The notes under the pieces are model-generated. The model did not search any database, was not told where the DNA came from, and saw only the letters and a program-made list of their open reading frames with translations. Below, piece by piece: positions 1 through 64,000 of a DNA stretch of 64,000 nucleotides. The position numbers and the translations under genes were made by a program. This DNA is from Elusimicrobium sp. An273 (GTDB lineage: Bacteria > Elusimicrobiota > Elusimicrobia > Elusimicrobiales > Elusimicrobiaceae). Within the stretch, counting starts at the first letter, position 1. Each line of letters starts with the position of its first letter. Location: positions 186,001 through 250,000 of the forward strand of contig NZ_NFJD01000002.1 of assembly GCF_002159705.1 (NCBI RefSeq), given 5' to 3'.

Positions 1-747
1 GCATTCCTCCACGGTTTTGCTGCAGGTTCCCCAAGCGGAAGGTTGCCACTCTCCATTAGCCGTATTACACGCAACGGTACGTGTCTGCGTACCGCAGCCG
101 TTGCAAGTTTGGGTAGAAGCCGGTTTCCCGTCCTCCGGGCAGGAACAAAACAGCGGCGCGCTGCAAGCCCCCCACGCACCCCACTGGCCCGTGGTGGTAT
201 TACAGACACGAGATTGGGTACCTTTGCCCAAGCAGCCGCAGGTTTGGGTGGAAGGGCCCACGCACTGCACTACCGTAGGGCGATTGTCCCCCGCACATTC
301 TGCGCCGCTTTGATAATCCGCCCGGGCAATCAGATCCGAACAAAGCGGATAATCTTTATTTAATTTCAGGCATTCTTCTTCATTTTCGCAGCACAAACGC
401 CCGTCTTTATACGACGGCATTTTAAGCGTATAGCCGTATTTCCCTTTGCTTTGCGCTTCTATACCCGTACCGGATTCATTGGTGCTGTATACAAAGTTTT
501 TGGTATTGGTAGAAGGAATGATATCCGATAATTGCGACAAGTCCGCTATATAATCCTTATCCAATGCACAGCGCTTTTCCTGTTCGGTGCGAACGGCCGC
601 CATCAGCTCTTCGGCTTCTGTTGTTTTGCGCGTCTCAATCACTTTGCTGAACTTTGGCAGCACTACCGCCGACAAAACCCCTATCACAATCACGACCACC
701 AACAGTTCCGTAAGTGTAAACGCTTTTTTCTTTCGTTGCGTTTTCAT
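1..747 (-). CDS. Type IV prepilin with Cys-rich repeat tail (partial, runs off window)
   Basis: The reading frame is open from an ATG at 747 to the window edge (249 codons, no stop), so the C-terminus is missing. An AGGA box precedes the ATG. The N-terminus is a class III signal: a short Lys/Arg-rich leader, then AFTLTELLVVVIVIGVLSA, with Glu at mature position 5. The residue at -1 is Ala rather than the usual Gly. After an ordinary pilin region come two repeats of about 45 residues (around 165-210 and 212-249), each with the pattern TQTC-GCG-GTQ-R-CNT-G-W-WG-CS. This resembles thrombospondin type 1 repeats by Cys and Trp spacing. It is probably a surface pilin with an adhesive distal part. 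Pilin identity is certain; the thrombospondin likeness is by eye only. Confidence 0.85.
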   Translation of the reverse strand, partial: MKTQRKKKAFTLTELLVVVIVIGVLSAVVLPKFSKVIETRKTTEAEELMAAVRTEQEKRCALDKDYIADLSQLSDIIPSTNTKNFVYSTNESGTGIEAQSKGKYGYTLKMPSYKDGRLCCENEEECLKLNKDYPLCSDLIARADYQSGAECAGDNRPTVVQCVGPSTQTCGCLGKGTQSRVCNTTTGQWGAWGACSAPLFCSCPEDGKPASTQTCNGCGTQTRTVACNTANGEWQPSAWGTCSKTVEEC

Positions 748-812
748 GTGTTATCCTCGTTCTGTTCCAGTAAAATTACAGCTATCGCCTCTGCATAAAG
801 ACTTCGCTTTTT

Positions 813-841
813 ATAGTATCAAAAGTAAAAAAGAGAGTCAA
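813..841 (-). promoter_or_regulatory. Promoter of the partial pilin
   Basis: On the minus strand TTGACT (841-836) is followed by a 17-base T-rich spacer and TACTAT (818-813). This gives a 5' leader of about 60 bases before the pilin ATG at 747. The TTGACTC start and T-rich spacer ending in TTTTGATA resemble the promoters of the pilins at 4442 and 20187. Confidence 0.65.
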
Positions 842-978
842 TTCTTTCTCTTCTATGCGTTCCCGTCAAAAAACGTGTCCGTTTCGGGGGAACGGAATAC
901 TCCTGCATATGTTTATAGTCTACGCATTTACGGATAAAAAACAAGAGATAAAAAACCCCTTTTCTTTTTACGAAACTT

Positions 979-987
979 TGCTACAAT
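979..987 (+). promoter_or_regulatory. Extended -10 of the serC operon
   Basis: TGCTACAAT is an extended -10 (TGN before the hexamer) about 45 bases upstream of the serC ATG. No convincing -35 was seen. The same TGC-TAYAAT form occurs before lon, kdsA, the dipeptidase gene and the tRNA pair. Confidence 0.5.
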
Positions 988-1030
988 GGAGGGAACTAAA
1001 TACTACAACAGACGTAAAAGGAGAAAGATC

Positions 1031-2200
1031 ATGAGCATTCAATTAGACATTTCCAAAATGCCAAGCGCCACTTTTACCTGCGGTCCCAGCCAAGGCCACC
1101 CCGTTATCCGCCAAACCCCGGTTTACAAAACCCTGTTTGAACGCAGCCACCGCGCCAAAGATATTTCTACCGAAGGTCTGTATAAAGAAGCGGTGGACAA
1201 TCTGCGCCAGCTCTTATCGCTGCCGCCGGATTATACCGTTATTTTCTTTTTGGGCGGCGCCACCCCGGCGATGGACGCCGTCATCTGGAGTTTAACCAAA
1301 AATTCGCTTTCCGGGCTTTCGTTTGGGGCGTTTTCCAAACTGTGGGCCGAAAAAATTGCCTCCCGGCTGGAAGGAAAAGTCATCCGCAGCATCCGCAAAG
1401 CCGGCGAAAACGAATTTTTCCCATCCGAAAAACCCGATTATCAAGCCAGCCTGGTTATTTTAACGCCCAACGAAACGTCCACCGGCACCCAAATTCCTAA
1501 CGAATATCTGGAAGAAGCGTGGAAATTAAAAGGGCCGGACACCCTCATCGCCTGGGACTGCACTTCCTGCGCCGGCGGACGCGAACTGCCCAAAAACAAA
1601 TTTGACGTGATGCTCTTTTCCATGCAAAAATGCTTTGGCGTAGGCGGCGGATCCAGCGTCATTATTATGAGCCCGGCCGCCGTCAAACGTTTGGAAGAAG
1701 CCAAAAAATACCGCACCATTCCGTATGCGCTGGATTTATCCGAAGCGGTTGCCAAAGCGCAGGCCAAGTGCCAAACGGTCAACACGCCTTCCACCACTAA
1801 CATTTGGATGTTTAACGAAGCGTGCAAATGGATGAACGAAAACGGCGGCCTGGCAGCGATGGACGCCCTCTGCCGCCAACACGCCAAATACCTGCTGGAG
1901 TGGGCCGCCAAGACCGATTATTTAAAACCCTTAATCAGCGATGAAGCCCACCGCTCCTACACCACGCTTACGCTGGAAGTAACGGATCCCGCCCTGAAAG
2001 ACGCCGACATCTCCGCCGCCTTAAAGGCCACGGGGCTGCCCAACTTGGCAGACGGTATTAAAAAATACTCCTCCGTCAAGCAGAACTCGCTTCGCATTGC
2101 CTGCTTCCCGTTTGTGGATATCCACGGAACGGCCGAATACGAAAAACTTACCGCCGCGGTGGATGAAATTGTCCGCCAGCTGCGCCAGGAGGCCAAATGA
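1031..2200 (+). CDS. serC: Phosphoserine aminotransferase
   Basis: This is a class V PLP aminotransferase that converts 3-phosphohydroxypyruvate and glutamate to O-phosphoserine, step 2 of serine synthesis, in the cytosol. The ATG at 1031 is chosen because AGGAG sits just upstream; an earlier in-frame ATG at 986 lies in the leader. The 389-residue protein begins with the phosphate/substrate-binding style segment FTCGPSQGHPVIR. It carries the Schiff-base Lys at about residue 200 in SMQKCFGVGGG. Its last four bases overlap serA (ATGA), so the two are translationally coupled, which supports the pathway assignment. Confidence 0.93.
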   Translation: MSIQLDISKMPSATFTCGPSQGHPVIRQTPVYKTLFERSHRAKDISTEGLYKEAVDNLRQLLSLPPDYTVIFFLGGATPAMDAVIWSLTKNSLSGLSFGAFSKLWAEKIASRLEGKVIRSIRKAGENEFFPSEKPDYQASLVILTPNETSTGTQIPNEYLEEAWKLKGPDTLIAWDCTSCAGGRELPKNKFDVMLFSMQKCFGVGGGSSVIIMSPAAVKRLEEAKKYRTIPYALDLSEAVAKAQAKCQTVNTPSTTNIWMFNEACKWMNENGGLAAMDALCRQHAKYLLEWAAKTDYLKPLISDEAHRSYTTLTLEVTDPALKDADISAALKATGLPNLADGIKKYSSVKQNSLRIACFPFVDIHGTAEYEKLTAAVDEIVRQLRQEAK

Positions 2201-3150
2201 AAATTCTGATTGCTGACAAATTCCCCGCCCACTGGAAAGAAGTGCTTTCCAAAGAAGGCCATCACATTACCGACAACCCGGCCTTGGACGAAAACACGCT
2301 GCCCGCCGCCATTGCCGACAACGAGATTTTAATCGTACGCAGCACCAAAGTACCCGCTGCCGTAATGGACGCCGCGGCGAACTTAAAACTCATCATCCGC
2401 GCGGGCGCGGGGACGAACACCATTGACGTAGCCCACGCCGCCCAAAAAGGCATTGCCGTGTGCAACTGCCCGGGCACCAATTCCATTGCCGTAGCGGAAC
2501 TTACCCTGGGGCTTATCCTGGCGTTAGACCGCCGCATTTACCACAACACCAAAGACCTGCGCGAAGGCAAATGGAACAAGAGCGAATACGGCAAAGCCAA
2601 AGGGCTATTTGGGCGCACGCTAGGCATTATCGGGCTGGGGCATATTGGCAAAGAAGTAGCCAAACGCGCCGAAGCGTTTGGCATGAAAGTGCTGGCCTAC
2701 GACCCCAACGACAAAGCGGAAGAATTCCGCGCCGCCGGCGTAACGCCCGAGCCGGACATTTACACCTTGGCCGCGATGAGCGACGTGATTACCGTACACA
2801 TCCCGGAAACGCCGCAAACCAAGGGGCTGTTTAATAAAAAGTTTTTTGACGCGATGAAACCGGGCGCCATTTTCGTCAATGCGGCCCGCGGCGGCCTGGT
2901 GGTTGCCAAAGACTTGGCGGACGCCGTCAAAAACAAAGGCATCAAAGCCGGCTTAGACGTGTATGAAACCGAGCCCAAAGCCAACGACAATACGTTTGAT
3001 TATTCCCCCTATCAAGGGGCCGAAAACCTGTACGGCACGCACCACATCGGCGCCAGCACCGACCAGGCGCAGGACGCCGTGGCCGAATGCACCGTGCAGA
3101 TTATCAACCAATATGCCCAAGACGGCACATTTTTGCACCGGGTGAACTGA
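2197..3150 (+). CDS. serA: D-3-phosphoglycerate dehydrogenase, short form
   Basis: This enzyme oxidises 3-phosphoglycerate with NAD, the first committed step of serine synthesis. The 317-residue protein is the short form with only the catalytic and nucleotide-binding domains and no C-terminal ACT domain, so classical serine feedback through ACT is not expected. The Rossmann motif GIIGLGHIG is near residue 147. The active-site Arg (NAARGG), Glu (YETEP) and His (THHIG) of the D-2-hydroxyacid dehydrogenase family are all visible. It overlaps serC by four bases and is followed one base later by the DUF1015 gene. Confidence 0.92.
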   Translation: MKILIADKFPAHWKEVLSKEGHHITDNPALDENTLPAAIADNEILIVRSTKVPAAVMDAAANLKLIIRAGAGTNTIDVAHAAQKGIAVCNCPGTNSIAVAELTLGLILALDRRIYHNTKDLREGKWNKSEYGKAKGLFGRTLGIIGLGHIGKEVAKRAEAFGMKVLAYDPNDKAEEFRAAGVTPEPDIYTLAAMSDVITVHIPETPQTKGLFNKKFFDAMKPGAIFVNAARGGLVVAKDLADAVKNKGIKAGLDVYETEPKANDNTFDYSPYQGAENLYGTHHIGASTDQAQDAVAECTVQIINQYAQDGTFLHRVN

Positions 3151-3151
3151 T

Positions 3152-4393
3152 ATGGCTACCATCAAACCTTTCCGGGGCTTTCGCCCCAGCGCCCACGCAG
3201 ACAAAATTGCCTGCCCGCCCTATGACGTTATCAACTCGGCGGAGGCCCGCCAAATGGCGCAGGGCAATCCGTATTCTTTTTTGCACGTAGACAAACCGGA
3301 AATTGACCTGCCCGAAGACGTCAGCCTCTACGCGCAGGAAGTGTACCAAAAAGCCAAAGACAACTTGGAGCATTTCCTGCAGACGGGCGTACTCAAACAG
3401 GACGAAAAACCGTGCTTTTATCTGTACGCGCAAACGATGGACGGCCGCACCCAGTACGGGCTGGTGGCCGTGGCCTCGTGCGAAGAGTACGATAAGGACA
3501 TCGTGCGCAAACACGAATTGACGCGCAAAGATAAAGAGGACGACCGCACCCGCCACGTGGCTACTCTTTCCGCCACTACAGGGCCCGTATTTTTGACGTA
3601 TCCGGCCCGGGCGGAAATAGACGAAAAACTGGCGCAAATCGCTTCTGAATTTCCCGTCTATGATTTTACGGCGCCCGACGGCATTAAACATACGTTTTGG
3701 GTGATTGACGATTTGCAGGACATCCGTTTTCTGCAGGACGCCTTTGCCCAAATCCCCACCCTCTATATTGCCGACGGGCACCACCGCTCCGCCGCCGCGG
3801 CCAACGTGGCCCGCCAGCGCAAGGCGCATAACCCCAAGCATACGGGGCAGGAAAATTACAATTTTTTCCTAAGTGTTATTTTCCCCGCCAACCAACTGTA
3901 TGTAATGGATTACAACCGCTTGGTGAAAGATTTAAACGGCCTGTCCAAAACGGACTTTTTGTCCAAAGCCGCCCAAAAGTTTGACGTGGCCGAAACCGGC
4001 CGCGAAAAACCCCAAAAACGCCACGAATTTGGGATGTATCTGGACGGCAAATGGTATACGCTGACGGCTAAAAAAGGCTCGTTTGACGACCAAGACCCCG
4101 TAGCCGCGCTGGACGTGAGCATCCTGCAGGAAAACCTGCTGGGGCCCGTGCTGGGCATTGGAGACCCGCGCACCGACAAACGCATTGATTTTGTGGGCGG
4201 CATACGCGGCATTGGGGAGCTTAAAAAACGGGTGGACAGCGGAAAATGGAAAGTGGCGTTTTCCATGTATCCCACTTCTATGGAAGAGCTGATGAAGGTG
4301 GCGGACGCGCATAAAATTATGCCCCCAAAATCCACTTGGTTTGAACCGAAGCTCCGCAGCGGTCTGGTGATTTACAAATACGAAGACAAATAA
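3152..4393 (+). CDS. DUF1015 family protein
   Basis: The 413-residue soluble protein matches DUF1015, recognisable from its opening IKPFRGFRP and CPPYDVI segments and the ADGHHRSAAA motif near residue 210. It starts one base after the serA stop, so it belongs to the same transcription unit. Association of DUF1015 genes with serA and serC is known from other bacteria, but the biochemical role is not established. No phosphoserine phosphatase (serB) is in the window. A link to serine metabolism is inferred from context only. Confidence 0.85.
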   Translation: MATIKPFRGFRPSAHADKIACPPYDVINSAEARQMAQGNPYSFLHVDKPEIDLPEDVSLYAQEVYQKAKDNLEHFLQTGVLKQDEKPCFYLYAQTMDGRTQYGLVAVASCEEYDKDIVRKHELTRKDKEDDRTRHVATLSATTGPVFLTYPARAEIDEKLAQIASEFPVYDFTAPDGIKHTFWVIDDLQDIRFLQDAFAQIPTLYIADGHHRSAAAANVARQRKAHNPKHTGQENYNFFLSVIFPANQLYVMDYNRLVKDLNGLSKTDFLSKAAQKFDVAETGREKPQKRHEFGMYLDGKWYTLTAKKGSFDDQDPVAALDVSILQENLLGPVLGIGDPRTDKRIDFVGGIRGIGELKKRVDSGKWKVAFSMYPTSMEELMKVADAHKIMPPKSTWFEPKLRSGLVIYKYEDK

Positions 4394-4395
4394 AC

Positions 4396-4426
4396 AAAAA
4401 CCCCGGGCATAGGCCCGGGGTTTTCT
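4396..4426. terminator. Bidirectional terminator
   Basis: A perfect 8-bp stem CCCCGGGC/GCCCGGGG has a 4-base loop, with A5 before and T4 after. It lies between the convergent serine operon and the pilin at 4442. Confidence 0.85.
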
Positions 4427-4441
4427 AGAAAGCTCAAGTCT

Positions 4442-4990
4442 TTAATAATAACACGGAACGCCGGAAGCATAATCTTTTCCGCGGGGCTTGGTCATGCCGA
4501 TATTGCGGCACTTTTGGGCCTCGCTGCTGCAGCAGAAAAAAGTTTTATCCTCTTCCGTACCCAACACATAATCCGGGGTAACCGCATTGGGGTGGAACGC
4601 CCAATTTTGATACCATACTCTTCCGCCTCCGCCGGTGCCCCCTAAAGTATAAGTAAAGAAATTAGAATTACACGTCAGCACATGGTTATCGGCCGGGCCG
4701 CTGGTGCCTTTGCTGTTGCAAGGCAAATCAATGGACAAATCTTCCCACTCGTTCACCCCGGAGTTATTGATATTTCCCCCCATTTGCAGATACCACAGTT
4801 TTTGAGCTTCATAGATACTGCCCAACATCTGTATGCCTTGGGCCGCACGGCTCTTTTCCACCGCTTTCTGATACTGCGGCACGGCCACCGCTGCTAAAAT
4901 ACCGATGATTAAAACCACTACTAAGAGCTCTATAAGCGTAAATCCGGCGTTTTTACCGCCGGGGAATGATTTTTGATAAATTTTTGCCAT
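4442..4990 (-). CDS. Type IV prepilin, PilE-like
   Basis: The 182-residue prepilin has a basic leader cut after Gly ([22 protein letters not shown], Glu at position 5) and a single N-terminal hydrophobic helix. The C-terminal half has paired Cys residues (CCSS, a late C-C pair) of the kind that close the D-region of type IV pilins. The ATG at 4990 is preferred over an upstream TTG because the -10 box ends six bases before it. It is a solitary gene, not in the main pilus cluster. Its promoter and first 45 codons are nearly identical to the frameshifted pilin at 20187, which suggests duplication followed by divergence of the surface-exposed part. Confidence 0.9.
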   Translation of the reverse strand: MAKIYQKSFPGGKNAGFTLIELLVVVLIIGILAAVAVPQYQKAVEKSRAAQGIQMLGSIYEAQKLWYLQMGGNINNSGVNEWEDLSIDLPCNSKGTSGPADNHVLTCNSNFFTYTLGGTGGGGRVWYQNWAFHPNAVTPDYVLGTEEDKTFFCCSSEAQKCRNIGMTKPRGKDYASGVPCYY

Positions 4991-5024
4991 ACGCAAAATT
5001 TATCAAAAAAAAAAAACGAGTCAA
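4988..5024 (-). promoter_or_regulatory. Leaderless pilin promoter
   Basis: On the minus strand TTGACT (5024-5019), a 16-base spacer with a T12 run, and TAAATT (5002-4997) are followed by exactly six bases and then the ATG at 4990. Transcription would start at or next to the A of the ATG, and no Shine-Dalgarno sequence is present. Confidence 0.6.
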
Positions 5025-5211
5025 GGGGCGAGCCGCCCCTCCCCGCTCTATGCCCATTAACCCGATTCGTTTGCGCCACACTGTTTCCGCCCTCTCGCGC
5101 TCTAACAAAAAAACAACATCTTCCGTTCCATAAGGAACTTCCATTTTACGCCGTTGCCGTTTAGACCCTCTGTTAACAAAGGTTTTTCCTTTTGATGTTG
5201 TTGCCGTTTAT

Positions 5212-5329
5212 CCGCCCCTTTGTCCTGCTTCTAAAAAGCCTTTCAAACGACAAGGCCCTTTTATTGTTTGAGCGAAGCGAGTTGTAAAAGGGCCCGTTTG
5301 AAAGTGATTTTTAGAGGACGCCGGGGCGG
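5212..5329. repeat. 118-bp imperfect inverted repeat (MITE- or REP-like)
   Basis: The left arm runs CCGCCCC, GTCCT, CTAAAAA, CTTTCAAACG, GGCCCTTTTA. The right arm is its interrupted reverse complement, and the loop carries GAGCGAAGCGAGT. Arms are about 50 bp each with small bulges. No transposase is nearby. It is probably a miniature mobile or extragenic palindromic element. Confidence 0.6.
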
Positions 5330-5338
5330 ACGCTTTTT

Positions 5339-5366
5339 GGTACTTTTTCCCGTCGGAAAAAGTACC
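5339..5366. repeat. Perfect 12-bp hairpin
   Basis: GGTACTTTTTCC and its exact complement flank a 4-base CGTC loop. It lies ten bases from the long inverted repeat and is not followed by a T-run, so it is not a typical terminator. Confidence 0.6.
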
Positions 5367-5571
5367 CCCTTGCCGAGGGCTGCATTCAATACCCACTCAT
5401 CCGACTAGGTTAAGCCACACCGTTTAAGCAATGTAGCACTCTCGCGCCACAACCCCTTCTAGGGGGCCAGAGCCTGGCACCCCACGCTAGACACGTTAAC
5501 ACGATTAGTTTTAGCCACACGGCTAAGCAATACCGCACCTCTTTAGGGACAGCAATTCTTTTTTTAAAATG

Positions 5572-5603
5572 AAAAAACCCCGGAACATTCGTCCCGGGGT
5601 TTT
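5572..5603 (-). terminator. Terminator of era
   Basis: A CCCCGG/CCGGGG stem is flanked by A6 on the plus strand, giving a T-run on the minus strand. It lies 20 bases past the era stop codon. Confidence 0.8.
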
Positions 5604-5622
5604 GCACCATAACCAAACTTGT

Positions 5623-6534
5623 TTATTGTTCATCGCGCACGATATAGCCAAAATCTTCCAGCATTTGGGTATCGTTGCGCCAATTGGGCGACACGACCAC
5701 ATTTAATTCCAACCGGTATTTGCGGCCCAAAAACTGCTCAATCCGCTTTTGGGCGCGTTTTCTCAGCTCGGCAATGGCGCTGCCGCCTTTGCCGATGATA
5801 ATGGGTTTTTGGCTTTCGCGCTCTACGTGAATGTTGGCGCGGATATAATTTTTGGGGCCCAAGTCTTCCGTAAATTTTTCAATTTCCACATACGTGCTGT
5901 ACGGCACTTCTTTGTGGTAGAGCAGGAAAATCTGCTCGCGGATAAATTCCGCCACGTAAAAACGCTCCCAGCGGTCTGTCCACTGGCCGGGCGGAAAATA
6001 CGCCGGGCTGAAGGGCATGGCCTCAATGACGGCCTGTTGCAATTCCGCCGTTTGCGTGCCCTGCGCGGCGCTGATGCGGAAGGTCTTTGCTATTTTCAAA
6101 TCCGCCTTTACGCGTTTTTCCAATTCGTCCAACACGGACGGATCTTTTATCAAATCAATTTTATTAATGGCCAAAAAAATCGGACAATAAACGGTTTTTA
6201 ATTTTTCCACCAGCTTGGCGTTTAACGCGTAATCGGCCGTCGCATCCACCAAAAAAATGACCAAATCGGCGTCTTCGCGCACGGCGCGGTCTACGCAGGA
6301 CACCATCGTCTGCTGCAGCTTATACTGGGCCGTTAAGAAGCCGGGCGTGTCCACAAACACCACCTGGTAATGATCCCCTTCCGCAATGGCCAAAATGTTC
6401 TGGCGCGTGGTTTGGGGTTTATTCGTTACCGCCGACAAAAGCCCCCCCGCCAAATTGTTCAGCAGGGTGGATTTGCCCGCATTGGGCAATCCGGCCAGTA
6501 CGGCAAAACCGCTTTTAAAGTTTTTATCGTCCAT
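5623..6534 (-). CDS. era: GTPase Era
   Basis: Era is a GTPase that binds the 3' end of 16S rRNA and helps mature the small ribosomal subunit. The G domain shows GLPNAGKST (G1), DTPG (G3), NKID (G4) and SAA (G5). The KH RNA-binding domain follows, with IIIGKGGSAI. From the ATG at 6534 the protein has 303 residues, the usual length. An upstream in-frame extension lacks an initiation signal and would cross the promoter. The -10 TACAAT (6546-6541) ends six bases before this ATG, predicting a leaderless mRNA. It is divergent from the dipeptidase gene. Confidence 0.95.
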   Translation of the reverse strand: MDDKNFKSGFAVLAGLPNAGKSTLLNNLAGGLLSAVTNKPQTTRQNILAIAEGDHYQVVFVDTPGFLTAQYKLQQTMVSCVDRAVREDADLVIFLVDATADYALNAKLVEKLKTVYCPIFLAINKIDLIKDPSVLDELEKRVKADLKIAKTFRISAAQGTQTAELQQAVIEAMPFSPAYFPPGQWTDRWERFYVAEFIREQIFLLYHKEVPYSTYVEIEKFTEDLGPKNYIRANIHVERESQKPIIIGKGGSAIAELRKRAQKRIEQFLGRKYRLELNVVVSPNWRNDTQMLEDFGYIVRDEQ

Positions 6535-6540
6535 AGAAGT

Positions 6541-6546
6541 ATTGTA
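6541..6546 (-). promoter_or_regulatory. -10 of era, leaderless
   Basis: TACAAT on the minus strand is followed by ACTTCT and then the era ATG, placing +1 on the A of the start codon. No Shine-Dalgarno is available. Confidence 0.55.
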
Positions 6547-6578
6547 CTTATTTTTAGCGGTTTCGCCAACGCACAAAG

Positions 6579-6587
6579 TGCTATACT
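6579..6587 (+). promoter_or_regulatory. Extended -10 of the dipeptidase gene, leaderless
   Basis: TGCTATACT is followed by six bases (GATCGT) and the ATG at 6594. It stands back to back with the era promoter in a 59-base intergenic gap. Confidence 0.6.
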
Positions 6588-6593
6588 GATCGT

Positions 6594-7220
6594 ATGAAGT
6601 GGAAAACGCTCTTAGCCCTTATGCTGCTGGCCGCGCCGCTGGCCGCGCAAGAGGCAAAAAGCCTGGAACAGGCGGGCCTAGTGGACGTATCGGCCCTGCC
6701 CGGAGTGCGCGTGTTTATTGATATGCGCTATGCAACCCCGCATAATTTTACGGGCCAAAAAATATACGACTCCGCCAAATGCTACCTGCATCAAGACGCC
6801 GCCCGCGCCCTTCAGCACGCCCTCCGGCTGGCCGCCCGCGAAAAAGAGCCGTTTACGTTTTGCCTTTGGGACTGTTACCGCCCGCAATCGGCCCACCAAA
6901 AGCTTTGGCAAGCCGTCCCCAACCCCAATTATGTGGCGCCGCCCGCCAAAGGCTCCCGCCACAGCCGCGGCATGGCGGTGGATTTGACGCCGTGCGATTT
7001 TACCGGCAATCCGCTTCCCATGCCCACGGATTTTGACAGTTTTTCAGAACGCGCCCATATGGATTTTTATGACCTGGATCCGGATGTTTTGGCCCGGCGC
7101 GAAACGCTTAAAAAAATTATGACGGCCGCCGGATTTACCTATACCCGCACCGAATGGTGGCATTTTGACAAAACCGGCTGGAAGCAAAAACCCCTTTTGG
7201 ACATTCCTCTCCCTCGTTAG
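6594..7220 (+). CDS. D-alanyl-D-alanine dipeptidase, VanX/DdpX family, exported
   Basis: This is an M15D zinc peptidase that hydrolyses free D-Ala-D-Ala. The 208-residue protein starts with a signal peptide (MKWKTLLALMLLAAPLAAQ), so it acts in the periplasm, as in cell-wall dipeptide recycling. Zinc and catalytic motifs are intact: SRHSRGMAVDLT, with the His and Asp ligands, and EWWHFD, with the catalytic Glu and third His ligand. The family Arg is in DCYRP. No vanH, vanA or regulator is near, so a glycopeptide-resistance role is not suggested; turnover of peptidoglycan precursors is more likely. Confidence 0.9.
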   Translation: MKWKTLLALMLLAAPLAAQEAKSLEQAGLVDVSALPGVRVFIDMRYATPHNFTGQKIYDSAKCYLHQDAARALQHALRLAAREKEPFTFCLWDCYRPQSAHQKLWQAVPNPNYVAPPAKGSRHSRGMAVDLTPCDFTGNPLPMPTDFDSFSERAHMDFYDLDPDVLARRETLKKIMTAAGFTYTRTEWWHFDKTGWKQKPLLDIPLPR

Positions 7221-7229
7221 ACGCATAAA

Positions 7230-7256
7230 AAAACCTCCCTTATCGGGAGGTTTTTA
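7230..7256. terminator. Bidirectional terminator
   Basis: The AACCTCCC/GGGAGGTT stem has a 5-base loop and A/T runs on both sides. It separates the dipeptidase gene from the convergent flavin reductase gene. Confidence 0.85.
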
Positions 7257-7272
7257 CAAAGCATTCTGGCCG

Positions 7273-7779
7273 TTATTCGGTGATATAACTGTCCAAAATT
7301 TCGCCAAAGTAAAACATATGGTAATCATCCGGTTCTTTGTTGTACCACAGTTCTTCCAACGCTTTATTTAAATGTTCCTTTCCCATCAGGCGGTTGTACA
7401 CCACGGAACATTCAAAATGCATCCCGGGCAAATCCAGCACCGGCGTGGCGATTTTTTGGCCTTTCAAGGTTTTCAGCCCGCACGCGGCCAGCTTGTCTAT
7501 ATCCCGGCCGGAGCGTTCGCCGCAGACAGGAATTAAGTGGGACACGTCCCCATACGGAATGGTAACCGTAAACTCGTGCGATTTTTCCAACAGCGTATGC
7601 GTAAAGCGGTTTTGCCGCACCATCACGCTGAAAATAGGCAGCCGCCACATAACGCCCAGGCTGCCCCAGCCGATGACCATGGTGTTGATTTTATTGCCGG
7701 ATTTGGTGGTTAAAAAAGCGGCTTTTGAAAGAATATCTAAATTTTTCTGTGCATTAAAATTATACGGAACTCTTTGCAT
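7273..7779 (-). CDS. Flavin reductase-like, FMN-binding split barrel protein
   Basis: The 168-residue protein has the features of the flavin reductase-like family: an N-terminal NTMVIGWGSLGVMW segment for FMN binding, then KSHEFTVTIP and a GxxSGRDxDK segment (CGERSGRDIDK). Members bind FMN and reduce flavin or small substrates with NAD(P)H; the substrate cannot be told here. AGGAGG precedes the ATG and a TATAAT lies about 30 bases upstream. It is monocistronic. Confidence 0.8.
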   Translation of the reverse strand: MQRVPYNFNAQKNLDILSKAAFLTTKSGNKINTMVIGWGSLGVMWRLPIFSVMVRQNRFTHTLLEKSHEFTVTIPYGDVSHLIPVCGERSGRDIDKLAACGLKTLKGQKIATPVLDLPGMHFECSVVYNRLMGKEHLNKALEELWYNKEPDDYHMFYFGEILDSYITE

Positions 7780-7841
7780 ACCTTCATCCTCCTGCTTTGA
7801 TTATTATAGCTTCCCGCGAGCCGATATTCAAGCCGAAAAAC

Positions 7842-7879
7842 AAATTACCCTCCGGCTTGAGAACCGGAGGGTAATTTTT
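7842..7879. terminator. Terminator of the trxB operon
   Basis: A 14-bp stem (AAATTACCCTCCGG and its complement) with a T-run lies just past the trxB stop on the minus strand. Confidence 0.75.
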
Positions 7880-7889
7880 AAAACAGCTC

Positions 7890-8816
7890 TTAGCGGTGCA
7901 GGTTGATAAATGCCGCCGCTTCAATGCCGGCCTTGGCGCCCGATCCGGCCGCGATAATGGCCTGGCGGTAGTGCTTGTCCGCACAATCGCCGGCTGCAAA
8001 AATGCCTTCTATGGTGGTGTGGGTGCGCTCGTCTGCAAGCACAAGACCGCTGTCGGCCAAGGCCACCAGCGAGTCCTTCAGGAAATCCGTCTGCGGTACG
8101 GCGCCCACCGCCACAAAAAGGCCGGAGCACGCGATATCGGACGTTTCCCCCGTCTTCACATTTTTTACCCGCACGCCTTCCACGGCGTCCGTACCCAAAA
8201 TCTGCACCGGCACGCTGTTTAGCACCAGTTTGATATTGGGCGTATTTTTGGCTTTTTCCACCGTTACTTGGTCGGCGCGGAAGGCGTCCCGGCGGTGGAT
8301 TAAATTGACTTGCGGGCAGAACTGCGCCAAAAACAAAGCGTCTTCAAACGCGGTGTTTCCGCCGCCTACAATGCACACATTTTTGCCTCGCATAAAGAAG
8401 CCGTCGCACGTGGCGCAGGCGGAAAGGCCGTGGCCTTTAAATTTTTCTTCTTCGGGCAGTCCCAGCCAGCGGGCCGTGGCGCCGGTGGCGATGATGACGG
8501 CCGCGGCTTTGTACTGTTTTCCGTCAGCACAGGTAAGCGTAAAAGGCGTTTTTTCCCCTTCCAGTTTTACGATCTCGTCCGACGTCAATTCCACCCCCAG
8601 CCGTTTGCACTGCTTGTGCATATTGTCCATCAATTCAAATCCGCCCACCGGATTTACAAAGCCGGCGTAATTTTCCACGTCGCTCGTTTGCAGCAGCTGC
8701 CCGCCCGGGGCCGCGCCCGCGGCAATGACCGTTTTAATCCCGGCGCGCACCGCATAAATGGCGGCGCTGCACCCGGCCGGGCCCGCGCCGATTACCACCA
8801 AATCCGTTTCAATCAT
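7890..8816 (-). CDS. trxB: Thioredoxin-disulfide reductase
   Basis: This FAD/NADPH enzyme reduces thioredoxin. The 308-residue protein has the FAD dinucleotide motif GAGPAGCSA near residue 11, the redox-active CATC in the middle (about residues 135-138), the NADPH motif GGGNTA and the C-terminal FAD motif GIFAAGDCAD. Length is normal for the low-molecular-weight form. It is the last gene of an MFS, DUF4321, maf, trxB operon and overlaps maf by four bases (ATGA). Confidence 0.95.
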   Translation of the reverse strand: MIETDLVVIGAGPAGCSAAIYAVRAGIKTVIAAGAAPGGQLLQTSDVENYAGFVNPVGGFELMDNMHKQCKRLGVELTSDEIVKLEGEKTPFTLTCADGKQYKAAAVIIATGATARWLGLPEEEKFKGHGLSACATCDGFFMRGKNVCIVGGGNTAFEDALFLAQFCPQVNLIHRRDAFRADQVTVEKAKNTPNIKLVLNSVPVQILGTDAVEGVRVKNVKTGETSDIACSGLFVAVGAVPQTDFLKDSLVALADSGLVLADERTHTTIEGIFAAGDCADKHYRQAIIAAGSGAKAGIEAAAFINLHR

Positions 8817-9370
8817 AATGCCAAAAACTCCTTAAATAATTTTTGAAAAAATTCCACCGGAAACCCCACCACATTGCTGCGGCTGCCCACAATGCGTTCA
8901 ATAAAAGGGTCGTCCGTATCCTGCACGGCGTAGGCGCCGGCTTTATCCATATGCTTTCCGGCCAAATGCTCCAGCTCCTGGGGCGAAAGCCGCCGCGCCT
9001 TGCATTTGGACACGTCGTGCCCAAACAGCATTTTTTGTTCCTGCAAATTCATCACGCATACGCCCGTATAGACCGACTGCCAGGCACCGTTCAATTTTTT
9101 TAAAATACGCAATGCGTCGGCCCGGTCTTTGGGTTTGCCGATAATTTCGCCTTTGCAGTACACCAGCGTATCGGCCCCGATGACCACCGCCCCCGGATAT
9201 TTGCGCGCCACGTCAAACGCCTTCTGCACCGCCAGCTCTTTTACGCGGGCGGCCGGGCGTTTTTTGCGGCTGTTTTCCGGCGCCTGGGATGGGATAATGT
9301 CAAACTTCATGCCCAGTTCTTTTAAAATCGCAATGCGCCGCGGCGATTTGGAGGCCAAAACCAGCTGCAT
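8813..9370 (-). CDS. maf: Maf family nucleotide pyrophosphatase
   Basis: Maf proteins hydrolyse non-canonical or modified nucleoside triphosphates as house-cleaning enzymes. The start ATG at 9370 gives 185 residues beginning MQLVLASKSPRR, the canonical N-terminal phosphate-binding motif. The open frame continues further upstream but that part overlaps the DUF4321 gene. The conserved GADTLVY segment is present. It starts one base after the DUF4321 stop and overlaps trxB. Confidence 0.92.
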   Translation of the reverse strand: MQLVLASKSPRRIAILKELGMKFDIIPSQAPENSRKKRPAARVKELAVQKAFDVARKYPGAVVIGADTLVYCKGEIIGKPKDRADALRILKKLNGAWQSVYTGVCVMNLQEQKMLFGHDVSKCKARRLSPQELEHLAGKHMDKAGAYAVQDTDDPFIERIVGSRSNVVGFPVEFFQKLFKEFLAL

Positions 9371-9371
9371 A

Positions 9372-9590
9372 TTACTTCCGTACAAACTTGGAAATGATGA
9401 TATAGCCAAACACCAGCCCCAGCGCCCCGCAAATGCTGATGTGCAGCGAAAGCGGATGCACGCCAATGGCGTATACGCGCGAAAGCGCCTGATCCAGCTG
9501 CACCGGCAGGAAAGAAGCCAGTTTGTCTAATCCCAGTCCAATCAGCGCGCCTACAATCAGCGTCAGCACGGTAAAAATAATTCCTCTCAT
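9372..9590 (-). CDS. Small membrane protein, DUF4321-like
   Basis: The 72-residue protein has two hydrophobic helices (about 4-22 and 48-68) joined by a loop with the segment AIGVHPLSLHIS. Length, topology and position beside maf match DUF4321, a family found next to maf in many Clostridia. The function is unknown. Membership is by eye and should be taken as probable. Confidence 0.65.
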   Translation of the reverse strand: MRGIIFTVLTLIVGALIGLGLDKLASFLPVQLDQALSRVYAIGVHPLSLHISICGALGLVFGYIIISKFVRK

Positions 9591-9610
9591 ACGTTTAACT
9601 CCTTGTTGCG

Positions 9611-10855
9611 TCAGTTTAAAGTGATTGTATCTTTTTTAATGGGCACCGGTACATTGGTTTTGCCGTCTTCTTCGTCCGTAAGGCTGCGGCGCATCCGCCA
9701 AAAGCCCCACCCGGCCAGCAGCGCGGCCGCGCCCACAATCAGCCACGGGCCGGGCAAGTAGTGCGGGGCCACGTAATCGCTCAGCAAGCCCGCCCCGAAA
9801 AAGCCGGCCGCGGAACCCAAATTATAAAAAACCATCAGCATACCTAAATAGCGCCCGCGCGTTTCGCGCGAAGCGATGTTGGAAACCAGCGTCTGTTCGC
9901 CGGGGGACACGATAAGCTCGCCCAACCCGGCCAAAAATACGCCCAGCGCAATCAGCGTAAAACCGTCAAAAAAACCTACCGATCCAAACCCCACCGCATA
10001 CAAGGCGCATCCGATAAACATGGCCGTGGAAAGGCGTATTTTAGCCATCAGCCGCGTGGCCCAGTATTGCAAAAATACCACCACCAGCCCGTTAATGGTA
10101 AAGAACCAGCCGATGTAATACTCCGGCATATGCAAATACTGCTTGCAATGAATGGAAAGCCCCACCACCAGCTGCGAGTTGACGGCCGTAATCACCACCA
10201 CGTAAAAGCAGATTTTTGCCAGACGACTGTCTTTTAGAGAAAGCAAGGCCGACACAAAGCTGGGCTTGCGGGATTTGCAGGGGGTGTGGTTATCCTGCAC
10301 TTGGCGGTTTAAATACAAAATGGTAACGGCATACAAAAGGGCCGTAAAAAAGAAAGCCATACTGTAGGAATAGCGCACCAGAAAACCGCCCGCCGCAGGG
10401 CCCAGCGCCCAGCCGATGTTAAGCCCGATGCGAATAATGCCAAACGCTTCCACCCGCTCTTTGGGGGTGGTGTTGTCGGTTACCCAGGCGTTGGAAGCGG
10501 GGCGGAAAAACGCCCCCAAAAACGTGGTTAAAAAATAACACGCCAGCATCCAGCCCACCTGCACCTTCAGCTCAATGCAAAGCCCCAGCGCAAACATGGC
10601 TACAATCTGGGAAAAAAGCCCCCACACCATAACGGTTTTGCGGCCGAAAACGTCGGCCAGTTCGCCGCTGATGCCGCTGGATACGCAGCGCGAAAGGCCC
10701 GCCAGCGCAATCACCAGCCCCGCCATAGAAGACGTCAGCCCGCGCTGGGAAATGAGATAAATGGTAAAAAACGGCAGCGACAGCCCATAGCCAAAAAGCA
10801 ACAGGCCGTTGGCGATGGCGATAATAATCATGGAGCGGCGGGTTTTGGTTTGCAT
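9611..10855 (-). CDS. Major facilitator superfamily transporter
   Basis: The 414-residue protein has about 12 hydrophobic helices and the MFS motif A between helices 2 and 3 (GELADVFGRKTVM). It is probably a drug or metabolite efflux permease; the substrate cannot be predicted. It is the first gene of the operon with DUF4321, maf and trxB. A TACAAT (10869-10864) ends eight bases before the ATG, leaving almost no leader and no Shine-Dalgarno. Confidence 0.85.
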   Translation of the reverse strand: MQTKTRRSMIIIAIANGLLLFGYGLSLPFFTIYLISQRGLTSSMAGLVIALAGLSRCVSSGISGELADVFGRKTVMVWGLFSQIVAMFALGLCIELKVQVGWMLACYFLTTFLGAFFRPASNAWVTDNTTPKERVEAFGIIRIGLNIGWALGPAAGGFLVRYSYSMAFFFTALLYAVTILYLNRQVQDNHTPCKSRKPSFVSALLSLKDSRLAKICFYVVVITAVNSQLVVGLSIHCKQYLHMPEYYIGWFFTINGLVVVFLQYWATRLMAKIRLSTAMFIGCALYAVGFGSVGFFDGFTLIALGVFLAGLGELIVSPGEQTLVSNIASRETRGRYLGMLMVFYNLGSAAGFFGAGLLSDYVAPHYLPGPWLIVGAAALLAGWGFWRMRRSLTDEEDGKTNVPVPIKKDTITLN

Positions 10856-10985
10856 ATATAGATATTGTATTAAATCTGCAGGGGCAGAAAAAGCCTCGTT
10901 CGTCCGGCCGTCGCAACGGCGTTTCCGGTAAGAAAAAATTGGTCAATTAAAGTATATTTTGATATAATATGTCAAGGGATTTTTT

Positions 10986-11690
10986 ATGAACAGGGAAGAA
11001 ACACTGGTTGCCAATTTTCAAAACGTACGCCAAGCCCTGTTGTCCGCCTGCCAAAGAAGCGGGCGCGACCCGAAAGAAATTACCCTTTTAGCCGTTACCA
11101 AATACGCAAAAGATCAAGACGTTTTAACGCTTTTACAAAAGGGGCTTATCGTGCACGTGGGCGAATCCCGCGTGCAGCAGGCACAAGCCCGCTGGGAAAA
11201 ACCCGAGTTCGCACGTTTCCACACGGTAAAGCACTTCATCGGGCATTTACAGAAAAACAAAGCCGCCAAGGCCGCCGAGCTGTTTGATTTTATTGATTCG
11301 CTGGATAATTTTGACACGGCCCTTGCTTTGGAAAAACATGTGCCGCAAGGCAAAACACTGCGGGCGCTGGTGCAGGTAAAACTGACGGACAAAGAAACCC
11401 AGTCCGGCCTGCCCTTGGAAGAAGCCCGCCAGTTGGCCCGCCGACTGAAAACGCTCCAGCGGGTGCGGGTGTGCGGATATATGGCCATTGCCCCGCAGGG
11501 GGCCGACGAAACCCGGCTGCGGCAGTTATTCAGGCCGCTTAAACAGGCCTTTGATGAAGATTTTAAATCCCTGCCGGAAAAATACCTTTCCCTGGGGATG
11601 AGTGCAGATTTTGAAACGGCGGTAGAAGAAGGCTCTTCTCTGCCCCGCATCGGCAGCAAGTTGTTTGCCGAAAATTTGGAGGGTTTATGA
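10986..11690 (+). CDS. YggS family pyridoxal phosphate homeostasis protein
   Basis: This is a PLP-binding protein of the PLPBP/YggS family, which buffers free PLP and lacks a known reaction. The 234-residue protein has the PLP Lys in LLAVTKYA near residue 36, then VGESRVQQA, and C-terminal SLGMSADFETAVEEGSS, the family's phosphate-binding signature. A TATAAT and a short AGGG-containing leader precede the ATG. It overlaps the DUF167 gene by four bases, a pairing known from yggS-yggU loci. Confidence 0.92.
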   Translation: MNREETLVANFQNVRQALLSACQRSGRDPKEITLLAVTKYAKDQDVLTLLQKGLIVHVGESRVQQAQARWEKPEFARFHTVKHFIGHLQKNKAAKAAELFDFIDSLDNFDTALALEKHVPQGKTLRALVQVKLTDKETQSGLPLEEARQLARRLKTLQRVRVCGYMAIAPQGADETRLRQLFRPLKQAFDEDFKSLPEKYLSLGMSADFETAVEEGSSLPRIGSKLFAENLEGL

Positions 11691-11953
11691 TTATAAAAGT
11701 GCGTTTAATCCCAACCACGGGCCGCAACGAAGTGATCAGCCGCATTGGCAGCGTGCTGCGCGTGAAGATTAAAAACAAAAAAGTAGATGATGATGCCGCC
11801 AACGCCATCATGAGAACCTTCCTGGCCGACTTTTTTAACGTGCATGAAGAAAGCATTATCATCGTCAAAGGCGCCAAAGGAAAAGAAAAAACGGTGGAAG
11901 TCCGCGATAAAAGCGAAGAAGAGCTCCGCAAAATTATGGATTCCATTCCGTAA
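11687..11953 (+). CDS. DUF167 (YggU-like) protein
   Basis: The 88-residue protein resembles DUF167/YggU: a small alpha-beta domain with KVRLIPTTGRNEV at the N-terminus and a Lys-rich IIIVKGAKGKEK stretch. The function is unknown. It is coupled to yggS by an ATGA overlap and followed by a terminator. Confidence 0.75.
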   Translation: MIIKVRLIPTTGRNEVISRIGSVLRVKIKNKKVDDDAANAIMRTFLADFFNVHEESIIIVKGAKGKEKTVEVRDKSEEELRKIMDSIP

Positions 11954-11973
11954 GCGTTTCTCCCCCTCTGATA

Positions 11974-12000
11974 CACCCCGGGTAAAACCGGGGTTTTTTA
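11974..12000 (+). terminator. Terminator of the yggS-DUF167 operon
   Basis: A CCCCGG/CCGGGG stem with a short A-rich loop and T6 follows 25 bases after the DUF167 stop. Confidence 0.85.
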
Positions 12001-12164
12001 TGCTCAAACGGCATAGGCTTTCCCGCGCCCTCCTAGGCGCGGCGCCGCTAAAACCGGTTTCCCTGTTTGCCGCCGGCCATTCCTTTTGCCCGCCTGCGGG
12101 CGGCGCCGCTTGTGTGGCGGCGCTTATTGCCCAGAGTCGTTCTTCTTCGGGCCTTTTTATACAA

Positions 12165-12197
12165 ACAAAAACCCCGCGCTTGGCGCGGGGTTTTTTA
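12165..12197. terminator. Terminator of thrS
   Basis: ACCCCGCGC and its complement with a TTGG loop are flanked by A5 and T6. It lies just downstream of thrS on the minus strand. Confidence 0.85.
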
Positions 12198-12209
12198 AAC
12201 TGCAGCAAT

Positions 12210-13961
12210 TTATTTAAGCAGGTTCGTCAAACTGAAAGACGCAACTTCTTCTTTCATCTTGGCGATGACCTCGTCCACCGGCAAAGCGGGCGTATTTTCG
12301 CCGCCTTTTAAGCGGATGGTCAGCTTGCCTTCGGCCGCTTCTTTGGCGCCGATAATGGCCGTATACGGAATGCGCTGCATATGCGCTTCGCGGATTTTCA
12401 GGCCCAGTTTTTCGGGTCTCACGTCCAGTTCGGGACGCAGGCCGGCTTGGCGCATTTTGGCGTATACTTCTTTGGCAAACGGAATTTGGTCGTCCGTCAG
12501 CGTCAGGAGTTTAATTTGCACCGGGGCCAGCCACAGCGGGAACCAGCCCGCATAGTGCTCAATAATCACGCCCGTAAAGCGCTCCAGCGAGCCAAACATC
12601 GCGCGGTGCACCATAATGGGGCGTTTGCGGCCTTCGGGAGCGACGTATTCCAAATTAAAGCGCTGGGGCAGGTTGAAGTCAAACTGGATGGTGGACAGCT
12701 GCCACAGGCGGCCGATCGCGTCCATCACTTTGATATCAATCTTCGGCCCGTAGAAAGCGGCCTCGCCCGCGTGCGTGGTGTAGGGAATATGGTTGGTTTC
12801 CAGCACGTGCTTCAGGGCGTTTTCGGCGCGTTCCCAGTCTTTTACGTCGCCGGTAAAATGTTCCGGGTGTTCCGGGTCGCGGGTGGAAAGTTCCACGGCG
12901 TATTTTTCAAAACCGAACGTTTTGAAAATGTGCATGGCGAACTCAAAGCATTGTTTGACTTCGTCTTCCACCTGTTCGGGCGTGCAGAAGATGTGCGCAT
13001 CGTCCTGCGTAAACCCGCGCACGCGCAAAAGGCCGTGCAGCGCGCCGGAGCGTTCGTAGCGGTACACCGTGCCCAGTTCCGACAGGCGCAGCGGCAAATC
13101 GCGGTAGCTTCTTAAGTGGGTTTTGTAAATTTCCACGTGGAAGGGGCAGTTCATCGGTTTAATTTGGTACTTTTCGCCGTCTACTTCCATGGGATGGAAC
13201 ATACTGTCCGAATAGAATCCCGCGTGCCCGCTGATTTCAAACAGGTGCAGACGCGCAATATGGGGGCTGACCACCAAATCGTAGCCGCGTTTTAAGTTTT
13301 GGTCTTTAATCCAGTCTTCCAAAATTTTGCGCAGCATACCGCCTTTGGGGTGCATTAAAATCAGGCCGGGGCCGATGTTGTCGTTAATGCTGAACAAGTC
13401 CAGTTCCGGGCCCAGTTTGCGGTGGTCGCGCTTGGCGGCTTCTTCCTGTTGTTTAATGTAGGCGTTCAGTTCGTCTTTCGTATCAAAGCACAGGCCGTAA
13501 ATGCGCTGGAGCATGGGGCGTTTTTCGTCCCCGCGCCAGTAGGCGCCGGCAATGGTGGTAAGTTTAAAGCTGTTGATTTTGCCCGTGTGTTCCACGTGCG
13601 GGCCGCGGCACAAGTCGGCATAGTCGCCGTTCATATAGACGGTAATCGTGCCGTCTTCCAGTTCGTCCAACAATTCCAATTTATAGGTTTCGCCGCGTTT
13701 GGTGAAAAATTCTTTCGCTTCGGCTTTGCTCATCTCCTTGCGTTCAAAAGGCTGGCGGGCCTTGATGATTTCTTTCATCTTGGCTTCAATCGCTTTTAAA
13801 TCTTCGGGAGTGAACTGATGGGGGCAATCAAAATCGTAGTAGAATCCGTTTTCAATAGCCGGGCCGATACCGAGTTTCGTACCGGGGAACAACTGCTGCA
13901 CCGCTTGCGCCATAACATGCGCGCAGGAGTGGCGCTTTGTTTCTAATTGCTTATTTTCCAT
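12210..13961 (-). CDS. thrS: Threonyl-tRNA synthetase lacking the TGS domain
   Basis: ThrRS charges tRNA-Thr. The 583-residue protein starts directly in the editing (N2) domain, with the zinc-site motif HSCAHVMAQA and a later CRGPH. The class II catalytic core follows (MNCPFHVEIYKTHLRSYR, GLLRVRGFTQDDAHIFC), then the anticodon-binding domain. The N-terminal TGS domain of the 640-residue enzymes is absent, as in several bacterial lineages. A 67-base leader with a hairpin lies between the divergent promoter and the ATG. Confidence 0.95.
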   Translation of the reverse strand: MENKQLETKRHSCAHVMAQAVQQLFPGTKLGIGPAIENGFYYDFDCPHQFTPEDLKAIEAKMKEIIKARQPFERKEMSKAEAKEFFTKRGETYKLELLDELEDGTITVYMNGDYADLCRGPHVEHTGKINSFKLTTIAGAYWRGDEKRPMLQRIYGLCFDTKDELNAYIKQQEEAAKRDHRKLGPELDLFSINDNIGPGLILMHPKGGMLRKILEDWIKDQNLKRGYDLVVSPHIARLHLFEISGHAGFYSDSMFHPMEVDGEKYQIKPMNCPFHVEIYKTHLRSYRDLPLRLSELGTVYRYERSGALHGLLRVRGFTQDDAHIFCTPEQVEDEVKQCFEFAMHIFKTFGFEKYAVELSTRDPEHPEHFTGDVKDWERAENALKHVLETNHIPYTTHAGEAAFYGPKIDIKVMDAIGRLWQLSTIQFDFNLPQRFNLEYVAPEGRKRPIMVHRAMFGSLERFTGVIIEHYAGWFPLWLAPVQIKLLTLTDDQIPFAKEVYAKMRQAGLRPELDVRPEKLGLKIREAHMQRIPYTAIIGAKEAAEGKLTIRLKGGENTPALPVDEVIAKMKEEVASFSLTNLLK

Positions 13962-13978
13962 TTTGGTTTACGCTATGA

Positions 13979-14007
13979 TCCTGCCGGCCACAACGACCGG
14001 GCCAGGA
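13979..14007 (-). promoter_or_regulatory. Hairpin in the thrS leader
   Basis: On the minus strand TCCTG and CCGG pair, across a small bulge, with CCGG and CAGGA around a loop UCGUUGUG. The loop contains CGU and UGU, which are threonine anticodons. It sits 18 bases before the start codon. It may be a ThrRS translational operator or simply a stable leader hairpin. Confidence 0.4.
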
Positions 14008-14026
14008 GTCAAAGGTCCTTAATTAA

Positions 14027-14042
14027 GATATAATATTATATC
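14027..14042. promoter_or_regulatory. Symmetric -10 for divergent thrS and sulfatase gene
   Basis: GATATAATATTATATC is a perfect 16-bp palindrome that places TATAAT on both strands (14029-14034 plus, 14040-14035 minus). It lies in the divergent gap, so one site can serve both genes. Confidence 0.6.
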
Positions 14043-14066
14043 AAATTGACACGGAACGGAAACGGT

Positions 14067-15809
14067 ATGTCCTTCATTCAAAAATACATTTTTTCCCCTT
14101 TTAAAAACGATTGGAAATTGCTGCTGGTGTTATCTCTGCCGGCGGTGCTGCTGTGTTTGTTTGGGCTCGGCCAATTGGGCCGGCTGACGCCCGTTAACTT
14201 TTTGGCGGCGGAAAGCGTAAAATTAGTATGCGAGTTTTTGTTTTTGGGCGCTTTATTGTCTCTGTTACACCTGCTGGGCGTAAAAAACAAATGGCTGGCC
14301 GGCTTGCTGGCCTTTATTTATTACCTGACGCTGACGGCCGATTTAATTTTGCTTTGGTACTTTAAGGAACGCTTTGGCGCCAAATACCTGGATACGATGG
14401 AAGGAGGCGACTATAACTTCCTGACCGACTGGCGCGTACTTTCTTATTTTGCCGTTTTGGCCATCTTTTGCGGGTTTGCCGTCAAACGCTTCTTCCGCGC
14501 CGCACCGCGCAAAACGGCTTTCAACCGCCTGCTGGTGTGCGTGGCGGGGCTGGCGCTCTTAGGTGCGGCTAATCCGCTTAAACTGCTCCCGGCGCCCAAC
14601 GATTTCTATACTTCTTATTTAATTACGCCTTCCCCGGTTTATACCTTAAACGCCGTGCTGACCCCGCGCCCGCAGGCCCGGCTAAACCAGCCGCTCACGC
14701 CGGAGCTTGAAAAACTGGCCCAAGAATATAACGTCTTTTCCGCCCGCAATACGGGCGTGGGCAAAAAATATACGCGGGTGATTTTAATCGCGTCCGAGTC
14801 GCTTTCCAACAAATACCTCCACCGCTTTAACCCCAATATCCCCCTGCAGGCCAGCCGCCCGCTGGACGAACTGATGGAAAAATATCCCTCCGCCTCGCTG
14901 CAGCACGTTACGCTTTCCACACTGTACGGGCTGACGGTTATTTTCACTTCCCACCCCTTTGCCGAACTGGCCTTTGCCAACGGATACCCCGTTTCATTTG
15001 TAAAAGAACTCAAAAAACACGGCTATAAAACGGCTTTTTTGCGCGGCGCGGATGAAACGTATATGGACGAAAACGTGCTCTTTCACCAAGCCGGGTTTGA
15101 CGAGGTGATCGGCGCCACGTATTTTGAAACGCGCCCCGACTACAAAGACTATATTGACTGGTGGGGCCTGACCGACCGCAAACTGTTTGACTATGCCGCC
15201 GAATACCTGCAAGAACACAAACAGGAACCGCTGTTTATGACGCTTCTGACCGTGGACTCGCACGTGCCGCTGGGCCGCTTGGACTATCTGGGCCAGGAAT
15301 ACGAAGAAATTGACGCCGAGTTTTACGACGTGCCCACCCTGCCCCGCGCGTTCGCCCGCTTTGGGCAGGACGTAAGCCGCTTTTTAAAACAGTTGGACGA
15401 AAAAGGCCTCTTTGACCAAAACACCCTGGTGCTGATTATGCCCGACCACCCGTCTTATTCCAACACGCCGACCAATAAGCTTTTTAAGCCTTACCGGCCG
15501 GAATACGACAATTTGCCTTTTGTCATTGTAACCCGCACGCCCATTGAAAAACCGTTGGCGGCCAATCCCCTCGTGTCTCAACTGGACATCGCCCCCACCC
15601 TTATGGATTTGCTCAACCTGCCCCAACCCAAGGGCTTTTTCGGGCACAGCCTCTTTGACGCGGCCGCCCAGCGCAGCGTGTTTGACATTAAGGAAGACTA
15701 CGCCGTCGTAACCACGGAAAAGAGTTCCCGCGTGGTGCCGCTTAATTCCAAAAAAGAAACGGATCAGCCCCTGTTGAACTTAATCCGCTCTTTCCCGCCC
15801 GAAGACTAA
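14067..15809 (+). CDS. LTA synthase-like membrane sulfatase-family phosphotransferase
   Basis: The 580-residue protein has four or five N-terminal transmembrane helices (to about residue 150) and a large periplasmic alkaline phosphatase/sulfatase-fold domain. Metal and catalytic positions are recognisable: an Asn/Glu-type start motif ILIASESLS, a Thr-rich nucleophile region LYGLTVIFTSHP, DSHVPLG and IMPDHP. This is the architecture of lipoteichoic acid synthases, OpgB and related glycerophosphate or phosphoethanolamine transferases. In a diderm with LPS, transfer of a phospho-head group onto a glycan or lipid is more likely than LTA synthesis. The ATG at 14067 with GGAA upstream is preferred over a TTG at 14046. 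Confidence 0.8.
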   Translation: MSFIQKYIFSPFKNDWKLLLVLSLPAVLLCLFGLGQLGRLTPVNFLAAESVKLVCEFLFLGALLSLLHLLGVKNKWLAGLLAFIYYLTLTADLILLWYFKERFGAKYLDTMEGGDYNFLTDWRVLSYFAVLAIFCGFAVKRFFRAAPRKTAFNRLLVCVAGLALLGAANPLKLLPAPNDFYTSYLITPSPVYTLNAVLTPRPQARLNQPLTPELEKLAQEYNVFSARNTGVGKKYTRVILIASESLSNKYLHRFNPNIPLQASRPLDELMEKYPSASLQHVTLSTLYGLTVIFTSHPFAELAFANGYPVSFVKELKKHGYKTAFLRGADETYMDENVLFHQAGFDEVIGATYFETRPDYKDYIDWWGLTDRKLFDYAAEYLQEHKQEPLFMTLLTVDSHVPLGRLDYLGQEYEEIDAEFYDVPTLPRAFARFGQDVSRFLKQLDEKGLFDQNTLVLIMPDHPSYSNTPTNKLFKPYRPEYDNLPFVIVTRTPIEKPLAANPLVSQLDIAPTLMDLLNLPQPKGFFGHSLFDAAAQRSVFDIKEDYAVVTTEKSSRVVPLNSKKETDQPLLNLIRSFPPED

Positions 15810-15827
15810 ACGACACTTCTGATTTAC

Positions 15828-15874
15828 CCAAACGCCCGTTTTTTGCTCTTACAGAACAAAGCGGGCGTTTATTC
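15828..15874 (+). terminator. Probable terminator
   Basis: AAACGCCCG (15830-15838) pairs with CGGGCGTTT (15862-15870) over a 23-base loop, with a weak T-rich tail, after the sulfatase gene. Confidence 0.5.
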
Positions 15875-15906
15875 TATTACGCCGTCTGCCGAAACGACGG
15901 GAAATA

Positions 15907-15915
15907 TGCTAAAAT
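15907..15915 (+). promoter_or_regulatory. Extended -10 of yajC-secDF
   Basis: TGCTAAAAT lies about 40 bases before the yajC ATG; GGAGG precedes the ATG itself. Confidence 0.5.
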
Positions 15916-15955
15916 AACAATGTGTATTTCTATTCTTAACCGGAGGATGTAACCT

Positions 15956-16267
15956 ATGGAAACGACAGCCCAAGGTGGTGGAATGTTCTTTTGGCTGCTT
16001 TTGCTGGTGTTTGCTTTTGTGGTGATTTTTCTGCCGGCCCGCTCTCAGAAAAAACGCGAGCAGGAGCTGATGATGAAAGTAAACGCGCTGCAAAAAGGCG
16101 ACCAAGTGATTATTCCCGGCGGAATCATCGGTACGGTGGCCGGTTTCAAAGACAACGCAATTGAAGTGAAAATTGCCGAAAACGTGAAACTGACCGTACT
16201 CAAAACCGCCATCGTCGGGTTTCCTGCCGACGCGCAGCTCGCTGCCCAAGAAGGAGGCGCCAAGTAA
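15956..16267 (+). CDS. yajC: Preprotein translocase subunit YajC
   Basis: YajC is a small single-pass inner-membrane protein that associates with SecDF. The 103-residue protein has one N-terminal helix (about 10-27), then RSQKKREQELMMK and the conserved GDQVIIPGGIIGTV segment, both family hallmarks. It is first in the yajC-secD-secF operon and its stop overlaps the secD ATG (TAATG). Confidence 0.95.
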   Translation: METTAQGGGMFFWLLLLVFAFVVIFLPARSQKKREQELMMKVNALQKGDQVIIPGGIIGTVAGFKDNAIEVKIAENVKLTVLKTAIVGFPADAQLAAQEGGAK

Positions 16268-17682
16268 TGTCTAACAAGTTAGCCGTAAAATGGGGACTTA
16301 TCATCGCCATTTTGCTGGGGTCTTTGTACCTGATTTACCCCAACTACAAGTGGTATTCCAAACCGCTGGCCGAGCGTGAAAAATTGGACACGCTGGGCGA
16401 ACGCCCCAAAAGAATGCTCAATTTGGGGTTGGATTTAAGAGGCGGCTCCAGTCTGCTTTTAGAGCTGGACGTTTCCAAATTAAGCGCCAAAGAACCGCTT
16501 AACGAAGCCATGGCCCGCGCGGTGGAAATCATCCGCAACCGCATTGACCAATACGGCTTGGCCGAAACCCAAATCACCCGCCAGGGCGATAAATGGATTA
16601 TGGTGCAGCTGCCGGGCGTTTCCAATCCGCAGCGCGCCGAAGAACTGATCGGCAAAACGGCCATGTTGGAATTCCGCATCGTTAAAAACGATACTTCCGC
16701 CGCCCAAAAAGCGCTGGAAAAAGTGGAATCCACCGAAAAACCGTTTGACGACAACGGCGTCCTCATCCCGGAAATTGCCAAACTGGTGCCGGAAGGCTAC
16801 CAGATTATGCGCAACAAAGAAGGCGGCTACAGCGTGGTAACCGATACGGCCCCCGTGACCGGAGCCGATTTGGAAAATGCCCGCGTGGTGATGATGGGCG
16901 AAAACGGCTACCCCGAAGTGGCGTTTACGTTTAACGCCGAAGGCAGCCGCAAATTCGGCCAGCTGACGGGCTCCAACATCGGCAAACAACTGGCCATCGT
17001 GTTGGACAACACCGTCCAGTCCGCCCCGGTGGTGCAATCCCGCATTACCAAAGACGGCCGCATCTCCGGTACGTTTACCCCCGAAGAAGCCCGCTCGCTT
17101 TCCATTGTGCTCAAAGCCGGCGCGCTGCCTGCCCCCGTCAAAGTAATTGAAAAGAAAACCATCGGCCCGACCTTGGGTGAAGACTCTATTAAATCGGGTC
17201 TGTCGGCCTCGTTCTACGCGCTGGTGATCATCTTGCTGTTTATGCTGGTGTACTACAAAGCCGCCGGCTTTATTGCAGATATCGCCCTGCTGCTGAACTT
17301 TGTATTTACCGTAGCCATCATGAGCTATTTCTCCGCCACGCTTACGCTGCCCGGCATTGCGGGTATGATCCTTTCGCTGGCGATGGCCATTGACGCCAAC
17401 GTGCTGATCATTGAACGCATGCGCGAAGAAAAACTCTTGGGCAAACCCGTGTACGAAATCATCAACTTGGGTTACGATAAAGCCTGGTCTGCCATTTTTG
17501 ACTCCAACATCACCACCATCATCGTGGGTGCGTGCTTGCTGCAGTTTGGCACCGGCCCGGTAAAAGGGTTCGCCGTCACGCTGATTATCGGCTTAACGGT
17601 CAGCTTGTTCACCGCCGTATTTATTACGCGCGCCATCTACGAGTTGATCCTTACTTCTAACACCAAGGAGATCAGTTTATGA
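16267..17682 (+). CDS. secD: Protein translocase subunit SecD
   Basis: SecD is an RND-family membrane protein that uses the proton gradient to pull exported proteins through SecYEG. The 471-residue protein has helix 1 (8-27), a periplasmic domain with the NLGLDLRGGSS motif (D1), and five C-terminal helices with AMAIDANVLIIERMREE (D4-type motif containing the conserved Asp). AGGAGG lies in the end of yajC. It overlaps secF by four bases. Confidence 0.97.
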   Translation: MSNKLAVKWGLIIAILLGSLYLIYPNYKWYSKPLAEREKLDTLGERPKRMLNLGLDLRGGSSLLLELDVSKLSAKEPLNEAMARAVEIIRNRIDQYGLAETQITRQGDKWIMVQLPGVSNPQRAEELIGKTAMLEFRIVKNDTSAAQKALEKVESTEKPFDDNGVLIPEIAKLVPEGYQIMRNKEGGYSVVTDTAPVTGADLENARVVMMGENGYPEVAFTFNAEGSRKFGQLTGSNIGKQLAIVLDNTVQSAPVVQSRITKDGRISGTFTPEEARSLSIVLKAGALPAPVKVIEKKTIGPTLGEDSIKSGLSASFYALVIILLFMLVYYKAAGFIADIALLLNFVFTVAIMSYFSATLTLPGIAGMILSLAMAIDANVLIIERMREEKLLGKPVYEIINLGYDKAWSAIFDSNITTIIVGACLLQFGTGPVKGFAVTLIIGLTVSLFTAVFITRAIYELILTSNTKEISL

Positions 17683-18695
17683 TGTTAAAGTTACTTCCTA
17701 AAACAAACATTGATTTCCTTAAATACAGAAAAGCTTATTACATTTTCTTCGCTCTGGTATTGTTGGGCGGGGTAATCTGCTTTTTTACCAAAGGATTCAA
17801 CATGGGCATTGATTTTACCGGCGGCACCATGGTGCAGGTAAAATTTGACGCCCCCGTAGAAATGAGCGCCATCCGCGAAGCGCTGTCCGCCACCGGCACC
17901 CAGTCGGAGCTGCAGTCCTTCGGGGATCACTCGTTCGCCATCAGCGAAAAAAGCACGTCCGATGAAGTGGGCGCCGTCCAAGCCCGTATTGAAAAAGCCT
18001 TGGATACGTTAAACGTCCCCTACACCGTACTGCTGACCAACTCCGTAGGCCCGGCCGTCGGCGAAAATATGACGGAAAGAGCCTTGTGGTCTATTTTGCT
18101 GTCTTTGGTGTTTATCATCATCTACGTGGCGTTTCGCTTCAGCAACATTTTGTGGGGCGTGTCGGGCGTAATTGCCTTGTTCCACGATTTGTTTGTCATG
18201 CTGTTTGCTTTCTCGCTTACCCAGCGCGAAATTGACCTGGTGGTCGTGGCGGCCTTCCTGACGGTGGCCGGTTTCTCCATCAACGACACCATCGTCATTT
18301 TTGACCGTATGCGCGAAAACATCCACCTGCATCCCAAACTGAAATTTGGCGAGCTTATCAACCTCTCCATCAACGAAACCCTCTCCCGCACCATTATTAC
18401 CACGCTGACGGTAATTTTTGCGGTTGTGGTGTTGTATCTGTTCGGCGGGGAAGTGATCAACTCGTTTGCGTTTGCCATGCTGGTGGGTTGTATTTCCGGC
18501 GTGTACAGCACCATCGCGCTGACGACTCCGCTGGTGTACACCTGGAGCCACGGGGAAATGAACGATGGCAGCAATTTAAACAAAACGGCTGCCAAGCTTT
18601 CTGCCCCGGTAAAACGCGAAGAAGCCGCGGCGGAAGGGTATGCGCCTAAAAAGACCGTAACCAAAATTAAACGCACGCGCAGAAACAGAAAATAA
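17679..18695 (+). CDS. secF: Protein translocase subunit SecF
   Basis: SecF is the partner of SecD. The 338-residue protein has helix 1 (about 17-35), the FNMGIDFTGGTMVQV motif, and five C-terminal helices with the family motif FSINDTIVIFDRMREN. A basic cytoplasmic tail (KIKRTRRNRK) ends the protein. It is translationally coupled to secD. Confidence 0.97.
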   Translation: MMLKLLPKTNIDFLKYRKAYYIFFALVLLGGVICFFTKGFNMGIDFTGGTMVQVKFDAPVEMSAIREALSATGTQSELQSFGDHSFAISEKSTSDEVGAVQARIEKALDTLNVPYTVLLTNSVGPAVGENMTERALWSILLSLVFIIIYVAFRFSNILWGVSGVIALFHDLFVMLFAFSLTQREIDLVVVAAFLTVAGFSINDTIVIFDRMRENIHLHPKLKFGELINLSINETLSRTIITTLTVIFAVVVLYLFGGEVINSFAFAMLVGCISGVYSTIALTTPLVYTWSHGEMNDGSNLNKTAAKLSAPVKREEAAAEGYAPKKTVTKIKRTRRNRK

Positions 18696-18701
18696 GTTTT
18701 A

Positions 18702-18736
18702 CGCAGGGCCTTTCCGCTTGGGAAGGCCCTGCCAAA
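18702..18736 (+). other. Strong hairpin after secF without T-run
   Basis: GCAGGGCCTTTCC and its near complement form a long stem in the 103-base gap between secF and the next gene. No T-run follows, so it may stabilise the secDF message or mark partial termination. Confidence 0.4.
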
Positions 18737-18798
18737 CGTTTTACACAACAGCCCCGCCGGGCGGGACTTTTCTGTAAGCCGTTTGAAAGGACATTGCT

Positions 18799-19434
18799 AT
18801 GCGAAAGATTAAACGTTTCAAAATCGCTTCCCGCCAGCGCGAAATTTTGCGCAAGCTGCTGCGTGAACTGCCCCTCTTGCGTCGGGCCGGTTTTACCAGC
18901 GAGGCGGAAGTAACGGCTTTTATTTTGGCTATTTTTAAATTGTTGGATCCCGGCGTGGTGTATGAATTTAACCAAGACGCCCACTGGGAACTGGACGACC
19001 AAAACGTTCTCTATAAAGAAATGTTCAGCGCCTGCGCCGTAACCTTGGGCGGGCAGCTGGAGCCTTTCTTAAACAATATCACCAATGAAGACCGCAAAAC
19101 GGCGGCGATGATTGTGATATTGGAATTTTTAAGAAGCGCGGTTACCTTCGTGGCGGAACTGGTAAAAGAGCAAGCCCAAAAAGAAGAATGCGAAACGCTG
19201 GACTTGCAATTTGTATATTTGCCCCCCTTTGGGGCGGCCGCCGCGCCAAAACTGCTGCGCGAAGCCGTACGCTTGGAGCCGGTGCTGGCGCAAAAGGCAT
19301 TGCCGGTGATTTTACAGAATTTAAACGCGGAGAAAATTGACCTCTCCGTAACGGCTGACGGAGAGCTAACCCCCCGCATCAGTACGGTATTTTTGGTGCC
19401 GTGGCAAAAAAGCCGCAAAAAAGGAAAGAAATAA
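18799..19434 (+). CDS. Protein of unknown function
   Basis: The 211-residue, mostly helical soluble protein has no family I can name. The first 35 residues are strongly basic (MRKIKRFKIASRQREILRK), suggesting nucleic-acid or membrane-surface contact. The middle contains amphipathic helices (TAAMIVILEFLRSAVTFVAE), and the end is Lys-rich (SRKKGKK). GAAAGGA precedes the ATG. Its stop shares one base with the start of the DUF374 acyltransferase (TAATG), so the two are coupled; a role linked to lipids or the envelope is a guess. Confidence 0.6.
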   Translation: MRKIKRFKIASRQREILRKLLRELPLLRRAGFTSEAEVTAFILAIFKLLDPGVVYEFNQDAHWELDDQNVLYKEMFSACAVTLGGQLEPFLNNITNEDRKTAAMIVILEFLRSAVTFVAELVKEQAQKEECETLDLQFVYLPPFGAAAAPKLLREAVRLEPVLAQKALPVILQNLNAEKIDLSVTADGELTPRISTVFLVPWQKSRKKGKK

Positions 19435-20126
19435 TGTTTAGACCCACTTCGCTTGAAAAGAAAAAAATATCCTGGAAGCACGTCATCGGTTCCACGCTGG
19501 CCTATTGGTACACCGTATTTTTGGGGTGGACGACGCGCATCTACTGGTTTAAATCCGAAGAGGCCCTGCGGTTTGAAAAAGAAGGGCAGAACTATATTTT
19601 TGCCGTATGGCACAACCAACAGCTGTTTTTGTTATATCCCTACCGGGGGCAGAAAATCTGTGCGCTGATCAGCTTAAGCGACGACGGAGAATACATCGCC
19701 CGCTGCCTGCCCAAATTCGGAATGAAAGCCGTGCGCGGCAGCACCACCCGCGGCGGCGTGCGCGCGCTGATTAAGCTTAAAAACATTGCCGAAGCCGGCT
19801 ACCACCCCATGCTCACGCCGGACGGCCCCCGCGGCCCCATTTACAAAGTGCAGCACGGCATTTTGTTTTTGGCGCTCAAAACGGGCTTGCCCATTATTCC
19901 GGTAGGAACGGCCTTGAGCCACAAAATAAAAGTGGGCTCATGGGATAAAATGCGCGTGCCGCTTCCGTTTGGAAAAACGGCCCTTACCTACGGAAAAGCC
20001 GTGTATGTAAAGTCAGACGCAGATATGGAAACCGCCGCTTTGGAACTGGAAAAACAGCTCAACTGGGCCACCGATCAATCGGAACGGTTTATTAATCATA
20101 AACCCTTTGACAACACCAAAGCGTAA
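19434..20126 (+). CDS. DUF374 lysophospholipid acyltransferase-like protein
   Basis: The 230-residue protein belongs to the LPLAT superfamily, DUF374 branch, which acylates lipid A-type or lysolipid acceptors at the inner membrane. Visible motifs are FAVWHNQQ (the family's WHG/R-like active-site region with the catalytic His), DDGEYIARC, RGSTTRGG (substrate-phosphate binding) and DGPRGP. Translation starts at the ATG at 19434, overlapping the previous gene by one base. The substrate is uncertain. Confidence 0.8.
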   Translation: MFRPTSLEKKKISWKHVIGSTLAYWYTVFLGWTTRIYWFKSEEALRFEKEGQNYIFAVWHNQQLFLLYPYRGQKICALISLSDDGEYIARCLPKFGMKAVRGSTTRGGVRALIKLKNIAEAGYHPMLTPDGPRGPIYKVQHGILFLALKTGLPIIPVGTALSHKIKVGSWDKMRVPLPFGKTALTYGKAVYVKSDADMETAALELEKQLNWATDQSERFINHKPFDNTKA

Positions 20127-20145
20127 TTTTTATCTCCCCATAAAA

Positions 20146-20176
20146 AACCCCGGCCTTAACGCCGGGGGTTTTTATT
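20146..20176. terminator. Bidirectional terminator
   Basis: An AACCCCGG/CCGGGG stem with A6 before and T5 after separates the acyltransferase gene from the convergent pilin remnant. Confidence 0.8.
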
Positions 20177-20186
20177 TACCAGCAAT

Positions 20187-20692
20187 TCAATACATGGGAT
20201 AGCGGCAGCCGTAAGTACCACAATTATCCGGCTCCCGCCCGGAAACGGCACGGCATATTTTTTTGGCTTCTTCCCGTACGGAAGCATCCCCAGATTCCAC
20301 ATTGCAAAAGTGTTTGCTTTGCAAAGAGGTGCCTACAAAATACGGATACCACATGTAATACAGGCCCTTTAACTTGCTGGGCATTTGAAAGCGGACATGA
20401 TCTTTTCCCACTACAATAATTTGAAGTAAAGAAGTTTGGGGAGGGGTTACGTCCAGCTCGTCCAGGCTATCCGGCATTTTCCCGGAAGCCATATAATACC
20501 GCTCTAAACTGCTCACTACAGCCGGGCGGCAACCTGCAGCTGCGTAAACCGAGCTTTCGCCGCGGCCAACTTGTACTGCGGCACCGCAACCGCCGCCAAA
20601 ATGCCGATAATCAGCACCACGACTAACAATTCTATCAGCGTAAATCCGCCGTTTTTAATGCCGAAGAAGGATTTTTGATAAACTTTGTTCAT
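20187..20692 (-). pseudogene. Frameshifted PilE-like prepilin
   Basis: The first 58 codons from the ATG at 20692 encode a perfect prepilin start ([22 protein letters not shown], then [22 protein letters not shown]) and end at a TAG near 20517. The remaining pilin sequence (SSLERYYMASGKMPDSLDELDV and a Cys-bearing C-terminus) continues in another frame. A one-base loss in CTGTAGTGAGC explains it. The second frame begins with GTG overlapping the TAG. There is no homopolymer at the site, so slippage-based phase variation is unlikely; a true mutation or a sequencing error are the alternatives. Confidence 0.75.
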
Positions 20693-20726
20693 ACGCAAAA
20701 TTTATCAAAAAAAAAAAACGAGTCAA
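20690..20726 (-). promoter_or_regulatory. Leaderless pilin promoter, second copy
   Basis: Identical to the cassette at 4988-5024: TTGACT, a 16-base spacer with T12, TAAATT, six bases, ATG. Confidence 0.6.
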
Positions 20727-20747
20727 GGCCCTTTTCCGCTAAGTCCT

Positions 20748-22298
20748 TTACTTGACCGCCGCAATGGGCTTCGGCCCGGCAGGCGGCGTTTCCGGCTGAT
20801 CGGTTATAAACAGCAAACACACGCTTCCTAAATTTCCGTATATGTTCAGATGTTTATTCCACTGGTCTGCCACTTTCCGCAATTTCCCTTCTTCGCAATT
20901 GGGCATAAAAACAAACGCATCTTTGTTGCGCGCCAGCACCCGTTCCCGTTCCTGCGGGTTCAAATGCACCAATTCCGTTACGTCTGCTTTCACGCCATAC
21001 ACTTTATGAATATAATAGCCGTACATGGCCGGCATGGCCCTGGGCGGAAAAGCCTCCACCGCCAAGACCATCACTTCACGTCCGCGGAAAAAATCATAAT
21101 AGAATTGGCTTACCAAGCGCGCCGGAAGCATCGTGGGATTAAGCAACGCTTTGCGCTGGATTGTAAACGTCCACACTTCCGCCACCAGTAACACCAGCAG
21201 CACCGCCCGGAAAAGATTGTTTTTCCGCACCACCCGTGCCGTAATAAGAGCCACCCATAAAAACAAAGCGGGCAAAATGGGGGTAAAATAACGGCCTATA
21301 AACAAAAACATCTTAAAAGAGATCAAAGACGTAACGGCCGCCACCGCCAGCACGGCGGTAAGCAGCAGAAGCCTTTCCCGCGCAAACGGGCACAAACGCC
21401 CCCGTACCCGCTGGAGAATCTGCCCGACTGCGCCCCCCGCCACCAACACGGCAAAAGCCGCAATACCCGTGCGGGAAAAAACAAAAAAACGCAGGCTGGA
21501 TTTGACCATATACCACGAGGCGTCCTGATTGGCCCACCAATTGTTTTCTTCAAAACGATGGATCTGCAGCTGGGCCAAAAAATTGGGAATAATCCACGGC
21601 AAAAACAAAAGGCCCGTAATGACGGGAAGCACAATAAACGGTTTCAGCTTTTGCTTGTAACGCCACGCCTGCAAAAACAGCAAAATATAAAATATGCCTA
21701 CTAACAAGGTGCCGAAATAGTGGCTCCAAGACAGGAACAAGGCCGCCAACGCATATTTGGCCCACAACGACGCAGCAATCCGTTTCCCGTGCCAAATTCT
21801 GCGCGAAATATCCAAAAACCAAAACGTAAGCAATACGGACAGGAACAACATCAGCGCATAGGCTCTGGCATGTTGGGAGTACAAAATCATATATTGATGG
21901 CACGCCAACAGCGACACAAAAATCAGCCGGGCCGTTTTGCCAAATCTTCTGGGAAACAGCCACCACCCGCACGCCAACGCCCCTACGCCTAAGATGACAC
22001 TCGGCAGCCGCAGCCAAAACTCCGGCCCGTACGGCATCCAATGATTATATACCCACAACAATACATTGTGCAGCGGCGGATGTACATCCGGCACAAGCCA
22101 ATTGCTCCAAATCCATCCCAGCGAAAGCACGGGATCCGAAGTAACGGCGGTAAACAGCTCGTCGTATTCAAACGACATGGAAAACAAGCTAAACCGGCAA
22201 ATTACCGCAGCGACAATGGCTACAAAAATACATCCCGTTAAAATAAAGCGCAGCACCTTATTTCGGGTAAGAAACGAATAAATCTTGGAAATACTCAT
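20748..22298 (-). CDS. Membrane glycosyltransferase, GT39/ArnT-like
   Basis: The 516-residue protein has about 10-12 hydrophobic helices and GT-C hallmarks: an acidic EYDE in the first periplasmic loop, DVHPPLHN and WLRLPS, and an SQHARAYALM motif near residue 145. Such enzymes transfer a sugar from a polyprenyl-phosphate donor to protein, lipid A or glycans on the periplasmic side. It is adjacent to a pilin remnant, so pilin or envelope glycosylation is possible. TTGCCT-N18-TACACT ends seven bases before the ATG, so the leader is at most one or two bases. Confidence 0.8.
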   Translation of the reverse strand: MSISKIYSFLTRNKVLRFILTGCIFVAIVAAVICRFSLFSMSFEYDELFTAVTSDPVLSLGWIWSNWLVPDVHPPLHNVLLWVYNHWMPYGPEFWLRLPSVILGVGALACGWWLFPRRFGKTARLIFVSLLACHQYMILYSQHARAYALMLFLSVLLTFWFLDISRRIWHGKRIAASLWAKYALAALFLSWSHYFGTLLVGIFYILLFLQAWRYKQKLKPFIVLPVITGLLFLPWIIPNFLAQLQIHRFEENNWWANQDASWYMVKSSLRFFVFSRTGIAAFAVLVAGGAVGQILQRVRGRLCPFARERLLLLTAVLAVAAVTSLISFKMFLFIGRYFTPILPALFLWVALITARVVRKNNLFRAVLLVLLVAEVWTFTIQRKALLNPTMLPARLVSQFYYDFFRGREVMVLAVEAFPPRAMPAMYGYYIHKVYGVKADVTELVHLNPQERERVLARNKDAFVFMPNCEEGKLRKVADQWNKHLNIYGNLGSVCLLFITDQPETPPAGPKPIAAVK

Positions 22299-22336
22299 AT
22301 GGTATAGTGTATGAAATTAGTTTTGCATTAGGCAAT

Positions 22337-22385
22337 GAAAAACCGCAAAAAACCCCGGTTTTTGCCCGGGGTTTTTGCGGTTTTG
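22337..22385 (-). terminator. Terminator of lon
   Basis: A long stem, AAAACCGCAAAAAACCCCGG with its complement, lies ten bases past the lon stop on the minus strand. Confidence 0.8.
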
Positions 22386-22394
22386 AAACATGTT

Positions 22395-24929
22395 TTATTT
22401 ACGTCTTGCGCCTTTGCGGCGGGCAGACGCCGTTTGGCGGGCCGAACGGCTTTTAGAGGCCTTTTTGGCGGTTTTTTTAGCCGGGCGGGCGGATTTCTTA
22501 GCCGCCGCTTTTTTTACCGTTTGGGCCGCCTTTTTATGTTTTTGGGCGCCGCGTTTTTTGGCATGGGCTTTCTTTTGCAGTTTGGCTTCAAACTCTTTCC
22601 AGCCTTCCAACGCAAGCGGCAAGACTTCGTCCATATGCTTGACGGGGATGAGCGTCATCTCTTTGCGCACCCGTTCCGGCACTTCGGAAACGTCCTTCTC
22701 GTTGGTGTGCGGGTAGAGAATCGTTTTGACCCCTTCGCGGTAGGCGGCCAGGAATTTTTCCTTAATTCCCCCCACCGGCAAAATGCGGCCCGTAATGGTT
22801 ACTTCGCCCGTCATCGCCAAGTGCTTTTTAACGGGCAGGCCCGTCAGCAAGCTGGTAAGGGCGGTCGTAATCACGCTTCCGGCAGACGGCCCATCCTTGG
22901 GCACGGCTCCTTCCGGGAAGTGAACGTGAAAGTCCGTCTTATCAAAATCAATCCCCTCGCCATAGCCGCGGCTGCGGGCATAGGTCAGGGCCGCACGGAC
23001 GGATTCCTTCATCACGTTGCCCAGCATACCCGTCAAAATCAGCTGGCCTTTGCCGGGCAGTTTGGTGGCTTCAATAGACAGGGTTTCCCCTCCCACGCTC
23101 GTCCACGCCAGGCCCGTAGCAATGCCTACGCCGTTTTCTTCCGTAGCGAAATTGGAATACTTGGGCACGCCCAAGAATTCGTGCAGGTTTTCCTTGGTGA
23201 CGGTTACCTTTTTGGCGCCGTCCACAATCATCTTGGAAGCTTTGCGGCACAGCGAGCCGATTTCCCGCTCCAGGTTGCGCACCCCGGCTTCGCGCACATA
23301 ATCGCGCATCAGCAGGGATACCGCATCGTACGTTACCTCAAGCTGGCCTTCCTTCAGGCCGTGCATTTTCATCTGCTTGGGCAAGAGGTATTTATCCACG
23401 ATGTCGTGTTTTTCGTACTCGGTGTAGCCGTCAAAGTCGATAATTTCCAAGCGGTCGCGAAGCGTGCTGGGAATATTGGCCAGCGAGTTGGCCGTCGTGA
23501 TAAACATCACTTTAGACACGTCAAACGGCACATCCAGGAAGTGGTCGGTAAATTCCTTGTTCTGCTCCGGATCCAACAGCTCCAAAAGCGCCGCGGCCGG
23601 ATCTCCGCGCCAGTCGGAACCCATTTTGTCGATTTCGTCGAGCAAAAACACCGGGTTGGAACTTTTGGCCTTGCTGATGCCCTGGATAATGCGCCCGGGC
23701 ATAGAGCCGATATAAGTGCGGCGGTGGCCGCGGATTTCACTTTCATCCCGCACGCCGCCCAGCGACATCCGCACAAACTTGCGCCCGATCGCCCGCGCAA
23801 TGGACTTGGCCAAAGACGTTTTCCCCACGCCCGGCGCACCGGCAAAGCACAGCACCGGCCCGCGCAGGGAATTGGTCAGCTTGCTGACCGCCAAGTATTC
23901 CAAAATACGTTCTTTCGGTTTTTCCAAGCCGAAGTGATCTTCGTCCAAAATCCGTTTGGCCTCTTTCAAGTCCAACACGTCTTCGGTCGTTTTGTTCCAC
24001 GGCATGTTCACCAGCCAGTCCAAATACGTGCGCGAAACCGTAGCCTCCGGCGAAAACGGCGCCATTTTGGACAACCGTTCTATTTCCTTTTCGGCCGCTT
24101 CTTTGGCGTGCGGCGGCAGGCCGTTCTTTTTTACTTTGGCCCGCAAGGAATCCAGTTCTTTCTGAAAATCATCCTTTTGGCTCAGCTCCTTTTGGATGGC
24201 TTTCATCTGCTCGTTTAAATAGTATTCTTTCTGGTTCTTTTCAATCTGAGCGCGCACCTTGGAGTGGATTTTTTCTTCCAGCCCCAAAATTTCCACTTCG
24301 CTGGTAATGAGCTTTAAGATTTTTTCCAAGCGGTCTTTAATGTGCACCGCTTCCAGAATTTCCTGCCGCTGGGAAGCTTTTACCAACATATTGGACGCCA
24401 CCGTGTCCGCCAGTTTGGACGGATCATTAATCTGGCGCAGGAACGACACCCCTTCCACCGCAATGCGGTGCGACACGCGGGCGTAGTGGTCAAACTCGTC
24501 TAACACTTTGCGCATTAAGGCCTGCACCACCGGGGAATCGTCTTCTTCTTCCTCAATATATTCCACCGTGGCAAACCACGAGCCCGCCACATCGTTCATT
24601 TCCAGCTTGGTTACGCGCGCACGGGCCAGGCCCTGCAGGAAAATCTTCATAGATCCGTCGGGCATCTTTAAATTCTGGGTGATTTGGGCAATCACGCCAA
24701 AATGGTAAATGTCGGATTCTTTGGGTTCTTCTATTTCCGCATTCTTCTGGGAAACCGCCAAAATATACTTTTCCGGCGTATTGAGCGCCAGCTCTACCGC
24801 CGCAATGGATTTTTCGCGGTCTACCGAAAGCGGAAGCGACATCCCCGGAAACATCACCACATCCCGAATGGCGACTGCCGGCACTACCGTCGGTAACGAA
24901 AGAGTTGTTCTTCTAATTTCTTCTGCCAT
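22395..24929 (-). CDS. lon: ATP-dependent protease Lon with Lys/Ala-rich C-terminal tail
   Basis: Lon degrades misfolded and regulatory proteins. The start at 24929 (AAGGGAG upstream) gives 844 residues. In order: N-terminal substrate domain (LPTVVPAVAIRDVVMFPGM), AAA+ ATPase with Walker A GAPGVGKTS and Walker B FLLDEIDKMG, and the Ser-Lys protease domain with PKDGPSAGS and a downstream catalytic Lys in GGIKEKFLAA. After the usual end, about 55 extra residues follow, very rich in Lys, Ala and Arg (PAKKTAKKASKSRSARQ), like histone H1 or AlgP tails. It is monocistronic. Confidence 0.95.
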   Translation of the reverse strand: MAEEIRRTTLSLPTVVPAVAIRDVVMFPGMSLPLSVDREKSIAAVELALNTPEKYILAVSQKNAEIEEPKESDIYHFGVIAQITQNLKMPDGSMKIFLQGLARARVTKLEMNDVAGSWFATVEYIEEEEDDSPVVQALMRKVLDEFDHYARVSHRIAVEGVSFLRQINDPSKLADTVASNMLVKASQRQEILEAVHIKDRLEKILKLITSEVEILGLEEKIHSKVRAQIEKNQKEYYLNEQMKAIQKELSQKDDFQKELDSLRAKVKKNGLPPHAKEAAEKEIERLSKMAPFSPEATVSRTYLDWLVNMPWNKTTEDVLDLKEAKRILDEDHFGLEKPKERILEYLAVSKLTNSLRGPVLCFAGAPGVGKTSLAKSIARAIGRKFVRMSLGGVRDESEIRGHRRTYIGSMPGRIIQGISKAKSSNPVFLLDEIDKMGSDWRGDPAAALLELLDPEQNKEFTDHFLDVPFDVSKVMFITTANSLANIPSTLRDRLEIIDFDGYTEYEKHDIVDKYLLPKQMKMHGLKEGQLEVTYDAVSLLMRDYVREAGVRNLEREIGSLCRKASKMIVDGAKKVTVTKENLHEFLGVPKYSNFATEENGVGIATGLAWTSVGGETLSIEATKLPGKGQLILTGMLGNVMKESVRAALTYARSRGYGEGIDFDKTDFHVHFPEGAVPKDGPSAGSVITTALTSLLTGLPVKKHLAMTGEVTITGRILPVGGIKEKFLAAYREGVKTILYPHTNEKDVSEVPERVRKEMTLIPVKHMDEVLPLALEGWKEFEAKLQKKAHAKKRGAQKHKKAAQTVKKAAAKKSARPAKKTAKKASKSRSARQTASARRKGARRK

Positions 24930-25005
24930 ATGTTCTCCCTTACTAAGTGGGTAAATCGTGTTTGTAAGAAGCAATTTTTAGGATCCCCTGCTGCTTAGTT
25001 TATAA

Positions 25006-25014
25006 ATTGTAGCA
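25006..25014 (-). promoter_or_regulatory. Extended -10 of lon
   Basis: TGCTACAAT on the minus strand gives a leader of about 70 bases. No CIRCE or other heat-shock operator was recognised. Confidence 0.5.
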
Positions 25015-25105
25015 AATTGTTTTAAAATTAGCAAATGTTTTGTTTGTCTGCTAGTTTTGAAAGGATTTTACCGCCTGTGTTTTTATTTTCCCCTTCTAAA
25101 AAAAC

Positions 25106-25138
25106 ACAAGGAACGAAATTTTTATTTCGTTCCTTGCG
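25106..25138 (-). terminator. Terminator of clpP
   Basis: CAAGGAACGAAAT and its complement around a TTTT loop form a 13-bp stem, with a T-run on the minus strand, 25 bases past the clpP stop. Confidence 0.85.
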
Positions 25139-25159
25139 TTCTAAAAAACCGCCAAAATG

Positions 25160-25747
25160 TTATTTTTTGAGCGGAAGCACTTCGTCAATTAAGCCGTATT
25201 CTTTGGCTTCTTGGGCGGACATATAATAGTTGCGTTCGCTGTCGCGGCGGATTTTTTCTTTGTCCTGCCCGGTGTGTTTGGCCAAAATATCCAGCAGGTG
25301 TTCTTTATTGTCGCGCAATTCTTTGGATTCAATTTCAATATCCGTTACCTGGCCGGAAATGCCGCCCCCCCAAATTAAGGGTTGGTGGATCATAATGCGC
25401 GCATGCGGCAGGGCGTAGCGCTTGCCCTTGGAGCCCGCCGCCAGCAAGACGGCGCCAAAGCTCATGGCCTGGCCCATGCAAATAGTGGTGATAGGGGCTT
25501 TGATAAACTGCATCGTGTCGTAAATAGCCAAGCCCGCCGTTACCAAGCCGCCGGGAGAGTTGATGTAGAGGTTGATTTCCCGGTTGGGGTCGTCCGCGTC
25601 CAAATACAGAAGCTGGGCGATAATCATATTCGCGCTGGCAGTATCCACTTCGCCCTCGCGTCCGCCTACAAAAATGATGCGGTCTTTAAGCAGGCGGGAA
25701 AAAATATCATATCCAACGTTCTTTTCAATAATAGTAGGTATAATCAT
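25160..25747 (-). CDS. clpP: ATP-dependent Clp protease proteolytic subunit with Asn in the catalytic triad
   Basis: ClpP is the barrel-forming serine peptidase that works with ClpX or ClpA/C. The 195-residue protein starts [10 protein letters not shown] without a long propeptide. The nucleophile Ser is in [14 protein letters not shown] and the His in RIMIHQP. The third position, Asp in the E. coli segment TERDRF, is Asn here ([12 protein letters not shown]; the codon read on the minus strand is AAC). Asn at this position is known in Listeria ClpP1. A TACAAT ends seven bases before the ATG. No clpX is adjacent; lon lies just downstream. Confidence 0.94.
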
Positions 25748-25792
25748 ATTTTACATTGTAGTATATTTTCAAAACCTGCGGGGCCCAAAAAA

Positions 25793-25858
25793 AATTAGGC
25801 CTTTTATCCGGCAAGACCTAGGCCTAAAGACCTTTGTTTTTCGGGAGTTGATTTATTA
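25793..25858 (+). promoter_or_regulatory. Shared upstream element, copy 1
   Basis: ATTAGG-CTTTT, CCTAGGCCTAAAGACC and GATTTATT occur in the same order and near-equal spacing as at 26521-26579. TTAGGCC and GGCCTAA in this copy form an inverted repeat around a 19-base loop. It may be an operator overlapping the promoter or a structured 5' UTR. Confidence 0.5.
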
Positions 25859-25895
25859 GGATAAAAGAAGGAAATAAACTTTTTGGGAGGGTTGT

Positions 25896-26414
25896 ATGAA
25901 ACTAAATAAATTTTTTGCCTTATTGGCCACCTTAGCCGTTTCCACCGCCGCTTTTGCCGGAAATTCTTCCAGCAACAGCGCGCTTATTGAACAGTCCGTC
26001 TCCAGTGCGGCAGCGACCGTAGAAGAAGAAGCCGCCGATCCGCAGATTTTGAAAAATACCCAGCAGGCGCTTACTATGGGCTTTATGATTTTTGACGCCC
26101 ACCGCGATTTAAATTCTATGACCGAGACCGACCAAGCCATCGCCTCGCTGTTGGAATCCAACATCCCGGCTACGCTAAACAAAATTGAAACCTCGTCCGA
26201 CGATGTAGTGGATGAAATTGAACCGATGATTGAACAGCTGACGGATTTGCTGCTTAAAAACCAGACGGTCTACCCCGCCGCTTCCTACGACAGACAAGCC
26301 GGCGTCTATATTACGTTTTTGACGGCGATTATGTACGCCAATCAAAAAGGCCTGCTCTTAGGAAAAGTATCCAATATCTTAAGCGCGGAAATTCAATCTT
26401 CTTTTGCAGAATAA
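25896..26414 (+). CDS. Exported protein of unknown function
   Basis: The 172-residue protein has a Sec signal peptide (MKLNKFFALLATLAVSTAAFA, cut before GNSSS), so the mature part is periplasmic or secreted. The mature part is acidic and helical with no Cys and no motif I recognise. GGGAGG precedes the ATG. It shares an upstream element with the zinc-ribbon repeat gene that follows, implying co-regulation, though a terminator lies between them. Confidence 0.75.
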   Translation: MKLNKFFALLATLAVSTAAFAGNSSSNSALIEQSVSSAAATVEEEAADPQILKNTQQALTMGFMIFDAHRDLNSMTETDQAIASLLESNIPATLNKIETSSDDVVDEIEPMIEQLTDLLLKNQTVYPAASYDRQAGVYITFLTAIMYANQKGLLLGKVSNILSAEIQSSFAE

Positions 26415-26421
26415 GCTGTAA

Positions 26422-26452
26422 TTAAAAGGCCCGGTGCATCCGGGCCTTTTTC
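26422..26452 (+). terminator. Terminator
   Basis: AAAAGGCCCGG/CCGGGCCTTTTT with a TGCAT loop follows the exported-protein gene. Confidence 0.85.
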
Positions 26453-26520
26453 TTGGATATACACAAACGGACTGGTACCGATTTTGAACGACACCCTCTT
26501 AGAAAACAGTCCTATTTTAA

Positions 26521-26579
26521 ATTAGGTCTTTTTTTAGCCGCGGCCTAGGCCCAAAGGCCCTTTGCAAATCGATTTATTT
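26521..26579 (+). promoter_or_regulatory. Shared upstream element, copy 2
   Basis: ATTAGG-CTTTT, CCTAGGCCCAAAGGCC and GATTTATT match the element before the previous gene. Several differences are compatible with pairing changes, but one creates a mismatch, so RNA structure is not proven. Confidence 0.5.
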
Positions 26580-26636
26580 TATTTAAACTACAGGTAAGGA
26601 AATTCTATTTACACCGATTCTTTTCGTGGAGGAACA

Positions 26637-27653
26637 ATGAAAAATCTGAAATGGATGTTAGCCGTTTTAACCGCTGTCCTGATTACAGCCCCGGTTTTTG
26701 CCCAAGCCCCCAAATCGTCGGCCCGCACCGCACAAGAAGGGCTTTCGGCCAGCATTGAACGCGCGGCCGTCAAAGCGGTGCGCCAGCATCAAAAGAAAGT
26801 TTGCTGTTATTGCGGGGAAGAAATTTTGTACCCGGGCCAGCATTGCTCGGCCTCCGGCTACGTTTCTCTTTGCACGACGCAGGAATATCAGCCCGCCAAA
26901 CGCACGGACAGCACTCCCTCCGTCTGCCCCAAATGCGGTGAAGAATATACGATTGACGAAAAATACCACGGCGCTAAACACGTCTGCCAAGTAAAAGACG
27001 CCCAAGAAGAACAAGCGCCCGTCTGCTGCCGCTGCGGCGAAGAAATCCTTTCTAAAGGACAGCACTGCGCGGCCTCCGGCTACGTTTCTCTTTGCACGAC
27101 GCAGGAATATCAGCCCGCCAAACGCACGGACAGTGTTCCCTCCGTCTGCCCCAAATGCGGCAAAGCTTATACGATTGACGAAAAACACCACGGCGCTAAA
27201 CACGTCTGCCAAGCGGAAAACACCCAAGAAGAACAAGCGCCCGTCTGCTGCCGCTGCAGAGAAGAAATTCTGTCCCAAGGCCAACACTGCCAAGCAACCA
27301 GCTGCACCTCTCTTTGCACGACGCAGGAATATCAGCCCGCTAAACGCACGGACAGTGTTCCCTCCGTCTGCCCCAAATGCGGCAAAGCGTACACGATTGA
27401 CGAAAAATACCACGGCGCCAAACACGTGTGCAAAACTGCCCAAAAAGACACGGTAGAATACTGCATTTACTGCGGAGAACCGATTGTAGAAAACAACCAA
27501 AAATGCACCGTAGCAAAAGGGATGGACTGCAGGGTGCGCTGCCCGGAATGCACGGTCAACTTGCGGGATCCTAAAAACCTAAACGCCGCCGGCACCCACT
27601 ACTGCAGATTCAAACTAGTCATCAAACCGGTTAAACCGCACACCGGCAAATAA
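26637..27653 (+). CDS. Exported tandem zinc-ribbon repeat protein
   Basis: The 338-residue protein has a signal peptide (MKNLKWMLAVLTAVLITAPV, ending FAQA). From about residue 55 it consists of three nearly identical 74-residue units and a diverged fourth. Each unit holds CC-x-CGEEI, an HC, an LC, CPKCG and HVC, i.e. enough Cys for two zinc-ribbon-like sites, and the constant segment TTQEYQPAKRTDS. Outside the cytoplasm these Cys could bind metal or form disulfides. GGAGG precedes the ATG. I know no family with this architecture; the function is unknown. Confidence 0.8.
   Translation: MKNLKWMLAVLTAVLITAPVFAQAPKSSARTAQEGLSASIERAAVKAVRQHQKKVCCYCGEEILYPGQHCSASGYVSLCTTQEYQPAKRTDSTPSVCPKCGEEYTIDEKYHGAKHVCQVKDAQEEQAPVCCRCGEEILSKGQHCAASGYVSLCTTQEYQPAKRTDSVPSVCPKCGKAYTIDEKHHGAKHVCQAENTQEEQAPVCCRCREEILSQGQHCQATSCTSLCTTQEYQPAKRTDSVPSVCPKCGKAYTIDEKYHGAKHVCKTAQKDTVEYCIYCGEPIVENNQKCTVAKGMDCRVRCPECTVNLRDPKNLNAAGTHYCRFKLVIKPVKPHTGK
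26799..27464 (+). repeat. Three 222-bp tandem repeats within the gene
   Basis: Units start at 26799, 27021 and 27243, an exact period of 222 bp (74 codons), with long stretches identical at the DNA level. This points to recent duplication or homogenisation and makes copy-number change likely. Confidence 0.85.
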
Positions 27654-27670
27654 GATTTATCCGACATTAC

Positions 27671-27701
27671 AAAAATCCCCGCTTCGGCGGGGATTTTTTT
27701 T
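27671..27701 (+). terminator. Terminator
   Basis: AAAAATCCCCGC/GCGGGGATTTTT with a TTCG tetraloop and T8 follows the repeat-protein gene. Confidence 0.9.
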
Positions 27702-27825
27702 GCGGGGTTTAATCGTTGTTTTTCAGGGAAAATAAATTTTTCCGTTTGGCGGGAAAAAATGTACAATAAAAAATTGTTGGTCGGCCCGTACCCGAAATTT
27801 CTCTGCCGGCCCGAAAGAGGTTGCT

Positions 27826-29178
27826 ATGACAATTCAACGAAACGCTGAAGAAAAAGAAAAAATTAAAGAAATTTTAGCTTTGGCCGAGCGGAATAATATC
27901 CAAATTATTAAGCTGTGGTTCGTGGATATTCTGGGCAATTTAAAGTCTCTTTCTCTTTCTTACCGAGAATTTGAATATGCAATGAACGAAGGAATGGGGT
28001 TTGACGGCTCCTCTGTGGAAGGGTTTGCACGGTTGTACGAGTCCGATTTGGTGGCCTTGCCGGATTTGGACACCTTCCAAATGTTTCCGCCGGAATTTAC
28101 CGGCGCGCCCATTGCACGCTTTTTCTGCGATATCAAAACGACGGACGGCAAGCAGTTTGAAGGCGACCCGCGCTACATCCTTAAAAAGAACCTGGCGGAA
28201 ATGAAAAAGGCCGGTTTTGACCAATTTATGGTGGGGCCGGAGTTGGAGTACTTCTACTTCAAAGACAACAAACATCCCGAAACGCTGGACTGCGGCGGAT
28301 ATTTTGACACGATTCCGCTGGATTCCTCCTACGCCGTACGCCGCCAAACCATGCAAATGCTGGAAAAATTGGGCATCCATGTGGAGTATTCCCACCACGA
28401 GGTGGCCCCTTCCCAGCACGAAATTGACCTTCGCTACGACGAAGCCATGAAAATGGCCGACCAAGTCATTACGTACCGCACCGTCGTCAAGCAAGTGGCG
28501 GCCGCAAACGGCATTTATGCCACCTTTATGCCCAAACCGTTGGCCCATGTAAACGGAAGCGGCATGCACGTGCATCAATCCCTGTTTGCCAACGGCTCCA
28601 ATGCTTTTTTTGACGAAAAAGACCCGCTGTACTTATCCCAAACGGCGCGCCATTACATCGCCGGCATTTTGGCCAATGTAAAAGAAATCTGCTCCGTAAC
28701 AGACCAGTGGGTAAACTCCTATAAACGCTTGGTGCCGGGCTTTGAAGCCCCTGCCTACATTGCCTGGGGCCGCAAAAACCGCAGCGCTTTGGTGCGCATT
28801 CCGCAAGCCAAACAGGGCAAGGCCAACGCCACCCGCATTGAATGCCGTTTCCCCGATCCGGCCTGCAACCCGTACCTGGCTTTTGCCGTTATGTTAGGCG
28901 CCGGGTTGGACGGCATTAAACGCAAACTGCAAGTGCCGCCGATTACGGAAGAAAATATCTTTCATATGACACCGCAAGAACGCAAAGCGCACGGCATAGA
29001 TACCCTGCCGGCCTATTTGTACGAAGCCGTGAACTATACGCGCCATTCCAAATTGGTGCGCCAAGTACTGGGAGACCATACTTTTGAAAAGTTCATTGCC
29101 AACAAAGATATTGAATGGGACAATTACCGCACCCACGTTTCCAGCTATGAGTTGGAAAAATATCTTTCCGTACTTTAA
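27826..29178 (+). CDS. glnA: Glutamine synthetase, type I
   Basis: GlnA makes glutamine from glutamate, ammonia and ATP. The 450-residue protein carries the beta-grasp domain (GMGFDGSSVEGF), the metal and ATP site (VGPELEYF), the catalytic GSGMHVHQSLF with both His ligands, NSYKRLVPG and the RIECRFPDPACNPYLA segment. The C-terminal adenylylation motif NLYDLP of the GSI-beta class is absent; DTLPAYLYEAV stands in the region. Control by adenylylation is therefore unlikely. AGAGG precedes the ATG, and a leader of about 60 bases follows a TACAAT. Confidence 0.95.
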   Translation: MTIQRNAEEKEKIKEILALAERNNIQIIKLWFVDILGNLKSLSLSYREFEYAMNEGMGFDGSSVEGFARLYESDLVALPDLDTFQMFPPEFTGAPIARFFCDIKTTDGKQFEGDPRYILKKNLAEMKKAGFDQFMVGPELEYFYFKDNKHPETLDCGGYFDTIPLDSSYAVRRQTMQMLEKLGIHVEYSHHEVAPSQHEIDLRYDEAMKMADQVITYRTVVKQVAAANGIYATFMPKPLAHVNGSGMHVHQSLFANGSNAFFDEKDPLYLSQTARHYIAGILANVKEICSVTDQWVNSYKRLVPGFEAPAYIAWGRKNRSALVRIPQAKQGKANATRIECRFPDPACNPYLAFAVMLGAGLDGIKRKLQVPPITEENIFHMTPQERKAHGIDTLPAYLYEAVNYTRHSKLVRQVLGDHTFEKFIANKDIEWDNYRTHVSSYELEKYLSVL

Positions 29179-29196
29179 GCGTACTGAAAAAATTCA

Positions 29197-29227
29197 AAAC
29201 ACCCCGGCCCAACCGGGGTGTTTTTAT
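29197..29227 (+). terminator. Terminator of glnA
   Basis: The ACACCCCGG/CCGGGGTGT stem with T5 follows the glnA stop. Confidence 0.85.
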
Positions 29228-29242
29228 TTCAAGCCCAAACAA

Positions 29243-29272
29243 AAACGCCCCGCGCGCAAGCACGGGGCGTGT
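29243..29272 (-). terminator. Terminator of the pilus operon
   Basis: ACGCCCCG and CGGGGCGT flank a 10-base loop, with a T-run on the minus strand, 16 bases past the metallopeptidase stop. Confidence 0.75.
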
Positions 29273-29287
29273 AAAAAATCACCGGGG

Positions 29288-30862
29288 TTATTTGTCCGCC
29301 CACCGCCAGAAGTTATCTTCAAAATTGGCAATAGAGTTATAGCGGTACGCCCGGCCCAAGGCCTTTTCCACCGAATAGGGCTGATAGACCGTTTTGCCGC
29401 GGGAATCTTTGACCAAAAACCCGGTAGAAGGGTTGCGCACGGCTTCCCCTTCCGAAAGCAGGCGGGTAAATTGCTCAAACTGCATACGATTGGACGGAGA
29501 AGCTCCCCCCGCCGGATTGAGCAGGAAGCGCACCATCAAATAGGCCTGGAAATACCAATCCTGCGTTTTGCCGCGGCCTTCTGCCGCGTTTAAGGAACCT
29601 TCTTCCATAAATTCGGCAAACGGAACCAAATAAAGCGGTTTTCCGGGTTTTTTGGCGGTTAGTTTTTTGGCCGAGCCAAACATGGAAGACGAACCGAAAG
29701 AGGCCACTTCCGTGGAAGGATCCCGCTGGAAATTAAGCGTTTTAAAATCATTGTTCCACGGGCCGCCTTTGAGGCCGTTGTACGCTTGGTCTTCCAACAG
29801 AACGGCCAAGCCTTCATCCAGCCAAGTGGGCGTCATAATGCGGCCGGTTTTGTGGCTGTCAAAAAATTGCTGGGTAAAAATATGCGTCAGCTCGTGCGTA
29901 AATACTTCTTTTAATTCCTGCGTTTTGCCGGGCTCGTCATAGACTACAATTTCCCCGCGCGTCGGGTACGCCATGGCGCGCGTCCACGCTTTGGCGTTGG
30001 GCTCATAGCGCAGGTAAGACTGATGATCCTGATACACAAACACGCGCACCCGACCGGACATCATCCACGGAATAAATCGGCGCAAGGTTTGGTAGGCCGA
30101 TTCAAACGTCATGGACATATTGGAAGAGCTGATGCCGGTAGAGCGTTTTTGGGTATAGATATCAAAATGCGTGCTTTTGGACAATACCCACGTAACACCC
30201 GGCCGGTAGGCATTGGGGTCAAATTTTTTGTTGGGCGCCGGTACGGTTTTGGGGCGGTTCTGCGCGGCGGACGGAGGAATGGAGCGCCCCGCCGTTTGCA
30301 ACGCTTCCTTGGATTTTTCCAACATTTTTACGGCATATTCCAATTCCGCCTCGGCCGCGGCTTCTTCCGGCGAAAGTTCTTCCGTTTCTTCAGAAGAGGA
30401 GGCTTGCTGCTGAGAGGCGGGAAGCAGTGCGTTGGACTTTTCTATATCTTTTTCCAAAGCAGTCGGCTTTGCCTGTGCCGCCTGGGCGCGTTTTTCTTTG
30501 GCTTGCTGTACGCGTTTGGCCGCCGCCGGCGAAAGTTGCTTGGCCGGGGCCGCAACGGTGGTCTGCACGCTTTGCACCGTACCGCCCATTTCAAGCGGCA
30601 TATCCAAGGTGGTGGACGAAGCCGCCGGCGGCTGGGAAACGGGCATAGGCGCCGGTGGAGGAACTTCAATAGAAGAAGCCGTCCCCATCACATTGGAAGA
30701 CGTTTGCAGCGATTGTTTTAATAAATCGATATTAGACTGCGGGGTTTGCACCGCCGTGGACACCTGAATGGAAGGCGAAACCGCCGGCGCAGTGGACGGC
30801 TGTTGGGCACTGACCGAAAGCGCCACACTAAACGACATTAAAAACAGAAGGCTCTTTTTCAT
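29288..30862 (-). CDS. Exported gluzincin-type metallopeptidase
   Basis: The 524-residue protein has a signal peptide (MKKSLLFLMSFSVALSVSA), a low-complexity Pro/Ser/Gln/Ala-rich region (about 20-190) and a C-terminal peptidase domain. That domain has the zinc motif HELTH near residue 325 and a downstream WLDEGLAV supplying the third ligand Glu. This is the peptidase-MA/gluzincin pattern. It closes the pilus operon, 13 bases after the PilX-like gene, which suggests a role in pilus or surface-protein processing; that is inference. The substrate is unknown. Confidence 0.8.
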   Translation of the reverse strand: MKKSLLFLMSFSVALSVSAQQPSTAPAVSPSIQVSTAVQTPQSNIDLLKQSLQTSSNVMGTASSIEVPPPAPMPVSQPPAASSTTLDMPLEMGGTVQSVQTTVAAPAKQLSPAAAKRVQQAKEKRAQAAQAKPTALEKDIEKSNALLPASQQQASSSEETEELSPEEAAAEAELEYAVKMLEKSKEALQTAGRSIPPSAAQNRPKTVPAPNKKFDPNAYRPGVTWVLSKSTHFDIYTQKRSTGISSSNMSMTFESAYQTLRRFIPWMMSGRVRVFVYQDHQSYLRYEPNAKAWTRAMAYPTRGEIVVYDEPGKTQELKEVFTHELTHIFTQQFFDSHKTGRIMTPTWLDEGLAVLLEDQAYNGLKGGPWNNDFKTLNFQRDPSTEVASFGSSSMFGSAKKLTAKKPGKPLYLVPFAEFMEEGSLNAAEGRGKTQDWYFQAYLMVRFLLNPAGGASPSNRMQFEQFTRLLSEGEAVRNPSTGFLVKDSRGKTVYQPYSVEKALGRAYRYNSIANFEDNFWRWADK

Positions 30863-30875
30863 AGGGCTTAATCCG

Positions 30876-31304
30876 TTATAAGGTATCCGTATCCGATTCT
30901 ATGGTATAGGTCAACTTGCATTTGCGGGCATTATCGGCCGTAGGATAGGTGGTGGTAAATTCGGCCGTAACGTCGTAGGTTTTCCCGTTGACCGGAATGT
31001 GGCAAGTGTGGGTGCGCACCGAATTGGCCGTTGAACAGGCCGACGTGACATTCGTGGAGTTGCAGTACATAATGCATTGGCGCAAATCCCGCGAAAAGGC
31101 CTCCGAATTTTTGATAGACCATAAGGTGTTTACTTCCGCCATGCACGAGTTAACCAACATTTGGGCCGAAACCGTACGCCGCGTCTTGCGGGCCGCCGTT
31201 ACGCGCGACAAACTGGCCCGAAGCAACATCGTTGCCATCCCCGCCAGAATGACCGTAATCAGCAAAACTTGCAGTAAAGCCGCCCCTTTGTTATTCTTCC
31301 ACAT
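30876..31304 (-). CDS. Minor prepilin, PilX/GspK-like (no Glu5)
   Basis: The 142-residue prepilin has leader MWKNNKG and the hydrophobic helix AALLQVLLITVILAGMA. Position 5 is Gln, not Glu, as seen in the tip pseudopilin GspK/PilX class. Several Cys pairs are present in the globular part. It is last of six consecutive prepilins, the order expected for a G-H-I-J-K style set. Confidence 0.8.
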   Translation of the reverse strand: MWKNNKGAALLQVLLITVILAGMATMLLRASLSRVTAARKTRRTVSAQMLVNSCMAEVNTLWSIKNSEAFSRDLRQCIMYCNSTNVTSACSTANSVRTHTCHIPVNGKTYDVTAEFTTTYPTADNARKCKLTYTIESDTDTL

Positions 31305-31314
31305 ACAAAACCCC

Positions 31315-32049
31315 TCAGTCTTCTACCCGAAAGCCATTGGGCAAAATAAATGTTTCTTCCACTACGTCATTTACGATAGGCGTGCTGTCCAGTTCGGTAA
31401 TAATTTTCAGCACCAGCACGCTGGCTAAGTCTTTCCGCCGCCAATCCACCGATACGGCGTCCTTCTCGCTATATTCCGCATCCGAGCCGGACAAGCGAAA
31501 CAAAGGCACCGGATAATACTTGGAATCGCCCGACGAACCAATGGGCGGAATAAACTTTACATTATGTAAAAATACTTCAAAATTATCGTCCGTATCAGGC
31601 GTACCGCAGACAGGAGCGATTCCGTCCCAAGTGGGAACGGAGGAACTCTCCCGGCGGTAAATCGTTCCTTTGGAAAGAGCCCCGGTAGGCGTAGCCGTCG
31701 TGCCGCCGGTAACGAAACAATAAGTCACGTACGAGGGAGTAACCATACTGTTAATGGCATTGTTATTTAAATTAATGTTCTTGGCCAGCAACAACAACGG
31801 GGTTACCGCCCCTTCAGAGGAAGAATCTATCCGCCCGCGCACGTACATTACCCGGCTGGAAGCATGGATATCGTCGCGCAGCTGCCGCAAGGCAATAGAC
31901 AAATTGTTGCGTAATAAAATTTTACTGCGCCCCACTCCGGATTCCCGCGAAGCGGCCGTCGTAAGCGCGGCCAACGCCACCCCGATAATTCCCACAATCA
32001 TCACGGCCAGTAAAATTTCCGTCAGTGTAAACCCTTTTTTATTTTTCAT
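31315..32049 (-). CDS. Minor prepilin, PilW/GspJ-like
   Basis: The 244-residue prepilin has leader MKNKKG and helix FTLTEILLAVMIVGIIGVAL with Glu5. The longer globular domain and place between the PilV-like and PilX-like genes fit PilW/GspJ, a minor pilin of the priming tip complex. It overlaps the upstream gene by four bases. Confidence 0.8.
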   Translation of the reverse strand: MKNKKGFTLTEILLAVMIVGIIGVALAALTTAASRESGVGRSKILLRNNLSIALRQLRDDIHASSRVMYVRGRIDSSSEGAVTPLLLLAKNINLNNNAINSMVTPSYVTYCFVTGGTTATPTGALSKGTIYRRESSSVPTWDGIAPVCGTPDTDDNFEVFLHNVKFIPPIGSSGDSKYYPVPLFRLSGSDAEYSEKDAVSVDWRRKDLASVLVLKIITELDSTPIVNDVVEETFILPNGFRVED

Positions 32050-32543
32050 AGCGTAAATCCGTTACACGTAATATAATACTTCACGCTTATCACTGAAGCA
32101 TAGGGCGAAGCCCCCCAGCCCTCCACCATGCCATTTGCATTGTAGTTGGCAGAAAAAGGAACCGACATATTCACTTTTTCCGTACCGGTGGTATAGTAAA
32201 AACTGGAGGTATTTCTGTCACAAATCGGTGGCAGCATACAATTGATAAAATGCGTCCGCCCGATCGCCAAGGGGTTGTTGTCCCCTCCGCACAAGCCGTT
32301 TCTCAATTCCGAAGGAATTTCCGCATCGGAAGACAAATACAGCACCGGCGGATACATTTGCAATTGTTCATTGGCGCGCTCTACCGCCAAAATCATGGAT
32401 TCCCGGATGTCCGGCGTCCCGGCTTTGCGCGAAACGGAAAGCAGCACGCCAAAAGTGCCTGCCGCGACCAGCGCCAAAAGGCCCAAGGCAATTAGCCCTT
32501 CCAGCACCGTTACACCCGTTTTTTTGCTCAAAATCTTTTTCAT
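32046..32543 (-). CDS. Minor prepilin, PilV/GspI-like
   Basis: The start at 32543 is preferred because TAGGGGGA lies upstream; it gives about 165 residues. The leader MKKILSKKTG precedes VTVLEGLIALGLLALVAAG, with Val at mature position 1 and Glu at 5. It is a member of the minor-pilin set, coupled to the PilW-like gene. Confidence 0.8.
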   Translation of the reverse strand: MKKILSKKTGVTVLEGLIALGLLALVAAGTFGVLLSVSRKAGTPDIRESMILAVERANEQLQMYPPVLYLSSDAEIPSELRNGLCGGDNNPLAIGRTHFINCMLPPICDRNTSSFYYTTGTEKVNMSVPFSANYNANGMVEGWGASPYASVISVKYYITCNGFTL

Positions 32544-32553
32544 TTCCGTCCCC

Positions 32554-33126
32554 CTAATCCGCATTATCCTGAGGCTTCATGGTTTGGTTCACGAAAATAT
32601 GATAGCTGCTGCTCGTATATTTTTTGCCGGCCCCGCTGGCACCGCGCACCACCACCAACGGCGTATTGGTGCCCACCGTTTCGGTAATCTGGCATTTGGT
32701 AGGCTGCGCCCCGCCGGAAATGGGGTTGCACGCACAAAATTCATAGGGTAACCCCGAAAAATCTTTAAACGACAAATACCCGCACGCAAATAACTGCGAC
32801 AAGCTGGAGCGGGAAGAATTATTTGTGGTACTGTTTTGATAGGGGATTCCGTCCGAAGTGGGAGACACGCACGCAGACGGCGCCGCCATGACCACCGCAT
32901 TTCCCGCCGTAGTAGAAGGGGTAAAGCACTCTTGCTTTACGCCTAACCCGCGGCTGACTTGATAATAAGAACGCATCGCTTCCGCCATTTTTTTGGCCGC
33001 CGCCTTGGCCTGCCCGTTTTTAACTTCGTACCGCACGGAACGAAAAACCGGAACCGCCATGGAGACCACCACTGCGATCACCAACAGCACAGCCAAAATT
33101 TCCATTAGCGTAAATCCCTTTTTCAT
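32554..33126 (-). CDS. Prepilin, GspH/FimT-like
   Basis: The 190-residue prepilin has a very short leader (MKKG) and helix FTLMEILAVLLVIAVVVSM with Glu5. The globular part has six Cys. It is third in the cluster, the place of GspH/FimT-like pilins in other systems, but the subclass is tentative. Confidence 0.8.
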   Translation of the reverse strand: MKKGFTLMEILAVLLVIAVVVSMAVPVFRSVRYEVKNGQAKAAAKKMAEAMRSYYQVSRGLGVKQECFTPSTTAGNAVVMAAPSACVSPTSDGIPYQNSTTNNSSRSSLSQLFACGYLSFKDFSGLPYEFCACNPISGGAQPTKCQITETVGTNTPLVVVRGASGAGKKYTSSSYHIFVNQTMKPQDNAD

Positions 33127-33129
33127 ATG

Positions 33130-33591
33130 TTAATTGGCTCCAACTATTTCTAATACGCTTCCCGAATTTTCAAAACAATACAAATATCCTTGTTTGGCTA
33201 AATAGCGGTTGGGCAATTTTTCACTTTTCCCCGACATACAAGCCAAATATGTAGACGAGGGACAAATAATCGAGTTTCCCCCGGTGCATATTTCAAAAGA
33301 AAAATACGGATCCTCCAGTAAATACGAAAAACTCTTTTCCAAATACCCGCAATTTACTAAATTGCTGATGTTTAACGTAGAATTAGAGGTGATGAGGGTG
33401 CACGCCGCCGGATCCATCCGATAGCGCTGCACGGCATTGGCTAAGGCTTCCGCCTGGGCTTTGGCCCCGGCCAAACGCGTTTCCGCGGCACTCTCGCGAT
33501 AGGCAACCGTAGCAAATACCGCCAAAATGCCAATGATAGTAGCCGCAATCAACAGCTCTAAAAGCGTAAACCCCTTGTTATTTTTCTTCAT
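33130..33591 (-). CDS. Prepilin
   Basis: The 153-residue prepilin has leader MKKNNKG and helix FTLLELLIAATIIGILAVFA with Glu5. It has Cys pairs in the C-terminal half and starts three bases upstream of the next gene's region, within the pilus operon. The subclass is not assigned. Confidence 0.85.
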   Translation of the reverse strand: MKKNNKGFTLLELLIAATIIGILAVFATVAYRESAAETRLAGAKAQAEALANAVQRYRMDPAACTLITSNSTLNISNLVNCGYLEKSFSYLLEDPYFSFEICTGGNSIICPSSTYLACMSGKSEKLPNRYLAKQGYLYCFENSGSVLEIVGAN

Positions 33592-33644
33592 ATTATTCCC
33601 TTACTAAAGTATTGCACCGATTCAGACGGATGTCAAGCCAAAAG

Positions 33645-34160
33645 CTATTTAGAAATGCGCTGAATCGTGCCGTCTTTTAAATACACCGCCCCGTAATACT
33701 GGCCCTTTGTCGGTCGGGACTTGTATTTGGAATCATACATGCAAACTACCACATCTTTGTTTCCTTGACAGCAATTGCCAGAACTGGCCACATTTTCCGG
33801 ACAAAAAGAAAAATAATACCCTTTATAGCTATTGCTTAAATCAAACGGAATGGGGGCCGCGTATTTCCGCGCAAACAAGGCGGTGGAAGCATTTGAACGG
33901 GTAATTTCGGCATCTTCATCCAAAGACGTCGTTTGCAGCGAGGAGGTTACGTTGCGCGTCGTCCATGGAAACTGAAAATCCACTTCGGCCTGTAAGGTTC
34001 TCACCCCATTTCCAAAATCAATCAGCACCCCTTGTGCCGCCAAATAGCGGTTGCGGTCTTGCGTCTTTTGGTATGCCGGCACGGCAAACGCCGCCACGGA
34101 CACCGCAATCACCACCACAATCAGCACTTCCAACAGGGTAAAGCCCTTTTGTTTTTTCAT
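33645..34160 (-). CDS. Prepilin, first of the cluster
   Basis: The 171-residue prepilin has leader MKKQKG and helix FTLLEVLIVVVIAVSVAAFA with Glu5. It lies directly downstream of pilC with AGGAGG before the ATG. Position suggests the GspG-like or core minor pilin. A CC-x-G motif and other Cys are in the globular part. Confidence 0.85.
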   Translation of the reverse strand: MKKQKGFTLLEVLIVVVIAVSVAAFAVPAYQKTQDRNRYLAAQGVLIDFGNGVRTLQAEVDFQFPWTTRNVTSSLQTTSLDEDAEITRSNASTALFARKYAAPIPFDLSNSYKGYYFSFCPENVASSGNCCQGNKDVVVCMYDSKYKSRPTKGQYYGAVYLKDGTIQRISK

Positions 34161-34174
34161 GCGTAGACCTCCTG

Positions 34175-35404
34175 TTAGTTCCCGCCGATTTGGGAAAGTT
34201 TGAAAATAGGCAAGAAAATGGACGCCACAATGATACCAATCAGCACACCGACGCCGCAGATCAGGATTGGGTCAATGACGGCCGAGAAACGGGCAATAAA
34301 CTGGTCTACGTTATCAGAATAGAATTTGGACAGCGTGGCAATAATGCTGGGCAGCTTACCGGATTCTTCCCCCATCAGCATCATTTCCGTCATCAGTCCG
34401 GGAAATACACCCGTATCGCGGAACGATTCGGAAATGGACTTTCCGGCCGCTACTTCCGCCCGCACATGCTTCAAGGCGTTTTGGATAATCACGTTTCCGT
34501 CAAACGATTCTTCCAATACCAAAATGGCGTTTAAAATGGTTACCCCGCTTTTAAGAAGGGTAGAGAGGGTGGAAAGCATCCGATCGTAATAAATGTTTTT
34601 TAAGAAGTTGCCAAAAATCGGCATCGACAGCAAAAACGAGTGCCAGCGCTTTTTGCCGTCGGTCGTCTTGATATAGAACCGAAACGCCACAATCAAAAAG
34701 ACGGTCAAGACAATCAGCAAAATACCGTTATTAATCAGTAATCCCGATACATTTAATACGATGACGGTAATCATCGGCAAATCAATGTTAAAATCTTTAA
34801 AGATTTGCGCGAAAGTAGGTACAATGCCCAAAATGAAGTAAACCAACACGCCTACGGAAGCAATAGTCAAAATCGCCGGGTAGGTGATAGCCGTGATGAT
34901 TTTGCTTTTCATTGATTCTTGGGTTTTGGTATAGAGGGCCACTTGCATCAAGGTATCGGCCAACTGCCCGCCCACTTCGCCAGCCTGCACCAGCGACAGC
35001 CAAATATGGCTGAAGGTCTTGGGATGATGGGAGAGCGCCGTATGCAACGACTGCCCGCCGGCAATATCTTTGGCGACCTGCGTCAGCACATAGCCCAGCG
35101 TAGGGTTAGAGGCATATTCTCCCAACAGCGAAACGGCACGCACCAACGGCACACCGCCGGCAATTAACGTGGAAAGCTGCTCGGCGAAGAACGCCAACAC
35201 ATGCCCCGGGACTTTTCCCCCTTTTTTGCGCGTCTTGGAACCGCCGCCTCCGCCAAACAAACCGCTCGTGCCTTCTTTTACTTCCAACACGAGGTAGCCT
35301 TTATTTTGCAAAGCCAAAATAACTTTTTCTCTATTATCCGCCGAAACGGAACCTTTTAGCGTTTTTCCGTTGGCATCTTTTACCGTATACGTATATTTTT
35401 GCAT
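34175..35404 (-). CDS. pilC: Type IV pilus inner-membrane platform protein
   Basis: PilC/GspF is the polytopic platform that couples the ATPase to pilin insertion. The 409-residue protein has an N-terminal PilC-specific segment (YTYTVKDANGKTLKGSV), then two T2SSF repeats, each a four-helix cytoplasmic domain plus membrane helices (around 165-195, 215-240 and 375-400). It lies 22 bases after pilB in the same operon. Confidence 0.95.
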   Translation of the reverse strand: MQKYTYTVKDANGKTLKGSVSADNREKVILALQNKGYLVLEVKEGTSGLFGGGGGSKTRKKGGKVPGHVLAFFAEQLSTLIAGGVPLVRAVSLLGEYASNPTLGYVLTQVAKDIAGGQSLHTALSHHPKTFSHIWLSLVQAGEVGGQLADTLMQVALYTKTQESMKSKIITAITYPAILTIASVGVLVYFILGIVPTFAQIFKDFNIDLPMITVIVLNVSGLLINNGILLIVLTVFLIVAFRFYIKTTDGKKRWHSFLLSMPIFGNFLKNIYYDRMLSTLSTLLKSGVTILNAILVLEESFDGNVIIQNALKHVRAEVAAGKSISESFRDTGVFPGLMTEMMLMGEESGKLPSIIATLSKFYSDNVDQFIARFSAVIDPILICGVGVLIGIIVASIFLPIFKLSQIGGN

Positions 35405-35426
35405 AAACCCTCTTTTTTACAATACG

Positions 35427-37172
35427 TTATTCGTCTGCCGTCGTAATGCTTAAAATTTCATCCACCGTCGTCAGCCCGCGGATGACTTTGTGCCACCCAT
35501 TGGCACGCAAGTTCAGCGCCCCCGAACGCACGGCTGCGCGTTTGAGTTCCACCAAGTCCTGCGTTTTGTAAATAATCGTACGCATTTCTTCCGTCATGCG
35601 GTATACTTCATAAATAGCGCGGCGGCCCATAAAACCGGTGCCAAAGCACTTCGGACAACCTACCGATTTAAAAAACGTCCACGAATTTTGATCGCGCGGA
35701 TTTAAATGCCCTTCCTGAATGATACGCGCCAGCATGGCCGAATCCGGGATATGGGGCACTTTGCAATAGGGGCACAAAATACGCACCAAACGCTGGGCAG
35801 CTACCAGCGCCAGCGAACTGGCCAACAGAAAAGGTTCCATACCCATATCAATCAAACGGGGAACGGCGCCTAACGCGTCGTTGGTGTGCAGGGTAGACAA
35901 CACCAAGTGACCGGTCAAAGCGGCTTTCAGGCACGCCTCCGCAGTTTCATTATCGCGGACTTCCCCCACCAGAATCACATCCGGGTCTTGACGCAAGAAC
36001 GAGCGCAGCCCCGCCGCAAACGTAAGCCCAATGGCCGGCTTTACCTGCACCTGGCTGATCCCGGCCAATTTGTATTCCACCGGGTCTTCCAACGTCATAA
36101 AGTTCAGTTCTGGCGTGCGGATGGTGGTCAGTACCGCGTTTAAGGTAGTAGATTTACCCGAACCGGTGGGCCCCGTCAAGAAAATAAGCCCGTGCGGCAA
36201 GTTGGCCGCTTCTAAGAAGGCCTTTTTTTGATCCGGCTCAAAACCCAGTTTGTCAATGTTCATTTCCCCCGTGCCTTTATCCAAAATACGAAGCACGAGT
36301 TTTTCCCCATACACGGCCGGGCACACAGACACACGGACTTCAATGGAGCGGTTCTGGTAGCGGATTGTAAAACTGCCGTCCTGCGGCAAGCGTTTTTCCG
36401 CAATATCCAATTTAGACAAAATTTTAATACGGGAAATAATCGCGTTTACGGATTCTTTGGCCGGTGGAGTTCTTTCATACAACGAACCGTCAATGCGGAA
36501 GCGCAAGCTCACGCGTTCATCAAACATTTCCAAATGAATATCGGACGTACGTTCCGAAATGGCCTGGCGCAAGATAGCGTTTACCTGCTTTACATATTGG
36601 GAAGAGTTGGGCGAAACTTTATCCAAATCCAATACGCCAGTCACTTCCACTTCTTCATCACTTTCGGCTGTGGCGGCGGAAACTTCTTCCGAAATGGGCT
36701 TGGCCGCTTCGTTCATCACTTCTTCCAACAAATTTTTGTTGGAGTAGAACGAATCAATCACCCGCAGCAGCTGGCTTTTGCTGGCGATAAAAGGCTGCAC
36801 CTGTTTGCCGGACATCATTTTGATATTGTCCAGCAAAAACATATTGGTCGGATCCAGCAAAGCCACCGCCAATTCATCATCCTCTATAAACAGCGGGATA
36901 ACCATATTTTCGCGGGCAAACTTTTCCGGGATAATTTCCTGCAAATTTTGTTCTCTTTCCGGCACCAAAATGCCGTTTTCTTTAGAAGCGTAGGGAACGG
37001 CAAAATGTTTAGAGAGCGCCACCGTTACTTCTTCTTCGGAAGCAAAACCGAACTTCACAATCGCTTCCGCCACGGATACATTGTTTTGCTTGGCATAAAG
37101 CTGCGCGCGTTTTATTTGCTCCGCGGTCAAAGTACCTTGCTCCATCAAAATTTCACTTAACTGTTTTGCCAT
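35427..37172 (-). CDS. pilB: Type IV pilus assembly ATPase
   Basis: PilB/GspE is the hexameric extension ATPase. The 581-residue protein has an N-terminal MshEN-type domain (about 1-150), which can bind c-di-GMP in some relatives. The ATPase core follows, with Walker A TGPTGSGKST, an Asp box, Walker B region DPDVILVGEVRDNET and the His box LSTLHTNDA. A Cys4 zinc motif (CPYC ... CPKC) is near the C-terminus, as in true PilB. No PilT retraction ATPase is in the window. Confidence 0.95.
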   Translation of the reverse strand: MAKQLSEILMEQGTLTAEQIKRAQLYAKQNNVSVAEAIVKFGFASEEEVTVALSKHFAVPYASKENGILVPEREQNLQEIIPEKFARENMVIPLFIEDDELAVALLDPTNMFLLDNIKMMSGKQVQPFIASKSQLLRVIDSFYSNKNLLEEVMNEAAKPISEEVSAATAESDEEVEVTGVLDLDKVSPNSSQYVKQVNAILRQAISERTSDIHLEMFDERVSLRFRIDGSLYERTPPAKESVNAIISRIKILSKLDIAEKRLPQDGSFTIRYQNRSIEVRVSVCPAVYGEKLVLRILDKGTGEMNIDKLGFEPDQKKAFLEAANLPHGLIFLTGPTGSGKSTTLNAVLTTIRTPELNFMTLEDPVEYKLAGISQVQVKPAIGLTFAAGLRSFLRQDPDVILVGEVRDNETAEACLKAALTGHLVLSTLHTNDALGAVPRLIDMGMEPFLLASSLALVAAQRLVRILCPYCKVPHIPDSAMLARIIQEGHLNPRDQNSWTFFKSVGCPKCFGTGFMGRRAIYEVYRMTEEMRTIIYKTQDLVELKRAAVRSGALNLRANGWHKVIRGLTTVDEILSITTADE

Positions 37173-37212
37173 TTCCTAATCCTCAATTAAACCCTGTGTT
37201 CGTTTTTTTACA

Positions 37213-37241
37213 CACCTGCCCCCGTTTGTCGGGGGCAGGTG
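37213..37241. other. Strong hairpin between secretin and pilB
   Basis: CACCTGCCCCCG and its exact complement with a TTTGT loop form a 12-bp GC-rich stem. On the coding (minus) strand it is followed by A, not T, so it is not a standard terminator; it may protect the secretin message or tune downstream expression. Confidence 0.55.
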
Positions 37242-37261
37242 AACAAGACTGCTTGATTAAT

Positions 37262-38842
37262 TTATTCCGCTAAGATGGTCGGCGTGATAAAGATTACCAA
37301 GTCCGTTGTGCTTTTGGATGTGGTCTTGCTGGTAAACAGCCAGCCCAATATCGGAATATCCCCCAAAAGCGGTACTTTGCGGGTTTGGTTGGTTTCGCGG
37401 GAAGTGAGCAGACCGCCGATTACCACCGTCTGTCCGTTTTTCACACGCACCAGCGTAGAAGCGGCACGGGTGGTGGTATCTTTAGAGAAGTCAAACCCGG
37501 AGCTTACCAAGTCCGAATACGAAGGCTGCACATACAGCGTGACGTAGCCTTCGCGGTTTACCTGCGGCGTAACCTGCAGCGTCAGACCGACTCTTTTTCT
37601 TTCCGCAGAAGTCGTCGTCATCCCTTCGCCCGATCCGCTGCCGGACTGGCTCATCGTCTGGCCGACGGTAGCATCGGTGGACGTCGTGATGGTAGCCGTT
37701 TTGTTGTTCAAGGTTACGACTTTCGGTTTACCCAAGTATTTTGCTTCCCCGCGGGTCAGCAAGCTCTTGAGCACAATGTTAAAGGCAGAGAAATCCAACA
37801 AACCGCCTTCATCCGTCTGATCAGACGAAGAGCTGGAGCTGCTGCTGGAACCGCCGCTTTCCGAAGAGTCGCTGTTCATTTGGTCTTTCGTGGGGAAAAT
37901 AAAGTTCCAGCCTTTTACGCCGTTGCCTTTAATATAATCCAAATCCACCACGCGGCTGGGGGCCGTCATCGAAACCAAGGCACCGCTTTCGCCGCCGTAT
38001 TCAAAGCCCAAGCTCAACCCGCTGGTTTTGCTGACTTCCACAATTTGGGCTTCAATCAAGATCTGCGGCGGTTTGATGTCCAATTCCGCCAAGATGTTTT
38101 CCACCTGCGGGAATACTTCCGCCACGTCGGTAATAATCAGTTTGTTCGTGCGGGGATCTACCGCAATTTTACCAACAGGAGAGAGCATGCTTTTTACAAT
38201 AGCGGTAATTTCGGCGCCGCCGCTATACGAATCCGTCGTGCCGGAGGTGCCGGTACCGCCTACACCAATGCCCGTATCCGTGCTGGAGCTGGAATAGCTG
38301 GAACCGCCCGTAGACACATCCTGCGGCATAATGCTGCTTAATTCGCTTTGGGCAGAGCCGATGCCTTGCAACGAAATATAGCTCAGCGTGTAGATTTTGG
38401 TAATCGTATCCGGAGCGTCGCTGGAGCGTTTGGTTACCACATAGCTGTCGCTTTTGCCGATGCGCTGATACGTCAAACCGTGTACGCGAAGAAGCGTATC
38501 CAGTGCCTCCCTCACCGTTACACGGGTCAGCGAAGCCGTAACTTTTTTATTGGCGAATTCTTCGCTCATAATAAAGTTAATCTTAGCTTGCGTGGTAATG
38601 CTGTTTAAAAACGCCGATATCGGTACGTTGGAAACACGAATGGAGACTTTTCTGTCCAAAGGAGAAAAAACCTCCGTTTCCTTATACAGATCGGATTCTC
38701 CCGACAGCTTTACCGTCGTATCCTCCGTCAAAGCGATGGTATCATCACTGGGAAGGGTCTGCCGGGCCTGTTGGGCCGAAACCGTACCCGTTAATCCCAA
38801 GGAAAATACACACGCCAGCACAACTGCTAAACGATTAGTCAT
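37262..38842 (-). CDS. pilQ: Secretin, PilQ/GspD-like
   Basis: The secretin forms the outer-membrane gate. The 526-residue protein has a signal peptide ending VSAQQ, an N0/STN-like domain (about 65-145, KVSIRVSNVPISAFLNSI), an N1-like domain, a Ser/Gly-rich linker and the secretin barrel domain ending with VPLLGDIPILGWLFTSK. Length is short for PilQ because AMIN domains are missing, closer to GspD-like or minimal PilQ proteins. The pilot lipoprotein was not found. Confidence 0.92.
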   Translation of the reverse strand: MTNRLAVVLACVFSLGLTGTVSAQQARQTLPSDDTIALTEDTTVKLSGESDLYKETEVFSPLDRKVSIRVSNVPISAFLNSITTQAKINFIMSEEFANKKVTASLTRVTVREALDTLLRVHGLTYQRIGKSDSYVVTKRSSDAPDTITKIYTLSYISLQGIGSAQSELSSIMPQDVSTGGSSYSSSSTDTGIGVGGTGTSGTTDSYSGGAEITAIVKSMLSPVGKIAVDPRTNKLIITDVAEVFPQVENILAELDIKPPQILIEAQIVEVSKTSGLSLGFEYGGESGALVSMTAPSRVVDLDYIKGNGVKGWNFIFPTKDQMNSDSSESGGSSSSSSSSSDQTDEGGLLDFSAFNIVLKSLLTRGEAKYLGKPKVVTLNNKTATITTSTDATVGQTMSQSGSGSGEGMTTTSAERKRVGLTLQVTPQVNREGYVTLYVQPSYSDLVSSGFDFSKDTTTRAASTLVRVKNGQTVVIGGLLTSRETNQTRKVPLLGDIPILGWLFTSKTTSKSTTDLVIFITPTILAE

Positions 38843-38875
38843 CTATCCTCCTGTTGAGTATTCCTAAATGAGTTT

Positions 38876-39589
38876 TTAAAGCGGCAACTGCACTTTTCTT
38901 ACAAATTTGTGTCCTTTATACGAAAACACCACTTCTTCCGGACGCACTTCCACGATACGGGCCCCATAAATGCTTTTCCCAATCGTGTAAATCTTATCTC
39001 CAATGAAAACTTCTTCCCCGATGATCCCCGTTACACGGATCTTATTGCGTACCTCGCGGGTGGGGTCTTTAATGCGGGCCAATTCTAACTGACGCAAGCG
39101 CTCTGCTTCTTCGCGGCGGCGGCGTTCTTCGGCCAGTTTGCGTTGGCGTTCCGCCTCCAAGGCGGCCAAGCGCTGTTGTTCACGATATTGCAGCAACAAA
39201 AAATCATCCGGAGACAGCGTAGGATCCCGGTGATTTTTGGGATTATAAACCACTTTCGGGGCGGCCGGTGTTTCCACCACTTCCGTCACTTCTTCCCGCG
39301 GAGCCACAAAAGATTCCCCTTCCGGCGCGTTCGCGGCAACCGGCAATACTTCACCCGGCTGGGCCGCGGGTGCAACAGGTTCTTGCGCCGCCGGAGCCGT
39401 TACCGTTTCCACCGAAACGTCCGCCTGAGCGGCCAGCGTCTCTTTTACGCCGGGAGCGGTTTTTCCCGTCAGCCGGGAAGCTTCCGCCGGGGAAACCCCG
39501 GCATTCTGTTCAACCGCCGGCTGTGCCTGCAAAATACCGCACGTTCCAAACAGGCACAAGGTAAACAAATAGATTACTTTCCGGTTCAT
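38876..39589 (-). CDS. pilP: PilP-like pilus alignment protein
   Basis: The 237-residue protein has an N-terminal export signal (IYLFTLCLFGTCGILQAQ), an Ala/Pro/Glu-rich linker, an Arg/Glu-rich coiled stretch (ERQRKLAEERRRREEAER) and a C-terminal beta domain (NKIRVTGIIGEEVFIGD) like PilP/GspC homology regions that bind the secretin. The position between pilO and pilQ supports PilP. It overlaps pilO by four bases. The sequence match itself is weak. Confidence 0.75.
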   Translation of the reverse strand: MNRKVIYLFTLCLFGTCGILQAQPAVEQNAGVSPAEASRLTGKTAPGVKETLAAQADVSVETVTAPAAQEPVAPAAQPGEVLPVAANAPEGESFVAPREEVTEVVETPAAPKVVYNPKNHRDPTLSPDDFLLLQYREQQRLAALEAERQRKLAEERRRREEAERLRQLELARIKDPTREVRNKIRVTGIIGEEVFIGDKIYTIGKSIYGARIVEVRPEEVVFSYKGHKFVRKVQLPL

Positions 39590-40275
39590 TTATTTACCTC
39601 CTTGTTTTCGGCCTGCTGTTTGGCGGCTTTTGCGGCGGCCTCTCTTTCTTTCATAATTTTATCATAATCCTTAAATAAGGATTTTGCAATTTTTTCTTTC
39701 GGGAAAATCGTGTTGAACTTCATAGAAATTTTATTCATTCCCAATTTATCCGCTTCTTTCATTTTTTCCAATGAAAACTCGGATATTTTTACGAAGTCCT
39801 TTGAGTTTTCCACCTGCGCCAAAAAGTTGGCAAACTGGTCAAACCCCATTTCGGCATTGACCCGCAACGAAGTGGCCGTATAAGAAGCATTGGACGTATC
39901 TTCCGCCTGCCCCCCTTCCATTTGAGGGGTTACATTAGCTTCTTTAAACAGGCCCAGCGTCAGGCTTAAGAGCCATTCGTTTTTAGCAGAAATATCCGGA
40001 AACTGCGGTTCCAAATCCAAAAGTTTCTTTTTATTGCTTTGGTATTCCCGCTCGCTGGTTTGCTGCACGCGGATGGCATCCATCTGCCCTTCGTAATTGG
40101 AAATTTTTTCCGCAAATTTTCCATTTAAAAACCGAAAAGCCAGAAAGATAAGCAGCACGGCGATAAACTGTTTTAAAAACAGTTTAAAATTGCCCTCTTG
40201 GGAGACCGTTTGGATATCCTGAAAACCCTTTTTTAAATTTTCAACAATTTTATTTGTTTTCAAATTAACAGGCAT
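39586..40275 (-). CDS. pilO: PilO-like alignment protein
   Basis: The start at 40275 (GGGAGG upstream) gives 229 residues; the longer open frame upstream overlaps the PilM-PilN gene. A cytoplasmic N-terminus is followed by one helix (FLKQFIAVLLIFLAFRFL), a coiled coil and a ferredoxin-like periplasmic domain, the PilO plan. It lies one base after the PilM-PilN fusion gene. Confidence 0.85.
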   Translation of the reverse strand: MPVNLKTNKIVENLKKGFQDIQTVSQEGNFKLFLKQFIAVLLIFLAFRFLNGKFAEKISNYEGQMDAIRVQQTSEREYQSNKKKLLDLEPQFPDISAKNEWLLSLTLGLFKEANVTPQMEGGQAEDTSNASYTATSLRVNAEMGFDQFANFLAQVENSKDFVKISEFSLEKMKEADKLGMNKISMKFNTIFPKEKIAKSLFKDYDKIMKEREAAAKAAKQQAENKEVNK

Positions 40276-40276
40276 A

Positions 40277-41881
40277 TTAACGTCCTCCCTCTTTGCCGCA
40301 GGTAAACACGAAACTGGTTTCCTGGCCCGTAGTCTCCCGTCCGCCGGCAGACGCGGCCGACGTTCCGGCGCCGGCCACATTTACGTAGCGAATGGTAGCC
40401 GTCTTGCCGCAAATTTGTTGAAAAATCGGCTGCTGCACAAGCGCGTCTTTAAATTGGTTGCCCAACGCCAAATCGGCCCGGCCGTCTTTTCCTGTTTTAA
40501 TGACGCCCTCCATATCAATCTTGCGGGAAGAAGCTCCCTTAGACGGGAAAGAATCCGTATAACTTAACTTCGTAATCCACATTTCCTGCGGAATGGTATT
40601 AACAATTTCTTCCAATACAGGTACCAGGACGCTGTCGCCGGACAATAAGGTCGAAAGGTTGCCGTTTTGGCTTTTCATTTTGCTCAAGTTCGATTGAATC
40701 TGATTGGCCGTAAGCCCTTCAAAATCTGCAATCGTTTGTCTGTTGGAGGCTTTGGTGCGGGCCAGTTCGCTGGCTTTGCTCTGCACGCCCAGCCATCCTT
40801 TGCCGATGAGCAACAGGAAAATGACAATAATCACCGCCGCAATCTTCCAAGCGGTTAAGCTGGCATTAAATTCATAATCGCTCAGGCGCGTTCCCTTGGT
40901 AAAATCCAAGTCCGGCGTTTTGTGATCATAAAATTTAATGCTCGCGCCAATGGCCGCAATTTCCCCGGCGGAGTTTGTCTCAATCCCGTATACTTCGCGC
41001 AAGTCCCATTTGCGCACCGGCTTTTTGGAATCGGCCTCCAACGCGGGAATCCATTGCTCCGTATCGTGCCCCATGATCACCGCTTCTTCAAACGGATCTT
41101 TTTCCAGCTGCTTGGCGATAAATTCGGTGCAGTTGGTAATTTCAAAGCGGCGGCGTTCTGCCGGCAGGGAGCCGTAAATTTCCACTTCACGCAATAAAAC
41201 AGGCGCATTCTCGTTTAAAAACACGAAACTGGCCATATCTTTTCCGAAGAAAGAATAAATTCTTCCTCCGGGGCCAATGGCTTCTTTGTCGCTGTCGTTA
41301 AAAGCGCGCCCCATAGACAAGCTGGATGGTTCCACCGATACCAATTCCAACCCGGCCGCTTTGAGGCCTTTTTGCAAACGCTCAATAATCAGTTTTGTCG
41401 TCATGGCAAACACAACGCCCAAGCGTTTTTGTTTGGTTGCGGCCGTTTCAAATTCGTACACGTGGTAAGCGTATTCGGCTTTTTCAAACGGGAAATGAAT
41501 ATATTTGCGCGCTTGAAGCGGAATGGAACTTTTCCACATTTTGCGTTCAATGGCGGCCGGAATCACGAAATGGCGCAGCAAACAAAACGCAGGAGCCAAG
41601 CTGACCACAACTTTATTGGTTTTCCATTTCTTTTTGGAAGTTACTTTTCCCAGTGCTTCCAACCAATTGTCCATGGAAAAAAACGCTTCATTCAAATCCA
41701 GCGGTTTAAGCAAAGTTTTATCTACAGAATTAATCGGCACGCGCACCAACGATTCCAAAACGGTTCCGCTGTCCTTTTTGGAACTTTGCGCAATATACAT
41801 TTCATCAATGCCAATATAGATGCCCAGACAATCCGGATGGGCGTTCATGTTCTTGCCGATTAAAGTTTCAGAAAAGCTCAT
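40277..41881 (-). CDS. PilM-PilN fusion (GspL-like)
   Basis: The 534-residue protein joins an N-terminal actin-like PilM domain (about 15-340, starting CLGIYIGIDEMYIAQ) to a membrane helix (about 365-385, WKIAAVIIVIFLLLIGKGW) and a periplasmic coiled coil plus ferredoxin-like PilN domain. In type IV pili these are usually two proteins; in type II secretion GspL is the equivalent single chain. GAGG precedes the ATG at 41881. It is first of the coupled PilM-N, PilO, PilP set. Confidence 0.85.
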   Translation of the reverse strand: MSFSETLIGKNMNAHPDCLGIYIGIDEMYIAQSSKKDSGTVLESLVRVPINSVDKTLLKPLDLNEAFFSMDNWLEALGKVTSKKKWKTNKVVVSLAPAFCLLRHFVIPAAIERKMWKSSIPLQARKYIHFPFEKAEYAYHVYEFETAATKQKRLGVVFAMTTKLIIERLQKGLKAAGLELVSVEPSSLSMGRAFNDSDKEAIGPGGRIYSFFGKDMASFVFLNENAPVLLREVEIYGSLPAERRRFEITNCTEFIAKQLEKDPFEEAVIMGHDTEQWIPALEADSKKPVRKWDLREVYGIETNSAGEIAAIGASIKFYDHKTPDLDFTKGTRLSDYEFNASLTAWKIAAVIIVIFLLLIGKGWLGVQSKASELARTKASNRQTIADFEGLTANQIQSNLSKMKSQNGNLSTLLSGDSVLVPVLEEIVNTIPQEMWITKLSYTDSFPSKGASSRKIDMEGVIKTGKDGRADLALGNQFKDALVQQPIFQQICGKTATIRYVNVAGAGTSAASAGGRETTGQETSFVFTCGKEGGR

Positions 41882-41893
41882 AAGTACCTCGGA

Positions 41894-43951
41894 CTAATTG
41901 CCGTATTGTTCATACGGCATATCATAGGGATTATTCACAGGCAGTTCCGCCGGGGCAGAGGAGCCGGTGGCCGTGCTCTGCGGGGCGGCGTAGGGCTGTT
42001 GAGAATCCGCCATGGGGGCATACGCCGGGTTGGCGGCGGCAGTGCCCGTGCTGTAAGTTAGCGTGTCGGGAATATCCGAGGAAGCGGGCGCCAGCGTATC
42101 CGGCATGGCGTACGGATCCGTTTCCGAAGCGGCAGCTTCCGCGGCCGGGGCCGCTTGCTGCACGGCTTTCATCGTGCGGCCCGGTTTGACCCACAGGCGC
42201 GAAGCTTTGTAGTTGCATTTCGGGCACAGCTCATCGGCGGCCGCCGTTTGGCAGGAAGCCGTATTGCAAGTGGTGGACGAAGAAGAAGTTACTTTCTGCT
42301 CCGAGCATTTTACAATCACGCGGCGGCGCAAGGTTTGTTTTTGGCCTTTTAAATCCGTGGCGGTTAACACCAACGTATATTTACCGCACGGCAGTTCCGG
42401 CCCGATAATGCCTTTTCTGCCGTTCCACAAAATCTGATGATAGACGGGCGTAAAGCCTTCCAGCTGGCGCACGACGTAATACTTTCCGTCCCGCCCATGC
42501 TGGACGACCTGCAGCACCCAATTGTCCACCGGGTTGACCGTTTCCAAGACGGAGAAATCAATCGCATACGCTTCCCCTAACGCACGGTCAATGGCATGGC
42601 ACTGCGGCACAATGGCCATGCTCAAAAGCGGCGCTTTTTGGTTATTTTCATTCTTTTCCAAGCGGGTAGGCAGTTTGGCGGCATAGTCAAACACGATGGC
42701 AAGGCCGTTTAAATTGGCAAACCGGGCAGGCGGTTCCTGATCCACCAACCCCATATTATAATGGAGTTTTCCTTGCGAAATACCGCGGTTTACAAAATAG
42801 GAATTCAGCGCCATCGCCTGGCGGATGCCGGAAAGCGTCACGTCATCCGTATACGACCCGGGGGGCAGAATCACGTACGCGGCCCCTTGGGTAAGCGCCA
42901 TTAAATCGTAGATGTTATCCAGCAAGGCCAAGCCTTCGGGGCGGAATTTGTTGCCTTGGAAAATCACGTCCGCCTCCATGTCCAACGCATCGGGCATGCC
43001 GTCGCGGAAATAAAGGTTTACGCCTTTGGCGGCGGTAATTTTATCCGCAGCGGCGGCGGACATGCTTTCTATTTTTTGGCGGGTATAGATTTCGCGCGCT
43101 TCCAAAGCTTCCGGAGAAGTCAAATCGGCAAAGGTGGAAGAGGCCGTTTCTTCCGCCGGAACAGATTCTGCCGGAGCGGTTTCCGTGACGGGCGCAGGCT
43201 GTGTGGTGGTAGAGCTGAGAACTTGTTCCTGACGGGGAGCGGGCTGCTGTACGGGCGCCGGTTCATTTTCTTCGGCGGCGTTCAGCACGGCATCCGTCTG
43301 GCTGTCAATTGCTTCCTGGTCGGCCTGATCCGTAGCGGAAAGCCCCAACGAGCCGGCCGTTGCATTGACGGTAGCGGCCTCTAAAGCGGCTTCATTTACG
43401 TCGGCCGCTTGGGCCAAAGCTTCTTGGCGGGCCTGGTCGGCACGCTGTTGGGCGGCCATCCGGTTGGCTTCAATGCGTTCGGTCAAGGCTTGCTGTTGGG
43501 CATTCACTTCGGCCAGCGCGTTATCTTTGGCGGCTTGCGCCTGTGCGGCGGCTTGGGCTTTGGCGGCTTCGGCTTGGGCCGCGGCTTGCGCGGCGGCGGC
43601 CTGCGCCTGCTCTTGGGCGGCGCGCACGGAAGCATCCGTCACGTCTTCCAAGCTTTTTACTTCGCCTTCTTTAAAATTGATGTCCACCTCTACCGGGGTT
43701 TGAATGCCCCCCATGCGGTTATGGATCAATTCCACATATTTATTGGCTTCGGCCACTTGGTCTTTGTCGCCGGAGACCATAACGTCAATAAAATAATCCA
43801 TGGCTTCGCTGTCTTTATTTTGTTCATAAAGATCAATGCCTCTGGCCAGCTGTTTGGCCGCCGAAGCCGCAAAAACATCGCTTCCGCTCGTCAGAGCGAA
43901 GCAAAAGAATGCAACAATCAGATAATTCCAGAATTTATTTATTTTTATCAT
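41894..43951 (-). CDS. Pilus-locus exported protein with OmpA-like and FlgD-Ig-like regions
   Basis: The chosen start at 43951 has AGGA upstream and gives a signal peptide (MIKINKFWNYLIVAFFCFAL). An ATG at 43978 is possible. After a TPR-like start (QLARGIDLYEQNKDSEAMDY) comes a long Ala/Gln-rich coiled coil (about 110-200), then a Pro/Glu-rich linker. Residues around 330-410 resemble a degenerate OmpA peptidoglycan-binding fold (AMALNSYFVNRGISQGKL). A FlgD-like Ig domain follows (ILWNGRKGIIGPELPCGKY). A Cys-rich stretch with CPKC and a Pro/Ala-rich tail end the protein. I know no named family. Confidence 0.7.
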   Translation of the reverse strand: MIKINKFWNYLIVAFFCFALTSGSDVFAASAAKQLARGIDLYEQNKDSEAMDYFIDVMVSGDKDQVAEANKYVELIHNRMGGIQTPVEVDINFKEGEVKSLEDVTDASVRAAQEQAQAAAAQAAAQAEAAKAQAAAQAQAAKDNALAEVNAQQQALTERIEANRMAAQQRADQARQEALAQAADVNEAALEAATVNATAGSLGLSATDQADQEAIDSQTDAVLNAAEENEPAPVQQPAPRQEQVLSSTTTQPAPVTETAPAESVPAEETASSTFADLTSPEALEAREIYTRQKIESMSAAAADKITAAKGVNLYFRDGMPDALDMEADVIFQGNKFRPEGLALLDNIYDLMALTQGAAYVILPPGSYTDDVTLSGIRQAMALNSYFVNRGISQGKLHYNMGLVDQEPPARFANLNGLAIVFDYAAKLPTRLEKNENNQKAPLLSMAIVPQCHAIDRALGEAYAIDFSVLETVNPVDNWVLQVVQHGRDGKYYVVRQLEGFTPVYHQILWNGRKGIIGPELPCGKYTLVLTATDLKGQKQTLRRRVIVKCSEQKVTSSSSTTCNTASCQTAAADELCPKCNYKASRLWVKPGRTMKAVQQAAPAAEAAASETDPYAMPDTLAPASSDIPDTLTYSTGTAAANPAYAPMADSQQPYAAPQSTATGSSAPAELPVNNPYDMPYEQYGN

Positions 43952-44077
43952 TCGGTCATCCTGTCCCTTGCGAAACATCGTCTATACCCTGCAACACACA
44001 GATAATAGAATTATAGCAATTTCGCGCGGTTTGTAAAGACACTTTTTAAGTTTTTTGCAAAACACCCTTTTTGGAAT

Positions 44078-46708
44078 TTATAGCGCAATCAATCCCGCCT
44101 GTTCCAGCGCTTTCAGCCGGGCCGTTGCCAGCGCGTTTTGCGGATAATAAAACAGCGCATCCTGCAGGCACTTCTCGGCTTTTTTTACGTCCTCCGCTTT
44201 ATAATACAAAGTAGACAGCGCCAAATTGGCCCACAAATCATCCGGATATTTTTCCAGCACGCCCTCAAGCACTTCTTCGGCCTTAATGTCGTTGCCCGCC
44301 AGCGAAAGCACCCGCGCTAACAGAATGGGGCCGTTGGTATCGTCGGGGTAATCTTTTATGTAGGCCTCAATGTCTTTGCGCAGGCGCTGTTGGTAATAAG
44401 GCGACATTTTATTAAATTTGTTTGCCTTGTCCTGATAGCGCTGCAGGCGCTGGGCCTGCGCGATGACGGCCGGCCGATCCGTGGAACGGGCCGGATACAG
44501 GGCGCTTAAACGCTGGAGCAGTTCGTGATCCAGGGTATCCACCGTCAACCCGCGTTTATAGGTATTTTTGGCGTATTCGGTATCTCCCAACTTTTGATAG
44601 ATTTCTCCCGCCAAGCGCCACAAATTGGTTTCGTACGGAAACAGCGTCAGCCCCCGCTCCATTAAGGCCAGGGCGGAAGCGTCCGCATAGATCACGTCCT
44701 CGTGCAGCAGCTGCGAAAGCATCAAATAGGCCTGCAAGTTATACGGGTGCAGGCGCAAATTATCCATCAGGTAATGCACCGCTTTTTTGGGCTCGTTGGC
44801 GCCCAAAGCCGCCAGCGCCGCATGGAAATACACTTCTTCATAATAAGACGCGGCCGACATCGTTTTTTCAAACGCTTCCAAGGCCTCTTTATATTTGCCT
44901 TGCGCCAACAGCACGTTGCCCAGCCGGAAACCGGCTTCCGTATTGGCCGGATAAAGCGCCAGCGCTTCGGAAAGGTTTTTGACGGCGGAATCGTATTTTT
45001 TGACGGCTACGTCTTTCTGCCCCAAGAAAGAGTGGTACTCACTCGTCAGCCACAAGCCCTGCCACACCAACACGGCCGCACTGGCCCCCAGCACCGCCAA
45101 GGCCACCGTTTTGGTAACCGGGTTTGCCGTAATGGAAATGCGGCGTTCTTCCTTCCCCACGCCGCTTACTTCCGCCCCGACCATCCACCAAAAGATAAAC
45201 GCCGGCACCACCGCGTGCAGGGAGATGTTAAGCATATTGTCGGCCAGCATTCCCAAAATACCGCAGAACAACGCCTGCAAAAGCTGTTTTTTGTCTCCTT
45301 CCTTTTTGTGGGCGGCAAAATCGCGCATTTCCAAAAACAGCACCATAAACATAAACAAAAACAACCCCAGCCCGACGATGCCCCCTTGCCCCAACTGGAA
45401 GAAAAGCTCGTTGTGCGGGGCGTGGGTGATGGTTTTCAGTTCGCGCAAATTGGGATAGCGCAGCAGCGTTTTGGGTTGGTTCTGCTCAAACGCCATTTGA
45501 AAGTTGCCCAGGCCGCTGCCCAAAACGGGGCGTTCCAGAAAAATTTCTTTGGATACGTCCCACATAAACAAACGCTGGTGCAGGGATTGAAAAATCTTAT
45601 CCCGGTCTACTTTTAACGTGATGTTGGAAGGGGTTACCTGCGCAAGCTCGGCCGCGCGTTTGGCCACGGGGCTGGGCATATCGGTTCCGTCCACATACAC
45701 CGATCCCCATCCTACTCCCACCGCCAACAGCGCCAGCAAAAACACCCGTCCTTTGCGTTTCCAAATCAGTGCGCGCAGCGTGCCAAACATCCACATCATT
45801 ACCAGCGCCACCGCCGCCCCTATCCAGCACGAGCGCGCCAGCCCAAAGCATAAAAACAAAATATACACCAACACCAACAGCCCGTAGACGACAAAATCTT
45901 TTTTGCTGTCCGTGCGCATAAAATACACCAGCAGCGCCGGCAGCAGCATAACCACCGCCGAGGACAAGAAGTTCGGATTGCCAAACGTGGAAAACGCTTT
46001 GCTGGCAAATTGGTTGATTTCAAACGGCCATAAAAATTCCAGTCCCAATGCCTGCAGCACGCCGTAGCAGCACGCCAAAAATACGGCAATAAACATCAGC
46101 ACCAGGATATTTTCCTGCGTCAGTTTGCGCAGTACGCGCATGCCCAGCCACACGCCCACGCCCCACAACAGCAGGGCGTACCAGTCAAACAGCTGCGCGA
46201 GTATATTTTCCGAAGTCAAATGGGTTTTGAGCATCGGCAGAAAATACCACAGCGCCCCCCACCCCAAAAACAGCAAAATATAGTTGGTTTTGCTTTCAAT
46301 GGTGCCGGAAAAAACGATATTTTTGCTGATGATATACGCCCCCAGCGATACGATAATAAGCAAACTGCCGTAATTCAGCAAATCGTAAAAAAGCGTCTGG
46401 CGCATGGCCTGCTGAGCCGAAGACACCGCCGACAGCCACCCCATCACACACGCGGTTACATACACAAAGAAGGCCAAATCAAAAAAAGTTTTGGTAAAAT
46501 CTATGTCCTTGGAGCGCAAAAATTTAACGGCCAGCGTGCCGTAGATAAGTGCAATAAGCAAATAGAGCAACGTATTTTGCACAAAAAACGGATTGGCGGT
46601 TAAATCCGTAAAAAACACGAGCGGCACGACGAGAAAACACATCGCCAGCAACACCCGAACGATCTTCATATAGACGGTTTCTTTAGCAGATTTGGTTAAA
46701 TTGAGCAT
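44078..46708 (-). CDS. O-antigen ligase/polymerase-like membrane protein with TPR domain
   Basis: The 876-residue protein has about 12 helices in the first 480 residues, with a large periplasmic loop between later helices containing LERPVLGSGLGNF and HAPHNELFFQLGQGG, the Wzy_C/O-antigen ligase signature. The C-terminal 300 residues are TPR repeats. Such proteins ligate or polymerise lipid-linked glycans; the PglL/TfpO branch glycosylates pilins. It is placed directly upstream of the pilus operon. A second possible ATG lies at 46669. Confidence 0.8.
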   Translation of the reverse strand: MLNLTKSAKETVYMKIVRVLLAMCFLVVPLVFFTDLTANPFFVQNTLLYLLIALIYGTLAVKFLRSKDIDFTKTFFDLAFFVYVTACVMGWLSAVSSAQQAMRQTLFYDLLNYGSLLIIVSLGAYIISKNIVFSGTIESKTNYILLFLGWGALWYFLPMLKTHLTSENILAQLFDWYALLLWGVGVWLGMRVLRKLTQENILVLMFIAVFLACCYGVLQALGLEFLWPFEINQFASKAFSTFGNPNFLSSAVVMLLPALLVYFMRTDSKKDFVVYGLLVLVYILFLCFGLARSCWIGAAVALVMMWMFGTLRALIWKRKGRVFLLALLAVGVGWGSVYVDGTDMPSPVAKRAAELAQVTPSNITLKVDRDKIFQSLHQRLFMWDVSKEIFLERPVLGSGLGNFQMAFEQNQPKTLLRYPNLRELKTITHAPHNELFFQLGQGGIVGLGLFLFMFMVLFLEMRDFAAHKKEGDKKQLLQALFCGILGMLADNMLNISLHAVVPAFIFWWMVGAEVSGVGKEERRISITANPVTKTVALAVLGASAAVLVWQGLWLTSEYHSFLGQKDVAVKKYDSAVKNLSEALALYPANTEAGFRLGNVLLAQGKYKEALEAFEKTMSAASYYEEVYFHAALAALGANEPKKAVHYLMDNLRLHPYNLQAYLMLSQLLHEDVIYADASALALMERGLTLFPYETNLWRLAGEIYQKLGDTEYAKNTYKRGLTVDTLDHELLQRLSALYPARSTDRPAVIAQAQRLQRYQDKANKFNKMSPYYQQRLRKDIEAYIKDYPDDTNGPILLARVLSLAGNDIKAEEVLEGVLEKYPDDLWANLALSTLYYKAEDVKKAEKCLQDALFYYPQNALATARLKALEQAGLIAL

Positions 46709-46855
46709 ATAGTTTCCACAATATAAATAGTTATTCTATATTGTAGTTTTTTCCTTCGTGTTAGGAAAGCAAAAAATAATTAGCCCGCTGTTGCGTTCGG
46801 GATACAGCAAAAGATTTCCGGGAAGGCTTTTGCAGATAGAAACAAAGCTAAAATT

Positions 46856-46864
46856 TGCTATTAT
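46856..46864 (+). promoter_or_regulatory. Extended -10 of kdsA, leaderless
   Basis: TGCTATTAT is followed by six bases (ATGTAT) and the ATG at 46871, predicting that the transcript begins at the start codon. Confidence 0.55.
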
Positions 46865-46870
46865 ATGTAT

Positions 46871-47698
46871 ATGCAAAAAACAATTAAAATCGGCAACTAT
46901 AAAATTTCAAACAATCTGCCTTTGGTTTTTATGGCGGGCACCTGCGTCATTGAAAGCGAAAAGCATTATTTGGACACCGCCAAAAAACTAAAAGCCATTT
47001 TGGCCAAAACCAAACACCCTTTTATTTTAAAAGCTTCCTTTGACAAAGCCAACCGCACCTCGGTAGACGCCTACCGCGGCCCGGGCCTTGCCAAAGGGCT
47101 GGAAATTTTAACCAAAGCCAAAGCCCTTACCGGGCTGCCGCTGGTGGTGGACGTGCACGAACCGTGGCAGGCCGAAGAAGTGGCCCAAGTGGCCGACATT
47201 TTGCAAATTCCCGCTTTTCTGTGCCGCCAGACCGACCTGGTGCTGGCCTGCGCCGATACCGGACGCGCGGTAAACGTAAAAAAAGGCCAGTTCTTGGCGC
47301 CGGGAGCGATGGAACAAGTCATCAAAAAAATAGAATCGCGCGGCAACCATAAAATTTTACTCACGGAACGCGGCGCCAGCTTCGGCTACGGCGACTTGGT
47401 GGTGGATATGCGCTCGCTGGAAATTATGAAACAGTTTGGCTATCCCGTTATTTTTGACGCCACCCATTCCGTCCAAAAACCAGGCGCCTTGGGCTGCGCC
47501 ACCGGCGGCAACCGCCAACTGGCGCCGGTACTGGCCAAAGCGGCCACGGCGTTGGGAATTGCCGGCGTATTTTTTGAAGCGCATCCGGATCCGGATCATG
47601 CCCTTTCCGACGGCCCAAACTCGTTGAATTTAGAGATGACCGCCCAAATGGTGCGCCAGTTGTGCGCCATTGACCAAGTAGTCAAAAAATTTAAATAA
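46871..47698 (+). CDS. kdsA: 3-deoxy-8-phosphooctulonate synthase (Kdo-8-P synthase)
   Basis: KdsA condenses arabinose-5-phosphate and phosphoenolpyruvate to Kdo-8-P for lipopolysaccharide. The 275-residue TIM-barrel protein shows MAGTCVIES, FKASFDKANRTS (read here as LKASFDKANRTS), DVHEPWQ, KKGQFLAPG, VFDATHSVQKPG-like IFDATHSVQKPG and FFEAHPDPDHALSDG. An in-frame ATG at 46865 is two codons upstream; the promoter geometry favours 46871. It is first of the Kdo/Lpt operon. Confidence 0.95.
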   Translation: MQKTIKIGNYKISNNLPLVFMAGTCVIESEKHYLDTAKKLKAILAKTKHPFILKASFDKANRTSVDAYRGPGLAKGLEILTKAKALTGLPLVVDVHEPWQAEEVAQVADILQIPAFLCRQTDLVLACADTGRAVNVKKGQFLAPGAMEQVIKKIESRGNHKILLTERGASFGYGDLVVDMRSLEIMKQFGYPVIFDATHSVQKPGALGCATGGNRQLAPVLAKAATALGIAGVFFEAHPDPDHALSDGPNSLNLEMTAQMVRQLCAIDQVVKKFK

Positions 47699-47880
47699 TG
47701 ACCTCATACCCCGCCTGGAAACCGACGATCGGCTGGCACCTCAAATTATTGGGGGCGCTGTTGTTGGTTTGCACGGCGGCGTATGCCGTGCTGGCCTATG
47801 CGGCGGGACGACTGCCCGCTCCCTACCAGCAGCGCCAACCCGCGCCGGAAACGACGCCGTGGCTAGATTCAAACAGGTAA
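47698..47880 (+). CDS. Small single-pass membrane protein, unknown
   Basis: The 60-residue protein has a short cytoplasmic N-terminus, one helix (about 15-37, LKLLGALLLVCTAAYAVLAY) and a Pro/Gln-rich tail. Its ATG overlaps the kdsA stop (TAATG) and it ends three bases before kdsD, so it is surely translated within the operon if real. No family is recognised. A role in LPS assembly is inferred only from position. Confidence 0.6.
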   Translation: MTSYPAWKPTIGWHLKLLGALLLVCTAAYAVLAYAAGRLPAPYQQRQPAPETTPWLDSNR

Positions 47881-47883
47881 CTT

Positions 47884-48885
47884 ATGGCTAAACTAGAGTA
47901 CTCCCCGGCTGAAATTAAACGCATCGCCCGCCATGTGCTGGACGTGGAACACACGGCTTTGGAATTAAGCCGCAAAAGCATTGACGACAATTTTTTAAAA
48001 GCGGTGGACGTGATTGCCCATACCAAAGGACGCGTCGTTGTGCTGGGTATCGGCAAGAGCGGCATTATCGGGCGGAAAATCTCCGCCACGCTGGCTTCTA
48101 CGGGCACGCCGTCTTTCTTTGTGCACCCGGTGGAAGCCCTGCACGGAGACTTGGGGATGATTACCCCCGGAGACGTTATTTTGGCCATTTCTTTTTCCGG
48201 CCAGACCGAAGAAATAAACAAAATTCTCCCCTCGCTGGAACGGCGCAAATTAACCGTCATTTCCATGACGGGGCACGACAAATCCAAGCTGGCGCTCATG
48301 TCGGATATTCATATTACCGTCTATATTGAACGCGAAGCCTGCCCCTATAACCTGGCGCCGACGGCTTCCACCACCGCCACCTTGGCGGTAGGTGACGCGC
48401 TGGCCATTTGCCTGATGAAAATTAAACACTTTGAAAAACGCGATTTTGCCGTCTTTCACCCCGGCGGCTCGCTGGGAAAACTGCTGACCCAGCAAGTAAA
48501 AGATTTAATGCGAAAAGGCAAGAATAACCCCACCGTGCGGGAAAGCGCCACCGTGCAGGATGCCTTGTTTGTAATGACGCAAACCGGCGCCGTGGGCGCC
48601 ACCAGCGTGGTGGACAAAAAGGGCCGCCTGCTTGGCTACTTTACGGACGGGGATTTGCGCCGCCTGCTGCAAAAAGGCACGGACGTGCTGCATAAGAACA
48701 TTACCGAAGTGATGACCAAAAACCCCTATCATCTGACGGATACCTTGCCGGCGATAGAAGCCGCCAAAATGATTCACGCCACGCACGTGGACAACCTGCC
48801 CGTGCTGGACAAAACGGGCAAAGTGGTGGGAATTATTGACGAAAAAGATTTAATTGAATTTTTGGCGTTACTGGATAAAAAATGA
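47884..48885 (+). CDS. kdsD: Arabinose-5-phosphate isomerase
   Basis: KdsD/KpsF isomerises ribulose-5-phosphate to arabinose-5-phosphate, the substrate of KdsA. The 333-residue protein has an N-terminal SIS sugar-isomerase domain (VVVLGIGKSGIIGRKISATL, STGTPSFFVHPVEALHGDLG) and two C-terminal CBS domains (about 205-330). Full length is normal for the family. It overlaps lptC by four bases. Confidence 0.95.
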   Translation: MAKLEYSPAEIKRIARHVLDVEHTALELSRKSIDDNFLKAVDVIAHTKGRVVVLGIGKSGIIGRKISATLASTGTPSFFVHPVEALHGDLGMITPGDVILAISFSGQTEEINKILPSLERRKLTVISMTGHDKSKLALMSDIHITVYIEREACPYNLAPTASTTATLAVGDALAICLMKIKHFEKRDFAVFHPGGSLGKLLTQQVKDLMRKGKNNPTVRESATVQDALFVMTQTGAVGATSVVDKKGRLLGYFTDGDLRRLLQKGTDVLHKNITEVMTKNPYHLTDTLPAIEAAKMIHATHVDNLPVLDKTGKVVGIIDEKDLIEFLALLDKK

Positions 48886-49421
48886 GAAAACTGTTTTTAT
48901 TGTGCCTTGCACTGACTGCCTTGGCCGCCTGCGACACCAGCCAGGAATTTGCACCCGACGAAAACGCCGGTATGCAGGTCGCCAATAAAGTGTCCATTTT
49001 TGAATCGCAGGATAACCAAAAAAAGTGGGTCTTGCAGGCGCAAAGCGTGGACTTTTCCGACATGCAGACGGCTACCTTAAAAAACCCCGAGCTCTTGCTT
49101 AAAGAAAACGGGAAAGACAGCGCTTCCGTAACGGGCAAAACGGGCTCGTTTGATTACCTGAAAAAGAAAGTTTCCATTGAGGGAAACGCCAAAATTCAGT
49201 CGTTTGCCCAGCAGGTGGTCATTACGGCCGACCGCTTTTTTTACGACGTAAACAAAAACCGCATTTGGTCGGATGACAAAACGGTCATCACCCGCGGCGG
49301 CGTAAAAGTAACCGCGCGGGAAGGCGTGGTAACCGATTCCAAATTAAATAACATTGAAATCAAAAAACAAACCACCAAGCTTCCCACAAATACGCAGGAA
49401 CTGAAAAACACTTCTTTATGA
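48882..49421 (+). CDS. lptC: LptC-like LPS export protein, lipoprotein form
   Basis: LptC links the LptB2FG transporter to LptA in the periplasm. The 179-residue protein has the beta-jellyroll pattern of LptC/OstA (SFDYLKKKVSIEGNAKI). Instead of the usual N-terminal membrane helix it has a lipoprotein signal (LALTALAAC, Cys near residue 17) with Asp at +2. By the E. coli Lol rule this would keep it in the inner membrane, matching LptC. ATGA overlaps link it to kdsD and the OstA gene. Confidence 0.85.
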   Translation: MRKLFLLCLALTALAACDTSQEFAPDENAGMQVANKVSIFESQDNQKKWVLQAQSVDFSDMQTATLKNPELLLKENGKDSASVTGKTGSFDYLKKKVSIEGNAKIQSFAQQVVITADRFFYDVNKNRIWSDDKTVITRGGVKVTAREGVVTDSKLNNIEIKKQTTKLPTNTQELKNTSL

Positions 49422-50317
49422 AACATTTTTCCGTCTTATTTGTTCTGCTGGCGGCCGCCGTATTGGCAAGCGGCTGCAAAACCGTGCGTATAGAAGGCCC
49501 GGCAGTGTCCGTTCCGGCGGCAAAACCCCGCTTGGAGCAAGCCAAAACCTCTTTAAAAAATAAAAAAGAAGCCGCCATCACCCTTCCCCCCACGCTGGGC
49601 GGGCTCATCTCCAGCGACCGCTGGCTGATCCACAACGCCAAACAGCAGGAAGAATTCATCGGCCATGTGTCCTATGCAAACGACGTCTATACCTTCCGCT
49701 CCGATTATGCCCTTTCCGATCGGCCCAAAAACCGCATTTTTGTCCGCGGAAACGTATATTTAAAGCAAGCCAAGCCCGGCGAACCCGTGTATGAGGCTTA
49801 TGCGGATAGAGGCACTTACCTTTACCAGAAAAAAACAGGCGATTTGTTAGCCGATCCCGGCAAAGAAATCCGCCTGATTTACAGCGAAAAAGGCCAAGCT
49901 CCCGTTACGGCGCAGGCCCAGCTGGCATATTTTGACTTGGAACAGGGCCGTTTTGTGCTCAACAAAGATGTGCGCGTACAACGCCCCACGCCGCAAGGCA
50001 TGCAAACGATGTCTGCCCAAAAGGTAACTTACCGCCAGCCGCAAAACTTGCTTACCTTGGAGGGCGGCGCCCAAGTGTCCGACGAGCAGCGCACCTTGGC
50101 GGCCCAAACCATTATTTACGACGGCACCAAAAACTATTCCTACGCCTACGGATCCCGCCCGCTGCTTACCGGCTCAAGCGAGCAGGGCACATTTGCTATA
50201 ATAGCGGATAAGGTACAATCCGACAACGAAGGAAACAAAATTACCATGGACGGCAAAGTACAGGGGTGGCTGGTTTCCCCCGCGATTAACGAGGCGGCCG
50301 TCAACGACAAATTTTAG
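49418..50317 (+). CDS. lptA: LptA/OstA-like protein, lipoprotein form
   Basis: The 299-residue protein carries OstA-type beta-jellyroll repeats (LFDLEQGRF-like YFDLEQGRFVLNKDV; LTLEGGAQVSDEQRTLAA). It starts with a lipoprotein signal (VLASGC) and Lys at +2, which in E. coli would send it to the outer membrane. Classical LptA is soluble and about 185 residues, so this is longer and anchored. Between lptC and lptB it is the likely periplasmic bridge for LPS; LptF, LptG and LptD are not in the window. Confidence 0.8.
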   Translation: MKHFSVLFVLLAAAVLASGCKTVRIEGPAVSVPAAKPRLEQAKTSLKNKKEAAITLPPTLGGLISSDRWLIHNAKQQEEFIGHVSYANDVYTFRSDYALSDRPKNRIFVRGNVYLKQAKPGEPVYEAYADRGTYLYQKKTGDLLADPGKEIRLIYSEKGQAPVTAQAQLAYFDLEQGRFVLNKDVRVQRPTPQGMQTMSAQKVTYRQPQNLLTLEGGAQVSDEQRTLAAQTIIYDGTKNYSYAYGSRPLLTGSSEQGTFAIIADKVQSDNEGNKITMDGKVQGWLVSPAINEAAVNDKF

Positions 50318-50329
50318 AGGTTTTCAAAT

Positions 50330-51049
50330 ATGCAGCTTCGCAGCGAACAAATTGTAAAAGTATATAAAGACAGAATGGTGGTAAAAGGGGTGGACATTCA
50401 CGTCAAATCCGGCGAAATTGTAGGCCTCTTGGGCCCCAACGGTGCGGGAAAGACCACGTCTTTCTATATGATGGTGGGATTTATCAGCCCCACCAAAGGC
50501 CGTGTGTTTATCGACGGGGACGACGTTACCTCGCTGCCCATGTACGAACGCGCCCGCCACGGGCTGGGGTATCTGGCGCAGGAGCCGACCATTTTTAAAG
50601 GGCTTACCGTGGAAGAAAATTTGCTGGCCGTGCTGGAGCGCATTTTGGACGACAGACAAGAGCAAAAACGCCGGGTGGATGAATTATTAAACGAATTTGG
50701 GCTGACGAAACTGGCCAAACAAAAAGCCTGGACGCTTTCCGGCGGCGAAAAACGCCGTATGGAAATTGCGCGCTGCATGATCAGCAACCCCAAAATTATT
50801 TTGCTCGATGAGCCGTTTGTCGGCATTGACCCGATTACCGTGTCCGATTTGCGGCATATGATTTTTAAGCTCAAAGACAAAGGAATCGGCGTGCTGATTA
50901 CCGACCACAACGTGCGCGAAACCCTGCCGCTTACGGAGCGCGCATATCTTATCTACGACGGAAAAATCTTGGTGGAAGGCGACCAAAACACCCTCTTAAA
51001 CGACCCCAACGCAAGGCGCCTCTACCTGGGCGAAGACTTTAAAATGTGA
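50330..51049 (+). CDS. lptB: LPS export ABC transporter ATP-binding protein
   Basis: LptB powers LPS extraction from the inner membrane. The 239-residue ATPase has Walker A GPNGAGKTTS, the Q-loop, signature LSGGEKRRMEIAR, Walker B IILLDEPFVGIDP and the switch H in ITDHNVRET, all typical for LptB. It follows lptA by 12 bases. Confidence 0.96.
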   Translation: MQLRSEQIVKVYKDRMVVKGVDIHVKSGEIVGLLGPNGAGKTTSFYMMVGFISPTKGRVFIDGDDVTSLPMYERARHGLGYLAQEPTIFKGLTVEENLLAVLERILDDRQEQKRRVDELLNEFGLTKLAKQKAWTLSGGEKRRMEIARCMISNPKIILLDEPFVGIDPITVSDLRHMIFKLKDKGIGVLITDHNVRETLPLTERAYLIYDGKILVEGDQNTLLNDPNARRLYLGEDFKM

Positions 51050-51057
51050 GGCCCGCC

Positions 51058-51885
51058 GTGAGCGACTTATTTTCCAAAACCGCCGAAGAATTAAAACAGA
51101 CGTTTGACAAAAAATTCTTTCAGCGAGCGAAATTCATTCCTTCCGCCAAAAAGACCATTGCCATTTTTTGCGCGCTTAAGGATTTTATTTATCAGTACCC
51201 GCTGGAATCCGGACGGGAAACCCTGCCCGTCGGCTTGGAAAGCCTGGCTTGCCGGCTGGAAGAGCAAATCAAAAATTCCCTCTGCTTTTTGTGCCAGGAA
51301 AAGGCCGACTGTGCCCGCTGCGAACAAAACGCCCGCCAAATCACGCAGGATTTTATTCTCGCGCTTCCGCAGATTCAGCGCCTGGTCATCAGCGACGTAA
51401 ACGCCGCCTACGAAGGCGACCCCGCCGCCATCAGCCCCGTGGAACCTCTTTTGTGCTATCCGGGCGTTACCGCCGTCACCCTGCAGCGCATGGCGCATTT
51501 TCTGCATGCGCGCGGCGTACGGCTGATTCCGCGCATCGTTACCGAGTACGCCCACAGCCTGACCGGCATCGACATTCACCCCGGCGCGTCCATCGGCCCG
51601 GCCTTTTTTATAGACCACGGCACGGGCGTCGTCATCGGCGAGACCTGCGTCATCGGCGCCAACGTAAAGCTCTATCAGGGGGTAACCTTGGGCGCAAAAA
51701 GCTTTCCGCTCGATCCGAACGGCAACCCCGTAAAAGGCATCAAGCGCCACCCCAATATAGAGGACGACGTGATTATCTACGCCGAAACCACCGTCTTGGG
51801 AAATATCACCATCGGCCGCGGAAGCGTCATCGGCGCCAACAAGTGGATTACCCAAGACGTTCCCCCCCACACCAAACTGAATTAA
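51058..51885 (+). CDS. cysE: Serine O-acetyltransferase with Cys-rich N-terminal segment
   Basis: CysE makes O-acetylserine for cysteine synthesis. The hexapeptide-repeat barrel has the signatures DIHPGASIGPAFFIDHGTGV, VIGETCVIG and KRHPNIEDDVII. A GTG at 51058 with GAGG upstream is preferred over a GTG at 51046 that overlaps lptB. The N-terminal helical domain contains CFLC and CARC (about residues 78-92), an unusual possible zinc site. The C-terminal tail after the barrel is very short. It is last in the Kdo/Lpt operon though it has no obvious LPS role. Confidence 0.9.
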   Translation: MSDLFSKTAEELKQTFDKKFFQRAKFIPSAKKTIAIFCALKDFIYQYPLESGRETLPVGLESLACRLEEQIKNSLCFLCQEKADCARCEQNARQITQDFILALPQIQRLVISDVNAAYEGDPAAISPVEPLLCYPGVTAVTLQRMAHFLHARGVRLIPRIVTEYAHSLTGIDIHPGASIGPAFFIDHGTGVVIGETCVIGANVKLYQGVTLGAKSFPLDPNGNPVKGIKRHPNIEDDVIIYAETTVLGNITIGRGSVIGANKWITQDVPPHTKLN

Positions 51886-51896
51886 TTTTTAGGCAA

Positions 51897-51933
51897 ACAA
51901 AAACCCGCCCGAAAGTTCGGACGGGTTTTTTAT
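51897..51933. terminator. Bidirectional terminator
   Basis: AAAAACCCG-CCGAA/TTCGG-CGGGTTTTTT lies between convergent cysE and the MgtE-N/CBS gene. Confidence 0.85.
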
Positions 51934-51946
51934 AATATCTTTTCGC

Positions 51947-52696
51947 CTACTCGGCCAGCCGCTTCCAAAACGGTTTTTTATCCGCAGCGGGCGGCAAGTT
52001 TTGCTTGGCCAAAAATCCCAGCAAAATGTTTTTCCCATCGGTTACGGGCAGGATATCCGTTTGCTCCTTTAAAAACGTTTCTCGGGCCGTTTGGGCGTCT
52101 TGTTCGGGGTGCAGTGCGGCCACAGGACTCATGACCGAGCCGCACACGCTGGCGGGCGTATAGAAAGCCAGTTCCGCCGTGCGGATGACGCCTTTTAACT
52201 CGCCGTCTTTGCCGGTTACAAAACACACCGCCGGCAATTTTTTGCGCGGCAGATTTTTAAGCCGCTCGATCAGCGCCGAAAGTTTGCTCTCCGTGCGCAC
52301 GGCCACCACGTCGGTCGTCATCAACAGGCCCACGCTTCCGGGCGGATAAGAGGACGCTTTCTTCAAAAGTTCCGCAAAAGCCGGCTCCAGCACCGCGGCC
52401 ATGCGTTCGCGGTACGGGGCGGAAAATTCGTTCATCAGGCGGGCGGCCTGCGGCACGTCTAAGTGCGCCAACACGTAAGACGCCTGCCGCATGGGCAGCC
52501 GGCGCAGCACGGCGGCGGCTTTGGCGGGATTCATCGGGTTGAGGCAGGCCACCAGCGTCTGCGCTTTGAGCGAAGACACCAACAACAACACTTCGTGCGT
52601 AGCCAGCGTTTCCAGCGCGCGGGCAGCGGCGGCCGGATCGGCCGCAATAAATTTTTCGGTAATGACGCCCGCCAGCGCGTGCATGGGTGAATTCAT
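51947..52696 (-). CDS. Soluble MgtE N-domain/CBS protein
   Basis: The 249-residue protein has an N-terminal superhelical domain like the cytosolic domain of the Mg channel MgtE (about 1-115, with repeated ALETLATHE, AAAVLRRLP and AARLMNEF units). Two CBS-like segments follow (GLLMTTDVVAVR; SVMSPVAALHPEQ). No membrane helices are present, so it is not a channel. It is perhaps a nucleotide- or Mg-sensing regulator. AAGGA precedes the ATG. Confidence 0.75.
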   Translation of the reverse strand: MNSPMHALAGVITEKFIAADPAAAARALETLATHEVLLLVSSLKAQTLVACLNPMNPAKAAAVLRRLPMRQASYVLAHLDVPQAARLMNEFSAPYRERMAAVLEPAFAELLKKASSYPPGSVGLLMTTDVVAVRTESKLSALIERLKNLPRKKLPAVCFVTGKDGELKGVIRTAELAFYTPASVCGSVMSPVAALHPEQDAQTARETFLKEQTDILPVTDGKNILLGFLAKQNLPPAADKKPFWKRLAE

Positions 52697-52737
52697 AAAA
52701 TCGTCCTTGAAAGTTTGCCTTTAACCAACCATAATTT

Positions 52738-52749
52738 TATTATAATAAT
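52738..52749. promoter_or_regulatory. Symmetric -10 for the divergent CBS and AlbA_2 genes
   Basis: TTATTATAATAA is a palindrome giving TATAAT on both strands (52742-52747 plus, 52745-52740 minus) in the 95-base divergent gap. Confidence 0.55.
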
Positions 52750-52791
52750 TTTATCAATTATACCGCCCCCAGGCCAAGACGAGGTAACGCT

Positions 52792-53976
52792 ATGTTTTTT
52801 GATAAACCCTTTCACGATCTTACGTTTCACGACGTGGTACAGTTCTGCCGCCGCCAGCTGCCCGAAGGAAAACAGCTGGACTATAAATATATGCTGCCCA
52901 AGAACCACGAAAAATTCGCCAAAACCATCGCCTCGTTTGCCAATGCCATGGGCGGCACCATTATCGTGGGCGTGCAGGACGACAAAAACGACAAGCCCCG
53001 CCCGCCGTTTTTGGGCATTCCCTACCACGAAAAAATGCGCAATTCCATAGAGGACATCATTCAAGTATACATTGATCCCATTGTATTTGTGGACATCAAC
53101 ATTTGCGTAAACGACCGCGGCGACCGAATGTTTGTGCTCATCAACATTCCGCAAAGCAACCTTACCCCGCACCTGGTGGGCAAATCCAAACGCGCCTATA
53201 TCCGCACCGGCCAAAGCAGCCGCCCGGAAGCGATCGTCCACCCGGAAAAACTGCCCTGGCTGCTGGATCACCGCCGGAAATCCGAACGCCTGCGCCACAT
53301 TCTCTACGACAAGGCCGAAAGCCATTTTGACAATTATTTAAAAACCATGAACCTAAGCGCCGACGGGCAAACCGCCTGCACCATGTCCGTCATTCCCCTC
53401 TACCCCGAAGAACCGCTGACGGACTACAAACACCTGCCGGATATTATTAAAGCTTCGTCTGCAAAGGCCCCCTATGGCATTATGGCAGACCCCGCTTTTC
53501 CGCTCCAGCCCGTGCAAGACGGCGCCGCCGTTATTTCCAACAAGCGCGGCGTGTACAGAATGACGGAATTCAACTCCTACGGCCTGGTGATGCGCAAGCA
53601 AATCATTACGCAGGAAGAAATCGTCAACGGGCACGCCGCCAAAACGGTGCGCATCGAACACCTGGGCCAAACGCTGACGCTGTTTTTACTGACGGCACGC
53701 AAATTTCTGACGCACCTGTCGTTCGGCGGGCCGCTGTATTTCCGCTTGAAAATGAACAATACCCGCGCCCTGCGGGCGCTATTGGGCCCCAAACAAGCCA
53801 CCGTGCTGGAAGATTACCTGCGTATGGACAGAAACCTGTCGCTGGCGGAGCTGGACACCAAACTGCCCGCCATCTTGGAAAACATCCTGCACGAAGCGGC
53901 GTGGTCGCTTGGCCTGCAGGCGGACGAAGCCCAAATCCGCACCTTATTACGCCAATACTTGAAGGAGGCCGAATAA
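52792..53976 (+). CDS. AlbA_2 (Schlafen-type) domain protein
   Basis: The 394-residue protein has an N-terminal AlbA_2 domain (about 15-140) recognised by EGKQLDYKYMLPKN, then TIASFANAMGGTIIVGVQDD, and KRAYIRTGQSSRPE. AlbA_2 domains are thought to bind nucleic acid or ATP and occur in Schlafen relatives and transcription regulators. The C-terminal two thirds are unassigned. GAGG precedes the ATG. Its stop overlaps the start of the YciH-like gene (TAATG). Confidence 0.75.
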   Translation: MFFDKPFHDLTFHDVVQFCRRQLPEGKQLDYKYMLPKNHEKFAKTIASFANAMGGTIIVGVQDDKNDKPRPPFLGIPYHEKMRNSIEDIIQVYIDPIVFVDINICVNDRGDRMFVLINIPQSNLTPHLVGKSKRAYIRTGQSSRPEAIVHPEKLPWLLDHRRKSERLRHILYDKAESHFDNYLKTMNLSADGQTACTMSVIPLYPEEPLTDYKHLPDIIKASSAKAPYGIMADPAFPLQPVQDGAAVISNKRGVYRMTEFNSYGLVMRKQIITQEEIVNGHAAKTVRIEHLGQTLTLFLLTARKFLTHLSFGGPLYFRLKMNNTRALRALLGPKQATVLEDYLRMDRNLSLAELDTKLPAILENILHEAAWSLGLQADEAQIRTLLRQYLKEAE

Positions 53977-54302
53977 TGAGCGAAATTTTCTTTTCCACCG
54001 ATCCCCGTTTCTGCTCGCACTGCAAACACATTCCGTGCATTTGCAACCGGCTGGGTGCGCCCAAAAAACAAACCGAACCCGTGCGCGTGCGCTTTGCCAA
54101 GAACGCAAAAGGAAGCGGGATGACGCTGGTGGAACGGCTGCCCCTTCATCCGGAAGGAAAGGAAGAACTGTTAAAAAAACTAAAAAAATCGCTGGGGTGC
54201 GGCGGCACGGTAAAAGAAGGCCGCTTGGAAATTCAGGGAGAGAAAAAACAGCAAACGGCCGCCCTGCTGGAGAAAGAAGGATATAAGGTGCGCGTTTTAT
54301 AA
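53976..54302 (+). CDS. SUI1/YciH-like translation factor
   Basis: The 108-residue protein is a bacterial eIF1/SUI1-fold protein: RFAKNAKGSGMTLVERLP, then LKKSLGCGGTVKEG and LEIQGEKK, the YciH signature. E. coli YciH acts at 30S initiation under stress. An N-terminal Cys cluster (CSHCKHIPCIC) probably binds zinc. The start at 53976 overlaps the AlbA_2 stop by one base; an upstream open extension is inside that gene. Confidence 0.85.
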   Translation: MSEIFFSTDPRFCSHCKHIPCICNRLGAPKKQTEPVRVRFAKNAKGSGMTLVERLPLHPEGKEELLKKLKKSLGCGGTVKEGRLEIQGEKKQQTAALLEKEGYKVRVL

Positions 54303-54327
54303 TTTTTTAATACCTAAGAGGAAAAAC

Positions 54328-54789
54328 ATGAAAAAAGGATTTACGTTAATTGAGCTGTTGGTGGTGGTGTTGATTATCGGAATTTTGGCCTCTATTGCCA
54401 TGCCGTATTATTTTAACGCCGTAGAAAGCGCACGGATGACGGAAGTCGTTATGCTGTGGGGGCGGCAAAAAAACTACGTAACCGGCAAAAACTTAACCCA
54501 GGATCAGGCCGACCGGCTGACGGAACGCCTGCAAAAATCCAACCTTAAAAATTATACCGGGTATGCCTACTGCCGCGCCAAAGACGACGCGAACGAACCT
54601 TGCTGGGAAGCGGTATTTACGCTTAAAAATCCGGACGCCCATTCCCAGTACAAGCTGACCACCACCCGCAATTTCCTGAGTTTGGCCTGCGTGGGGCTTA
54701 ACCAGGCCGGGAAAGAATTTTGCGAAAGTCAGGCCGGCCCCGAAGAGCCCATTACCCTAGACGGCGAAGAAGCCTATCTGATTCGTTAA
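54328..54789 (+). CDS. Type IV prepilin, PilE-like
   Basis: The 153-residue prepilin has leader MKKG and helix [18 protein letters not shown] with Glu5. Three or four Cys lie in the globular part. AGAGG precedes the ATG and it lies 25 bases after the YciH-like gene, so unlike the solitary leaderless pilins it is probably co-transcribed from an upstream promoter. Confidence 0.9.
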   Translation: MKKGFTLIELLVVVLIIGILASIAMPYYFNAVESARMTEVVMLWGRQKNYVTGKNLTQDQADRLTERLQKSNLKNYTGYAYCRAKDDANEPCWEAVFTLKNPDAHSQYKLTTTRNFLSLACVGLNQAGKEFCESQAGPEEPITLDGEEAYLIR

Positions 54790-54807
54790 AATATAATTTC
54801 TGTCCTA

Positions 54808-54842
54808 ATAAAAAACACCCCCAGCAAGCAGGGGGTGTTGTA
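54808..54842. terminator. Terminator between convergent pilins
   Basis: AACACCCCC/GGGGGTGTT with a 7-base loop and A6 before it lies between two convergent pilin genes. Confidence 0.8.
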
Positions 54843-54855
54843 TTTTACATAATCA

Positions 54856-55374
54856 TTACCAAGGCAAAGAGCACTCTTCAGCTCCACACAACGATTTGCA
54901 TAGCTTTTTCCCGAAATCGCTTTTTCCCTGGCACATAAAAGCCCGCTCGCTCGTTGCGCTTTTTGGCATAAATCCCATCACATATTCAGCCGTATCTATA
55001 TCCGTACAAGGCTTAGGCATAATAATTAAGCCAAACATGGAAGGATTGTAACAAAAGTGTTTGCTTGCCGCGTATTTCAGTCCGCTTACCCCTCCTTCTT
55101 CCAAGGGAAGTCCTACATCTTCCAGCCAAGCTTCCGCCGCTTCTTCATTAGAGGCAAATTTCGCGTCGCTTAGCTCAATCATCGTCAAGTTTTGTTCAAT
55201 TTTATGTACCACGGTATAAACTTCCGCCAAACGGCTTTTTTCCACGGAAAGTTGATACTGCGGCAAGGCCACTGCAGACAGTATCCCGATAATCAGCACT
55301 ACAACCAACAATTCTATGAGCGTAAAACCGGCTTTTGCCGGATGTAATAAAGGATTGATATATTTTTTATTCAT
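54856..55374 (-). CDS. Type IV prepilin, PilE-like
   Basis: The 172-residue prepilin has leader ending HPAKAG and helix [20 protein letters not shown] with Glu5, then a Cys-bearing globular domain ending CKSLCGAEECSLPW. It is a solitary gene with an AT-rich promoter; TAAAAT ends exactly six bases before the ATG and there is no Shine-Dalgarno. Confidence 0.9.
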   Translation of the reverse strand: MNKKYINPLLHPAKAGFTLIELLVVVLIIGILSAVALPQYQLSVEKSRLAEVYTVVHKIEQNLTMIELSDAKFASNEEAAEAWLEDVGLPLEEGGVSGLKYAASKHFCYNPSMFGLIIMPKPCTDIDTAEYVMGFMPKSATSERAFMCQGKSDFGKKLCKSLCGAEECSLPW

Positions 55375-55380
55375 ATTTAA

Positions 55381-55407
55381 ATTTTATAAAAAACACAAAA
55401 AAAGCAA
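55381..55407 (-). promoter_or_regulatory. Putative leaderless pilin promoter
   Basis: TTGCTT (55407-55402), a 15-base T-rich spacer and TAAAAT (55386-55381) precede the ATG at 55374 by six bases. The spacer is short, so the -35 is uncertain. Confidence 0.45.
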
Positions 55408-55467
55408 AATTGATTTTTATACCACGCCTTCTCGCCGCACCCGCACCTCTTAACCGCCCCCTCATTA

Positions 55468-55503
55468 AAAAACGGCGGACACGCTTTTGCCTGTCCGCCG
55501 TCT
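55468..55503 (-). terminator. Terminator of the acd-etf operon
   Basis: ACGGCGGACA and its complement over a short loop, with T6 on the minus strand, lies 15 bases past the etfA stop. Confidence 0.85.
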
Positions 55504-55518
55504 TTGCTAGCCAAAACC

Positions 55519-56505
55519 TTATTTCAACGCTTCCAACATAGCGGGCACTACGTCGTACAAATCGCCTTGCACCGCATAGTTGGCCACTTTCATAATGGGC
55601 GCCTCGGGGTCTTTGTTAATGGCTACAATCACATCCGAGCCGCTCATGCCGGCCATATGCTGAATCTGCCCCGAAATGCCGCAGGCAATATACACTTTCG
55701 GCTTGACCGTGCGGCCCGTCAGCCCCACTTGGTAGCGGTAGTCAATCCAGCCGCTGTCCACCGGGGCGCGCGAAGCCGCCACCGCTCCTCCCAGCCGATC
55801 AGCCAGTTTGTGAAGCAGTTCAAATCCTTCCGCCTTGCCTACCCCGCGGCCGCCGGCTACGATAATTTCCGCTTCCGACAAGTCCATCCCGTCGCCCTGG
55901 CTTTTGATAAACTCCACAAATTTGGCCAGCGTCGTATGTTTTTTCGGGTCAAACGCGAAGCGGACTATTTCCCCCGTGCGCCCCGCTTGGCGCGGCGCTT
56001 TTTCGTACGACATCGGCCGCAGCGAACACATTTCCGGGCGCGTATGGGTGCAGGTAATGGTCGCCATCAGGTTGCCGCCAAAGGTAGGGCGCGTGGCGTA
56101 CAGCTGGCCGTCGGCCTTATTGATAACCACTTCCGTGGCGTCGGCGGTCAGACCGGTGCCCACGAAAATAGCCGTCTTGGCGGAAAGCGAGCGGCCCAAG
56201 TTGGTGGCCGGGAGCAAAAATTTATTCGGCTGATACTTTTGAACCATATCGGCCAACACTTTGGCGTAGACGTCGTCCAAATAGTTTTCCAAGGCTTTGT
56301 CGTCGCACACGTATACGACGTCCGCCCCGTGTTCAAACAAATCTTGGGCAAATTTTTCCACCTCATAGCCCAGCAGTACGGCGCACAATTTTTCGCCCAA
56401 ATCGTCGGCTAGTTGGCGCCCCGCCGTTAAAAGTTCCAAGGCCGTGGGGCTTAGTTTGCCGCGCTGCGCCTCGGCGAAAATCCAAACATTTTTGCAATCG
56501 TTCAT
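55519..56505 (-). CDS. etfA: Electron transfer flavoprotein alpha subunit
   Basis: EtfA carries FAD and shuttles electrons with EtfB. The 328-residue protein has the alpha-subunit signature near the C-terminus: KPKVYIACGISGQIQHMAG and GSDVIVAINKDPEAPI. The VAASRAPVDSGW segment is typical. It is last in the operon, 10 bases after etfB. Whether the complex bifurcates electrons cannot be settled by eye. Confidence 0.95.
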   Translation of the reverse strand: MNDCKNVWIFAEAQRGKLSPTALELLTAGRQLADDLGEKLCAVLLGYEVEKFAQDLFEHGADVVYVCDDKALENYLDDVYAKVLADMVQKYQPNKFLLPATNLGRSLSAKTAIFVGTGLTADATEVVINKADGQLYATRPTFGGNLMATITCTHTRPEMCSLRPMSYEKAPRQAGRTGEIVRFAFDPKKHTTLAKFVEFIKSQGDGMDLSEAEIIVAGGRGVGKAEGFELLHKLADRLGGAVAASRAPVDSGWIDYRYQVGLTGRTVKPKVYIACGISGQIQHMAGMSGSDVIVAINKDPEAPIMKVANYAVQGDLYDVVPAMLEALK

Positions 56506-56515
56506 AACACTTTCC

Positions 56516-57313
56516 TTAAATGTATTTCCCTTCTTTTAAAAGGCTCACCAAACGGGCGGCTTTTTCTTTGCCGTTAGCGCCTTCCACCGCTACGGCGCAT
56601 ACTTCGCGCTTGGGCACAAAGGATTTTACCACGTGCGTCGGGCAGTTTTTCACGCCCAGCATATTTTTGTCCGCGCCGATATCGTCCGCCGTCCACTTGG
56701 TTACTTGCGCGCGTTTGGCGGCCATGCGGCCTTTTACGCTGCGCACCCGCGGGCTGTTGATTTCTTTCACGACCGACAACACGCACGGAAACGGCAATTC
56801 CAGCACTTCGCTTCCGTCCTCGGTCAGGCGTTCCACGACGATGGATTTTTCCTTCACTTCCACCACTTTTTTCACAAACGCCGCGTTGGGCATTTTAAGC
56901 CAGGCGGAAATTTGCGGGCCGATGTGGCCGGTGTCGCTGTCGTTGGTTTGTTTGCCGCAGATGATTAAGTCCACCGGGCGGATGGCGTTGATTTTTTCAA
57001 TGCCTTTGGAAAGCGCATAGCTCGTAGACCACGTGTCCGACCCGGCAAACGCCACATCGCCCAGCTGGTAGACGCTGTCCGCCCCGCGGGCGATACTGTC
57101 GCGCAGCACGGCCTCGGCCTGCGGCGGGCCCATGGTAATGACGGACACCGTTCCGCCCTGCTGTTCTTTTAACGTAACGGCTTCTTCCAAGGCGTATTCG
57201 TCAAAAGGGTTCATCGCGCTCGCCGCGCCGGAGCGGATTAAGCATCCGGTGGCGGGGTCTATTTTCACATTGTCCGACTTCGGGGTTTGCTTTACGCAAG
57301 CTACAATATGCAT
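56516..57313 (-). CDS. etfB: Electron transfer flavoprotein beta subunit
   Basis: EtfB is the partner of EtfA. The 265-residue protein begins MHIVACVKQTPKSDNVKID, contains NPFDEYALEEAV and ITMGPPQAEAVLRD, and carries the CGKQTNDSDTGH-type nucleotide site. It follows the acyl-CoA dehydrogenase gene by five bases, so its electron partner is probably that enzyme. Confidence 0.95.
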   Translation of the reverse strand: MHIVACVKQTPKSDNVKIDPATGCLIRSGAASAMNPFDEYALEEAVTLKEQQGGTVSVITMGPPQAEAVLRDSIARGADSVYQLGDVAFAGSDTWSTSYALSKGIEKINAIRPVDLIICGKQTNDSDTGHIGPQISAWLKMPNAAFVKKVVEVKEKSIVVERLTEDGSEVLELPFPCVLSVVKEINSPRVRSVKGRMAAKRAQVTKWTADDIGADKNMLGVKNCPTHVVKSFVPKREVCAVAVEGANGKEKAARLVSLLKEGKYI

Positions 57314-57318
57314 ACAAA

Positions 57319-58554
57319 TTACTCCTCGTCGCCTTTAGCGGCGTATTCTTTAATGAGAGCCGTGATGATTTCGTTCTTTTGAATGTGCACGGTCCCTTCG
57401 TAAATTTGGGTGATTTTGGCGTCGCGCATGTATTTTTCCAGCGGGAAATCGCGCATATAGGCCACGCCGCCGCACAGCGTCACGCATTCGTCGGCCACTT
57501 CCATGGCCACGTTGGAGCAGAACAGCTTGGCTTCGGCGCTGTATTTCGTCCAGCGTTGGCCTTTTAATTTTTTGAGTTCGTCGTGCACGCTGGTGCCTTC
57601 CGCCAACGCCGCCTTTACCGCCGGCAGATATTCGGTATCCATCCGGTGCGTCAGGCTGTACACCAGCGCCCGGCCGGCTTCAGTCTTGGCGGCCAGTTCG
57701 GCAATTTTATGCCCCAGCGCCTGGAAAGTGATAATCGGCTGGCCGAATTGCTTGCGCGTGCGCAGGTACGGGATCGTTTCATCCAGCGCGCCTTGCGCAA
57801 TGCCCACGGCCTGCGCCGCCACGCCCGGGCGGGAATAATCCAGCGTTTCCTGCAAGTAAAGAAGACCGCGCCCTTCGCTGCCCAGCAGGTTTTCTTTCGG
57901 TACGCGCACGTTTTCAAAAATCAGTTCATACGTCGGGTTGGTGCGGATGCCCATCTTTTCCTCTTTTTTGCCGAAGGAAAAGCCCGGCGTGCCCTTTTCA
58001 ATCACGAGCAGCGAAATGCCGCGTGCCCCGCGGGAAGGATTGGTGTTGACGGCTACGGTGTAAAAATCGGCTTCTTTGCCGGTGGAGATGAAATGTTTCG
58101 TGCCGTTTACCACGTAAAAATCGCCGTCTTTAAGGGCGGTGGTTTTAAGGGCGGTGGCGTCGGAGCCGGCTTCGGGCTCGGTCAGCGCAAAGGCCCACAG
58201 CTTTTTGCCACTGGCTACGTCCGGGCACCAGCGTTCGCGCTGTTCTTTGGTGGCCGCCAGAAACATCGGAATCGCCCCCAGCGCCGTAGTGCCGGGCGTA
58301 AGCGCCAAGCCCGCGCACACGCGGGAAAGCTCTTCAAACGCCATGGCCAGGCAGGTAATCCCCCCGCCCAAGCCGCCGTATTCTTCGGGCAGCCACAGCC
58401 CCATCATGCCGGACTTGCGGTATTCTTCCAGCATTTGGTTGGAAAATTGTTCTTTGGCGTCCATTTCCGCACGCAAAGGTTTGAGCTTTTTTTGGGCCAG
58501 TTCACGCGTAGCGTTTAGAACTTCCTGCTCCATTTCGTTGATTGCGTAATCCAT
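57319..58554 (-). CDS. Acyl-CoA dehydrogenase family protein
   Basis: The 411-residue flavoenzyme has the FAD/substrate segments ALTEPEAGSDA and KHFISTGKEADFY, and the catalytic Glu in ITQIYEGTVHIQ near residue 380. With etfB and etfA it could be a butyryl-CoA dehydrogenase-like reductase or another acyl-CoA oxidoreductase; the chain length cannot be told. Its start overlaps the stop of the glycosyltransferase gene by one base. Confidence 0.9.
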   Translation of the reverse strand: MDYAINEMEQEVLNATRELAQKKLKPLRAEMDAKEQFSNQMLEEYRKSGMMGLWLPEEYGGLGGGITCLAMAFEELSRVCAGLALTPGTTALGAIPMFLAATKEQRERWCPDVASGKKLWAFALTEPEAGSDATALKTTALKDGDFYVVNGTKHFISTGKEADFYTVAVNTNPSRGARGISLLVIEKGTPGFSFGKKEEKMGIRTNPTYELIFENVRVPKENLLGSEGRGLLYLQETLDYSRPGVAAQAVGIAQGALDETIPYLRTRKQFGQPIITFQALGHKIAELAAKTEAGRALVYSLTHRMDTEYLPAVKAALAEGTSVHDELKKLKGQRWTKYSAEAKLFCSNVAMEVADECVTLCGGVAYMRDFPLEKYMRDAKITQIYEGTVHIQKNEIITALIKEYAAKGDEE

Positions 58555-59786
58555 TATTTCTCTCCAGGGTTAAACTTTTTGAAATGTCTGCGTCTTCTGA
58601 AAAAACGTCTTTTCCCGCCGTTTTTCTTGGTGGGCGGCACCAAACTTCTGTACAGGCGTTCCTGCTTTTTGACCATGGTGGAAGCCGTAAATTCCGAAAA
58701 ATCGCGGTGGTCAATGGCCGCTTCAAAGCGTTCGCGCAACGAAGCGTGACGCAAAAGCACTTTGAGCTTATCGGCAAAGGTGTTGATGTCGTTGGGCGCC
58801 ACCAAAAAACCGGTTTTGTTGTTGGTAATTACTTCGCCGATGCCGTCCACGTCATAACATACCGCGGGCACCCGCATAGACATCGCCTCCAACAAAGACA
58901 TTGGCAGCCCTTCCCGCAACGATACGCTGGCGTACACGTCGCAAATGGCCAGCAGTTCCAGCGCGTCGTTGCGCCAGCCGGGGAAAATAACCTGCTTTTC
59001 TATGCTTAAATTTTTAGCCAGGTTTACCGCTGTTTCTTTCAGCGGGCCGTCCCCCGTGAAAATAAAATACACGTTTTTCATTTGGCTCAGCACCTTATAG
59101 GCCGCCAGCACAAAGTGAATGGGGTTTTTAAGCGGTTTAAAATTGGCCAGCGCCAGCACCACTTTGGCATTGGCGGGAATTTTTAAGGAAGCTTTTTTGG
59201 CCACGGGGTCAAATTTAAGCGGCAGGATCGGGTTGAAATTTACGCCCGCGCGGATGAGCTCCGTCCGCACGCCTTTGCCAATGCCCAATTGCTTGGCTTC
59301 GGCGGCGTTGCGGCGGGACACAAACACCAACACATCGGTAAATTTGGCGCAGAATTTTTCCACCGCCACAAAAAATTTAAACTGCTTTTCGCCGTGTTCT
59401 TTGGCAAAGCCCAGCCCGTGGAACGTATGCACCACTTTGGCCTTGCGCCAAAAAATCCGCGCGGCAATGCGCCCCAGTACGCCGGCTTTGGGGGCGTTGG
59501 TGTGCACGATGTCCGGCTTGACGCGGCGCAAAATGCGCCCCATTTGAAAAAGGGCGACCAAGTCGTGAAAAAAGTACTTGGCGCGGATGTCGTGTCGAAG
59601 CGCCGTAATAAAAAACACATGCTGCGTATCGTTTTTGAAGCGTCCGTCCAAACGGCCGCCAGGGCCGGTGGCCAGATACGTTTCAAACTGCTGTTTGTTG
59701 ATGGTTTTTATCGTCGTCAGCACGCTGGCCTGCGCGCCGCCCTGATCCATACGGGTGATGAAGTAGAGTATTTTTGTCTTTTCCAT
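58554..59786 (-). CDS. Glycosyltransferase, GT4 family
   Basis: The 410-residue GT-B enzyme has an N-terminal acceptor domain (YFITRMDQGGAQ) and a C-terminal donor domain with VLALANFKPLKNP, FTGDGPLKE and the EGLPMSLLEAMSMRVPAV motif containing the two conserved Glu of GT4. It probably adds a sugar to LPS, O-antigen or another envelope glycan. The tail is Lys/Arg-rich. It lies between the TPR-SpoIID-like gene and the acyl-CoA dehydrogenase gene, in an unexpected operon. Confidence 0.88.
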   Translation of the reverse strand: MEKTKILYFITRMDQGGAQASVLTTIKTINKQQFETYLATGPGGRLDGRFKNDTQHVFFITALRHDIRAKYFFHDLVALFQMGRILRRVKPDIVHTNAPKAGVLGRIAARIFWRKAKVVHTFHGLGFAKEHGEKQFKFFVAVEKFCAKFTDVLVFVSRRNAAEAKQLGIGKGVRTELIRAGVNFNPILPLKFDPVAKKASLKIPANAKVVLALANFKPLKNPIHFVLAAYKVLSQMKNVYFIFTGDGPLKETAVNLAKNLSIEKQVIFPGWRNDALELLAICDVYASVSLREGLPMSLLEAMSMRVPAVCYDVDGIGEVITNNKTGFLVAPNDINTFADKLKVLLRHASLRERFEAAIDHRDFSEFTASTMVKKQERLYRSLVPPTKKNGGKRRFFRRRRHFKKFNPGEK

Positions 59787-61952
59787 TTATTTAATTGTTC
59801 CTGTGGTAGTATCCAAGATGCGGGCCTGCGGGAAATAATACTTGATAATTGCCATATAGTCCGCGCCTTGTTTGGCTAAACCGTCCGCCCCCTGCAGGCA
59901 AAGCCCGTATCCAAGCCCCGTGTCATAACCGCGCACCAAGACGCTTTTGATATTTTTGCCCTTATAAAACGGCACTATATCAAACAGGTTGGAGCGCATC
60001 GTGCCCGCGCTTAAAATAAACGCGACCTCCTGCGGGGTTTTGGCTTCGTACGAGCCTTTGCTGCCTTCAAACCGCATGGACAAAATGCGCCCCTTTTCCG
60101 TAAACGAAGTAGGCGTAAGCGCGCGCAGTTTGCCGATGTTTTGTTTGTAGGCGATGCGGTTTTCTATCTCTTTTCCATCGTACAAATACATCCACTTAAT
60201 GCCGGCCCATTGGGTCGGATCCTGCGGGCGGGAGTACAAATCCGCCGGCGGGTTGGAAAGCAGGTATTTGCTGACGTTGGCGGGCGAGAAAATATAGCCC
60301 GGTTTATCCGCCGTGTTTTCCAAGGAATCCGCGGTCAGAACCCCGCAGTCGGCGTAGGCGCCGGCCTGGGCTTCGGTCAGGCGGATTTTAGCGGATTCTT
60401 TGGATGCGTCTAACAAATTTTTAAAAATCAGGTTGATGCCTTTAAATTTAAAATGCAGGTCGTTATCGGTAATGTGATAGGGCTGATCCTGATGATCTTG
60501 AACCGCCTGCAGCAGGGCCGAGCGGAACACCACCGCCAGCGCCTTGAGGGCGGAATCGTGGGTAATGTCCTGCACTTGGGTGGCCAGCAAGGCGGGGATT
60601 AAATCTTCGGCATACACTTCGTTTACAAGTTTAATGCCCTGCGGCGTGGGAATTACGATCAGGGTGCCTTTTAATTCTTTGTCGCTTAGATCCGCCGCAA
60701 AAATGTTTTGGGCGGTGGCTTCGCGCACCAAAAGCGTTTTGTTGGGGTTTTCCACCGTAACGGTGAACGGACGCTTGGCCGAAAATTCCACATGGCCTTT
60801 ATCGTTGGTAAAGTCCACCCCGCCCGTCTGCGGGTTAAAAACGATCGTTTTTTGAATGTAAGAAGGAGAGCGCAGCACTTCCCCCAGTTTTTCATCTTCC
60901 ACCCGCATGGTGCCAGAAGGCATCAGCGAAAACGAAAGCAATTCCTGCGGGATTTGTTCGCGGTTGGCGTAAAGCGCCATTTTTACTTTTTCGGAAGGGG
61001 TGGAAAGCATCTCGTGCACAATGGGCTGCTCCAGGCGCAGGTAAAACAGATAGTCAATGCTTTTATCGCCCAGCTTTTTGGCGTATTTTTCAATTTTTTT
61101 GGCAAGGTCTTTATTATCGGGATCCAAGCTGTAGAGGGTGGCGTAATACTGCCAGGCGCGCAGGTCGTTTTTTTCTTTTTCGGACAGTTGGGCAAACAAT
61201 TCCACCGCCGCATAATTGCGCGCGTCATGCGTCAGCGATTGCTGCAAAAACACCGGCGCCAGCTTGCGCGAAGATTTCATTTCCGACGCTATCCGCCCCA
61301 GCATATACGATACAAAAGAAATGGTGTAGGGATTAGAAGTGTAGAGATACTGCAGCTCGGTGGCGGCTTTTTCTTTGTCGCCGTCCAAGTACCACGCCAG
61401 CGCCGTGCCCAGCTTGGCGGAAGAAACGTACTCAAAATCGGCCGTCAGGTACAGCAAGTCCTGAAAAGATTTGCGGGCTTTTTTATATTTGCCCGAAGAA
61501 AGCAAAATCCAACCGCGCGTCAGCTCGGCAAAGGGATCGTCGGGGTTAAAAGCGCAGGCTTGGTCTATATATTTAACGGCCTGTTTGACCAGCCCCCGCT
61601 GCAGGGAAAGCACCGCCAATTCCAAATTGGCCGCGGCCGCCGTTTTGGCGTCGGACGCGTTTTCAAACGTTTTAAAAGAAAAGTAGCATTCGTCTATTTC
61701 GCCCGCCGCGCATTTTTTGGCTACCGCCGCAATGTCCGCTGGCAAATAATAGTCCAGCACGCTTTTATGCAGTACGGTTTCGTTTAACTTGCTGTCCACC
61801 CGCGTTGCCGCCAGCGTGGATTTGCTGACCGTTTGCACCGCTTCTTCTTCCGAAGCGGCGTTGTCGGCGGCCGTTTCCGCTGCGCCCCAAGCCAAGCCCG
61901 GCAGCCCTGCGGCTACCCCTAAAATAACCGATAAAAGCAAACATTTCTTCAT
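59787..61952 (-). CDS. Exported TPR protein with degenerate SpoIID/LytB domain
   Basis: The start at 61952 gives a signal peptide (MKKCLLLSVILGVAAGLPGL) and 721 residues; an open frame upstream is not credible. TPR-like repeats occupy about 80-330. The C-terminal half resembles SpoIID/LytB: VNEVYAEDLIPALLATQVQ, ALKALAVVFRS and the ending TGLGYGLCLQGADGLAKQG. The catalytic Glu expected in the first motif (AxEM in active proteins) is Gln, so lytic transglycosylase activity is doubtful. It may bind peptidoglycan or act as a scaffold. Its -10 ends six bases before the ATG. Confidence 0.75.
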   Translation of the reverse strand: MKKCLLLSVILGVAAGLPGLAWGAAETAADNAASEEEAVQTVSKSTLAATRVDSKLNETVLHKSVLDYYLPADIAAVAKKCAAGEIDECYFSFKTFENASDAKTAAAANLELAVLSLQRGLVKQAVKYIDQACAFNPDDPFAELTRGWILLSSGKYKKARKSFQDLLYLTADFEYVSSAKLGTALAWYLDGDKEKAATELQYLYTSNPYTISFVSYMLGRIASEMKSSRKLAPVFLQQSLTHDARNYAAVELFAQLSEKEKNDLRAWQYYATLYSLDPDNKDLAKKIEKYAKKLGDKSIDYLFYLRLEQPIVHEMLSTPSEKVKMALYANREQIPQELLSFSLMPSGTMRVEDEKLGEVLRSPSYIQKTIVFNPQTGGVDFTNDKGHVEFSAKRPFTVTVENPNKTLLVREATAQNIFAADLSDKELKGTLIVIPTPQGIKLVNEVYAEDLIPALLATQVQDITHDSALKALAVVFRSALLQAVQDHQDQPYHITDNDLHFKFKGINLIFKNLLDASKESAKIRLTEAQAGAYADCGVLTADSLENTADKPGYIFSPANVSKYLLSNPPADLYSRPQDPTQWAGIKWMYLYDGKEIENRIAYKQNIGKLRALTPTSFTEKGRILSMRFEGSKGSYEAKTPQEVAFILSAGTMRSNLFDIVPFYKGKNIKSVLVRGYDTGLGYGLCLQGADGLAKQGADYMAIIKYYFPQARILDTTTGTIK

Positions 61953-61958
61953 ATACAA

Positions 61959-61967
61959 ATTATACCA
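61959..61967 (-). promoter_or_regulatory. Extended -10, leaderless, of the TPR-SpoIID-like gene
   Basis: TGGTATAAT on the minus strand is followed by TTGTAT and the ATG at 61952. Confidence 0.6.
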
Positions 61968-62144
61968 AATTGGGCCTGCAAAAACCCCACCCTTTCCCCG
62001 CCTGACGCAGGGAGCGCGCTTTTTCCCTGGCGGCTCCAAACAGGGCAAATGTTTGCCCCTGTTTTGCCGTGGCCGGGCCGGCCCCCCGCGGCAAGGGGCG
62101 GCAATCTTTTGGGCGCTGCGTTTGCCGGGTATCGTTTCCCGCAC

Positions 62145-62175
62145 AAAAAAAAGGAGCGGGTAAAATACCCGCTCC
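62145..62175 (-). terminator. Terminator of tig
   Basis: GGAGCGGGTA/TACCCGCTCC with an AAA loop has T8 on the minus strand. It lies about 120 bases past the tig stop. Confidence 0.85.
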
Positions 62176-62295
62176 CTGAGGTTAAAACCGTTTGTCCAGG
62201 CCATATGCCGTGTTTTCATACGACTTGGAAAACGGCCCGTCCGGGGACGAAACACCCCGCCCGGCATGCGGACGGGGAAGTTCGTTCCGGCAAAT

Positions 62296-63585
62296 TTATT
62301 TGTATTTCGCCTGTTCTTTGATGAAATCAAACACTTTGCGTTCGCTGAGCGTAGCCAAAATGTGCGCTTTGCGTTCGTTGAAGAAAGCTTTGATTTTCTT
62401 TTCGTCTTCTTTATTTTGAGAATTGGCGGCGATGCTCTTGTCCAATTCGGCTTTCCAGTCGGCCTCGGTGGCTTCCAGGTTTTCCTTTTTGGCAATGGCG
62501 TGCACGATGTATCCGATGCGCAAATCCTTCTCTACGCTGGGGCGGATGCGTTCTTCAAACGCTTTTTTCTGGTCGGCCGTCAGCTGTTCGGGTTTGAGCT
62601 GGGTCATGCTGCGCACAAAGTTATTTAAAGAAGATTCCGTATATTCTTCCACCAGGCTCTGCGGCAAATCAAACTGGTTCATTTTAACCAAGTGGTTTTC
62701 GATTTGGGCCACTTCGTCGCGGCGGGCGTTTTGCTTGGCTTCTTCGTCCAGGCTTTCTTTGACTTTGGCTTTCAGCGCGTCCAGCGTGTCAAAGCCCATG
62801 TCCTTGGCGAAAGAATCGTCCAACGCGGGCACGATTTTGTTTTTAATATCGTCCACCGTTACGTGGTAGGAAATCGTATCGTTGCCTTCTTTGGTTTCAA
62901 TGTCTTTTACGTCGCCTTTTTTGAGGCCTTTAATGCCTTCGGCCAAGCCGGGCATCGTCTGCGGGGCGGACATATCCACCAGTTCGCTGTCGGCGCTTAA
63001 TTTATAATCGTCCGTACCGTTGCGTTTGCCGCTGTAGTGAATAACGGCGTAGCATTTATCGTCAATCACCGCGCCTTCGGCCGCGCTTTCCAAGCGGGCG
63101 TTGGCGTCCAGCACGCGGTTTAAATTTTCGGCCACGTCCTGTTCGGTAGCGGTTTCCGGTTTTTTGGCAATTTCAATGCCTTTGTAATCTTTTACTTCAA
63201 ATTCCGGCGCCACATCCACCGCAATTTCAAACGGGAAGGCTTTTCCTTCCGCAAAGTTCATAAAATCGGCTTTGGTCAGCGTGGGGACGGCCACGGCGTC
63301 CAGCTTGGCGTCCGTGATGGCGGCGTTGATGGCGGCTTTGACCGTTAAGTCCAACGCGCGTTCCTTAATATGTCCGGCAAAATTTTGTTTGACCAAGTCC
63401 AACGGTACTTTGCCGGCGCGGAAACCTTGCATTTGCGCACGGGATTGGACTTGCACGGCGGCGTTTTGAAAGCTTTTGGTAACCAGTTCCGGGGAGGCTT
63501 CCACCGAAAGCGTTACGCGGCAGCCTTCTTTTTTCACTTGTTGGGTTTTTACTTCCCCGCTCTGGGCAGTTTTGAAGATGGACAT
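62296..63585 (-). CDS. tig: Trigger factor
   Basis: Trigger factor is the ribosome-bound chaperone and prolyl isomerase. The start at 63585 (AGGAG upstream) gives 429 residues. The ribosome-docking motif GFRAGKVP is near residue 58. The central FKBP-type domain (about 155-240) contains VIHYSGKRNGT and MPGLAEGIKGLKKGD; a long helical C-terminal domain follows. Two tRNA genes lie upstream on the same strand. clpP is not adjacent, unlike in many bacteria. Confidence 0.95.
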   Translation of the reverse strand: MSIFKTAQSGEVKTQQVKKEGCRVTLSVEASPELVTKSFQNAAVQVQSRAQMQGFRAGKVPLDLVKQNFAGHIKERALDLTVKAAINAAITDAKLDAVAVPTLTKADFMNFAEGKAFPFEIAVDVAPEFEVKDYKGIEIAKKPETATEQDVAENLNRVLDANARLESAAEGAVIDDKCYAVIHYSGKRNGTDDYKLSADSELVDMSAPQTMPGLAEGIKGLKKGDVKDIETKEGNDTISYHVTVDDIKNKIVPALDDSFAKDMGFDTLDALKAKVKESLDEEAKQNARRDEVAQIENHLVKMNQFDLPQSLVEEYTESSLNNFVRSMTQLKPEQLTADQKKAFEERIRPSVEKDLRIGYIVHAIAKKENLEATEADWKAELDKSIAANSQNKEDEKKIKAFFNERKAHILATLSERKVFDFIKEQAKYK

Positions 63586-63625
63586 ACTTAACTCACTCCT
63601 ATTCGTATCGGACATGCCGAAAATC

Positions 63626-63707
63626 TGGACGGAGAGGGACTTGAACCCTCACGGATTGCTCCATACGCTCCTAAGGCGTACGCGTCTACCGGTTCCGCCA
63701 TCCGTCC
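63626..63707 (-). tRNA. tRNA-Leu (UAG)
   Basis: An 82-base tRNA with acceptor stem GGACGGA/TCCGTCC, a D-arm, anticodon loop CTTAGGA (anticodon TAG) on a TACGC/GCGTA stem, a short variable arm and T-loop GGTTCAAGTCC. CCA is not encoded. Confidence 0.93.
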
Positions 63708-63733
63708 TAGTTTATGTAAGAAAAACGAAAATT

Positions 63734-63806
63734 TGGGCCATGTGAGGCTCGAACTCACGACCTTACGCTTAAGAGGCGTCTGCTCTACCAACTGAGCTAA
63801 TGGCCC
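63734..63806 (-). tRNA. tRNA-Lys (CUU)
   Basis: A 73-base tRNA with acceptor GGGCCAT/ATGGCCC, D-arm AGCTCAGTTGGTAGAGC, anticodon loop CTCTTAA (anticodon CTT) and T-loop AGTTCGAGCCT. CCA is not encoded. It lies 26 bases upstream of tRNA-Leu, and both are likely on one transcript. Confidence 0.95.
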
Positions 63807-63824
63807 GAAAGGGTTTCTGGTTAG

Positions 63825-63833
63825 ATTATAGCA
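63825..63833 (-). promoter_or_regulatory. Extended -10 of the tRNA pair
   Basis: TGCTATAAT on the minus strand ends 18 bases before the 5' end of tRNA-Lys. Confidence 0.6.
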
Positions 63834-63953
63834 AAATTAGAGAAACGGGTAAACGGCCTATGCGCCGTTTGAAGGAAAATCCGTTCCGAAGATATTTTAT
63901 TGTAGCAAATTTATTCCTCGCAGCGCAAACCCCTTTTTGGCGGAAAGAAACAA

Positions 63954-63983
63954 TTGACATCCTCCCCCCGCAAGCAATAAAAT
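63954..63983 (+). promoter_or_regulatory. Promoter facing out of the window
   Basis: TTGACA, an 18-base spacer and TAAAAT point to a gene beyond base 64000. Confidence 0.5.
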
Positions 63984-64000
63984 ACAAGTAAGGCCTTGCG

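Follow-up and report, generated by a model that had tools for sequence, protein, structure and literature searches.

RESULTS

A cysteine-rich repeat gene behind a gene for a second predicted exported protein

One gene in the stretch of DNA analyzed here (the window, 64,000 nt in full) encodes a cysteine-rich repeat protein and lies downstream of a gene for another predicted exported protein (Table 1). ClpP-like and Lon-like genes lie nearby and face away from the repeat gene. About 3 to 16 kb from the repeat gene, window positions 30876-43978 contain a secretin gene along with genes that resemble those for pilins and for type II secretion or type IV pili. Of two secretin genes detected, one lies at window positions 37271-37756 in the pilus or type II secretion cluster (names assigned by eye). 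An outer-membrane route thus exists in principle, and its tie to the repeat protein is only potential.

Table 1. Features of the repeat locus, in window positions.
Feature	Position	Strand	Details and basis
Lon-like gene	22395-24974	-	name by eye
ClpP-like gene	25160-25747	-	name by eye
Putative promoter box of neighbor gene	25819..25836	+	2 mismatches; with TAGGAT at 25857-25862
Neighbor gene, predicted exported protein	25896..26414	+	172 aa, mature part without cysteine; ORF list, distribution search
Distal box copy TAGGTCTTTT	26523..26532	+	23 nt upstream of proximal box; by eye
Proximal putative promoter box TAGGCCCAAAGGCCCTTT	26546..26563	+	exact match to TAGGYCYAAAGRCYCTKT
Possible -35 TTTGCA	26561-26566	+	17-nt spacer to TAAACT; position
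Likely -10 hexamer TAAACT	26584..26589	+	38 nt after box start; position relative to box
Cysteine-rich repeat protein ORF	26637..27653	+	338 aa
Predicted Sec signal peptide, residues 1-22	26637..26702	+	cleavage expected after FA; crude rule and conservation in relatives
Predicted N-terminal helix of mature protein, residues 30-52	26724..26792	+	AlphaFold2 model, low to middling confidence; AIERAAxKA in consensus
Tandem unit 1 (74 aa)	26799..27020	+	repeat finder, DNA identities; module offsets by eye
Module A1	26802-26873	+	C56 C59 C70 C79
Module B1	26925-26987	+	C97 C100 H111 H115 C117
Tandem unit 2	27021..27242	+	repeat finder, DNA identities; module offsets by eye
Module A2	27024-27095	+	C130 C133 C144 C153
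Module B2	27147-27209	+	C171 C174 H185 H189 C191
Tandem unit 3	27243..27464	+	repeat finder, DNA identities; module offsets by eye
Module A3	27246-27317	+	C204 C207 C218 C227
Module B3	27369-27431	+	C245 C248 H259 H263 C265
Diverged, shorter fourth unit, residues 274-330	27456..27626	+	8 invariant Cys/His in 15 aligned C-terminal units; confident model

The repeat protein begins with MKNLKWMLAVLTAVLITAPVFA, which a crude rule classifies as a signal peptide and which is followed by Q across the expected cleavage site. A22 and Q23 are almost invariant among 25 aligned sequences. We then applied the rule to 90 distinct relatives, drawn from 59 database proteins and the ORFs of fetched loci after merging identical ones: 66/90 pass with a strict A-x-A cleavage site, and the other 24 have another small-residue-x-A end and look signal-peptide-like by eye. 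An N-terminal signal peptide is thus kept in the relatives, as in Sec-exported proteins, with cleavage itself being predicted. We infer from these sequences that the protein goes by Sec to the periplasm or beyond. An earlier note on this DNA had placed a signal peptide ahead of the repeats, which our data support as predicted export; we found no sign of the opposite outcome, a cytosolic protein lacking a signal peptide.

Three tandem units and a fused fourth

The mature part of the protein (315 residues) contains 32 Cys (10.2%) and 13 His. A repeat finder delimited three copies of exactly 222 nt each, and TRF returned a period of 222 with 2.7 copies, 89% matches and 0% indels, at a score of 922 that stands far above the other rows (5 rows in the window). 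Identity between the units at the DNA level is 86.5% for units 1 and 2, 79.7% for units 2 and 3, and 73.9% for units 1 and 3, and the longest identical run is 64 nt. Such patchy identity with long perfect blocks is what exchange between units would give. Cysteines and histidines follow two patterns, C-x2-C, 9 to 12 residues, C, usually 8 residues, and C in module A, and C-x2-C-x10-H-x3-H-x-C in module B. In the fourth unit, A4 (C276 C279 C290 C298) is fused to B4 (C302 C305 H321 C323), with 3 residues between them. The three 222-bp repeats of the earlier note, their paired CxxC motifs (the C-x2-C of both modules) and a diverged fourth repeat are therefore real, the last being a fused A and B module; "near-identical" overstated the likeness of units whose DNA is 74 to 86% identical.

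The Cys/His ligand sets are conserved in the relatives

Parsing of the 90 relatives yielded 207 A and 137 B modules. All five B ligands were found in 135/137 B modules, a proportion conditional on the parser, which demanded at least 3/5 ligands. The fourth ligand of module A is Cys in 201/207 copies and His in 6/207; five of the latter are genuine swaps, located in A copies outside the fused C-terminal unit of the related proteins L077 and L088, and the sixth (P0033) is a mis-parse. In an alignment of 15 C-terminal units, 14 columns are invariant and exactly 8 of these are Cys/His (C,C,C,C and C,C,H,C), as two metal sites would need. Each site thus has the invariant set of four Cys/His ligands expected of a zinc ribbon. 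The first His of module B is missing from the C-terminal unit and is therefore unlikely to be a required ligand. This clade also has CC doublets in addition to the motifs, such that some cysteines fall outside the ligand sets, and the relatives contain further module types (ITDE..KCPxDPDVxC) and common linkers such as NPYFKGGDPHNAANYEKC.

Structure models and comparison with known zinc modules

We ran the structure prediction proposed in the earlier note. AlphaFold2 modeled the C-terminal unit confidently (pLDDT 90.9, pTM 0.75), and the full-length model was locally fair and globally undefined (pLDDT 74.7, pTM 0.25), as for beads on a string. A structural search with both models gave no significant fold match, and no Pfam or NCBIfam model scored above its cut-off with the whole repeat protein; the Pfam zinc ribbons Zn_ribbon_4 and Zn_Ribbon_1 reached 15.1 versus 30.3 bits and 12.6 versus 25 bits, respectively.

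The CxxCG knuckles resemble those of zinc-ribbon and double-zinc-ribbon families (Zn_ribbon_3, PF13248; Zn_Ribbon_1, PF13240; DZR, PF12773). At E <= 0.01, Zn_ribbon_3 matches 12 and Zn_Ribbon_1 matches 6 of the 15 C-terminal units, the unit of the window protein itself having no match to either, and some relatives bear precomputed zinc-ribbon labels. Zinc ribbons are usually cytoplasmic, whereas the modules of the window protein are predicted to be exported and stand in tandem, and their second knuckle is not CxxC. With its two adjacent four-ligand sites, the C-terminal unit is also reminiscent of LIM domains, and the CPxCGK...H-x3-H pattern of module B recalls C2H2 zinc fingers; both kinds occur among the PDB sequence matches of the C-terminal-unit profile. 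However, the ligand spacings differ and the structural matches are not significant. LIM domains have the spacing C-x2-C-x16-23-H-x2-C-x2-C-x2-C-x16-21-C-x2-3-C/H/D, and the C-terminal unit of the window protein reads C-x2-C-x10-C-x7-C-x3-C-x2-C-x15-H-x-C. Module B likewise departs from the classical C2H2 spacing, C-x2-4-C-x12-H-x3-5-H.

A genus-restricted family with apparently varying numbers of units

A single-sequence search detected the family in 32/90 genomes of the GTDB family, all within one genus of 66 genomes. With a profile, we found it in 33 of 340 genomes of the phylum, again all in that genus, and in 0/274 phylum genomes outside it. About half of the genus (33/66 genomes) is without a match, and the repeat protein is thus not essential to it. 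The genus is probably Candidatus Avelusimicrobium, and one homolog is named Candidatus Avelusimicrobium alvi. Avelusimicrobium, a member of the Elusimicrobiaceae, was described from chicken (PMC8035907). The gut is the likely home of the bacterium.

We then compared repeat number between strains, as the earlier note had suggested. Single gaps of 74, 74, 69, 69, 68, 76, 37, and 91 aa separate proteins that are 96.7 to 100% identical where they align; these whole-unit differences concern about eight lineages, which are largely metagenome assemblies where repeat collapse is possible. The relatives also contain tandem paralogs of the repeat gene and share modules, and P0019 looks like a chimera of two paralogs, being P0012-like in its first half and P0028-like in its second (partly by eye). 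The closest strain, P0001 (96.4% identical), has the same number of units as the window protein. TTQEYQPAK occurs in unit 1 of the window protein and is confined to units 2 and 3 in P0001 (by eye), as gene conversion would give. In P0018, P0043, and P0054, the frame is shifted in the last modules (by eye), by assembly error, decay or on/off switching.

Repeat-variable surface proteins of bacteria, such as vWbl of Staphylococcus lugdunensis, have a signal peptide followed by tandem units that vary between strains. The window protein has a similar layout, with a predicted signal peptide and then tandem units, the number of which may differ between relatives. Unlike in those proteins, its units are Cys/His modules, and Pfam recognized no wall anchor or adhesin fold.

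A box upstream of the repeat gene recurs before genes for predicted exported proteins

A putative promoter box precedes the repeat gene (Table 1). Its distal copy and AGTCCTA at 26508-26514 make up an inverted repeat, with the distal copy as the 3' arm; the arrangement is similar in many of the relatives inspected (by eye). The TAAACT hexamer was not reported as a -10 by a generic promoter scan. We found TAGGYCYWWWGRCYCTKT, with up to 3 mismatches, upstream of 33 of the 34 member genes tested, compared with 4/680 shuffled upstreams, and TAnnnT at +38 from the box in 28. In the organism's own genome, TAGGYCYAAAGRCYCTKT has 14 sites with up to 2 mismatches and 36 with up to 3, versus 2 and 13 for the reversed pattern. 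The 66 genomes of the genus contain 348 sites with at most 1 mismatch, whereas a control pattern gives 4. The counts for two sister genera are 11 sites in 3 genomes and 16 in 18 genomes, and a search of three single-genome genera found 0 sites. Because of its position and over-representation, we take the box to be a candidate promoter element and its genes a putative regulon.

Inspection of 34 of the 36 own-genome sites placed 18 just upstream of a signal-peptide ORF (17 genes, with L158 failing the rule and accepted by eye) and 16 elsewhere. Such an ORF follows 9/14 of the better sites and 9/20 of the weaker ones, by a rule that is permissive (26/60 window ORFs pass). When one site was sampled from each of 24 other genomes of the genus, the rule recognized a signal-peptide ORF downstream of 19/24, and one more (L182) was accepted by eye; two of these ORFs are repeat-family members. 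In six own-genome genes, namely, L143, L146, L147, L148, L159, and L160 (G000 C2:289041, C2:292077, C3:73483, C4:127198, C4:180994, and C1:177441, respectively), the ATG is found exactly 50 nt downstream of the start of the box and about 7 nt past the -10, and their mRNAs are therefore likely leaderless.

A Pfam scan of 16 box-linked proteins gave matches above cut-off to a receiver domain in L150 and to a matrixin-type protease in L157; ChaN/Tiki (L143, L146, L160) and ankyrin (L151) matched below cut-off, and the rest had no convincing match. L150:1860-3020 (-) combines a signal peptide with a C-terminal response-regulator receiver domain (33.5 versus a cut-off of 30.2 bits), a domain that would be odd outside the cytoplasm. 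Two box-linked exported proteins of the same genome, L156:1988-3004 (-) and L157:947-3007 (-), have CxxC zinc-finger-like motifs, joined in one of them to the matrixin-type protease domain. Ankyrin-like sequences were seen by eye in the box-linked exported proteins L167, L168, L174, L186, and L151:2326-3000 (-). L158:404-1342 (+) and L159:345-1091 (+) have MYRG..L..IL.NGL stretches in common and no Pfam match. A conserved non-exported member is a glycosyltransferase-like gene, with the box 161 to 191 nt before it in three genomes (L145:352-1110 [+], L169, and L170).

The neighboring 172-aa protein is present in 32/90 genomes of the GTDB family, all in the genus of the repeat family. Of the 21 genomes with both genes, 15 have them at most about 2 kb apart on one contig (hand count), 3 have them 10 to 12 kb apart and 3 on different contigs. 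The tie to the preceding exported protein that the earlier note had suspected is thus partly backed, by the common box and by proximity in 15/21 genomes.

DISCUSSION

The reading that we favor, with a probability of roughly 0.45, is that the chain of zinc-folded modules acts as an extracytoplasmic multivalent binding scaffold within a co-regulated exported set; modularity and variation, both read from the sequences, are what point to this role. The repeat protein would be made together with other predicted exported proteins of the set, and each module would fold around one zinc ion, for about eight zinc per chain. The N-terminal helix may gather several chains, and flexible linkers of about 10 to 17 residues would leave the beads free. 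Recombination between units would change the number and the faces of the beads, with the metal ligands staying fixed, and the chain would bind host, competitor or matrix molecules.

We consider it unlikely that the protein is a metallothionein-like zinc buffer or store outside the cytoplasm, the repeats of which would only add capacity. About eight predicted sites per chain and the apparent change in unit number suit a store, but many proteins that lack zinc-like motifs likewise have the box before their genes, such that the regulation does not look zinc-specific, and capacity alone would not need varying linkers and module faces or alternating module types.

Still less probable is a disulfide-linked surface or matrix protein, in which the cysteines would cross-link chains outside the cell. 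Predicted export, 10% Cys, the CC doublets that leave cysteines outside the ligand sets and a weak DsbA-like exported protein would all agree with it. Against this, the own genome (97.8% complete) gave no match in searches for DsbB and VKOR and none above cut-off for DsbA, the same searches being positive in 6/14, 3/14, and 9/14 control genomes, respectively; the single sub-threshold DsbA-like exported protein has CPYG where the second Cys is expected (by eye). The DsbA with DsbB or VKOR that would accompany disulfide-folded envelope proteins was therefore not found, other oxidation routes being possible. It is reported that some anaerobes oxidize a few proteins via a partnerless DsbA-like protein and that obligate anaerobes tend to keep cysteines out of exported proteins (PMC12453122). 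The low cysteine content of 16 other box-linked signal-peptide proteins, 29 Cys in 6,222 mature residues (0.47%, versus 10.2% in the repeat protein; L161, with a weak, distant box, is included and the non-exported L145 left out), fits this remark; two of the 16 have CxxC motifs (L156, 10 Cys; L157, 7 Cys). Cross-linking is also disfavored by the Cys-to-His swaps at one ligand, by the three Cys and conserved His of the B modules and by the high air sensitivity of a cultured chicken Elusimicrobium isolate (PMC6069880). Given the invariant ligands, the swaps and the Dsb and VKOR results, the cysteines are likelier to be used for zinc than for disulfides; of the two options in the earlier note, the sequences thus argue for metal binding and against disulfide linkage.

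A redox-switched holdase of the Hsp33 or Ruc type outside the cytoplasm, which would lose zinc on oxidation and then bind unfolded proteins, seems improbable. The zinc-ribbon protein Ruc becomes active as a chaperone when oxidized, its expression is regulated together with that of chaperone genes, and it resembles the window protein in having a zinc-ribbon-type four-Cys site beside flexible sequence (PMC7448276). However, Ruc has one zinc site, whereas the window protein has many predicted sites, a signal peptide and, among the box genes inspected, mostly other exported proteins as partners. The link to chaperone genes that characterizes Hsp33 and Ruc was not seen among the box genes, which are mostly exported with a glycosyltransferase in addition, although the nearby ClpP-like and Lon-like genes count against this verdict. 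Nor would one expect a general chaperone to vary in its repeats and to shuffle its paralogs.

Very improbable, finally, is a cytosolic or delivered zinc-finger chain on DNA or RNA: the C-terminal-unit profile does match classical zinc fingers best (designed protein Aart, 1.7e-12; consensus zinc finger, 4.9e-7), largely via the common CxxCG and His/Cys pattern, but the signal peptide is kept in relatives, the C-x2-C-x10-H-x3-H spacing of module B is shorter than the usual x12 of C2H2 fingers and the linkers are unlike the usual TGEKP.

Beyond the scaffold reading, we more tentatively suggest that an anaerobic gut genus without a recognizable disulfide pathway may fold Cys-rich exported proteins around zinc, as recombining, strain-variable chains of beads. 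Their expression would depend on a hitherto undescribed type of promoter (box 38 nt ahead of the -10, in some cases leaderless) that would serve mainly exported, partly effector-like proteins. Neither zinc-ribbon-like knuckles nor repeat-variable exported proteins are new in themselves; our literature searches for the combination in a module chain and for the box found neither.

In a predicted exported protein of an anaerobic lineage, 10% Cys contrasts with the tendency to exclude cysteine that is reported for obligate anaerobes (PMC12453122). If our reading is true, the folding of cysteine-rich proteins outside the cytoplasm without oxygen becomes directly testable. A change in unit number would point to a contact surface on which selection shifts, and the box would provide a handle on the exported-protein program of a little-studied gut genus.
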